Shown: in pieces, positions 1 to 33,033 of the stretch
Position numbering within the stretch: the stretch's first letter is position 1
How the letters are laid out: each line of letters begins with the position of its first letter
Origin: Amnibacterium sp.
GTDB taxonomy: Bacteria > Actinomycetota > Actinomycetes > Actinomycetales > Microbacteriaceae
NCBI GenBank assembly: GCA_025936735.1
Contig: JAICSU010000012.1
Span: 1 to 33,033, forward strand
Direction: 5' to 3'
DNA: 33,033 nt
Made by a program: the position numbers and the translations under genes
The notes under the pieces: model-generated
What the model saw: only the letters and a program-made list of their open reading frames with translations
What the model was told of the DNA's origin: nothing
Database searches by the model: none

Positions 1-726
1 ACGGCGATCGCCATCGGCGCGCCGCTCGACCTGCCGGGAACCGTCACGACGGGCATCGTGTCGGCCCTGGGGCGCAGCATCAGCATCCAGTCGTCCGCGG
101 TGCCGAACAACGGCAACGACTCGGGCGGCGGCAGCGACGGCACCGGACCGTTCAACTTCTGGAACTTCGGCAACGGCGACGGCTCCGGCGGCGGCGCGCA
201 GACCCCCACGTCGACCATCGCCCTGGCGGTGATCCAGACGGATGCGGCCATCAACCCGGGCAACTCCGGCGGTGCGCTGCTCGACGCGCAGGGCCGGGTG
301 ATCGGCGTGAACGTCGCGATCGCCTCCACCGGCTCCTCGTCGTCGGCCGGCAGCCAGTCCGGCAGCATCGGCGTCGGCTTCGCGATCCCGTCGAACATCG
401 CCAAGCGGATCGCCGACCAGCTGATCCACGACAAGAAGGCCACTCACGGCCTGCTCGGCGCCACCGTCAAGGACTCGACGAGCTCGTCGAGCAGCACGGT
501 CGCCGGCGCCCTCGTGGACAGCGTCACCTCCGGGGGAGCCGCCGCGAAGGCCGGATTGAAGCAGGGCGACGTCATCACCCGCTTCAACGGCGTGGCCATC
601 CAGAGCGCGACGGACCTCACCGCGCAGGTGCGCGCCCTCGCGGGCGGGGCGAGCGCGCAGCTCGTCTACCTCCGCGACGGCACGTCGCACACCGCGACCG
701 TGAAGCTCGGCACCTACTCCGGCTGA
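1..726 (+). CDS. HtrA/DegP-like serine protease with PDZ domain (3' part)
   Basis: Frame 1 is open from the first base, so the gene starts upstream and only about 241 C-terminal residues are here. The trypsin-like half shows the typical TAIAIGAPLDLPGTVTTGIVS strand region (written here as two overlapping pieces of that family pattern) and then NPGNSGGALL, whose GNSGG holds the nucleophile Ser. Between these lies an unusually Gly/Ser/Asn-rich loop (about bases 105-210). The last 90 residues form a PDZ domain with GLLGATV as the carboxylate-binding loop and the AGLKQGDVITRFNG motif. Members of this family are membrane-anchored or secreted quality-control proteases acting outside the cytoplasmic membrane; the anchor and the catalytic His and Asp would lie upstream of the window. 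A strong hairpin follows the stop codon. The family call is firm; which HtrA paralogue this is cannot be told. Confidence 0.93.
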   Translation, partial: TAIAIGAPLDLPGTVTTGIVSALGRSISIQSSAVPNNGNDSGGGSDGTGPFNFWNFGNGDGSGGGAQTPTSTIALAVIQTDAAINPGNSGGALLDAQGRVIGVNVAIASTGSSSSAGSQSGSIGVGFAIPSNIAKRIADQLIHDKKATHGLLGATVKDSTSSSSSTVAGALVDSVTSGGAAAKAGLKQGDVITRFNGVAIQSATDLTAQVRALAGGASAQLVYLRDGTSHTATVKLGTYSG

Positions 727-740
727 TCGGCCGAAGCGGC

Positions 741-773
741 GGGGGCCGCCACCCGGCGCGGGTGGCGGCCCCC
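741..773 (+). terminator. Strong hairpin terminator after the htrA-like gene
   Basis: A perfect 14-bp stem (741-754 pairing with 760-773) with a 5-base loop begins 14 bases after the stop codon. It is followed by ATCGTAG, so there is no U-tract, as is common for high-GC actinobacterial terminators. It separates the protease gene from the amylosucrase promoter just downstream. Confidence 0.8.
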
Positions 774-777
774 ATCG

Positions 778-783
778 TAGGCT
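778..783 (+). promoter_or_regulatory. Candidate -10 element of the amylosucrase gene
   Basis: TAGGCT fits the actinobacterial TANNNT -10 pattern and lies 28 bases before the ATG at 812, leaving room for a short leader with the Shine-Dalgarno-like GGGGACG. No convincing -35 hexamer is seen. Confidence 0.4.
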
Positions 784-811
784 GGCCCGGTTCGACGGAT
801 CGGGGACGCTG

Positions 812-2698
812 ATGCTCACGCTCGCGCAGCAGGCGACGGCCGCTCGGGCCTTCGTGGACACCGCCCTCCGCGACGCGGGCGCCCCGGTCGACGAGGCGCT
901 GGCGCGGCGGCTCGACCTGCACTTCCCGCGCCTCTTCGAGCACTACACCGACGTGTACGGCGACCGCGCGGACTGCCTCGACCGGCTCGCCGACCTGGTC
1001 GTGCGGCTCGCCGCCGCCTGGGCGGATCGACCCGACGACCTGAAGGCCCTCGACGCGGCGCGGGAGGCCGACCCGGGCTGGTTCCTGTCGAACCGGATGC
1101 TCGGCGGCGTCTGCTACGTCGACCGGTACGCGGGCGACCTCGAGGGCGTGCGGAACCGCATCCCGTACTTCCGTGAGCTCGGTCTCACCTATCTGCACCT
1201 CATGCCGCTGTTCCGGGCCCCGGAGCAGAACTCCGACGGCGGCTACGCGGTGTCCAGCTACCGGGAGGTGGACCCCGCGCTCGGCGACATGGCCGCGCTG
1301 CGCCGCCTCGCCGCGGACCTCCGCGCCGCGGGCATCTCGCTCGTCGTCGACTTCATCTTCAACCACACGAGCAACGAGCACGAGTGGGCGCAGCGGGCGC
1401 TCGCCGGCGACCCCGAGTACGAGGCGTACTACCGGATCTTCCCCGACCGCACCATGCCGGACGCCTACGAGCGCACGACGCGGGAGATCTTCCCGGACGA
1501 CCACCCCGGCTCCTTCGTGCAGCTGCCGGACGGCCGGTGGATCTGGTCGACGTTCTACTCCTTCCAGTGGGACCTGAACTACGCCAACCCCGCCGTCTTC
1601 GCGGCGATGGCGGGGGAGCTGCTGTTCCTCGCGAACCTCGGCGTGGACGTCCTGCGGATGGATGCGGTCGCCTTCATCTGGAAGGAGCTCGGCACCAGCT
1701 GCGAGAGCCTCCCGCAGGCCCACACGCTCCTGCGCGCGTTCAACGCCGTCTGCCGGATCGCCGCACCGTCCCTGCTGTTCAAGTCCGAGGCGATCGTGCA
1801 CCCCGACGAGGTGGTGCAGTACATCGCTCCGGAGGAGTGCCAGCTGTCCTACAACCCGCTGCAGATGGCGCTGACCTGGGAGGCGCTCGCGACCCGGGAC
1901 GCGTCGCTGCTCGCCCAGGCGCTCGAGCGGCGGCACACCATCGACCCGGCGTGCGCCTGGGTCAACTACGTGCGCAGCCACGACGACATCGGCTGGACCT
2001 TCGCGGACGAGGACGCGGCGGAGCTCGGCATCGACGCCGGGCCCCACCGCCGGTTCCTGAACGCCTTCTACGGAGGCCGGTTCCCCGGCACCTTCGCCCG
2101 CGGCGTGCCCTTCCAGGAGAACCCGCGCACCGGCGACGCCCGGGTCTCGGGCACCACCGCGTCCCTCGCCGGCCTGGAGTCGGGGGAGCCGGGCGCGGCG
2201 CAGCGCATCCTGCTCGCCCACGCCATCGCGTTCTCGACCGGCGGCATCCCGCTCATCTACCTCGGCGACGAGGTCGGCCAGCTGAACGACTACAGCTACC
2301 TCGCCGATCCGGACCGGGCCGGCGACAGCCGCTGGGTCCACCGCCCGGCCTACCCCGCGGAGCGGTACGCGCAGCGGAACGACCGCGACAGCGACGCGGG
2401 CACGATCTACCGCGGCCTGCGCCGGCTGATCGCGGTCCGCCGCGCGAGCGACGAGTTGGCGGCCGGGGCCCTGATCGGCTTCCGCACGCACAACCGGCAC
2501 GTGCTCGGCTACCAGCGCCCCGGGGCGGACGGCACCGTCCTCGTGCTCGCGAACGTCTCGGACAGCCCGCAGCTCGTTCCGGCCGAGGCGTTCTCCGCGC
2601 TGCCGGCGTCCGCGATCGACCTGATCACCGACGCCGACACGAGCCTCTGGGCCGACCTCGAGCTCGCGCCGCTCGAGTTCCTCTGGCTGCAGGTCTGA
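812..2698 (+). CDS. Amylosucrase-type glucosyltransferase (GH13)
   Basis: A 628-residue alpha-amylase-superfamily protein of the amylosucrase subfamily. These cytoplasmic or secreted enzymes use sucrose to build alpha-1,4-glucan, releasing fructose, or simply hydrolyse sucrose. The (beta/alpha)8 barrel motifs are clear: DFIFNHTSNEH, then LRMDAVAFIWKELGTSCE with nucleophile D284, then FKSEAIVHPDEV with acid/base E326, then RSHDDIGW with D391. From memory, the catalytic residues of the Neisseria polysaccharea enzyme are D286, E328 and D393, so all three are offset by the same two residues. The length also matches that enzyme. No signal peptide is visible. The ATG at 812 follows GGGGACG. No sugar transporter or regulator lies next to it, so it seems to be a stand-alone gene. 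Sucrose hydrolase is the main alternative activity. Confidence 0.92.
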   Translation: MLTLAQQATAARAFVDTALRDAGAPVDEALARRLDLHFPRLFEHYTDVYGDRADCLDRLADLVVRLAAAWADRPDDLKALDAAREADPGWFLSNRMLGGVCYVDRYAGDLEGVRNRIPYFRELGLTYLHLMPLFRAPEQNSDGGYAVSSYREVDPALGDMAALRRLAADLRAAGISLVVDFIFNHTSNEHEWAQRALAGDPEYEAYYRIFPDRTMPDAYERTTREIFPDDHPGSFVQLPDGRWIWSTFYSFQWDLNYANPAVFAAMAGELLFLANLGVDVLRMDAVAFIWKELGTSCESLPQAHTLLRAFNAVCRIAAPSLLFKSEAIVHPDEVVQYIAPEECQLSYNPLQMALTWEALATRDASLLAQALERRHTIDPACAWVNYVRSHDDIGWTFADEDAAELGIDAGPHRRFLNAFYGGRFPGTFARGVPFQENPRTGDARVSGTTASLAGLESGEPGAAQRILLAHAIAFSTGGIPLIYLGDEVGQLNDYSYLADPDRAGDSRWVHRPAYPAERYAQRNDRDSDAGTIYRGLRRLIAVRRASDELAAGALIGFRTHNRHVLGYQRPGADGTVLVLANVSDSPQLVPAEAFSALPASAIDLITDADTSLWADLELAPLEFLWLQV

Positions 2699-2701
2699 GC
2701 C

Positions 2702-3448
2702 TCAGGACTCCTCGGCCAGGCGCTTCCGCGGGGAGCCGACGCCCACCTCGTCCGGGAACGTGGCGGGCGCCGGTCCGAACGCCGTCCGGGTGGCGGAGAT
2801 CACCTTGCGACCGGCGAGGTGGTTGCCGGCGCCGCCGAGCACCGCGCCGACGCCGAAGGGGATAGCGCGGAGCACGATCGATGCGCCCTCCCGGGTCGCG
2901 AACCGCTGCAGGAAGCGGCGGCGGATCCGGTCCGTCAGCCGGCTCATCAGCTGCTTCGGCAGCCGCTGCGTCACCATCTCACCCCAGTAGGCGGACCGGT
3001 TCGGGCCCGTGCCGCTCGCCTCACCGGCGAACTGCTGCACGAGGTTCGCGCCCACCGGGCCGAGCATCAGGGCCATGACGAGCGTGCTCGAGCGCTCCGG
3101 ATCCTCGACCGCGACACCGTGCAGCTCCGCCACCGACTGCGCGAACATCGCGCTCGCCTCCAGGAAGCCGGCGGTCTCGGCGCCGCTGATGGCGATCGAG
3201 GCGATCGTGCCGACGCCCGGCAGCACCGCGACGGCGCCCGTCGCGGCACCCCCCGTCGTCACCGCCGCCAGGTAGCGCTGCTCGAGGACGGCGACCACCT
3301 CGGCCGGTGTCGCGTCGGGCTTCTGCTTGCGGATCGACCGCAGGTGCGCGAGCACGACCGGTCGCTGCACCGACAGCAGGCGGTCGAAGCCCTGCTTGGT
3401 CCAGCCCGACTGCAGCCGCTCGGGATCGATGTTCGGTGCCTTCGCCAT
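2702..3448 (-). CDS. Conserved helical protein, possibly EcsC-like
   Basis: About 248 residues beginning MAKAPNIDPE. I prefer this ATG over an upstream GTG (3478) because a -10-like TAGGAT sits seven bases before it, the leaderless pattern seen elsewhere in the window. The middle is rich in Gly and Ala: VAVLPGVGTIASIAISG and the later AIPFGVGAVLGGAGNHLAG look like glycine-rich hydrophobic hairpins that could associate with membrane. This resembles the EcsC-type fold of unknown function, but I recognise it only weakly. The C-terminus is basic and Pro-rich (SPRKRLAEES). It converges with the amylosucrase gene with only three bases between the stops. The function is unknown. Confidence 0.75.
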   Translation of the reverse strand: MAKAPNIDPERLQSGWTKQGFDRLLSVQRPVVLAHLRSIRKQKPDATPAEVVAVLEQRYLAAVTTGGAATGAVAVLPGVGTIASIAISGAETAGFLEASAMFAQSVAELHGVAVEDPERSSTLVMALMLGPVGANLVQQFAGEASGTGPNRSAYWGEMVTQRLPKQLMSRLTDRIRRRFLQRFATREGASIVLRAIPFGVGAVLGGAGNHLAGRKVISATRTAFGPAPATFPDEVGVGSPRKRLAEES

Positions 3449-3455
3449 GTCGGGG

Positions 3456-3461
3456 ATCCTA
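3456..3461 (-). promoter_or_regulatory. Leaderless-type -10 element of the EcsC-like gene
   Basis: On the minus strand TAGGAT is followed by CCCCGAC and then the ATG at 3448. Transcription would start at or next to the start codon, giving a leaderless mRNA. Confidence 0.5.
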
Positions 3462-3518
3462 GGAAACCGCCCTGGCACCCCGCCGACCGTCCGCCGCGTC
3501 GGTGCCTCGTGCCGGTGC

Positions 3519-3524
3519 TAGCGT
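3519..3524 (+). promoter_or_regulatory. Candidate -10 element for the 138-residue membrane protein
   Basis: TAGCGT, 30 bases before the GTG at 3555. The leader it would give contains the Shine-Dalgarno sequence GAGGAG. Confidence 0.4.
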
Positions 3525-3554
3525 CGGTCGGTCCCGCCAGCGAGGAGCTGACCC

Positions 3555-3971
3555 GTGTCCATCCCGTTCTTCGGCCCCGCCCAGACCGACGCGTTCATCC
3601 CCGCGCTCGTCTGGTTCCTCGTGGCGACGGCGTTCGCCGTGACCCCGGTCGTGCTCGCGCCGCTGCTCGCCCGGATGCGCCTCGGCCGGCCTCTCACGGC
3701 CGCGGCCGTCGTCCTCGCGGTGGCCGCGGTGGTGCCGGGGTGCATCGAGGCGGGGCAGGCGGTCGCCACCCTCGGGGACGAGCACGCCCTCGTGCAGGCC
3801 ACGATGGCCGACCGGTACGGGGTGCCCCTGTCCTCCGGTGAGGTGGGCAGCCTGCTCGAGGGCGGGAAGGTCAAGCCCGCCGGCTTCGCGCACACGATCC
3901 ATCTCGAGGCCGGGGCCGACGGGCAGTACGCGCCGGTGGAGGCGGTCGTCGGCCCGCTGCCGGCCCGGTGA
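3555..3971 (+). CDS. Small two-TM membrane protein of unknown function
   Basis: 138 residues starting MSIPFFGPAQTD. The GTG start is set by GAGGAG nine bases upstream. Two hydrophobic segments are seen at about residues 15-38 (LVWFLVATAFAVTPVVLAPL) and 46-66 (PLTAAAVVLAVAAVVPG), followed by a soluble tail of about 70 residues that would face outside if both segments span the membrane. No known domain is recognised. It converges with the Wzt-type gene, with four bases between the stops. Confidence 0.7.
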   Translation: MSIPFFGPAQTDAFIPALVWFLVATAFAVTPVVLAPLLARMRLGRPLTAAAVVLAVAAVVPGCIEAGQAVATLGDEHALVQATMADRYGVPLSSGEVGSLLEGGKVKPAGFAHTIHLEAGADGQYAPVEAVVGPLPAR

Positions 3972-3975
3972 CGGC

Positions 3976-4713
3976 TCAGCCCTTGTAGTCGTCCTCGTAG
4001 CGGTCGAAGGCCTCCTCGATGCCGCCGTCGAACTGCATCCGCCCCTTGTCGAGGTAGAGCCCGCGCTGGCAGAAGCGCTTCAGGTCGGCGGCGTTGTGCG
4101 AGACGAAGAAGAGGGTGCGGCCCTCGTCGAGCATCTCCTCGATGCGGGCGTAGCACTTGTTGCGGAAGCCCCGGTCGCCGACCGCGAGCACCTCGTCGAC
4201 GAGCAGGATCGGTTCGTCCATCCGCGACACGACGCTGAACGCGGCGCGCACCTTCATGCCGGACGACAGGTGCCGGTAGGGGGTGTTGACGAAGTCCTTG
4301 ATCTCCGCGAAGTCGATGATGTCGTCGAACTCCGCGTCGATCTCGCTCTTGCGCTTCCCGTGCAGGCCCGCCGAGAGGTAGATGTTGTCGCGGACGGAGA
4401 GGTCCTCGACGAAGCCGCCCGTGATCTCGATCAGCGGAGCGACCCCGCGCCGGACGGACACGTGCCCCTCGTCGGGCAGCATCACCTCGGCGACGAGCTT
4501 CAGCAGCGTCGACTTGCCCTGCCCGTTGCGGCCGACGACGCCGATCGACTCGCCCTGCTGCACGTCGAAGCTGATGTTGCGGAGCGCCCAGAACTCGTCC
4601 GGCTTCGCTCGCCGCTCGCCGGTGGCGAAGAGGTCCTTGAAGCTGCGCGTCCGCTGCCGGTTGCGCTTGAACCGGATGCCGACGTCGTCGACCGAGATGA
4701 CGGGCGTCGGCAC
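3976..4713 (-). CDS. Wzt/TagH-type polysaccharide ABC exporter ATPase
   Basis: 245 residues. Walker A is GRNGQGKST at about residues 61-69, preceded by the VQQGESIGVVG strand typical of polysaccharide-export ATPases (Wzt, TagH, RfbE). The signature segment reads YRHLSSGMKVRAAFSV and Walker B is ILLVDEVLAVGD. The VDEVLAVGD form is characteristic of this export subfamily. There is no C-terminal glycan-binding domain of the long Wzt kind, so it resembles the short Wzt/TagH ATPases. The GTG start is one base after the permease stop, and its Shine-Dalgarno AAGGAG lies inside the permease's last codons, so the two are translationally linked. It should power export of an undecaprenyl-linked polysaccharide or teichoic acid across the cytoplasmic membrane. 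Confidence 0.93.
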   Translation of the reverse strand: MPTPVISVDDVGIRFKRNRQRTRSFKDLFATGERRAKPDEFWALRNISFDVQQGESIGVVGRNGQGKSTLLKLVAEVMLPDEGHVSVRRGVAPLIEITGGFVEDLSVRDNIYLSAGLHGKRKSEIDAEFDDIIDFAEIKDFVNTPYRHLSSGMKVRAAFSVVSRMDEPILLVDEVLAVGDRGFRNKCYARIEEMLDEGRTLFFVSHNAADLKRFCQRGLYLDKGRMQFDGGIEEAFDRYEDDYKG

Positions 4714-4714
4714 C

Positions 4715-5536
4715 TCAGATCTCCTTCAGCACGCGCGGCACGCTGCGCCGGAACACGACCGTGCCGATCGCCAGCACGATCAGCGACACGATCGCCGACT
4801 CGAGCACGTAGACCCAGTCGAGCACCTCCGGGAAGAAGCAGGCCCGGTACAGCTCGAGGAAGCCGACGACGGGGTCGAGGCCGTAGAGGAAGTGCAGGAC
4901 CGGGTTCCCGAGCTTGAACGAGTAGATGACGGGCGCGCCGTAGAACAGCAGGCGGGTCACGAGCTTCACGACCCGCTCGAGGTCGCGGAGGAACACCGAC
5001 GCCGGGGCGATGATCAGGTTGAACCCCACCGTGAGCACGATCTGCAGCACGAGCGCGATCGGCAGGTACAGCAGCCCCTCGACGACCGGGGCCTTCAGGG
5101 TCACGAGTGCGAAGAAGGCGATCACCGGAAGGCTGATCAGGAACTCGATGCCCTTCGACGCGATCTGCCGGAGGATCCAGATGCTCCGGGGGATCTTCAC
5201 CGATCGGATGAGCTTCGCCTCGGACCGGAACGCCTTCGTCGCATCCGAGATGTTGCCGCTGAACCAGGTCCAGGGCAGCAGGGCCGAGAGCAGGAAGACG
5301 ATGTAGGGCTCCTGGCCCGCACGCCCGTGCGGGATGACCAGGGTGAAGACGAACCAGTAGATCCCCGCCATGAGCAGGGGGTCGATGATCGACCAGAGGT
5401 AGCCGAGGGCGCTCGTCGTGTAGCGGACCTTCAGGTCGCGCGTCGTGAGCAGCCACAGCGCGTGCCGGTAGCGGGTCCAGTAGCCGGGGCGCCGAGCAGC
5501 CCGAACGGGCCGGGTCGCGGTCACGGCTGCGGTCAC
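4715..5536 (-). CDS. Wzm/TagG-type polysaccharide ABC exporter permease
   Basis: About 273 residues if the GTG at 5536 is used (a second GTG at 5524 is possible; neither has a strong Shine-Dalgarno). An ABC2-membrane protein with about six TM segments: LWSIIDPLLMAGIYWFVFTL, then FLLSALLPWTWFSGNI, a cytoplasmic stretch SEAKLIRSVKIPRSIW, and four further hydrophobic stretches. The N-terminal YRHALWLLTTRDLKVRY amphipathic segment and the EPYIVFLLSALLPWTWF pattern match the O-antigen/teichoic-acid exporter family. It is first in a two-gene operon with the ATPase, transcribed from the divergent region at 5537-5701. The exported polymer may relate to the TagF-like and GT4 genes at 24.5-26.9 kb, but they are 19 kb away. 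Confidence 0.92.
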   Translation of the reverse strand: MTAAVTATRPVRAARRPGYWTRYRHALWLLTTRDLKVRYTTSALGYLWSIIDPLLMAGIYWFVFTLVIPHGRAGQEPYIVFLLSALLPWTWFSGNISDATKAFRSEAKLIRSVKIPRSIWILRQIASKGIEFLISLPVIAFFALVTLKAPVVEGLLYLPIALVLQIVLTVGFNLIIAPASVFLRDLERVVKLVTRLLFYGAPVIYSFKLGNPVLHFLYGLDPVVGFLELYRACFFPEVLDWVYVLESAIVSLIVLAIGTVVFRRSVPRVLKEI

Positions 5537-5613
5537 GGGAGTCCGTTCGATGTCAGGGGCGATCCGGTTCGTCCGGGATCGGGCGCACGGCGACGGGCGG
5601 GCGCCGGGACGCC

Positions 5614-5640
5614 ATGCTAATCGACCGGCCCTGCTGTCAA
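5614..5640 (-). promoter_or_regulatory. Promoter of the wzm/wzt-type operon
   Basis: On the minus strand a perfect TTGACA (5640-5635) is followed after 15 bases by TAGCAT (5619-5614). The spacer is short for a housekeeping sigma factor, but the hexamers are good and this is one of the few AT-rich spots locally. It would give a leader of about 70 bases. Confidence 0.5.
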
Positions 5641-5689
5641 GCGGTTCCGAGGGTTCCGGCGTGCCAGGTGGGCTGCCCGGCGCGGTTGC

Positions 5690-5695
5690 TAGCGT
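5690..5695 (+). promoter_or_regulatory. Leaderless-type -10 element of the ABC-2 operon
   Basis: TAGCGT, then six bases, then the GTG at 5702. The gene has no Shine-Dalgarno sequence, so this spacing supports both the start codon and a leaderless transcript. Confidence 0.55.
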
Positions 5696-5701
5696 GCCCG
5701 T

Positions 5702-7069
5702 GTGACTCCAGCAGCCGACGGTGACCGGGCGGATCGCGAGGAGCAGGCGGCCCCCGAGACGGCGGCTCCGCGCCCGGCGACGAAACGGCCGGCGAAGGCG
5801 AAGGCGGCGACGGGCTCGTCCGGGACGACCAAGCGCGCCACGACGTCGCGGGCGAAGGCCACCACGGGGGAGCCCGGCGCGAAGCGGTCGGGCACCCGCG
5901 GCGGCGCGACGGCGCGGTCGCGCCCGGCCTCGCCGCGGGTCGCGGCCGCCGAGCAGGCGCCGGACACGGTGCGCGACCGCGCTGCCGCACCGGCCGAAGC
6001 GGTGGAGGAGCCGCCGACCCGGGAGCTGCCGCCGGAGCCCGGCGACGCGGGCGAGCGACCGACCCGCGAGCTGCCCCCCGCCGACCCGCCGGCCGTGCCG
6101 TCGTCCGCGCCGGAGGAGACGACGGAGATCCTCCCGGCGACGGGCGAGGCCCCGACGCTGCGGCTGCCCGCGGCGCAGGCCGTGCCCGCGGCCCCGCCGC
6201 AGGTCCCTGCGCCTCCGGCTGCGCCGCCCGCGGCCGCAGCTCCCGCGCCGGCGGCGACCGCAGCTCCCGCGGCGGCCGCGCCCGACGCGACGGCGTCCCG
6301 GTTCAAGAACCGGCCGGTGCTGCGCATCGAGGGCCTCACGAAGCGGTTCGGGCCGACGCTCGCCGTCGCCGGCATCGATCTGCTGGTGCAGCCCGGTTCC
6401 TTCTACGGCATCGTCGGACCGAACGGCGCCGGCAAGACGACGACCCTGTCGATGATCACGGGGCTGCTGCGGCCCGACACCGGATCCGTCCACGTGCACG
6501 GGATCGACGTGTGGCGGGAGCCGGAGCGGGCGAAGCGGGCCATCGGCGTGCTGCCCGACGCGCTCCGCCTGTTCGACCGGCTCTCCGGAGCGCAGCTCCT
6601 GTACTACTCGGGCGTGCTGCGCGGGCTCGACGCGAAGACCGTCGAGCGGCGCAGCGCCGACCTGGTGCAGGCGTTCGGCCTCGAGGACGCCACCGGGCGC
6701 CTCGTGGCCGACTACTCGGCCGGCATGACGAAGAAGATCGCGCTCGCCTGCGCCATGATCCACTCGCCGCGGCTGCTCGTGCTCGACGAGCCCTTCGAGT
6801 CCGTCGACCCGGTCTCCGCGGCGAACATCGTCGAGATCCTGCAGCGGTACGTGCGGGCCGGTGGCACCGTCGTGCTGTCCAGCCACGGGATGGACCTCAT
6901 CCAGCGGGTCTGCGACCACGTCGCGATCATCATCGGCGGCCGGGTGCTGGCATCCGGCACCGTGGACGAGGTGCGCGGCGACCAGAGCCTCGAGGAGCGG
7001 TTCGTGGACCTCGCGGGCGGCCGGAAGGCGGCGGAGGGGCTCGAGTGGTTGCACAGTTTCTCCGACTGA
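5702..7069 (+). CDS. ABC-2-type transporter ATPase with long low-complexity N-terminus
   Basis: 455 residues. The last 250 are an ordinary ABC ATPase: Walker A GPNGAGKTT from about residue 239, the degenerate signature YSAGMTKK at about 338 (YSxGM is usual in ABC-2 drug or bacteriocin exporters), Walker B LLVLDEPFESVDP, and a switch His in VVLSSHGMD. The first 200 residues are unlike any transporter domain. Residues 1-75 are rich in Lys, Arg, Thr and Ala (TKRPAKAKAATGSSGTTKRA). Residues 90-200 are rich in Pro, Ala and Glu, with two copies of PTRELPP. The next gene, a permease, starts 25 bases inside this one. The pair probably forms one exporter in the cytoplasmic membrane; the substrate is unknown. 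The GTG start is chosen from the leaderless promoter, and codon use stays coding-like through the extension. Confidence 0.9.
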   Translation: MTPAADGDRADREEQAAPETAAPRPATKRPAKAKAATGSSGTTKRATTSRAKATTGEPGAKRSGTRGGATARSRPASPRVAAAEQAPDTVRDRAAAPAEAVEEPPTRELPPEPGDAGERPTRELPPADPPAVPSSAPEETTEILPATGEAPTLRLPAAQAVPAAPPQVPAPPAAPPAAAAPAPAATAAPAAAAPDATASRFKNRPVLRIEGLTKRFGPTLAVAGIDLLVQPGSFYGIVGPNGAGKTTTLSMITGLLRPDTGSVHVHGIDVWREPERAKRAIGVLPDALRLFDRLSGAQLLYYSGVLRGLDAKTVERRSADLVQAFGLEDATGRLVADYSAGMTKKIALACAMIHSPRLLVLDEPFESVDPVSAANIVEILQRYVRAGGTVVLSSHGMDLIQRVCDHVAIIIGGRVLASGTVDEVRGDQSLEERFVDLAGGRKAAEGLEWLHSFSD

Positions 7070-8613
7070 AGCTGCAGCTCACCGCCAACGCGTTCCGCCG
7101 CAGCCCCTGGCAGGTCGTCGGCATCGTCATCGGCCTGCTCTACGGCGCGGCGGTCACGATCCTCGCCGTCATCGCCCTGATCGGGCTGCGGTTCGCACCG
7201 GTGTCGGTCGCCGCTCCCGTCGTGGTGATCGGCGGCTCGATCACGGTGCTCGGCTTCCTCGTCGTGCCGCTCGTGCTCGGCGTCGACGACACCCTGGATC
7301 CCCGCCGCTTCGCCCTGTTCGGGCTCGACCGCACGCGCCTCGCCGTCGCGCTCGGCGTCGCCGCCCTCGTCTCCATCCCCGCGCTCGTCATCGCCCTCGT
7401 GGCGCTCGCGACGGTCGTCACGTGGTCCCGCTCGCCCTGGTCGTTCCTGGTGGCGCTGATCGCGGCGCCGCTCACCGTCGCGATCTGCGTGCTCGTCGCG
7501 CGGATCAGCGCGGCCGCCGCCGGCCTCCTCCTCGCCACCCGGCGGTCCCGTGAGGCGCTCGCCGCCGTCGCCGTGGTCGGCCTCGTGCTGCTGTCGCCGA
7601 TCATCGTGCTGCTCAGCACCGTGCAACTCGGCCCGTCCGGCGCCCACGAGGCCGCCGTCGTCGCGACCGTGCTCGGCTGGACGCCGCTCGGCGCCTCCTG
7701 GGCCGCGCCCGCGACCGTCGCGGCCGGGAACGCGGCCGGCGTGCTCCAGCTGCTCGAGGCCGCGGTCACGGCCGGCCTGCTCGCCCTCGCCTGGCGCGCC
7801 CTCGTCGCCACGACCCTGGTGACGCCCACCCGGCACGGCCGCCCCCAGTCGTACCGGGGGCTCGGCTGGTTCGGCCGGCTGCCGGCGACGCCGGGGTGGG
7901 CCGTCGCCGCCCGGAGCCTCACCTACTGGAGCCGGGACGTGCGCTACCGGGTCAGCATCCTGGTCGTGCCCATCACCCCCGTCGTCATCGTCCTGGTGCT
8001 CGGCTTCGTCGGCGTGCCCGGCCGGTGGCTCGCGCTGCTGCCGGTGCCGATCGTCGCCCTGTTCCTCGGCTGGGTCTCGCACAACGACATCGCCTACGAC
8101 AGCACCGCCATCTGGCTGCACGTCGCCGCCTCCACCCGCGGGATCGCCGACCGGCTCGGCCGCCTCGTGCCGGTGCTCGCCGTCGGAGCCCCCGTGCTCG
8201 TTCTCGGCTCGATCGTCGCCGGCGCGCTCTTCGGCGACCTGACGGCGGCCTTCGGGGAGCTGGGGGTCGCGGGCTGCCTGTTCCTCACCGGGATGGGGCT
8301 CGGATCCGTCTCCTCCGCGCGGCTGCCCTATCCCGTGCCGCAGCCGGGCACGTCGCCGTTCCAGCAGCCGAACTCGTCGAGCGGGCTCACCGCCGCCGTG
8401 CAGTCGCTCACCTTCCTCGGGCAGTTCCTCCCGGCGATCCCGGCGATCGTCTTCGCGCTGCTCGGGGTGCTCGACGGCGACGGCTGGTTCTACGCCTCCC
8501 TCGCCGCCGGGCTCGGGATCGGCGCGCTCGTCTTCGCGATCGGCCTGCAGCTCGGCGCGCGGGTGTTCGAGCACCGGGGTCCGGAGATCCTCGCCTCCGC
8601 CGTCCGGATGTGA
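7045..8613 (+). CDS. ABC transporter permease, partner of the upstream ATPase
   Basis: 522 residues with some twelve hydrophobic segments and almost no soluble domain, for example WQVVGIVIGLLYGAAVTILA near the N-terminus and ALVFAIGLQLGARVF near the end. The GTG start overlaps the ATPase gene by 25 bases and has a strong Shine-Dalgarno GGAGGGG five bases upstream, which favours it over other starts. Large permeases paired with single ATPases of this type are common in actinobacteria, but no substrate can be named from sequence. A central cytoplasmic segment with TPTRHGRPQSYRGLGW separates two similar membrane halves, which could reflect an internal duplication; I have not aligned them. Confidence 0.85.
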   Translation: MVAQFLRLKLQLTANAFRRSPWQVVGIVIGLLYGAAVTILAVIALIGLRFAPVSVAAPVVVIGGSITVLGFLVVPLVLGVDDTLDPRRFALFGLDRTRLAVALGVAALVSIPALVIALVALATVVTWSRSPWSFLVALIAAPLTVAICVLVARISAAAAGLLLATRRSREALAAVAVVGLVLLSPIIVLLSTVQLGPSGAHEAAVVATVLGWTPLGASWAAPATVAAGNAAGVLQLLEAAVTAGLLALAWRALVATTLVTPTRHGRPQSYRGLGWFGRLPATPGWAVAARSLTYWSRDVRYRVSILVVPITPVVIVLVLGFVGVPGRWLALLPVPIVALFLGWVSHNDIAYDSTAIWLHVAASTRGIADRLGRLVPVLAVGAPVLVLGSIVAGALFGDLTAAFGELGVAGCLFLTGMGLGSVSSARLPYPVPQPGTSPFQQPNSSSGLTAAVQSLTFLGQFLPAIPAIVFALLGVLDGDGWFYASLAAGLGIGALVFAIGLQLGARVFEHRGPEILASAVRM

Positions 8614-8636
8614 CACCGCCGGAGCCGGTGGCGGCA

Positions 8637-8642
8637 TACCCT
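8637..8642 (+). promoter_or_regulatory. Leaderless-type -10 element of the DUF3039 gene
   Basis: TACCCT followed by six bases (TGGCCC) and the ATG at 8649. No Shine-Dalgarno is present. Confidence 0.5.
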
Positions 8643-8648
8643 TGGCCC

Positions 8649-8915
8649 ATGCCTCGCGACAGCACCACCGAGCCCGGCGGCGGCACCTCCACGCTCGATC
8701 GCGAGCTCGAGGAGCTGCTCAACGGCGAGCAGATCGACGACGGCGACCACGACCGGTTCGCCCACTACGTGCAGAAGGAGAAGATCGTCGAGTCGGCGGT
8801 CACCGGCAAGCCGGTCCGCGCCCTCTGCGGCAAGGTCTGGGTGCCCGGCCGGGATCCGCAGAAGTTCCCGATCTGCCCCGACTGCAAGAAGATCTACGAC
8901 ACGCTCCGCGACTGA
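8649..8915 (+). CDS. DUF3039 family protein
   Basis: 88 residues. The C-terminal half has the family's hallmark: FAHYVQKEKIVESAVTGKPVRALCGK, given here as the pattern around ALCGKVW, then FPICPDCKKIYDTL. The three Cys (one in ALCGK, two in CPDC) suggest a small metal-binding site. The N-terminus is acidic (LDRELEELLNGEQIDDGD). DUF3039 is a conserved actinobacterial family of unknown function. It converges on pncB with ten bases between the stops. Confidence 0.9.
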   Translation: MPRDSTTEPGGGTSTLDRELEELLNGEQIDDGDHDRFAHYVQKEKIVESAVTGKPVRALCGKVWVPGRDPQKFPICPDCKKIYDTLRD

Positions 8916-8925
8916 CGCGGGTCGG

Positions 8926-10230
8926 TCAGCCGCCCTCGATCACCGTCGGGATCGCCGGGTCGCCCCGCGACAGACGTGTCGCCTCGAGCGGCAGCTCGCG
9001 CATGACCGCCGCGTGGTGATCCCGCGCCGCGCGCACACCGGCGACGCCGAGGTGCTCGTGGTCGACGCGGCCCTCGACGACGAGCGGCACCACGAGGGGG
9101 CGTCCGTCGCCCGGATCCGGCTCGTCCTCGGCGATGACGACCCGCTCGGCGACCGCGTGCCCGGCGGCGTCGAGGTCGCGGACCGCCCACTTGCGGCCGC
9201 CGCGACCCGCCTTCTCGCTCGACTGCTTCGCCACCTTCCGCCAGACGCCGTCCGCGTCGACGTGCTCGACGAGCTTGTAGACGAGTCCCGCCGCCGGATG
9301 CCCTGAGCCGGACACGAGCGCCGTCCCGACGCCGTACGCGTCGACGGGCATGGCCCCGAGCGCCGCGATCGCGTACTCGTCGAGATCGTTCGTCACGGTG
9401 ATGCGCGTGCCGGTCGCCCCGAGCGCGTCGAGCTGCCGGCGGACCTCGCCGACCACGACCGGCAGGTCCCCGGAGTCGATGCGCACCGCGCCGAGCCCCG
9501 TCCCGGCGACCCGGACCGCGGTGCGGATGCCCTCGGCGATGTCGTACGTGTCGACGAGCAGCGTCGTGCCCACGCCCATCGCGGCGATCTGCGCGCGGAA
9601 CGCGTCCTCCTCGGAGTCGTGCAGCAGCGTGAAGGCGTGCGCCGCGGTGCCCATCGTCGGCACCCCCCAGCGGCGGCCGGCCTCGAGGTTCGAGGTGGCG
9701 GAGAAGCCTGCGATCCACGCCGCCCGCGACGCGGAGACGGCCGCCCCCTCCTGGGCCCGGCGGGAGCCCATCTCGGCGACCGGGCGCCCCGCGGCGGCCT
9801 GCACCATGCGGGCGGCGGCCGTCGCGATCGCGCTGTCGGCGTTCAGCACGCTGAGGATCAGCGTCTCGAGCACGACGGCCTCCGCGAAGGTCCCCTCCAC
9901 CGTGAGCAGCGGGGAGTAGGGGAAGTAGAGCTCGCCCTCCCGGTACCCGCTGATCGTGCCGGTGAAGCGGTAGTCGGCGAGCCACGCGAGCGCGCGGTCG
10001 GAGACGATCCGCTGCTCGGCGAGCCAGTGCAGCTCCGCCTCCTCGAAGCGGAAGCGCTCGATCGCGTCGAGGAGGCGCCCCGTCCCGGCGAGCACCCCGT
10101 AGCGGCGGCCGCCGGGCAGGCGGCGGCCGAACACCTCGAACACGCTGCGCCGGTCGGCCGTGCCGTCCCCGAGCGCCGCGTCGAGCATCGTCAACTCGTA
10201 CCGGTCCGTCATCAGGGCGGTGCTGCTCAC
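8926..10230 (-). CDS. pncB: Nicotinate phosphoribosyltransferase
   Basis: 434 residues. The enzyme couples nicotinate and PRPP to nicotinate mononucleotide in NAD salvage, in the cytoplasm. Family signatures are present throughout: MTDRYELTMLDAAL at the N-terminus, YFPYSPLLTVEG, EMGSRRAQE, then GTAAHAF carrying the His that is phosphorylated during ATP-coupled catalysis in this family, IRIDSGDLP (here VRIDSGDLP) and GVGTALV. The GTG at 10230 is supported by TAGGCT six bases upstream (leaderless). In many actinobacteria, as I remember, clpS and a DUF2017 gene sit between pncB and murI; neither is found here. Confidence 0.95.
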   Translation of the reverse strand: MSSTALMTDRYELTMLDAALGDGTADRRSVFEVFGRRLPGGRRYGVLAGTGRLLDAIERFRFEEAELHWLAEQRIVSDRALAWLADYRFTGTISGYREGELYFPYSPLLTVEGTFAEAVVLETLILSVLNADSAIATAAARMVQAAAGRPVAEMGSRRAQEGAAVSASRAAWIAGFSATSNLEAGRRWGVPTMGTAAHAFTLLHDSEEDAFRAQIAAMGVGTTLLVDTYDIAEGIRTAVRVAGTGLGAVRIDSGDLPVVVGEVRRQLDALGATGTRITVTNDLDEYAIAALGAMPVDAYGVGTALVSGSGHPAAGLVYKLVEHVDADGVWRKVAKQSSEKAGRGGRKWAVRDLDAAGHAVAERVVIAEDEPDPGDGRPLVVPLVVEGRVDHEHLGVAGVRAARDHHAAVMRELPLEATRLSRGDPAIPTVIEGG

Positions 10231-10236
10231 GGCAGC

Positions 10237-10242
10237 AGCCTA
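10237..10242 (-). promoter_or_regulatory. Leaderless-type -10 element of pncB
   Basis: On the minus strand TAGGCT, then GCTGCC, then the GTG start at 10230. No Shine-Dalgarno lies in between. Confidence 0.55.
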
Positions 10243-10277
10243 GGGACGGCGACCGCCCCCTGTACTGGGTACTCCCG

Positions 10278-10306
10278 GTCGAGCGAGCCCGTTCCCTACG
10301 CTCGAC
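10278..10306 (+). promoter_or_regulatory. Inverted repeat around the -10 element of the 55-residue gene
   Basis: GTCGAGCG (10278-10285) and CGCTCGAC (10299-10306) are perfect inverted repeats separated by 13 bases. The right arm overlaps TACGCT (10297-10302), a candidate -10 about 90 bases before the ATG at 10390. It could be a repressor site or only a chance GC-rich repeat. Confidence 0.3.
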
Positions 10307-10389
10307 GGACGCCCGGTGCACCCACGCCGAGCATCCGCCGGCCACCCACCCGGTGCAGCAGCCTTTTGCCCGAGAGGTCTCCTTCCCCC

Positions 10390-10557
10390 ATGCTCGGATC
10401 CCCGGGCGTTCCTGCCTGGCTCACCGCCACGTCGGTCCACTCGCCCTCGTTCGTCCTCTGGGACTACGTGCCCGCGGCCGTCGTCGCGATCGTGCTGCTC
10501 GCCTTCGCCGTCACCCTGATCGTGGTCGCGGGTCACCAGCGCCGCGACATCGAGTAG
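10390..10557 (+). CDS. Small single-TM protein of unknown function
   Basis: 55 residues starting [10 protein letters not shown]. One TM segment at about residues 27-49 ([21 protein letters not shown]) is followed by a short charged tail HQRRDIE, which suggests an N-out, C-in single-span protein. The ATG has GAGAGGT upstream at a somewhat long spacing. It lies between divergent pncB and murI on the murI strand; 40 bases separate it from murI, which has its own promoter. No family is recognised, and it could be over-called. Confidence 0.55.
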
Positions 10558-10583
10558 CGCGGGAAGCCCACGGGCGCGCCCGT

Positions 10584-10589
10584 TAGGCT
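10584..10589 (+). promoter_or_regulatory. Leaderless-type -10 element of murI
   Basis: TAGGCT followed by eight bases and the GTG at 10598, with no Shine-Dalgarno. Confidence 0.5.
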
Positions 10590-10597
10590 TCCCGCCC

Positions 10598-11449
10598 GTG
10601 ACGGATGCACCGATCGGGGTCTTCGACTCGGGCGTCGGCGGCCTCACCGTCGCCCGCGCGATCCTCGACCAGCTGCCGAACGAGGCGATCCTCTACGTCG
10701 GCGACACCGCCCACTCGCCCTACGGACCGAAGCCGCTCGCCGAGGTCCGCGCGTACGCGCTCGCCGTTCTCGACGACCTCGTCGCCCAGGGCGTGAAGCT
10801 GCTCGTCATCGCCTGCAACACCGCCTCGGCGGCCATGTTCCGTGACGCCCGCGAGCGGTTCACGCTCGGTGCGGGCATCCCCGTGGTCGAGGTCGTGCTG
10901 CCCGCGGTGCGGGCCGCGGCCCGGCAGACCCGGTCGAAGCGGATCGGCGTGATCGGCACCGTCGGCACCGTGAACTCGAACGCGTACGTCGACGCCTTCG
11001 TGGCGGACCCCGCCATCGAGGTCGTGCAGGCCGCCTGCCCCCGGTTCGTCGACTTCGTCGAGGCCGGCATCACGACCGGCCCCGACCTGTTCGCCGCCGC
11101 CGAGGAGTACCTCGCGCCCCTGAAGGCCGCGGACGTCGACACCGTGCTGCTCGGATGCACGCACTACCCGCTGCTGTCCTCCGCGATCCGCTACGTGATG
11201 GGCCCCGACGTCGCCCTCGTGTCCTGCGCCGAGGAGACCGCGAACGACGTCTACCGGCAGCTGGTCGAGCACGACCTGCTGCGCACCGCGGCCGCCCCGC
11301 CCCGGCACGTCTTCGAGGCGACCGGCACGAGCGAGGCCGCGTTCCTCCGGCTCGCGCGGCGGTTCCTCGGCCCCGAGGTGCCGTCCGTCGATCTCGTCCA
11401 CACCGGTGCGATCCCCGTGCCGCAGGCGACACCCGGAGGACCACGATGA
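10598..11449 (+). CDS. murI: Glutamate racemase
   Basis: 283 residues. Makes D-glutamate for peptidoglycan in the cytoplasm by a two-cysteine, cofactor-free mechanism. The N-terminal [13 protein letters not shown] is the family signature; the first catalytic Cys is C73 in IACNTAS and the second is C187 in [16 protein letters not shown] is also conserved. Length is normal. The start GTG is supported by a leaderless promoter. The stop overlaps the ATG of rph (ATGA), so murI, rph and rdgB form one operon. Confidence 0.96.
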
Positions 11450-12195
11450 CCGAACGCAGCGACGGCCGAGCCGCGGACCAGCTCCGCCCCGTCACCATCG
11501 AGCGGGGCTGGAGCAGCCAGGCGGAGGGCAGCGCCCTCATCTCCTTCGGGGGCACCCGCGTGCTCTGCACCGCGTCGTTCACGAACGGCGTGCCGCGATG
11601 GCTGCAGGGCAAGGGCCGCGGCTGGGTCACCGCGGAGTACGCGATGCTGCCGCGCGCCACGAACGAGCGCACCGACCGCGAGAGCGTCAAGGGGCGCATC
11701 GGCGGCCGCACCCACGAGATCTCCCGGCTGATCGGTCGGGCGCTGCGCGCCGTCGTCGACACGAAGGCCCTCGGCGAGAACACGATCGTGCTCGACTGCG
11801 ACGTGCTCCAGGCCGACGGGGGCACCCGCACGGCGGCGATCACCGGCGCCTACGTGGCTCTCGCCGATGCCATCGCCTGGGGCCGCGACCGCCGGTTCCT
11901 CGGTCAGCGCAGCCAGCCGCTCCTCGACAGCGTCGCCGCCGTGTCGGTCGGCATCATCGACGGCACCCCGATGATCGACCTCGCCTACACCGAGGACGTC
12001 CGCGCCGAGACCGACATGAACATCGTCACGACGGGCCGCGGGCTCTTCGTCGAGGTGCAGGGCACCGCGGAAGGCGCGCCCTTCGACCGCCGCGAGCTCG
12101 ACGCCCTGCTCGAGCTCGGCGTCGCCGGCACGGCGGAGCTGACCCGGCTGCAGGTCGCGGCCCTCACGCCGAGCACCGCCTCGGTCGAGTCGTGA
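11446..12195 (+). CDS. rph: Ribonuclease PH
   Basis: 249 residues. A phosphorolytic 3' exoribonuclease that trims tRNA precursors. Family blocks are all present: [23 protein letters not shown], then R(E/D)[21 protein letters not shown] (seen here around [16 protein letters not shown]), [17 protein letters not shown] and [15 protein letters not shown]. The ATG overlaps the murI stop and has Shine-Dalgarno GGAGGA upstream. The gene itself ends GTGA, overlapping the next start. Confidence 0.96.
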
Positions 12196-12779
12196 CGGCC
12201 GCCGACCGCTTCCCGCGGATCGTGCTCGCGACCGGCAACGCGCACAAGGTCGCCGAGTTGCGCGCCATCCTCGAGCCGCTGCTGCCGGGAGTCGAGCTCG
12301 TGCCGTACGGCGGACCGTCGCCGGTCGAGGACGGATCGACGTTCCTCGAGAACGCCATGATCAAGGCCCGCGCGGCGCACGAGGCGACCGGCCTGCCGGC
12401 GCTCGCCGACGACTCCGGGATCGCGGTGACCGCGCTCGGCGGCGCCCCCGGCATCCACTCCGCCCGCTACGCCGGGACGGGCAGGGACGACGACAACCGC
12501 ACCCTGCTGCTCGCCCGGATGGCGGAGGAGACCGACCGTCGCGCCCACTTCGTCTGCGCGGCCGTGCTCGTCACCGATGCCGAGTCGTTCGAGGCCGTCG
12601 CGGAGTGGCCGGGCGAGGTGCTCACCGCGCCTGCGGGGGAGGGCGGGTTCGGCTACGACCCGCTGTTCCAGCCGGCGGGCGAGCACCGGTCGGCCGCCGC
12701 GATGACGGCGGAGGAGAAGAACGCGATCAGCCACCGCGGCACGGCGTTCCGGGCCCTCGCGGAGCAGCTCGGCGCCTGA
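12192..12779 (+). CDS. rdgB: Non-canonical purine NTP pyrophosphatase (RdgB/HAM1)
   Basis: 195 residues. Hydrolyses dITP, dXTP and ITP to monophosphates, keeping deaminated purines out of DNA and RNA. Family motifs: [44 protein letters not shown] and [10 protein letters not shown]. The GTG start overlaps the rph stop (GTGA). Third gene of the murI operon; converges with dedA with three bases between stops. Confidence 0.95.
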
Positions 12780-12782
12780 GGG

Positions 12783-13469
12783 TCACTCCGTCGCGGGCTG
12801 GTCCTCGCTGGCCCGCTTGGCCTTGCGCCGGTTGCTCATCAGGTGCAGCGCCGTCGGGCCGAGGCTCAGCACCACGGCAGCGAGCAGGATCACGTCGATG
12901 TAGTGCACGACGAAGTAGCGCACGGGCGGGATGCCGCCGAGCAGGAACCCGAGGAAGGTGATGCCGAAGCCCCAGGCGATCGCCCCGATGAGGTTGTAGA
13001 GGCTGTACCTGCGCTGCGACATCCGCCCGACCCCGGCGGCGACGGGGGCGAACGTGCGGACGATCGGGACGAACCGGGCGAGGATCACCGCGAGCGCGCC
13101 GTACTTGTCGAAGAACCGGTTGGTGCGATCGACCTGCTCACGGCTGAAGAGGCCGGTCTCCCGTCGCTCGAAGATCCGCGCGCCGGTCTTGCGACCGATG
13201 TAGTACCCGCACTCGCCGCCGAGGAACGCGGCGACGCCGATCGCCGGCGCCGCGATCCAGATGCTGACCCCGAGGCCGTGCACGTCGTGCCGGGACAGCA
13301 GCCCCGTGATGATGAGCAGGGTGTCGCCGGGGAACACGAAGCCGATCAGGAGACCGGTCTCGGCGAAGATGATGGCGCAGACGCCGAGGATCGCGTAGGG
13401 CCCGAAGGAGTGGATCAGCGACGTCGGATCGAGGAACGGGATCAGGGCGCTGAGGTGCACGGCGTCCAT
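12783..13469 (-). CDS. DedA family membrane protein
   Basis: 228 residues with the DedA (SNARE-associated, VTT) core: FAETGLLIGFVFPGDTLL, GGECGYYIGRKTG and the ARFVPIVRTFAPVAAG re-entrant loop segment, then a GFLLGG motif. About five to six hydrophobic segments; the C-terminus is basic and cytoplasmic. Family members are proposed undecaprenyl-phosphate or phospholipid flippases affecting envelope homeostasis. The ATG at 13469 has only a weak, too-close purine run (GAGGG), so a nearby alternative start cannot be excluded. Confidence 0.93.
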   Translation of the reverse strand: MDAVHLSALIPFLDPTSLIHSFGPYAILGVCAIIFAETGLLIGFVFPGDTLLIITGLLSRHDVHGLGVSIWIAAPAIGVAAFLGGECGYYIGRKTGARIFERRETGLFSREQVDRTNRFFDKYGALAVILARFVPIVRTFAPVAAGVGRMSQRRYSLYNLIGAIAWGFGITFLGFLLGGIPPVRYFVVHYIDVILLAAVVLSLGPTALHLMSNRRKAKRASEDQPATE

Positions 13470-13509
13470 CCCTCGGCTCGTGCGGCGAGCGCCGCGGCGG
13501 TGCGGCGAG

Positions 13510-13589
13510 TGCGGAAGGAGGGACTCGAACCCTCACGCCGAAGCACAGGAACCTAAATCCTGCGTGTCTGCCAATTCCACCACTCCCGC
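13510..13589 (-). tRNA. tRNA-Leu (anticodon UAG)
   Basis: Read on the minus strand, the acceptor GCGGGAG pairs with CTTCCGC near the 3' end (one G-U pair), followed by discriminator A. The D arm holds GTGGAATTGGCAGACAC and the T arm GGGTTCGAGTCCC (written with its flanking stem bases). The anticodon stem CAGGA/TCCTG encloses the 7-base loop TTTAGGT, giving UAG, which reads CUA and related Leu codons. The extra arm GTGCTTCGGCGTG is the long class II type expected for Leu. CCA is not encoded. Confidence 0.95.
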
Positions 13590-13653
13590 ATCGGGCTGGG
13601 CCAGTGTAGCGGCGGGGTGCGGCGCGGCGAGGGGGGCGCGAGGGGCCTTCCGC

Positions 13654-13697
13654 CTGTGGAGAACCGCCGACGCCCGCCTGCGCCCGTGACCACACTG
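13654..13697 (+). promoter_or_regulatory. Bipartite element upstream of cpaF
   Basis: CTGTGGAGAAC (13654-13664), exactly 27 bases, then ACACTG (13692-13697). CACACT, overlapping the second part, lies six bases before the GTG of cpaF, where a leaderless -10 would be. The same two blocks with the same spacing precede the pilin-like gene at 30489. The first block also resembles a DnaA box with one mismatch. Confidence 0.5.
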
Positions 13698-13702
13698 GCC
13701 GC

Positions 13703-14923
13703 GTGGCCGACCCCGTCCGTCTGATCAGCGCCGCGGTGCGCGACCGCGCCCGGCGGGGCGAGCTCGCCGACGACGGGCCGGCCGGCGCGGTGCGAGAGGA
13801 GCTGCGCCGGTACGCGGAGCACGCCGTGGCCTCCGGCGCGCCGCAGATCGACGACGAGCGCCAGGCCGAGCGGCGCATCGTGGCCGAGCTGTCCGGCTTC
13901 GGGCCGCTGCAGCCCCTGCTCGACGATCCCGACATCGAGGAGATCTGGATCAACGGGCCCACCCGTGTCTTCGTCGCGCGGGGCGGCGTCGCCGAGCTGA
14001 CGCCGCTCGTGCTGGCCGAGCAGGAGGTGCGCGATCTCGTCGAGCGGATGCTCGTGACGAGCGGCCGGCGCGTCGACCTCTCGTCCCCGTTCGTCGACGC
14101 CTCGCTGCCCGACGGGTCACGCCTCCACGTCGTGATCCCCGACATCACCCGGCGGCACTGGGCGGTGAACATCCGCAAGTTCTCGGACCGGGTGATGGAC
14201 CTCGAGGCGCTCGTCAGCCGGGGATCGCTGCCCCGGGACGCCGCGGACTTCCTTCGGGCGGCCATGCTGGCGGGCGTCAACGTGCTCGTGTCGGGGGCGA
14301 CCCAGGCGGGCAAGACGACCCTGCTGAACGCGCTGCTCGCCGCGGGGCGCCCGTCCGACCGGGTCATCACGGTGGAGGAGACCTTCGAGCTGCGCTCGCC
14401 GGGACGGGACTCCGTGGCGATGCAGTGCCGGCAGCCGAGCCTCGAAGGCGCCGGCGAGGTCACCCTGCGGCGGCTCATCAAGGAGGCCCTGCGCATGCGG
14501 CCGGACCGGCTCGTCGTGGGGGAGGTGCGGGAGGCCGAGGCCCTCGACCTGCTCATCGCTCTCAACTCGGGCATCCCCGGGGCCTGCAGCATCCACGCGA
14601 ACTCCGCCCGCGACGCGCTCACGAAGCTGTGCACCCTGCCGCTGCTCGCCGGCCGCAACATCGACGGGGCTTTCGTCGTGCCGACGGTCGCCGCGTGCGT
14701 CGAGCTCGTCGTGCACTGCGAGATGCTCGCCTCCGGACGGCGGCGGATCACCGAGATCCTCGCGCCGACCGGGTCGGTCGGCGACGGGGGAGCCATCGAG
14801 GCGAGCCGCGTCTTCGCCCTCGACGCGGGCGTGCTCCGCCCCCGCGGCGCCGTGCTGCCGCGGACGCAGAAATTCGACGCGGCGGGCATCGACGTGCGCT
14901 CCCTGCTGCGACGGGCCGCATGA
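13703..14923 (+). CDS. cpaF: Tad pilus assembly ATPase CpaF/TadA
   Basis: 406 residues. A secretion-superfamily hexameric ATPase that drives Flp/Tad pilus extension at the inner face of the membrane. The N-terminal domain has GFGPLQPLLDDPDIEEIWING; Walker A is GATQAGKTT from residue 198 (the usual first Ser/Thr-Gly-Ser is varied to Gln-Ala). The Asp box carries ITVEETFEL, Walker B is RPDRLVVGEVR, and the His box SIHANS follows. Upstream there is no tadZ/ssd-like gene, only tRNA-Leu. The stop overlaps tadB (ATGA). It heads a motor/platform operon cpaF-tadB-tadC. Confidence 0.95.
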   Translation: MADPVRLISAAVRDRARRGELADDGPAGAVREELRRYAEHAVASGAPQIDDERQAERRIVAELSGFGPLQPLLDDPDIEEIWINGPTRVFVARGGVAELTPLVLAEQEVRDLVERMLVTSGRRVDLSSPFVDASLPDGSRLHVVIPDITRRHWAVNIRKFSDRVMDLEALVSRGSLPRDAADFLRAAMLAGVNVLVSGATQAGKTTLLNALLAAGRPSDRVITVEETFELRSPGRDSVAMQCRQPSLEGAGEVTLRRLIKEALRMRPDRLVVGEVREAEALDLLIALNSGIPGACSIHANSARDALTKLCTLPLLAGRNIDGAFVVPTVAACVELVVHCEMLASGRRRITEILAPTGSVGDGGAIEASRVFALDAGVLRPRGAVLPRTQKFDAAGIDVRSLLRRAA

Positions 14924-15780
14924 TCCCCGCCCTCGGCGCGCTCGGCGGAGCGGGTCTGCTGCTCGTCGTGTCCCCGCTGCTGTGGCCCGCCTCCCGCCGG
15001 AGGACCCGGCCGAGGCGCGGGCCGGACCGCATCGCAGAACGGCTCGAGCGAGCGGGCGTGCGCGGTGTGGCGCCGGGCCTGTTCCTGCCCGTGTCCGCCC
15101 TGCTCGCGCTCGCCGCCGGGGCCCTCGCGGAGGCGGTCACCGCGCTGCCCGCCGTCGCCGCCCTCGCCCTGATCTCGGCCGGCGTCGCGCCGTGGCTGAT
15201 CCTCGGCTGGCGCGCCAGGGCCCGGGTCCGCGCCGCCCGGGCGCTCTGGCCCGTCGTCGTGGATGCGCTCGTGGCCGCCGTCCGCGCCGGCCTGCCCCTG
15301 CCCGACGCCGTCGCGGCGCTCGCCACCGAAGGGCCGGCACCGCTGCGTCCCGGGTTCGCCCTGTTCGAGCAGCGCTGGCGGGAGACGGGTACGACGTCCG
15401 CGGCGCTCGACGCCGCGAAGGCCCGCTTCGCCGATCCGACCGCCGACCGCCTCATCGAGATCCTCCGGATGGCACGGCAGGTGGGAGGGGCCGAGCTGCC
15501 GTCGGTGCTCCGCGACCTGGCGGTCCACCTGCGCGCCGACCAGGCCCTGCGGGCCGAGATGGAGGCTCGGCAGTCGTGGGTGACCGGCGCCGGCAAGCTG
15601 GGGCTGGCCGCGCCGTGGATCGTGCTCGTGCTGCTCGCGACGCGGCCGGAGGGCGCGGCCGCCTACGCGACCCCCGCCGGTGCCGTGCTGATCGTCACGG
15701 CGGCGGCGGTGACCCTCGTCGCGTACCGGGTGATGGTGGCGATCGGGCGCCTCCCGGAGGACCAGCGGTGGTTCCGGTGA
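14920..15780 (+). CDS. tadB: Tad pilus platform protein TadB
   Basis: 286 residues. A T2SSF-domain inner-membrane platform protein of the Tad pilus. An N-terminal TM (LGALGGAGLLLVVSPLLWP), two TM segments at about residues 45-90, a cytoplasmic F domain with VVVDALVAAVRAGLPLPDAV and MARQVGGAELPSVLRDLA, and two C-terminal TM segments. The helical pattern GLPLPDA and the AELPSVLRDLA segment are typical. Starts on ATGA overlapping the cpaF stop and itself is overlapped by tadC. Confidence 0.9.
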   Translation: MIPALGALGGAGLLLVVSPLLWPASRRRTRPRRGPDRIAERLERAGVRGVAPGLFLPVSALLALAAGALAEAVTALPAVAALALISAGVAPWLILGWRARARVRAARALWPVVVDALVAAVRAGLPLPDAVAALATEGPAPLRPGFALFEQRWRETGTTSAALDAAKARFADPTADRLIEILRMARQVGGAELPSVLRDLAVHLRADQALRAEMEARQSWVTGAGKLGLAAPWIVLVLLATRPEGAAAYATPAGAVLIVTAAAVTLVAYRVMVAIGRLPEDQRWFR

Positions 15781-16715
15781 CCGCGGAGCTCGCCCTCGCG
15801 ATCGCCTGCGGCATCGGGTTCGGTCTCGGGGTCTGGAGCCTGACGAGCCGACTGCCCGCCCTCGCGCGGCCGCGGCTCGCGACGCGGATCGCCCCGTTCC
15901 TGCTCGACGTCTCACCCGAGGCGCGGCGCCTCCGCGACCGCGTGCCGGCAGACCCGGTGCCGGTGCTCGGGGTGCTCGCCGTCCCGCTGCTCGAGGTCTT
16001 CCAGCGGGCGTTCGGCGCGGTGCTCGGCTCACCCGGCCGCACCGCCGTCCGCCTCCGCCGGGCGGGGCTCGAGCGCAGCGTGGAGGGCCAGCGGCTGCGC
16101 CAGCTCGGCTGGACCGCGGCGGGGGCGGTCCTCGCGGGCGGGGTCGCGCTGCTCGTGGGCCTCGCCGGATCCGCGTCGCAGCTCGCGGTCGCCGCCGCGC
16201 CGGTCGTCGGCGCAGGCCTGGGGCTCGCCGCCTCCGACCACGCCCTCACCCGGGTCGCGCGCCGCCGGGCGGGACGGATCGAGAGCGAGCTGCCGACGGT
16301 CCTCGAGTTCCTGGCCCTCAGCCTCGCGGCGGGGGAGGGGGTGCACGACGCGCTCGCCCGGGTCTCCCGCGTGGGCAGCGGCGTGCTCGCCGTCGAGCTC
16401 GGCGCGGTGGTCGCGGAGACCCGCGTCGGCGTGCCGCTCGGCGCCGCCCTCGCCCGGCTCGGCGACGAGCTCGCCATCCCGGCGCTGACCCGCTGCCTCG
16501 CCCACGTGGTCGCGGCGCTCGAACGGGGCTCGCCCCTCGCCGAGCTGCTGCGGGTGCAGGCGGCCGACGCCCGGGAGGAGGCACGCCGCGCGATGCTGGA
16601 GAGCGCAGGCCGGAAGGAGGTGGCGATGCTCGTGCCCCTGGTGTTCCTGATCCTCCCGGTCACCGTCGCGTTCGCCGTCTGGCCCGGGATCGTGGTGTTG
16701 CAGACCCAGCTCTGA
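15768..16715 (+). CDS. tadC: Tad pilus platform protein TadC
   Basis: 315 residues from the GTG at 15768, chosen because GGAGGA lies six bases upstream; a GTG at 15777 overlapping the tadB stop is the alternative. T2SSF domain with LPTVLEFLALSLAAGEGVHDAL and the second helix pair PLAELLRVQAADAREEARRAML. TM segments flank it; the C-terminus ends with PLVFLILPVTVAF and AVWPGIVVLQTQL. Diverged copies of exactly this tail recur at 17447-17485 and 18700-18744, marking rearrangement downstream. In most Tad loci the pilin and TadE genes would come next; here they are 13.8 kb away. Confidence 0.92.
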   Translation: MVPVTAELALAIACGIGFGLGVWSLTSRLPALARPRLATRIAPFLLDVSPEARRLRDRVPADPVPVLGVLAVPLLEVFQRAFGAVLGSPGRTAVRLRRAGLERSVEGQRLRQLGWTAAGAVLAGGVALLVGLAGSASQLAVAAAPVVGAGLGLAASDHALTRVARRRAGRIESELPTVLEFLALSLAAGEGVHDALARVSRVGSGVLAVELGAVVAETRVGVPLGAALARLGDELAIPALTRCLAHVVAALERGSPLAELLRVQAADAREEARRAMLESAGRKEVAMLVPLVFLILPVTVAFAVWPGIVVLQTQL

Positions 16716-16839
16716 GGGGTGCAGGGAGAGGCGTCGTAGACGGCGCAAGGAGCGGAGGCCGCTACCCTGCGCTACGCCCCGCGATCCGGCCCTCGTTCCT
16801 GCTCTCGGCGGTCGCTCCTGCCTTGCGTTCGGGCGCCCG

Positions 16840-16857
16840 CTCGAGTGCTGACTCGAG
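16840..16857 (+). terminator. Hairpin between tadC and the SnoaL-like gene
   Basis: CTCGAGT and ACTCGAG form a perfect 7-bp stem with a 4-base loop (GCTG), 125 bases after the tadC stop and seven bases before the convergent SnoaL-like gene's stop. It could end transcription from either side. There is a short AT-richer tail (GTTCTAAAG) on the plus strand. Confidence 0.45.
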
Positions 16858-16863
16858 AGCGTT

Positions 16864-17295
16864 CTAAAGCGCGTCGGTCGCCGAACTGCCGACGCCGGGT
16901 GCTGGGTCCGCGTGGCGATGTACCAGCTTCCAGTCGCCGTCCTCCCGCCGGTAGATCTGCGTCGCCCGGAGGAAGGCCGACCTGGCCGGGGCACCGTGGA
17001 CCGACACGGAGGAGCGTTCGTATCCGACTGTGTACGCCATGTCACCGCTGACATCGGCGGCGATGAGTTCGAAGTCGAGCGGCGTGCCGTTAGAGAACTG
17101 GGGCGCGATCGACTTCTGGCCCTCGGTGACGCTCGCCCATCCGGCCGGCACCGTCTCCGCTGCGCCGAGCAAGGTCACCGGATCTCGCCTCGACCACAGT
17201 TCCGGGAAGAGCGACACATCGCCGTTGTGCATCGCATCGGCTGCGCTCCTGAAGCGCGGCAGCATCTCGAAGAGGAAGTCCTCGACCTCGCTCAT
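16864..17295 (-). CDS. SnoaL/NTF2-like small protein
   Basis: 143 residues. The pattern FRSAADAMHNGDVSLFPELW followed by DPVTLLGA, then VTEGQKSIAPQF, then AYTVGYERSSV and TQIYRREDGDWKLVHRHAD is that of the SnoaL-like/DUF4440 branch of the NTF2 fold, whose cone-shaped pocket serves in small enzymes or ligand binding. No catalytic residues can be assigned. ATG at 17295 has Shine-Dalgarno GAGGAG six bases upstream. GC is lower than its neighbours (37 of 60 bases at 17041-17100), and it lies between intact tadC and a tadC remnant, so it was probably acquired. Confidence 0.88.
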   Translation of the reverse strand: MSEVEDFLFEMLPRFRSAADAMHNGDVSLFPELWSRRDPVTLLGAAETVPAGWASVTEGQKSIAPQFSNGTPLDFELIAADVSGDMAYTVGYERSSVSVHGAPARSAFLRATQIYRREDGDWKLVHRHADPAPGVGSSATDAL

Positions 17296-17404
17296 CGCCC
17301 ACTCCTCGAGTCACGGCGCACGGCCGGTTTCGGAGCCACGGTGAACCCCTGTGACGGCGATGTCAATATCGCCAGATCGTCGAGTGGAGGCCGGGTTGAG
17401 CGCT

Positions 17405-17485
17405 GGGAGCATGCGGCCAGGAGGGGCTGCTGATGCTGGCACGAGGCCGCTGGTCTTCCTCATCCTCCCGGTAGCCGTCGCCTTC
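17405..17485 (+). pseudogene. Decayed tadC 3' fragment (first part)
   Basis: Bases 17447-17485 translate to PLVFLILPVAVAF, 12 of 13 residues identical to the intact TadC tail PLVFLILPVTVAF. Just upstream, in a shifted frame, ACGQEGLLMLA resembles TadC AGRKEVAMLV, so homology extends back to about 17405 with a frameshift. After the TTC at 17483-17485 the similarity stops. The missing next residues, AVWPGIV, appear 1.2 kb downstream at 18703. Codon-level differences from the intact copy show this is an old or imported copy, not a recent local duplicate. Confidence 0.75.
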
Positions 17486-17547
17486 CCGAGAGGTTCAGCG
17501 CTCACCGCAGACCGCCGCTGCGCGTCAACCCTGCTAGACATGGCGAA

Positions 17548-17598
17548 CGCCCCCACTCAGCACGCAATGGTCTGGCGGGACCGTGCTCAGTGGGGGCG
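17548..17598 (-). terminator. Large hairpin terminator after the TIR gene
   Basis: Arms 17548-17564 and 17582-17598 pair at 16 of 17 positions (outer CGCCCCCACT with AGTGGGGGCG, inner AGCACG with CGTGCT, one C/C mismatch), with a 17-base loop. It begins 26 bases beyond the TIR stop codon on the minus strand. No U-tract follows, as usual here. It would also shield the TIR gene from plus-strand readthrough. Confidence 0.7.
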
Positions 17599-17624
17599 TC
17601 CAGCGCCTCAGCGGGTACTACGGG

Positions 17625-18341
17625 TCAGTCGGCATCCGTCCGACGAACGTCACCCTCAACCGTGACCATCTCCGCGATCTTGGTGGCAATAACCTCCATC
17701 GGGTCCTCCGCCGTATCCAACCCGTTTCGAGAGCCGAGCAACGGACTGACGGTCCGGAGCGTCTCGTACGTCGTACCGTGCACTACTGGAATCAGCAGGT
17801 CCCGTGCAAGGAGCCCCGAGAGTTCCTTGTCGGAAACGCCGCCACCTTCGACACGCTTGAGCAAGGCCGGGGTGACCAGCACGAGGCCCGTGCGGGACTT
17901 CGCCAGCCCCTTGTCGATCTCTCGCAGGAAGGGCTGCCCGAGTACGATGTCCTTCTCACTGAACCAAACCGACACTCCACGCGCTTCGAGCAGATCGTGG
18001 AGTTCTGTCGCCGCACCACGCCGGTCATCCCACGCGTGGCAGAGGAACACGTCGCAGAAGAGCGGAGGCTCCAGGCGCGCTCGCTTCTCGACGGTGCGCC
18101 GCACGGGTGCCAGCGCCTGGATCTGGGCGGGCGTGTAGACGACCGGCGAGTTGCTGGGCGACCAACTCGGGCGCGTTCTGCCGCTACTCGTCCCGCTCCC
18201 GCCGCTGATCCTCGGTCGGTAGACCGGGGGCGAGAAGTACGGCCTGTGCGAGTACCCATAGCCTCGACCTCCGTGTATTGGGCACTCGGCCGCGCCGCTC
18301 GCGGTTCTGTGGCCGCGAACGGGGGCGGTGCACCCACTCAT
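17625..18341 (-). CDS. TIR-domain protein with N-terminal Cys/His motif
   Basis: 238 residues from the ATG at 18341. Residues 1-25 have C4, H11, C20 and H23 in the pattern CTAPVRGHR...ECPIHG, a likely small metal-binding knuckle. Residues 26-75 are a Ser/Pro/Tyr/Gly-rich linker. Residues about 95-220 are a TIR domain: DVFLCHAWDD (strand A), GVSVWFSEKDIVLGQ (box 2 region), SRTGLVLVTPALL (strand D), then SDKELSGLL, where E173 sits where the catalytic Glu of NAD-cleaving TIRs is expected; the Trp often found just before it is Val. Bacterial TIR proteins often cleave NAD+ in phage-defence or toxin systems, but no partner gene (sensor, SIR2, Thoeris ThsA) is adjacent. GC is low for the window, which suggests transfer. 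The start overlaps a short leader ORF. Confidence 0.88.
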   Translation of the reverse strand: MSGCTAPVRGHRTASGAAECPIHGGRGYGYSHRPYFSPPVYRPRISGGSGTSSGRTRPSWSPSNSPVVYTPAQIQALAPVRRTVEKRARLEPPLFCDVFLCHAWDDRRGAATELHDLLEARGVSVWFSEKDIVLGQPFLREIDKGLAKSRTGLVLVTPALLKRVEGGGVSDKELSGLLARDLLIPVVHGTTYETLRTVSPLLGSRNGLDTAEDPMEVIATKIAEMVTVEGDVRRTDAD

Positions 18342-18403
18342 GCGTGGACCTTGCTGGTCCACGCGCCCTGCGCGTGCCGGTAAGCGGTGGTGACGGAAGT
18401 CAT
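18338..18403 (-). CDS. 21-codon leader ORF overlapping the TIR start
   Basis: ATG at 18403 with AGGAAC directly before it; the peptide begins MTSVTTAYRHAQ and ends TSKVHA. Its TGA stop overlaps the TIR ATG as ATGA, and its last codons run through the hairpin at 18342-18364. Ribosomes finishing it would open the hairpin and could re-initiate on the TIR gene, so it may couple or limit TIR translation. It could also be chance; the Shine-Dalgarno is close and weak. Confidence 0.45.
   Translation of the reverse strand: MTSVTTAYRHAQGAWTSKVHA
18342..18364 (-). promoter_or_regulatory. Hairpin immediately before the TIR start codon
   Basis: A perfect 9-bp inverted repeat (GCGTGGACC and GGTCCACGC, loop of 5) ends directly at the TIR ATG. 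The only Shine-Dalgarno-like sequence, AAGG, lies at the loop/right-arm junction and would be partly hidden. It may act as a translational gate or, as DNA, an operator. Confidence 0.55.
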
Positions 18404-18455
18404 GTTCCTGCTTTCTGGTGATCGGGGGACGACCGGTCGGTCGAGCCGGGTCGCC

Positions 18456-18461
18456 ACTATA
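18456..18461 (-). promoter_or_regulatory. Candidate -10 element for the TIR transcript
   Basis: TATAGT on the minus strand within GTATATAGT, the most AT-rich hexamer context in this stretch and close to the TATAAT consensus. It is 53 bases before the leader ORF start. No good -35 is present, so activation from the upstream repeats is possible. Confidence 0.5.
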
Positions 18462-18508
18462 TACAGGGGTCCGGACGCCGCGCTGGTCCCACATGTTGTG
18501 GAGACCCT

Positions 18509-18675
18509 CGGCGTGTCTTCCACAGGGCTGGGTGGAGATGGTGGACAAGAGCGCGACACGCCGCGCGGACAGCGGGACACGCCGCACGGACGCCGCGCCC
18601 TCTGTGGATAACTTTTCGTATCCGGTAAACGACACGCCGAAGGAGCCCACCAAACGCGTTATGCGTCGGCGTGTC
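18509..18675. repeat. Array of five GACACGCCG repeats
   Basis: Copies at 18509-18517 (minus), 18555-18563 (plus), 18576-18584 (plus), 18631-18639 (plus) and 18667-18675 (minus), all identical over nine bases. The two middle copies are exactly 21 bases apart, two helical turns, and similar over 17 bases (GACACGCCGCGCGGACA and GACACGCCGCACGGACG). The last two extend to a perfect 11-bp inverted repeat, CGACACGCCGA and TCGGCGTGTCG. Such layouts are typical of clustered protein-binding sites such as operators or plasmid iterons. Confidence 0.8.
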
Positions 18676-18699
18676 GCTCAGCGCGCAATGCCGGTTGGT

Positions 18700-18744
18700 T
18701 TCGCGGTCTGGCCCGGCATCGTCGCGCTGCAGACTCGCCTCTGA
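18700..18744 (+). pseudogene. Decayed tadC 3' fragment (second part)
   Basis: Translates to FAVWPGIVALQTRL and a stop, 12 of 14 residues identical to the intact TadC end FAVWPGIVVLQTQL. Joined to the fragment ending at 17485 it restores a continuous TadC C-terminus, with TTC shared at the junction. The orientation matches intact tadC. Confidence 0.8.
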
Positions 18745-18953
18745 GCCGTCCGCCAGGAGGCCGGGGCAGAGGGCGAGGATCCGGCTGACCAGGCGCCCGT
18801 TCGTCACACCGAGCGAGAGCGCGTAGGACGCGCCGTCGGGGAAGCCGCCGATCACGACCCGTGGCGGATCGACGGAGAACCGGTCGAACACGAACGCGAT
18901 CGTGCGATCGATCTCAGCGACGTCGGGTCCGAAGCCGCCGCGGATCACGTCCC
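18745..18953 (-). pseudogene. Truncated alpha/beta-hydrolase (esterase) remnant
   Basis: About 70 codons: RGGFGPDVAEIDRTI, then VDPPRVVIGGFPDGASYALSLG, then SRILALCPGLL. In intact carboxylesterase/phospholipase relatives the elbow reads GFSDGASYALSLG; here Ser is Pro by one base change (TCC to CCC), so the nucleophile is gone. The N-terminal half and the C-terminal His region are missing: one end abuts the tadC fragment and the other stops short of the phosphopantetheinyl transferase gene. No start codon or Shine-Dalgarno fits. A dead fragment. Confidence 0.75.
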
Positions 18954-18979
18954 GGGTTCGTCCTGGGCAGCGCTGCTCG

Positions 18980-19699
18980 TCACGCCCCCTGCGCTGCCAG
19001 GCCGGCGACGTAGCCCTCGGGGGCCACGACCGGGGCGATGTCCCACCGCCCGATCCGCCCGTGATCGGCGAGGGGGGTGACGACCCGAGCGGGATCGGCT
19101 GCGAGACCCACGCCCTCCCCCTTGAGCACGGCCTCCTTCTGCACCCAGGCACGCGTGATCGCCGCCGGCCGCCGCCCGGCGGGCAGCAGCGCGATGCCTG
19201 CCTGCTCGGCCGCGGAGAGCCACCGCTCGTCGGTGACGGCACCCAGATCGGTCTCCGCGACGCGCTCGACGTCGATGCCGATCCGGTGACGGCGGGCGAC
19301 GGCGACGAGGCCGACCGTCCCGCTGGTCGACGTGCTCACCCCCGGGAACGCCCGTCCGGCGTCGTCCAGCAGCTCCGGCTTCCCCCCAGCGCGGGCGAGC
19401 GGCACCGCGCCGGGATCGAGGCCCAGCACGTCGCCGAGCAGAATCCGGAGGGCCGCGCGCATCAGGACGCGCCGGCGCCGCACGGCGGGGTCGCCGGCCG
19501 CCGCTCGCCGCAGCTCCTCCGCCGTCAGGAGAGACGCGGCCGCCTGCAGGTCCCAGTCGGGGCGCCCGAGGTCGAGTCGTCGGATCCACAGGTCCGGTGC
19601 CGCGGACGTCGCCGCGGTCGGGGTGCCCGACCGGCAGAGGCGGTCGGGAGTCAGCTCATCGGGGACGAGCGACCCCGGCGGGAGGACCGAGTCGTGCAC
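18980..19699 (-). CDS. Sfp-type 4'-phosphopantetheinyl transferase
   Basis: 239 residues. Transfers the phosphopantetheine arm from CoA to a Ser of carrier domains. Present: GGKPEL (residues 105-110), the Mg-binding IGIDVERV (140-147) and WVQKEAVLKGEG (185-196), the three main motifs of the Sfp family. Odd: the segment where relatives have a Ser-His motif (NxSHS), whose His contacts CoA in Sfp, reads GVSTSTSGTVGL (120-131) with no His. The GTG start is ten bases after the stop of the synthetase gene, so the two are co-transcribed and the obvious substrate is that synthetase's carrier domain. Confidence 0.9.
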   Translation of the reverse strand: MHDSVLPPGSLVPDELTPDRLCRSGTPTAATSAAPDLWIRRLDLGRPDWDLQAAASLLTAEELRRAAAGDPAVRRRRVLMRAALRILLGDVLGLDPGAVPLARAGGKPELLDDAGRAFPGVSTSTSGTVGLVAVARRHRIGIDVERVAETDLGAVTDERWLSAAEQAGIALLPAGRRPAAITRAWVQKEAVLKGEGVGLAADPARVVTPLADHGRIGRWDIAPVVAPEGYVAGLAAQGA

Positions 19700-19708
19700 C
19701 GTCCCGGA

Positions 19709-22700
19709 TCACCCCGTCCGGCGCTCGACCGCCGAAGGGCGCGCCGGAGGGGCCGCTCCCGCCCCGTCCGCCGCCCGGAGGGCGTGGGAGACGCGTGCTG
19801 CGAGCGCGGGTGCGTTCTTCTCGGCGAGCAGCTCGTAGTGCGCGCCCGGCACGTCGACGATCGTCAGGTCGGGTGCCATCCGGCGCCAGGCGTGCATCAG
19901 ATGCGAGATCACCGGGATCCGCCGCGCGGCCCTGAAGTACGTCACCGGACCGCCGTAGGGCTGCAGCGAGAACGATCGCGCGAGGCGCACCGAATCCAGC
20001 AGCATCAGCTGCTCGCTGCTCAGCGTGTCCCTGCGGAACCGGTTCGCGACGGCCGTCGCGATCGTGGTGTCCGAGAAGCCCGGCAGGAAGATCGCGATGA
20101 AGGACGCCGCCCTCCGCGCCAGCTGCTCCGGTCGCGTGAGGCTCACCAGCGGCGGCCGCGGGTCGAGCAGTCCGAGGAAGACCACGTCACGACCTCGCTC
20201 GACCAGCCGTCTCGCCGCCTCGTACGCGAGCAGGCCACCGAAGGAGTAGCCGGCGAGCGCGATCGGCCCGGAGGGCATCACGGCGACGATCCCGTCGACG
20301 AGGCGGGCCGCGACATCGTCCACCGGCCTCCGCTCACCGTCCCTGCCGTACATCGCCCCGTAGACGCCGTGCACGGCGCGACCCGGGTCGAGCTGCTCCA
20401 CGAGGTACCGGTACAGGTCGACGTCGCCGTGCACCCCCTGGAGGAGGAGCAGCGGTGTGGCGGCGGGATCGGTCCCCTTGCGCAGGGGCCGCACCGCGAC
20501 CTCGTGCGGCGCCATCGCGGGGCTGCGCTCGATGGCGTCGGTCAGCGCCCGGATGGAGGGATCCGCCAGGAACGTCTCCATGGACACGTCCCGGCCCGTC
20601 TCGGTCCGGATCAGCCGCAGCAGCGTCATCGACTGCCGCGACGTCCCTCCCGCATCGTAGAAGTCGGCCGTGTCCCGCACGCGGCGACCCAGCACCTCGC
20701 GGAACAGGCGCCCGATGACCCCGTCGGCGTCTCCGTCTCCGTCGTGAGGCGGCGCGGCCGGCGGTCGAGTCGCCGCCTCGACCGAGTCCGCGATCCGCTG
20801 GAGCGACTCCGGGTTCCGCAGGGCGGCGAGGTTGCGGGGCGGCTCGCCGTTCAGGACGTCGCGCGCGGCCCGTTCCGACGGCTTGCCGTTGAAGGTCGTC
20901 GGCAGGTCCGGCACCGCGACCACCAGGGACGGCACGTGGGCCGGGGAGCCCTCCTCGCGAAGGAGGGCGCGGATGTGCTCGGCCAGCTCGTCGTCGAGGG
21001 AGCGCCCTGCCCGCAGCACGACGAGCAGCACGAGACGCGAGCTGCCGGAACGGGTCGGGTCCCGCTGCTCGACCGCCATCGTCGCGGAGATCTCCGGTAG
21101 TCGCTTCAGGATCGTGTAGATCTCCGTCGGACCGATCCGGATGCCGTCGATGTTCAGCACCCCGTCGGACCGCCCGTGGAACCGGGTCGAGCCGTCCGCG
21201 GCGATGTCGACCAGGTCGCCGTGGGGCCACATGCCCGGGTGCTGCACGAAGTAGGACCGGTGGTACCGGCTGCCGTCCGGGTCCTTGAGGAAGCCGACCG
21301 GGCGGGACGGGAAGGGGTTGCGGCAGACGAGCTCCCCGACCCGACCGACGACCTCCTCGCCGTGCTCGTCGACCGCGACCACGTCCATGCCGAGGCTCCG
21401 CACCCGACAGCGGCCGCGGATCTCCGGAAGCTCCGGATGCCCGAGCACGAACGCGCCGAGGATGTCGGTGCCGCCGCTGGTGGACTGCAGGGTGATCGGC
21501 CCGACCGCGTCCGCGAACCAGTCGTACTGCCAGTCGTGCAGCACGGACCCGTTGCTGATCACGAGGCGCAGCCGATTCAGGTCCACCTCGGCCGCGGGCC
21601 GATAGCCGGAGTCCTCGCACAGCTGGAGATAGGGCGGGCTGGTGCCGAACATCGTGACGCCCTGCTCCGCGGCGAGGCGCCACAGCGTGTCCGGCCCGGC
21701 GACCGCACCGTCGAAGACCACGATGCCGGCCCCGGCCGCGAGTGCGGTGAGCTGCTTGTTCCACATCATCCACGCGGTGGTGGTGTGGTGGTAGTAGACG
21801 TCGGACGCACGCAGGTCGAGGTGCAGCCAGTACTCCTTGAGGTGCTCGAGCAGGGTGCCGCCTGCGCCGTGCAGCATCGCCTTCGGGGGACCTGTGGTGC
21901 CCGAGGTGAACATCACGAACACCGGATGGTCGAACGGCAGGCGGGGCCAGTCCACGGGTGCCGCCGGCGCCTTCTCCGTCTCCGCATCGAGGGCGTGGAC
22001 CGCGCACGTCGTCAGCGGTGGGGTGGTGCCCTGGTCGGCCACCAGCACCGCGGACAGCGACGGCAGCCCGACGGCGAGCGACTCCAGCGAGTCGCCCTCC
22101 GCGCCCTCCCATGCGGCGGACCGCCCCCGGTCGAGCACGAGGAACTTCGGCTCGATCTGCTGGAACCGCGTGAGCAGCGCCGTGACCCCCATGTCCGGCA
22201 TCGCGAGCGAGACCGTTCCACCGATCGCGATCGCCGCGAGCGCGATGACCACGGCACGGATGCTGTTCGGGGCGACGATCACGATCCGGTCGCCGACCAC
22301 GACACCGTGCGCGGCCAGCTGGGCCGCGGTCGCCTGGACGCGGGCGCGCAGCGCGGCCCTCGAGATGCGCTCGACGCGTCCGTCGTGGTGCACGGCGGTG
22401 ACCGCCGTCGACAGGTCGTCGACATCCGGCAGCGGGCGGAGGAGGTTCTCCGCGAAGTTCAGCCTCACGTCCGGGAAGAACCTGGCCGACTCCACGTCGT
22501 CCGAGGTCGAGACGACCTCCGCCGACCCCTCCCACGCGATCCCCGACCACTCCAGGAACGTTCCCCAGAAGTCCCGGTACCGGTCCACCGACCAGCGATG
22601 GAACACCTCGGGTGATTCGAGCGGCAGGTCGGTCAGGGCCGCGCACCGGGTGCGGAAGGACTCGATCCGGGGCGGCGGGGAACCACCGACGCGGGCGGGA

Positions 22701-22723
22701 GCGGGGGTAGTGACCGCGGTCAT
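19709..22723 (-). CDS. Adenylation-carrier-thioesterase synthetase with acetoacetyl-CoA-synthetase-like A domain
   Basis: 1004 residues in three domains. (1) Residues 1-620: an acyl-activating enzyme of the acetoacetyl-CoA synthetase type, with the N-terminal FHRWSVDRYRDFWGTFLEW and LNFAENLL, the ATP loop FTSGTTGPPKAMLH (about 272), SGGTDI (about 415), GRSDGVLNIDGIRIGP and the C-terminal Lys in TTFNGKPSE. (2) About 655-720: a carrier domain, with the phosphopantetheine Ser in DFYDAGGTSRQS (about 692). (3) About 745-985: a type I thioesterase with GYSFGG (Ser about 826), and GAHYELL supplying the His (about 961). There is no condensation or ketosynthase domain. Such A-T-TE proteins can join or release acyl units, as in fungal atromentin synthetases, but those use other A domains. 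Substrate unknown; probably a carboxylic or beta-keto acid. ATG at 22723 has a weak Shine-Dalgarno. Confidence 0.9.
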   Translation of the reverse strand: MTAVTTPAPARVGGSPPPRIESFRTRCAALTDLPLESPEVFHRWSVDRYRDFWGTFLEWSGIAWEGSAEVVSTSDDVESARFFPDVRLNFAENLLRPLPDVDDLSTAVTAVHHDGRVERISRAALRARVQATAAQLAAHGVVVGDRIVIVAPNSIRAVVIALAAIAIGGTVSLAMPDMGVTALLTRFQQIEPKFLVLDRGRSAAWEGAEGDSLESLAVGLPSLSAVLVADQGTTPPLTTCAVHALDAETEKAPAAPVDWPRLPFDHPVFVMFTSGTTGPPKAMLHGAGGTLLEHLKEYWLHLDLRASDVYYHHTTTAWMMWNKQLTALAAGAGIVVFDGAVAGPDTLWRLAAEQGVTMFGTSPPYLQLCEDSGYRPAAEVDLNRLRLVISNGSVLHDWQYDWFADAVGPITLQSTSGGTDILGAFVLGHPELPEIRGRCRVRSLGMDVVAVDEHGEEVVGRVGELVCRNPFPSRPVGFLKDPDGSRYHRSYFVQHPGMWPHGDLVDIAADGSTRFHGRSDGVLNIDGIRIGPTEIYTILKRLPEISATMAVEQRDPTRSGSSRLVLLVVLRAGRSLDDELAEHIRALLREEGSPAHVPSLVVAVPDLPTTFNGKPSERAARDVLNGEPPRNLAALRNPESLQRIADSVEAATRPPAAPPHDGDGDADGVIGRLFREVLGRRVRDTADFYDAGGTSRQSMTLLRLIRTETGRDVSMETFLADPSIRALTDAIERSPAMAPHEVAVRPLRKGTDPAATPLLLLQGVHGDVDLYRYLVEQLDPGRAVHGVYGAMYGRDGERRPVDDVAARLVDGIVAVMPSGPIALAGYSFGGLLAYEAARRLVERGRDVVFLGLLDPRPPLVSLTRPEQLARRAASFIAIFLPGFSDTTIATAVANRFRRDTLSSEQLMLLDSVRLARSFSLQPYGGPVTYFRAARRIPVISHLMHAWRRMAPDLTIVDVPGAHYELLAEKNAPALAARVSHALRAADGAGAAPPARPSAVERRTG

Positions 22724-22739
22724 CGTGGCATCTTCACCA

Positions 22740-22780
22740 TCAGGAGCTGGGTGCGGGTGACTCCCAGTGGGGGCTCCTGA
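22740..22780 (-). promoter_or_regulatory. Leader hairpin upstream of the synthetase gene
   Basis: TCAGGAGC (22740-22747) pairs with GCTCCTGA (22773-22780), and the adjoining TGGG (22748-22751) with CCCA (22763-22766), giving a bulged 12-bp hairpin ending 17 bases before the synthetase ATG. On the minus strand mRNA it would lie in the leader, where it could attenuate transcription or hide the ribosome site. Confidence 0.45.
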
Positions 22781-22849
22781 ATGGAGTGAAGCGGAATTCC
22801 CTCAGGACGTCCACCATTCATCCGAACGGCGCCGTACGCGGGCGGCGGA

Positions 22850-23248
22850 TCACTCGATGAGCGCGCTCCACCCGTCGAGCCGGCACTGCCCGTGCAGCCA
22901 GCCGGCGATCGTCATGGTGCGCACCCACCGGTCGAGGCCCGAGCGGGTGACGGCCACCTCCGGTGTCGTGCCGGCGACGGTCCACTCGTCGGTCTCGGTC
23001 TCCGGCGCGCGCACCTCGACCTCGTAGTCCCCCTCCGTCTCCAGGTACTCCGCGAGCTCGTCCCCGACCTCCTGCGTCGACGCGGCGAAGGCGAACTCGA
23101 TCCGCACCGCGTCCGCGCCGGTCTCGGCGACGCTCTCGGCGCTGTCCGCGTTCATCTCCTCGAGCTCCGCGAGGTTCTCGGCCACCCAGTCGGAGGGCGC
23201 TCCGCCCTCATCCGGCTGCGGCAGCGTCTCCTCGATCGGCGTCGCCAT
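22850..23248 (-). CDS. RraB-like ribonuclease regulator
   Basis: 132 residues from ATG 23248, preceded by GGAAGGGG at good spacing; an ATG 27 bases upstream is less well placed. Residues 1-50 are acidic (LPQPDEGGAPSDW, LAELEEMNADSAESV). The rest matches the RraB fold: VRIEFAFAASTQEVGDELAEYL, then YEVEVR, EWTVAGTTPEV, LDRWVRTMTIAGWLHG, and the DGW near the end. RraB binds and inhibits RNase E in E. coli; in actinobacteria the role is inferred. Same strand as the synthetase but 126 bases apart, so linkage is uncertain. Confidence 0.75.
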   Translation of the reverse strand: MATPIEETLPQPDEGGAPSDWVAENLAELEEMNADSAESVAETGADAVRIEFAFAASTQEVGDELAEYLETEGDYEVEVRAPETETDEWTVAGTTPEVAVTRSGLDRWVRTMTIAGWLHGQCRLDGWSALIE

Positions 23249-23320
23249 GTCGGTCCCCTTCCTGCCGGTTCTCATCGTGCCTCCTCGACCTGCTCCTTGG
23301 TGCTCGCGCCGGCCCTGCCC

Positions 23321-23326
23321 TAGGCT
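23321..23326 (+). promoter_or_regulatory. Candidate -10 element for the kinase gene
   Basis: TAGGCT, 66 bases before the ATG at 23393, between that gene and the divergent RraB-like gene. No -35 is recognised. Confidence 0.4.
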
Positions 23327-23392
23327 GACCGCCCGGCCGGACCCGGCCCGTGCCCATCCGGAACGAAGGTCGATGGCAGCCGATGGTGAACG

Positions 23393-24454
23393 ATGACGTC
23401 GCCTGAGCCCGCCCCGCGATCCGAGGCCCTCGCCGCGGAGCTCGCCCGCGTGCTCGAGTCGGGGGGTGCCGCGGCGCCCGACCTCGTCCCGGCGGCGGAG
23501 GTGGTGGTCACCGGACGGTCGACGCTGCACCGCATCGCGGACCGGGCGAGCGGTGAGCAGTACCTCGTGAAGGTCCCGATCGTCGTGAGCGGCTGGGTCG
23601 ACACGCACGACGTCCTGCCTCCCGCCGCGCAGTTCGAGGCGCTCGAGCGCGCCTACCGATGGCAGTCGGCGGAGGACCGGCACGCCGTCGTGCGGCCGGT
23701 GGCGATGCTGCCCGAGCACGACGCCTTCGCGATGGAGTGGGCGCCGGGACGGACGGTGCTGGAGACCCTCGACCGGGCGCCGTTCGATCCTCGGGCCGCC
23801 CACGCCGCCGTGCGGGCCGCAGGCGACTTCCTGCGGCGGTTCCACCGGCACGGATGGGTGGCCGAGGAGCGGGTCGCGCTCGACGGTCCCGTGGAGGAGA
23901 TCCGGCACCTCGTCGCCGGGCCGCTCCGCGACGCCGGCCTGCGGCTGCCCGGGCCCGTGTCGGCGGCCCTCGACCGCGTCGCCGACCGGAGCGCCGTGCA
24001 GGCCCGCGTGCTGCTGCACGGCGACTACGTGCCGAGCAACCTGATCGTCCGCAGCGCCGACGAGGTCGTGATGATCGACCCGCTGCTCGCCGACGTCGGC
24101 CCGACGGCGGACGACCTCGCGCGCTTCCTGACCGTGCTGTCCTCGAACAGCGCCTTCCTGCCCGGCGTGGTGCTGCCCCCGGTGCGGCGGCTGCGCCGGT
24201 CCCTCGAGGCGGCGTTCCGGGAGTCCTACGGCATCCGTGATCCCGACGAGCTGCTCGAGCTGCGGCTGCTGCACCAGCATCTCCTGCGATGGTTGCGCCG
24301 GCGCGAGAACTCCCGCCTGCGCGGCGCGGCCCCGCTGCTCGCCGCCCGGAACCGCCTCATCGACCGGCACATGCGGGCGCTTCTCCTCGAGTCCGGTGCG
24401 CGGCTGGCGGCGGCGACGAGGCATGACCCGCGGCTCCCCGGACCGATACGATGA
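23393..24454 (+). CDS. APH-fold phosphotransferase (small-molecule kinase)
   Basis: 353 residues with the aminoglycoside phosphotransferase/choline kinase fold: YLVKVP (ATP Lys), AMEWAPGRTV hinge region, the catalytic loop LLHGDYVPSNLIV (H-G-D-x5-N) and VMIDPLLADVGPTADDLARFL, whose IDP replaces the more usual IDFE/IDW metal motif. The C-terminal third is Arg-rich. Real aminoglycoside resistance is unlikely; its neighbours are cell-wall polymer genes, so a sugar, alditol or lipid kinase for that pathway is a fair inference. It is followed at once by a hairpin and the TagF-like gene. Confidence 0.82.
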   Translation: MTSPEPAPRSEALAAELARVLESGGAAAPDLVPAAEVVVTGRSTLHRIADRASGEQYLVKVPIVVSGWVDTHDVLPPAAQFEALERAYRWQSAEDRHAVVRPVAMLPEHDAFAMEWAPGRTVLETLDRAPFDPRAAHAAVRAAGDFLRRFHRHGWVAEERVALDGPVEEIRHLVAGPLRDAGLRLPGPVSAALDRVADRSAVQARVLLHGDYVPSNLIVRSADEVVMIDPLLADVGPTADDLARFLTVLSSNSAFLPGVVLPPVRRLRRSLEAAFRESYGIRDPDELLELRLLHQHLLRWLRRRENSRLRGAAPLLAARNRLIDRHMRALLLESGARLAAATRHDPRLPGPIR

Positions 24455-24459
24455 CCGGT

Positions 24460-24483
24460 CCCACCTGTCTTCCCGCAGGTGGG
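24460..24483 (+). terminator. Hairpin between the kinase and tagF-like genes
   Basis: CCCACCTG (24460-24467) and CAGGTGGG (24476-24483) form a perfect 8-bp stem with an 8-base loop, starting six bases after the kinase stop. It may be a terminator, or an attenuator in the leader of the next gene, since TACGAT at 24447-24452 is a possible -10. Confidence 0.5.
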
Positions 24484-24506
24484 AGTGCGATTGGAGCGGC
24501 GTTCGG

Positions 24507-25730
24507 GTGGGCGATCCTCGAGGACGGCGACGTGGTCTGCGCCTCCCGTCCCGTCGCCGGGTCTTCTCGTCGCTCGTCCGGGCACTCCTGCGCTCCATCC
24601 CGCCGCGCCCCCAGGTCACGGTGTACGGCTGGCCCGACCACGAGGGCAACGGGGTGGCCCTCGTGCGGTTCCTGGCCCGACACGGCGGCGAACGCCGCGT
24701 CGTCTGGCTGACGAACGGAGCCGTTCGCGTCCCTGGCGGCCCGGATCGGTGGATCGACCGGGTCCGTGTGCTGCCGAAGCGCTCGATCCGCGGCCTGTGG
24801 GCGTACCTCCGGAGCGACGTCGTGTGCTTCACCCACGGCCTCTACGGCAGCCCGCAGCCGGAGCGCGGGCGGGTCTTCATCAACCTCTGGCACGGCGACG
24901 GGCCGAAGCGGACGGAGAACCCGAGGTTCGCCGCTCGCCCGGGCGCCACCGCCATCGTCGGGCAGACGCGGCTGTGGGGAGAGAAGAAGGCGGCGGAGCT
25001 CGGCATGCCGGCCTCGTCGGTGCTCGTGGTCGGCAACCCCCGGATCGACGACTTCGCCGAGCCGATGACCGCGGAGCAGCGCAGCGGGCTCGCCGAGCTG
25101 CTCGGCCCCCGGTTCATCCTCTGGATGCCGACCTACCGCGACTCGAACGGGGCCGGGTTCCGGAACTGGAGCGACGGGCGACGGCTCAGCGAGACCGACC
25201 AGATGGCGGCGCTCGCCGAGCAGGCCCGGTCGGCCGCGGCGGTCCACGGCATCACCGTGGCGGTCAAACCCCATCCCATGGACCGGGACGTGTACGCGGG
25301 GGTACCCGGGCTGCTCAGCATCGACGACGAGGCGCTGCACCGCCTCGGGCTCTCCCTCTACCAGGTGATCGGTGCATCGGAAGCCCTGATCACGGACTAC
25401 TCCAGCGTGTGGACGGACTACCTGGTGGTCGACCGGCCCGTCCTGCTGCTCTGCCCCGACTACGAGGAGTACGCCGCGACCCGGGGCTTCAACGTGCCGG
25501 ACCTGCGCGCCGTCGCGCCCGGCCCGCTCGTCGAGGACCCCGCCGCCCTGGAGGCGTTCATCGCGGACGTCGCCGCCGGCCGGGACCCGTTCCGCGCCCG
25601 CCGGCTGGCGCTCGTCGAGGAGATCGGCGCCGTGCAGGAGCCCGGAGCATCCGCCCGGTTGTGGGAGGCCGTCACGCGGCTCCGAGCGGGAGGCGGGCGG
25701 CCCGCCCCGGTCGAGGAACGGACGGGCTGA
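24507..25730 (+). CDS. CDP-glycerol glycerophosphotransferase family protein (TagF/TagB-like)
   Basis: About 407 residues from the GTG at 24507. I prefer this start because the frame upstream runs through the hairpin at 24460 and has no family-like residues; GGAG lies 11 bases before it, and an ATG at 24422 is the alternative. Core motifs of the glycerophosphotransferase family: NLWHGDGPKR, AIVGQTRLWGEKKAAELG, LWMPTYRDS, VAVKPHPMD and ALITDYSSVWTDYLVVDRPVLLL. These membrane-associated enzymes transfer glycerol-phosphate or ribitol-phosphate from CDP donors to build teichoic-type polymers. One base separates its stop from the GT4 gene, so they form an operon; the Wzm/Wzt exporter at 4-5.5 kb could export the product. 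Confidence 0.9.
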   Translation: MGDPRGRRRGLRLPSRRRVFSSLVRALLRSIPPRPQVTVYGWPDHEGNGVALVRFLARHGGERRVVWLTNGAVRVPGGPDRWIDRVRVLPKRSIRGLWAYLRSDVVCFTHGLYGSPQPERGRVFINLWHGDGPKRTENPRFAARPGATAIVGQTRLWGEKKAAELGMPASSVLVVGNPRIDDFAEPMTAEQRSGLAELLGPRFILWMPTYRDSNGAGFRNWSDGRRLSETDQMAALAEQARSAAAVHGITVAVKPHPMDRDVYAGVPGLLSIDDEALHRLGLSLYQVIGASEALITDYSSVWTDYLVVDRPVLLLCPDYEEYAATRGFNVPDLRAVAPGPLVEDPAALEAFIADVAAGRDPFRARRLALVEEIGAVQEPGASARLWEAVTRLRAGGGRPAPVEERTG

Positions 25731-25731
25731 G

Positions 25732-26910
25732 ATGCGGATCCTCTACTACATCCCGGGGAACACGTACGGGGGCGCCCACAACCAGGTCGTCCGCCTCGCC
25801 GCGCCCCTTCGGGAGGCCGGGTACGACCCCGTCGTCCTCATCGCCGACGAGCCGGGCGACGGGTACGACCGCCTCGTCGCCGCCGGCGTGGAGACCTACC
25901 GGGCGACGCTGCTGCGCCCCCGGGCCACGCGGCGGATGTCGACGAACCTGGCGGTGGTCCGCGGGTTCGCCCCCCAGGTGCGGATGCTCGAGCGGTTCCT
26001 CCGCGAGCAGCGCATCGACCTGATCCAGCTGCACGGCGTGCTGAGCGTCGACGGTGCCCTCGCCGCGCGGGGGCGGAGGCTGCCCGTCGTCTGGCAGATC
26101 CTCGACACGCGCGCACCGCGCGCCGTCCGGCTCGCGACGGCGCCGTTCGTGCAGCGGTACGCGGACGCCGTCCTCGTCACCGGCACCACGGTCGGCTCCC
26201 TCTACCCGGGCCTGCACCGGTTCGGGGACCGGCTCGTCCCGTACTACCCGCCCGTGAGCGCGGCGGAGTTCACGCCGCCGGACGAGGCGGCGCGACGGGC
26301 GGCCCGGGCGAGGCTCGGGGTCGCGGACGACGAGATCCTCGTCGGCGACCTGGGCAACCTCAACGCGCAGAAGGGGCACCAGTATGTCGTGGAGGCGGTG
26401 GGCCGCCTGCGCGGCCGGCTGCCGCAGGTGACCCTGCGTGTCCGGGGCGGCAGGGCCGCCGGCCACGAGCGCTACGAGGCGAGCGTCGAGGACCTCGCGG
26501 CCTCCTACGGGCTGCCCACGGACACGGTGGGCCAGCTCGCGGACGGGATGGACTCGGCCGCGTTCCTCCGCGCGCTCGACCTCTTCGCGGTCGGCTCCGA
26601 GCCGCGCTCCGAGGGCGTGCCGACGGTGATCATCGAGGCCATGCTGACCGGCGTCCCCGTGGTCGCCAGCGACGTCGGGGGCGTGGCGGAGGCGGTCAGG
26701 GACGGCGAGACCGGCTTCTGCGTGCCGCCCAGGGACGTCGGCGCGATGGCCGACCGGCTCGAGCGGTTGGTCGCGGACCCGGCGCTGCGGCGCGCGATGG
26801 GGGAGCGCTCCCGTGCGGTGGCCGCCGCCGAGCTGTCGCTCGAGTCCTGCATCGAGGCGCACCTGCGGGCGTACCGCGCTGCGGTCGAGCACGGCCGCGG
26901 TCGCCGCTAG
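25732..26910 (+). CDS. GT4-type glycosyltransferase
   Basis: 392 residues in the GT-B fold. N-terminal MRILYYIPGNTYGGAHNQVVRLA has the Gly-rich acceptor loop; the C-terminal half has GNLNAQKGHQYVVEAV and the donor-site motif SEGVPTVIIEAMLTGVPVVASDVGG (here SEPRSEGVPTVIIEAM), the E-x7-E of retaining GT4 enzymes. No TM segments. Likely adds a sugar to a lipid-linked or teichoic-type polymer in concert with the preceding TagF-like gene. The ATG is one base after that gene's stop; its Shine-Dalgarno GAGGAACGG is rather distant, so coupling is likely. Confidence 0.92.
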   Translation: MRILYYIPGNTYGGAHNQVVRLAAPLREAGYDPVVLIADEPGDGYDRLVAAGVETYRATLLRPRATRRMSTNLAVVRGFAPQVRMLERFLREQRIDLIQLHGVLSVDGALAARGRRLPVVWQILDTRAPRAVRLATAPFVQRYADAVLVTGTTVGSLYPGLHRFGDRLVPYYPPVSAAEFTPPDEAARRAARARLGVADDEILVGDLGNLNAQKGHQYVVEAVGRLRGRLPQVTLRVRGGRAAGHERYEASVEDLAASYGLPTDTVGQLADGMDSAAFLRALDLFAVGSEPRSEGVPTVIIEAMLTGVPVVASDVGGVAEAVRDGETGFCVPPRDVGAMADRLERLVADPALRRAMGERSRAVAAAELSLESCIEAHLRAYRAAVEHGRGRR

Positions 26911-26936
26911 CCGGCGCGGCAGCGAGAGGATGGGGC

Positions 26937-27974
26937 GTGCCCACCGACACCACGGCCCCCTTCCGCCTCGACGTCGGCGGTGACCCCGGCATCGACCCGC
27001 TCGCGCTCGCCCAGCGCGCGGCCGAGGCGGAGGGGGAGGGGTTCGACGGGGTCAGCGCCACCGAGACCCGCCACGACCCCTTCCTCTCGCTCGCCCTCGC
27101 GGCCCGCGAGACGACCCGGCTCGAGCTGCTGAGCACCGTCGCGGTGGCGTTCGCGCGGAACCCCATGACGGTCGCGCAGAGCGCGTTCGACCTCCAGGCG
27201 GTCTCGGGAGGGCGGTTCCTGCTGGGCCTCGGCTCGCAGGTGCAGCCGCACGTCGAGAAGCGCTTCTCGATGCCGTGGTCGAGGCCGGCGGCCCGCATGG
27301 CGGAGTTCGTCCGCGCCGTCCGGGCGATCTGGACCACCTGGCAGACGGGCGAGCCGCTGCGGTTCCGCGGCGAGTTCTACACGCACACCCTGATGACGCC
27401 CTTCTTCAGCCCGCCGCCCGTGCCGTCGGGGCCGCCGCCGGTGTGGGTCGCCGCGGTGGGGGAGCGGATGACCGAGGTCGCCGGCGAGGTCGGCGACGGC
27501 CTGCACGCCCACAGCTTCACGACGCCCCACTACCTGCGCGACGTCAGCCTCCCTGCGCTCGCGCGGGGGGCGGAACGGGCCGGTAAGGATCCCGGCTCCG
27601 TCGGCGTCGCCCTGCCCGCGCTGATCGCGGTCGGCGAGGGCCCGAGCCTCGACACGGCGATCCGGGCGACGCGGGCGACCATCGCGTTCTACGGCAGCAC
27701 CCCCGCCTACCTGCCGGTGCTCGAGGCACACGGCTGGGCCGAGCTGCACGAGCGGCTGCATCAGGCGTCGCGGCGGGGCGACTGGGCGGCGATGGGCGAC
27801 CTCGTCCCGGACGAGGTGCTCGAGACGTTCGCGGCGATCGGATCCGCCGACGCCGTCGCGCGGGAGCTCCGTGCCCGGTTCGCGGGGGTCGTGACCCGGT
27901 TGTCGTTCAGCGCGAGCTACCCGATCGCTCCGGAGACGTCGGCCGCCCTGGTGCGGGGGCTGCGCGCCGGCTGA
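26937..27974 (+). CDS. F420-dependent-type LLM oxidoreductase
   Basis: 345 residues in the luciferase-like TIM-barrel family. Shows FDGVSATETRHDPFLSLALAA, then LLSTVAVAFARNPMTVAQSAFDLQ, the GGRFLLGLGSQVQPHVEKRF segment that resembles the LLM branch using coenzyme F420, and VWVAAVGERMTEVAGEVGDG. The substrate cannot be inferred. The GTG start has GAGAGGA six bases upstream. It is followed by the PadR promoter, so the two are separate units on the same strand. Confidence 0.88.
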   Translation: MPTDTTAPFRLDVGGDPGIDPLALAQRAAEAEGEGFDGVSATETRHDPFLSLALAARETTRLELLSTVAVAFARNPMTVAQSAFDLQAVSGGRFLLGLGSQVQPHVEKRFSMPWSRPAARMAEFVRAVRAIWTTWQTGEPLRFRGEFYTHTLMTPFFSPPPVPSGPPPVWVAAVGERMTEVAGEVGDGLHAHSFTTPHYLRDVSLPALARGAERAGKDPGSVGVALPALIAVGEGPSLDTAIRATRATIAFYGSTPAYLPVLEAHGWAELHERLHQASRRGDWAAMGDLVPDEVLETFAAIGSADAVARELRARFAGVVTRLSFSASYPIAPETSAALVRGLRAG

Positions 27975-27986
27975 GCGGTCGCCCTC

Positions 27987-28015
27987 TTGCGGTGCCCCGC
28001 GCATCCGCATACCTT
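27987..28015 (+). promoter_or_regulatory. Promoter of the padR operon
   Basis: TTGCGG (27987-27992), 17-base spacer, TACCTT (28010-28015): a standard housekeeping layout. The predicted start of transcription falls inside the palindrome just downstream. Confidence 0.65.
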
Positions 28016-28037
28016 GTACTGCAATGCATGGCAGTAC
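28016..28037 (+). promoter_or_regulatory. PadR operator palindrome
   Basis: A 22-base palindrome with outer arms GTACTGC and GCAGTAC and inner ATGCAT, symmetric at all but one base pair. It begins one base after the -10 and covers the expected transcription start. PadR regulators bind palindromes of about this length and often repress their own gene, so this is very likely the autoregulatory site. Confidence 0.75.
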
Positions 28038-28049
28038 GAGGGGCGGAAC

Positions 28050-28397
28050 GTGGACAAGGACCTGGTCGCGGCGATGGCGTCGCCGCTCGTGCTCGCGATC
28101 CTGGCCGAGGGGGACAGCTACGGCTACGCGATCCTGAAACGGGTCCGCGAGCTGTCGGACGACGAGCTCGAATGGAGCGACGGGATGCTCTATCCGCTGC
28201 TCCACCGGCTCGAGCGCAGCGGGCACGTCCGGGCGGACTGGAGCGCGTCGCCGGAGGGCCGCCGGCGGCGGTACTACGCGATCACCGATGCGGGTCGCAG
28301 CCAGCTCGCCGACCAGCGGCGGCAGTGGCAGACCGCCACCCGGACCCTCGGTGGGATCTGGGACCGCACCGTGCCGGGCGCGCTGGGGACGGCATGA
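28050..28397 (+). CDS. PadR-family transcriptional regulator
   Basis: 115 residues from the GTG at 28050, fixed by Shine-Dalgarno GAGGGGCG; earlier in-frame starts would place the operator inside the gene. Winged-helix PadR signature: LVLAILAEGDSYGYAILKRVRELS, then WSDGMLYPLLHRLERSGHVRADWS, then GRRRRYYAITDAG. A short C-terminal helix (ADQRRQWQTATRTL) serves for dimerisation (PadR-s1 type). Its stop overlaps the ATG of the membrane protein gene, a frequent pairing for PadR regulators with HAAS-domain membrane proteins. Confidence 0.94.
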   Translation: MDKDLVAAMASPLVLAILAEGDSYGYAILKRVRELSDDELEWSDGMLYPLLHRLERSGHVRADWSASPEGRRRRYYAITDAGRSQLADQRRQWQTATRTLGGIWDRTVPGALGTA

Positions 28398-29737
28398 GCA
28401 CCGCGGTCGTGGAGGACGACATCGCCGCATGGCGGTCGGCCGTGACGACGGGGGGCGCCGTCACGTCCGCGGACGCCGACGAGCTCGAGTCCCATCTCCG
28501 GGACCAGATCGGCGAGCTCCGGGCGGCCGGGCTCGCGGCCGACGAGGCGTTCCTCGTCGCCGTGAAGCGGCTCGGCCGGGTCGACGTCCTCACGGCCGCG
28601 TTCGCGCGGGAGCACAGCGACCGCCTCTGGAAGCAGCTGGTTCTCACGCACACCGCGGATGCGGCGACACCGGCACGCCTCCCCGTCCGCATGGGCGCGT
28701 TCGCCGTCGTCGCCGCGGTGCTCCTCGACGCCGCGCAGGCGCTCGCCCGGTTCACGCCTGCGGGCGAGGTGGTGCTGCGGGATCTCGGGTTCTTCGTGCT
28801 GCCGGTGCTCGCCGCCTACTTCGTCGCCGTGCGGTGGACGCCGTGGCGACGGGTCGCCCTGCTCGCTGCGCCCGTGGTCGTCGTGGCGGTCGCCGTGACC
28901 CTCTACCCGTTCCGCCCGGGCGGCGACACCGAGCTGCTCGTCGCCGCCCATCTCCCGGTGCTGCTGTGGTTCGTCGTCGGCGCCGCCTACCTCGTCGGCG
29001 CCGCACGCGGCCTCCGGCGGATGGACTTCGTGCGCTTCTCCGGCGAGTGGGCGATCTACCTCGTGCTCATCGGCCTCGGCGGCGGCGTGCTCGTCGGGCT
29101 CACGGGGCTCGTCCTGGCCCCGATCACGAGCTCGGCTCCCGACGCCCTCAGCACGTGGGTGATCCCGGCGGGCGCCGGCGGTGCGGTGATCGTCGCGGCT
29201 TGGCTCGTCGAGGCGAAGAAGAACGTCATCGAGAACCTCGCCCCCGTGCTGACCGCGATCTTCACGCCCCTGTTCGCCGCGATGCTGCTCGTGGCCGCCG
29301 CGGTGTACGCGGCGTTCGGGGTCGGGCGCGACTTCGACCGCGACCTGCTGATCGTCTTCGACGTCCTGCTGCTCGTGGTGCTCGCCCTCGTGCTCTACGG
29401 CTTGAGCGCCCGGGATCCGCTCCGCCCCGCCGGTGCCATGGACGCCGTGCGCACGACGGCCGTCGTGGCGGCGCTGCTGCTCGACCTGCTGGTGCTGGGC
29501 TCGATGCTGGCCCGGATCGGCGAGCTGGGCCTGACGCCGAACCGCGTCGCCGCGCTCGGCCTGAACCTGCTGCTCGTCGTCGATCTCGCGGTGACCGCCT
29601 GGCTCTCGATCCGGCTGCTCGCGGGCCGGAGCACGGCGGACCGGCTCGAGCGCTGGCAGACCGCCTACCTGCCGGTGTTCGGCGCCTGGGCCGCGGTCGT
29701 CGTGCTCGTCCTGCCGCCCGCCTTCGGCTTCGCCTGA
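28394..29737 (+). CDS. PadR-linked membrane protein with permease-prefix (HAAS-like) domain
   Basis: 447 residues. Residues 1-80 form a soluble helical domain (DELESHLRDQIGELRAAGLAADEAF and AVKRLGRVDVLTAAF) like the permease-prefix/HAAS domain found next to PadR regulators. The rest has about ten TM segments, among them FAVVAAVLLDAAQALARF, GVLVGLTGLVLAPI and TAVVAALLLDLLVLGSML. No ATPase partner is nearby, so it is not obviously an ABC permease. The four-base overlap with padR shows they are one operon; the PadR probably controls this gene in response to an envelope or small-molecule signal. Confidence 0.85.
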   Translation: MSTAVVEDDIAAWRSAVTTGGAVTSADADELESHLRDQIGELRAAGLAADEAFLVAVKRLGRVDVLTAAFAREHSDRLWKQLVLTHTADAATPARLPVRMGAFAVVAAVLLDAAQALARFTPAGEVVLRDLGFFVLPVLAAYFVAVRWTPWRRVALLAAPVVVVAVAVTLYPFRPGGDTELLVAAHLPVLLWFVVGAAYLVGAARGLRRMDFVRFSGEWAIYLVLIGLGGGVLVGLTGLVLAPITSSAPDALSTWVIPAGAGGAVIVAAWLVEAKKNVIENLAPVLTAIFTPLFAAMLLVAAAVYAAFGVGRDFDRDLLIVFDVLLLVVLALVLYGLSARDPLRPAGAMDAVRTTAVVAALLLDLLVLGSMLARIGELGLTPNRVAALGLNLLLVVDLAVTAWLSIRLLAGRSTADRLERWQTAYLPVFGAWAAVVVLVLPPAFGFA

Positions 29738-29743
29738 TCCGCC

Positions 29744-29953
29744 TCAGTCCTCCGGCGGCCCGGCGGAACGGCTCGCGCGGATGAGCACGGTGACGCCGGC
29801 GACGATCACGACGGCACCGATGATGCTGACCACGACCCAGAGCGTCTGCGCGAGACCGTCGGTCGTCGCGAGCTGGGCGATCACGCCGACGAACAGCACC
29901 AGCACGCCGAGCAGGGTCAGGGCGACGCCGAGGCGGTTCGGGCGGCTGGGCAC
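29744..29953 (-). CDS. Small two-TM protein of unknown function
   Basis: 69 residues starting MPSRPNRLG (GTG). Two TM segments at about 8-28 (VALTLLGVLVLFVGVIAQLA) and 37-59 (TLWVVVSIIGAVVIVAGVTV), basic cytoplasmic N-terminus and a charged tail. The start is set by TAGCGT six bases upstream. It converges with the PadR-linked gene with six bases between stops. No family recognised. Confidence 0.7.
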   Translation of the reverse strand: MPSRPNRLGVALTLLGVLVLFVGVIAQLATTDGLAQTLWVVVSIIGAVVIVAGVTVLIRASRSAGPPED

Positions 29954-29959
29954 CGGATC

Positions 29960-29965
29960 ACGCTA
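29960..29965 (-). promoter_or_regulatory. Leaderless-type -10 element of the 69-residue gene
   Basis: On the minus strand TAGCGT, then GATCCG, then the GTG start; same six-base spacing as other leaderless genes in the window. Confidence 0.55.
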
Positions 29966-30040
29966 CCCGGCGGGGCCGGGCGAACGTGGGGTGCGGCAGC
30001 GCCCGGGAGGCGGGACGATGGCCCGTGAGGAGGCCGGAAG

Positions 30041-30403
30041 ATGCCGAAGACGCACACGGTCCGGGTGGCGCGCGTCTACGAGCCCCGCACCGAGTCGGGC
30101 GGTGCCCGGGTGCTCGTCGACCGGATCTGGCCGCGAGGTCTCAGCAAGGAGCGTGCGGACCTCGACGAGTGGTGCAAGGACGTCGCCCCGTCGACCGAGT
30201 TGAGGAGGTGGTACGGCCACGACCCGGTGCTGTTCCCCGAGTTCGCTCGCCGCTACGCGGAGGAGCTCGAGGAGCCGGGTCGGGCCGAGGCGCTGGGGCA
30301 CCTGCGCGAGCTGGCGCGGCACGGCGACCTGACCCTGCTCACGGCGACGAGGGACCCGGACATCAGCGAGGCGGCGGTGCTCGCCGATCTCATCGGAGAG
30401 TGA
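30041..30403 (+). CDS. DUF488 (YeaO-like) family protein
   Basis: 120 residues. Family landmarks: VRVARVYEPR, ARVLVDRIWPRGLSKERADLDEW (seen around RIWPRGLSK), then KDVAPSTELRRWYGHDP, FARRYAEEL and LTLLTATRD. Widespread small cytoplasmic proteins without an established function. The ATG has GAGGAGGCCGGA upstream. It stands alone between the 69-residue gene (divergent) and the pilin-like gene. Confidence 0.9.
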   Translation: MPKTHTVRVARVYEPRTESGGARVLVDRIWPRGLSKERADLDEWCKDVAPSTELRRWYGHDPVLFPEFARRYAEELEEPGRAEALGHLRELARHGDLTLLTATRDPDISEAAVLADLIGE

Positions 30404-30424
30404 GCCGCGGGCCGTTCGCGCTGC

Positions 30425-30468
30425 CTGTGGACAACTCCGGCGCCGGCGGGCCCGAACGGGGAACACTG
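30425..30468 (+). promoter_or_regulatory. Bipartite element upstream of the pilin-like gene
   Basis: CTGTGGACAAC (30425-30435), exactly 27 bases, then ACACTG (30463-30468), 20 bases before the GTG at 30489. Both blocks and the spacing match the element before cpaF. TGTGGACAA is also a perfect actinobacterial-type DnaA box (TTGTCCACA on the other strand). Confidence 0.5.
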
Positions 30469-30488
30469 CTGCCGTCGAGGGAGGACAT

Positions 30489-30671
30489 GTGAAGACCCTG
30501 CTGCTCGAGGTCCACCACCGGGACGGCGCCGAGGCCGAGCGCGGCGACGTGCCCGGCTGGGTGCTCGTCACCCTGATGACCGCCGGCCTCGTCGTGCTGC
30601 TGTGGGGCGTCGCCGGGCCCGCCTTGACCAACCTGTTCCAGCAGGCGATCTCGAGCGTCTCCGGGATATGA
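30489..30671 (+). CDS. Flp-pilin-like small protein of the Tad locus
   Basis: 60 residues. A charged leader ends at ERGDVPGW, followed by one TM helix VLVTLMTAGLVVLLWGVAG and an amphipathic tail (LTNLFQQAISSVSG). Position (directly before TadE genes, overlapping ATGA) and shape, a basic/acidic leader then a hydrophobic helix after a Gly, fit a Flp-type pilin or pilin-like subunit. The Glu normally at +5 after the cleaved Gly is missing; Trp is there instead. GTG start with Shine-Dalgarno GGGAGGA. Confidence 0.75.
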   Translation: MKTLLLEVHHRDGAEAERGDVPGWVLVTLMTAGLVVLLWGVAGPALTNLFQQAISSVSGI

Positions 30672-31048
30672 CCCCGCTCGCCGAGCGCGGCTCCGCCCCG
30701 GTGGAGTTCGTGCTCGTCGGCGTGCTGCTCGTCGCCCTCGTGCTCGGCGTGCTGCAGGTCGGCGCCGTGCTGTTCGTCCGCAACACCGCCCTCGATGCCG
30801 CGGCGGAGGGTGCGCGCTGGGCCGCGATCGAGGGCACGCCCTCGGCCGGCGCCGCCCGCACCGTCCAGGTCCTGACCGCGGCGCTCGGCCCCTCCTACGC
30901 CAGGGACGTCAGGGCGGGGATCGGGATGGAGGCGGGCGCGCCGGTCACGGTCGTGACCGTCCGGACCCCGCTGCCCGTGCTCGGTCTGATCGGGCCGCCG
31001 CGCGCGCTGGAGGTGTCGGGGCATGCCGCGCTCGAGCCCGTTCCCTGA
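30668..31048 (+). CDS. TadE-like pseudopilin
   Basis: 126 residues. Class III signal: RGSAPVEFVLVGVLLVALVLG, with the prepilin-peptidase Gly before SAPVEF and Glu at the expected +5 region, then a TM helix and the TadE-like VLFVRNTALDAAAEGARWAA. The C-terminal half would lie outside the membrane. ATGA overlap with the pilin-like gene; the next gene starts 26 bases inside this one. A minor subunit of the Tad pilus. Confidence 0.9.
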   Translation: MTPLAERGSAPVEFVLVGVLLVALVLGVLQVGAVLFVRNTALDAAAEGARWAAIEGTPSAGAARTVQVLTAALGPSYARDVRAGIGMEAGAPVTVVTVRTPLPVLGLIGPPRALEVSGHAALEPVP

Positions 31049-31484
31049 CGCCGCGGCGGAGACCGGGTCCGCCGCCGTGGAGTTCGTGACGCTCGGGGTC
31101 GTGCTGCTCGTCCCGCTCGTCTACCTCGTGCTCGTCCTCGGCGCGCTCCAGGGCGCCGCCTTCGCCGCCGAGGGGGCCGCCCGGCAGGCGGCGCGCGAGG
31201 TCGTCCTGGCGGGCAGCGATGCGGCCGGTCGGGCCGCCGCCGTCGGCGCGGTGCGCACGGCCCTCGCGGACTGGCGGATCCCGGAGTCCGCCTCGTCGGT
31301 CGAGCTCGGCTGCGCTCCCGATCCCGGCGACTGCCTCGTCCCGCGCGGCACGGTGCGGGTCACCGTGCGGGTCGCCGTCGCCCTTCCGCTGCTGCCCCGC
31401 GCCCTCTCGGTCGGCACGCCGGGCGCCGTCCCCGTCGAGGCGCATGCGGTGCAGCGCGTGTCGATGTTCGAGGCGCCGCGGTGA
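31023..31484 (+). CDS. Second TadE-like pseudopilin
   Basis: 153 residues. TGSAAVEFVTLGVVLLVPLVYLVL is the class III signal and TM helix; FAAEGAARQAAREVVLAG matches TadE proteins. The extracellular part has two Cys close together (GCAPDPGDC), probably a disulfide loop. ATG at 31023 with GGAGGTG upstream; the gene overlaps its predecessor by 26 bases and the next by four (GTGA). Confidence 0.9.
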   Translation: MPRSSPFPDAAAETGSAAVEFVTLGVVLLVPLVYLVLVLGALQGAAFAAEGAARQAAREVVLAGSDAAGRAAAVGAVRTALADWRIPESASSVELGCAPDPGDCLVPRGTVRVTVRVAVALPLLPRALSVGTPGAVPVEAHAVQRVSMFEAPR

Positions 31485-31912
31485 CCGCCGGCCGCGACGA
31501 CGGATCGACGCTGCCGCTGATCCTCGTCTTCCTCGCGATCGCCGTGGCTTTCGTCCTCGTCACCGCCGGGGCGACCGCCCTCCACCTCGAACGGCTGCGG
31601 CTGCTCACCGTGGCCGACGGGGCGGCGCTCGCCGCGGCGGAGTCGTTCCCGGTCGGCGACGCGCGCGTGCAGGGCGGGACCGTGGTGCCGCGGCTCTCCG
31701 ACGCCGAGGTCGGGGCAGCCGCTGCGGCCGCGGTCGACGGTGCGGACGCCGGCGGCCTCGCCGACGTGCGCATCGTCGAGGCGCGCACGCCGGAGGGCCG
31801 CACGGCGCTCGTCCGCCTCACCGCGACCTGGCACCCGCCGATCTCGACCCCGCTGCTGCCGGTCGCGGTGCCCATCACGGTCGTGTCGACGGCGTCGGCT
31901 CGCTTCCGCTGA
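31481..31912 (+). CDS. TadG/TadE-like protein of the Tad locus
   Basis: 143 residues. DDGSTLPLILVFLAIAVAFVLV is a prepilin-like segment lacking the usual Glu, followed by LERLRLLTVADGAALAAAESF, the pattern of the TadE-like proteins that close actinobacterial Tad clusters. GTG start overlaps the previous stop. Its last 38 bases overlap, tail to tail, the 3' end of the acyl-CoA synthetase gene on the other strand. Confidence 0.85.
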   Translation: MTAGRDDGSTLPLILVFLAIAVAFVLVTAGATALHLERLRLLTVADGAALAAAESFPVGDARVQGGTVVPRLSDAEVGAAAAAAVDGADAGGLADVRIVEARTPEGRTALVRLTATWHPPISTPLLPVAVPITVVSTASARFR

Positions 31913-33033
31913 GCCCCGGCTCGCCGGGCGCGAGGAACCGGCCCGCCGCCGCATCCTCCGGAGCCCGCTCCTTCATGATGAAGTGCTGCTTCTTGCCGGT
32001 CGCGGTGTAGGGCAGCTCCGAGACGAAGGCGTAGCGCCGCGGTCGCTTGAACCGGGCGAGCGAGACGCTCTCCCGGCAGAACCGGTCGAGCTCCTCCGCC
32101 GCGGCCCGCGGATCCGTGAGCCGGCCGGGCCGCGGGCGGACGTACGCGACGACGACCTCGCCCCACTCCGGGTCGGGCAGCCCCGTCACGATGCTGTCCG
32201 CGACGTCGGCGTGCCCCGCGAGCACCTCCTCCACCTGCACGGGATGCACGTTCTCGCCGCCCGAGATGACCATGTCGTCCTTGCGGCCGACCACCGTCAC
32301 GATCTCGTCGGCGTCCCACGTCGCGAGGTCGCCGGGGTAGAGCCAGCCGTCGTGGAACTTCTTCGCCTGCTCCTCCGGGTCCCCGACGTACGCGTAGCCG
32401 CTCTTCACCGATCGCATGATCACCTCGCCGATCGTCGCGCCGTCCTTCGGCACCGTCTCGGTGGGAGCCGCGAGCCGGTCGGCGTGCACCTCGACCACGG
32501 CGACGTCGTCGTCGATGCAGGCGCGCCCCGCGGCGCCGGCGGCCCCCGGCAGGTCCTCGGGGCGGAGGTAGGTGTTCCAGAACGCCTCCGTGGTGCCGTA
32601 GCCGTTCGCGATCCGGGGGGTCAGCACCCGCTGGTAGCGGAGCGCGGCCGCCCGCTCGAGCGGTGCGCCCATGGTGACGATGCCGGCCAGCGAGGAGAGG
32701 TCCCGCGGTCGCGCCTCCTGCGTCTCCGCGAGCCGCTCGAGGTTCGTGGGCGCCCCGATGACGTAGGTGAGGCGGTCCCGCTCCACCGCGTCGAGGACGA
32801 CGTCCGGGTCGAACCGCAGCAGCGTGACGACCGAGGCACCGGCGTAGAACGCGGTGTTGGGCCCGGCGCAGTAGTTGCCCCCGCGGTGGAACCAGGGCGA
32901 CATGTTCATCGTGCGGTCCGTGGGGCCGAGCGGGAACTGCATGATCACGTCGTGCGCGGTCAGCACCTCGTTGAGGCTCGTCAGGGGAACGGCCTTCGGC
33001 ATCCCGGTCGTGCCGGAGGTGTACAGCCGGCTG
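31875..33033 (-). CDS. Acyl-CoA synthetase / AMP-dependent ligase (3' part)
   Basis: The reading frame runs to the window edge; the 5' part lies beyond 33033. About 386 residues are seen, beginning at the ATP loop YTSGTTGMPKAV, then NGYGTTEAFWN (A5), VGRKDDMVISGGENVHPVQVEEVL (A8, linker) and YTATGKKQHFI with the C-terminal catalytic Lys. Family members make acyl-CoA or acyl-AMP from carboxylic acids in the cytoplasm. The C-terminal extension AGRFLAPGEPGLSGSEPTPSTRP is Pro/Ser-rich and overlaps the TadG-like gene. Substrate (fatty, aryl or dicarboxylic acid) unknown. Confidence 0.92.
   Translation of the reverse strand, partial: SRLYTSGTTGMPKAVPLTSLNEVLTAHDVIMQFPLGPTDRTMNMSPWFHRGGNYCAGPNTAFYAGASVVTLLRFDPDVVLDAVERDRLTYVIGAPTNLERLAETQEARPRDLSSLAGIVTMGAPLERAAALRYQRVLTPRIANGYGTTEAFWNTYLRPEDLPGAAGAAGRACIDDDVAVVEVHADRLAAPTETVPKDGATIGEVIMRSVKSGYAYVGDPEEQAKKFHDGWLYPGDLATWDADEIVTVVGRKDDMVISGGENVHPVQVEEVLAGHADVADSIVTGLPDPEWGEVVVAYVRPRPGRLTDPRAAAEELDRFCRESVSLARFKRPRRYAFVSELPYTATGKKQHFIMKERAPEDAAAGRFLAPGEPGLSGSEPTPSTRP

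Follow-up and report, generated by a model that had tools for sequence, protein, structure and literature searches.

The window analysed here, a 33,033-nucleotide stretch from Amnibacterium sp., carries two open reading frames on its minus strand, which were verified at 19709-22723 and 18980-19699 and are separated by 9 nt. The former starts with ATG and encodes a single protein of 1004 amino acids (P0001), in which an adenylation (A), a carrier (T) and a thioesterase (TE) domain follow one another; the latter lies downstream, has a predicted GTG start and encodes a PPTase of 239 amino acids (P0002). Third-position GC is of the coding type in both genes (0.93 for the A-T-TE gene, 0.90 for the PPTase gene). 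In P0001, Pfam detected AMP-binding at residues 110-470 (144 bits), AMP-binding_C at 537-614, PP-binding at 672-731 (39.7 bits) and Thioesterase at 757-980 (69.6 bits), and no condensation domain was found at E <= 0.001. Non-reducing NRPS-like synthetases are defined, in a passage of PMC9047271, by the A-T-TE order without a condensation domain, and the Pfam architecture of P0001 agrees with that definition.

The expected catalytic residues are all present. The A domain spans residues 18-650 (20774-22672, minus strand, as for all features of the two genes) and contains Lys614 (20882-20884); the carrier domain (20531-20710) contains Ser695 (20639-20641), the expected phosphopantetheine site; and the TE domain (19784-20455) contains Ser827 (20243-20245), Asp854 (20162-20164) and His962 (19838-19840).

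By sequence comparison, the A domain is of the acetoacetyl-CoA synthetase (AACS) type and falls into its own clade apart from standalone AACS. P0001 scored 552 bits against the NCBIfam acetoacetate--CoA ligase model TIGR01217, above the cut-off of 520.9, and 632.6 bits against the subfamily model NF002937, just under its cut-off of 639, whereas the amino-acid adenylation model TIGR01733 gave only 107 bits against a cut-off of 317, and an NRPS-type A domain was rejected on this score. The best PDB match was an acetoacetate-CoA ligase (4wd1, E 3e-120). In the A-domain tree, 52 A-T-X proteins formed one clade (SH-aLRT 100) separate from 17 standalone AACS; Lys614 is conserved in 52/52 of them, 78 alignment columns are conserved in both sets and 15 are specific to the clade. 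P0001 therefore does not classify as a stand-alone AACS, because it is fused to T and TE domains and its A domain groups apart. The original prediction, which had described a two-gene locus of an A-T-TE protein without condensation domain, an AACS-like A domain and an adjacent PPTase, agrees with these results, and the grouping with NRPS A domains that it had named as a counter-indication was not seen.

The PPTase partner and the spread of the family

P0002 matches the ACPS/PPTase family PF01648 at residues 139-210 (40.5 bits, cut-off 25) and, being about 240 amino acids long and adjoining a carrier gene, classifies as an Sfp/HetI-type PPTase. Its best NCBIfam model was HetI, under the cut-off of that model (68.5 vs 370), and no PDB match was found at E <= 0.001. 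In the genus, extra PF01648 matches occurred in 2/2 genomes with an A-T-TE protein, each adjoining an A-T-TE gene, and in 0/5 genomes without one; the PPTase looks dedicated to the A-T-TE protein there.

A second copy of the pair is present in the same genome (G000) and another in G006 of the same genus, so the pair is not a chance reading; since the genus has three such loci and many more lie outside it, a chance fusion or assembly artefact was rejected. The A-T-X clade was found in 35 of 112 genomes of f59, another family of the same class, and in 34 of 249 Burkholderiaceae genomes. A scan of the class matched 13 of 394 genomes, among them G000 and G783; the other 11 matches stop at the A domain, with frames ending 0-29 residues beyond the match, and were therefore treated as standalone AACS. 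When contigs were scanned with the T-TE half, the loci listed (at least 80) were mostly ordinary T-TE proteins, and among 80 of them an AACS-type A domain above 150 bits was seen only in L012 and L016.

The PPTase gene lies inside the stretch at 3/3 loci of the genus, 39/41 of f59 and 7/27 of Burkholderiaceae; the f59 counts cover 41 of 42 places, G1119 being left out. When neighbours within six genes were clustered for 51 loci of the three groups, the PPTase was the sole cluster common to all three, and a larger conserved gene cluster was not found. The predicted partnership with its own PPTase thus recurs across the genus, f59 and some Burkholderiaceae. The supposed rarity of A-T-TE proteins without a condensation domain was not supported, as the family is widespread. 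The further claim that no pathway of this design has been described is consistent with our literature searches, which covered part of the matching papers and found no description of an AACS-type A-T-TE protein. Both annotated records that were examined for relatives in distant bacteria (2/2) name the gene "acetoacetate--CoA ligase", so that a putative carrier-bound acid loader is read as routine ketone-body metabolism.

Loss of the thioesterase and the genomic neighbours

The TE triad is intact in 35 of the 41 f59 loci, and five have either no TE or a TE whose Ser and His are lost (L195, in which the C-terminal part is out of frame, was not scored as intact). A closely related hexapeptide acyltransferase of the left-handed beta-helix (LbH) type was found at all five TE-deficient loci, fused in two and separate but nearby in three, and at 0/36 of the others. 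The fifth of these loci turned up in a later set of 20, gathered once the pattern had been noted. In L104 and L180 the LbH domain stands in place of the TE, and in three loci, L181 and L187 among them, the TE Ser and His are lost yet the carrier Ser is retained. Serine, galactoside and maltose acetyltransferases are among the PDB relatives of the LbH domain. No hexapeptide acyltransferase is known to condense acids. The correlation reflects one or two evolutionary events, all outside the clade of the window. L249 and L265, in which the TE is intact, have a distant LbH protein (33% identical) 7-8 kb away. The exchange of TE for LbH suggests that the loaded acid would most likely be passed to an acceptor.

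Sugar and polysaccharide genes are frequent but not universal neighbours. In the window, an APH-type kinase (23393-24454), a CDP-glycerol/TagF-like transferase (24621-25730) and a GT4 glycosyltransferase (25732-26910) lie divergently on the plus strand; they may or may not belong to the locus, and they are absent beside the other two A-T-TE copies of the genus. The f59 neighbours were led by glycosyltransferase and polysaccharide Pfam families (best 25 of 106 families), none of the leading ones having two or more members in the random control (best 25 of 215 listed); these tallies are not per locus, and several families can match one protein. With a polysaccharide query set, 5 of 14 new loci lacking mfd were matched vs 0 of 20 random stretches. 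The remaining 9 loci had no match to this set, nor did the window, L009 and L011, and the set also misses the GT4 gene of the window itself. The mfd site, at which copies recur, is polysaccharide-rich in genomes without A-T-X too (14/19 loci), so the sugar signal comes partly from the site and not from the enzyme, which weakens the sugar context as proof.

Other neighbours vary. Genes clustering with glucosyl-3-phosphoglycerate synthase lie three genes or fewer from 6 of 20 loci in the clade of the window (one of the six members was compared with the PDB), and a GT2 or GT34 gene is next downstream in L151 and L157. In Burkholderiaceae, a group without a random control, many copies have metabolic or chemotaxis surroundings, which counts against the reading favoured below; L109 adjoins an NRPS, and at L154 a beta-keto acid cleavage enzyme (BKACE) is encoded two genes and a 3-hydroxyacyl dehydrogenase three genes away. 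BKACE enzymes release acetoacetate, and the surroundings of L154 speak for this acid in that reading.

Interpretation and comparison with known systems

The interpretation we favour, at slightly under an even chance, is that the two genes form an acyl-activation and acyl-transfer unit, in which a short acid resembling acetoacetate is bound to the carrier and donated to sugars or surface glycans. The PPTase, given its pairing with the A-T-TE protein, would place phosphopantetheine on Ser695 of the carrier. The A domain would adenylate a short acid, with acetoacetate and its close beta-oxo or beta-hydroxy relatives as the likeliest candidates, and, as its family and conserved residues suggest, load it on its own carrier rather than on CoA. 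The TE may then act as an acyltransferase and move the acyl group onto an external acceptor, as the replacement by LbH in relatives hints. The acceptor would most likely be a sugar or surface glycan, because sugar-related genes neighbour many, though not all, copies; this is the weakest step. The signs of acyl transfer to a sugar, namely the TE/LbH exchange and the neighbours, are indirect and are weakened by the mfd-site control. If acyl transfer is correct, the pair would be a compact system in which two genes suffice to turn a small acid into an acyl donor on a carrier, and in which the transfer domain can be exchanged; it would also predict unusual acyl groups on bacterial glycans that are chemically addressable through their ketone. 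A broader proposal, which we regard as doubtful, is that such loci constitute an undescribed, self-contained acyl-decorating family, in which an AACS-derived loader and its own PPTase put acetoacetyl or other beta-oxo or hydroxy acyl groups on surface sugars; the final transferase would then be a plug-in, either an alpha/beta-hydrolase TE or an LbH acyltransferase.

The original prediction suggested that one enzyme may make the product, with the TE releasing or self-condensing the loaded acid. In this reading the TE would join two or more loaded acids and release, for example, a pyranone from two acetoacetates or a cyclic oligoester from beta-hydroxy acids, much as atromentin-type enzymes join aromatic alpha-keto acids. 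The A-T-TE order, the PPTase as the only neighbour common to the three groups and EntF as the nearest solved carrier-TE relative still speak for this reading, but it has become less likely, and we now consider it a serious though rather unlikely rival, since the hexapeptide acyltransferase accompanies TE loss in f59, sugar-related neighbours recur and the A domain is not of the NRPS type. It is quite improbable that the protein serves as a donor in trans, handing its acid to another carrier or to an NRPS or PKS while the TE proofreads as a hydrolase. The three loci that lost the TE Ser and His and kept the carrier Ser would suit such a role, as would the NRPS beside L109; however, most f59 loci keep an intact triad, and PP-binding matches are few: the two A-T-TE proteins plus one other, presumably AcpP, in G000 (84% complete), and the A-T-TE protein plus one in G006, so no NRPS or PKS partner was seen there. 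A metabolic or hydrolytic AACS variant that retained acetoacetate use, with carrier and TE as regulatory or scavenging additions, could explain the TIGR01217 score and the BKACE gene near one Burkholderiaceae copy, but is likewise quite improbable given the distinct clade, the recurrent PPTase and the exchange of the TE for an acyltransferase.

Among known systems, AACS (TIGR01217, 4wd1) shares nearly the whole length of the A domain, the catalytic Lys and a WMMWN stretch with P0001, which differs by its fused carrier and TE, its PPTase partner and the 15 clade-specific columns. Fungal non-reducing NRPS-like enzymes have the same domain order without a C domain, and bacterial ralfuranone synthetase is also of this kind; P0001 differs from them in its AACS-type A domain and its PPTase partner, and some of its relatives swap the TE for LbH. 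EntF (PDB 5ja1, 2roq, 3tej), the nearest solved T-TE relative by sequence, makes the cyclic trilactone enterobactin and has C and NRPS-type A domains, whereas P0001 lacks the former and has an AACS-type domain in place of the latter. Finally, the serine, galactoside and maltose O-acetyltransferases are related to the LbH domain found at the position of the TE in L104 and L180; those hexapeptide enzymes are stand-alone and CoA-dependent, whereas the LbH protein here is fused to, or lies near, an acid-loading A-T pair.

An AACS-type A domain fused to a carrier and a thioesterase

The original prediction was a two-gene locus in which an A domain like that of acetoacetyl-CoA synthetase (AACS) is fused to a carrier and a thioesterase (TE) and is paired with a PPTase, and it was borne out by the open reading frames, the Pfam domains and a curated family model. 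The A-T-TE (adenylation, carrier, TE) protein P0001 (1004 aa) is encoded at 19709-22723 on the (-) strand and carries AMP-binding, AMP-binding_C, PP-binding and Thioesterase domains (Pfam). The PPTase P0002 (239 aa), which carries the PPTase domain of Pfam, is encoded 9 nt downstream on the same strand (18980-19699). In NCBIfam, the A domain scored 552 bits with the acetoacetate--CoA ligase model TIGR01217 (curated cut-off, 520.9 bits), narrowly missed the subfamily model NF002937 (632.6 vs 639 bits) and stayed far below the cut-off of the amino-acid adenylation model (107 vs 317 bits). The best solved relative was an acetoacetate-CoA ligase, 4wd1, and that of the T-TE half was EntF.

The genes divergently upstream of the A-T-TE gene in the window encode an APH-type kinase, a TagF-like transferase and a GT4 glycosyltransferase. 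An RraB-like small protein, below the Pfam cut-off, is encoded between them and the A-T-TE gene (22850-23248, (-)), and a TIR-domain protein (PF13676; 17625-18653, (-), start provisional) downstream of the PPTase gene. The stretches 13703-16715 (+) and 30602-31912 (+) contain a type II/IV secretion ATPase, then two membrane-type ORFs, and small ORFs that by eye resemble Tad-pilus pilins.

Recurrence and phylogeny of the A domain

A second A-T-TE occurs in the window's genome (G000; 2.94 Mb, 84% complete), at C63; it is 71% identical to the window copy and is followed by a PPTase that is 56% identical to P0002. One A-T-TE was found in G006 of the same genus (69%), again accompanied by a PPTase (54%). 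Within what was scanned, the surroundings of these three genus loci were unlike one another. An A-T-TE is present in two of the seven genomes of the genus, and matches were obtained in 2/398 drawn genomes of the window's family (E ≤ 1e-140) and 13/394 of its class (E ≤ 1e-125), where they continue beyond the A domain only in G783 besides G000. In f59, the family of G783, the A-T part was matched at 42 places in 35/112 genomes. Of 249 drawn Burkholderiaceae genomes (the family of Paraburkholderia piptadeniae G787, locus L012), 35 gave a match at E ≤ 1e-140, which in one genome was confined to the A domain. A tblastn search of plasmid records returned 959 records; the seven that cover at least 80% of the A-T-TE query belong to Cupriavidus, Caballeronia and Paraburkholderia and are 37.5-40.9% identical, and in two of them the matched region is annotated, as acetoacetate--CoA ligase.

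In a quick tree without bootstrap (3 genus, 21 f59, 28 Burkholderiaceae and 17 standalone AACS rows), the 52 A domains of A-T-X proteins, X being the last domain, formed one clade (SH-aLRT 100) apart from the standalone AACS, and the genus copies fell among the f59 rows. Lys614 is kept in 52/52 A-T-X rows and the carrier Ser in 51/52, the exception being L195. Among the 49 rows with an unbroken TE, which leave out L195 and two forms with another last domain, the TE residues are kept as Ser in 47, Asp in 49 and His in 46. Conserved columns common to A-T-X and standalone AACS number 78, and 15 are clade-specific.

The f59 copy L195 (8461-10677) has an out-of-frame C-terminal part, which points either to gene decay or to an error in sequencing. 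In L194, a second, different A-T-TE (2949-5486; AMP-binding 177 bits, PP-binding, thioesterase) lies near the AACS-type one; its relatives, known by clustering only, adjoin the A-T-TE in L262 and L265.

The partner PPTase and exchange of the last domain

A PPTase was found within the stretch at 3/3 genus loci, at 21/21 and 18/20 f59 loci of a first and a second sample and at 7/27 Burkholderiaceae loci, in five of which it is the next gene to A-T-X. Across the seven genus genomes, PF01648 was matched once in each of the five without A-T-TE, twice in G006 (one match adjoining the A-T-TE) and twice in G000, both times adjoining an A-T-TE; the AcpS of G000 presumably lies in the part absent from the 84%-complete assembly. 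PP-binding matches were the two A-T-TEs and one other in G000, and the A-T-TE and one other in G006, the others presumably being AcpP. Carriers in ~1000-aa ORFs were also present in G001 (C4, 131974-135019) and G002 (C340), both with a single PPTase match and without an AACS-type A-T-TE, so the genus holds other such proteins.

In G783 (L104) and G1073 (L180), a left-handed beta-helix (LbH) acyltransferase, related to serine and sugar O-acetyltransferases, stands in place of the TE. L181 and L187 retain a TE in which Gly replaces the Ser, and Gly or Pro the His; each of the two stretches also contains an unfused 180-aa gene that shares 56-71% identity with the fused LbH and adjoins the A-T-TE gene (L187) or lies five genes off (L181). 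At E ≤ 1e-6, no LbH was detected in the other 17 first-sample f59 loci, in 20 random stretches or in 19 stretches around mfd, a recurrent f59 location, from match-free genomes. The second sample, 20 more f59 loci, was fetched after this pattern had been noted; TE Ser and His were lost in one locus, L259, the only one with a close LbH (67%), and L249 and L265 have a distant LbH (33%) 7-8 kb off and an intact TE. In both samples together, a fused or close LbH accompanied a TE that was absent or lacked Ser and His in 5/5 loci, vs 0/36 others, a few of whose stretches are short (L254 and L255 among them); this would correspond to 1 in 749,398 if the loci were independent, but the tree requires only two changes, possibly one. 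What matters is the direction of the exchange, from a TE to a transferase.

Neighbouring genes, a proposed mechanism and known systems

Neighbours within four genes of the first 21 f59 loci (133 proteins, leaving out the gene before A-T-X, normally the PPTase, and proteins >1150 or <60 aa) included 8 GT2, 4 sugar transferases, 4 WecG and 4 polysaccharide deacetylases; two GT1-type models, which overlap, were matched 8 and 6 times. None of these sugar families had at least two members in the random control (139 proteins, 20 stretches; best 25 of 215 families). The location itself contributes, as mfd is present in 13/21 of these stretches and the mfd site is polysaccharide-rich even without A-T-X: among 133 of 148 control neighbours, from 17 of 19 loci, there were 9 matches to O-antigen ligase, 8 to Wzz and others to glycosyltransferases. 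In the second sample, polysaccharide-type genes were found in 5/14 loci without mfd, vs 0/20 random stretches and 14/19 mfd controls, with queries taken from the first sample. The window and the loci L009 and L011 gave no match to this query set, but the set also misses the window's GT4 gene. Of the 20 loci in the window's own clade (support 89), 6 have within three genes a gene that clusters with one glucosyl-3-phosphoglycerate synthase homologue, and members of another glycosyltransferase-type cluster lie near 6. The Burkholderiaceae neighbours (130, from 19/27 loci, without random control) contain a few polysaccharide families amid many metabolic ones; GT2 (L151), GT34 (L157) and MurJ-type (L008) genes adjoin some copies, and others sit in chemotaxis or metabolic surroundings.

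Near the L154 copy, a search found a beta-keto acid cleavage enzyme (BKACE) and a 3-hydroxyacyl dehydrogenase (3HCDH). Beta-keto acid cleavage is a setting in which acetoacetate is formed, and these neighbours support, beyond homology, an acetoacetate-type acid as the putative substrate. Genes resembling glycine-betaine/carnitine breakdown lie near the Burkholderiaceae copies L154, L151, L152, L157 and L158, the loci other than L154 having been read by eye.

Beyond the observed domains, catalytic residues, PPTase pairing and replacement of the TE by LbH in relatives, we propose that the PPTase would prime the carrier, that the A domain would activate acetoacetate or a near relative and then load its own carrier, and that the TE would hand this acid on, probably to a sugar acceptor.

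A-T-TE enzymes free of a C domain also occur in Ralstonia, and the A domains of these and of their fungal counterparts are NRPS-type. Fungal NRPS-like A-T-TE enzymes without a C domain are described in PMC9047271. The window protein shares with such synthetases the A-T-TE order without a C domain, but its A domain is AACS-type. Among the papers listed by the literature searches, which lay mostly outside subscription journals, none describes an AACS-carrier-TE fusion. AACS itself, in a paper on its acetylation (PMC8007912), is a stand-alone CoA ligase, whereas the AACS-type A domain of the window is fused to a carrier and a TE.
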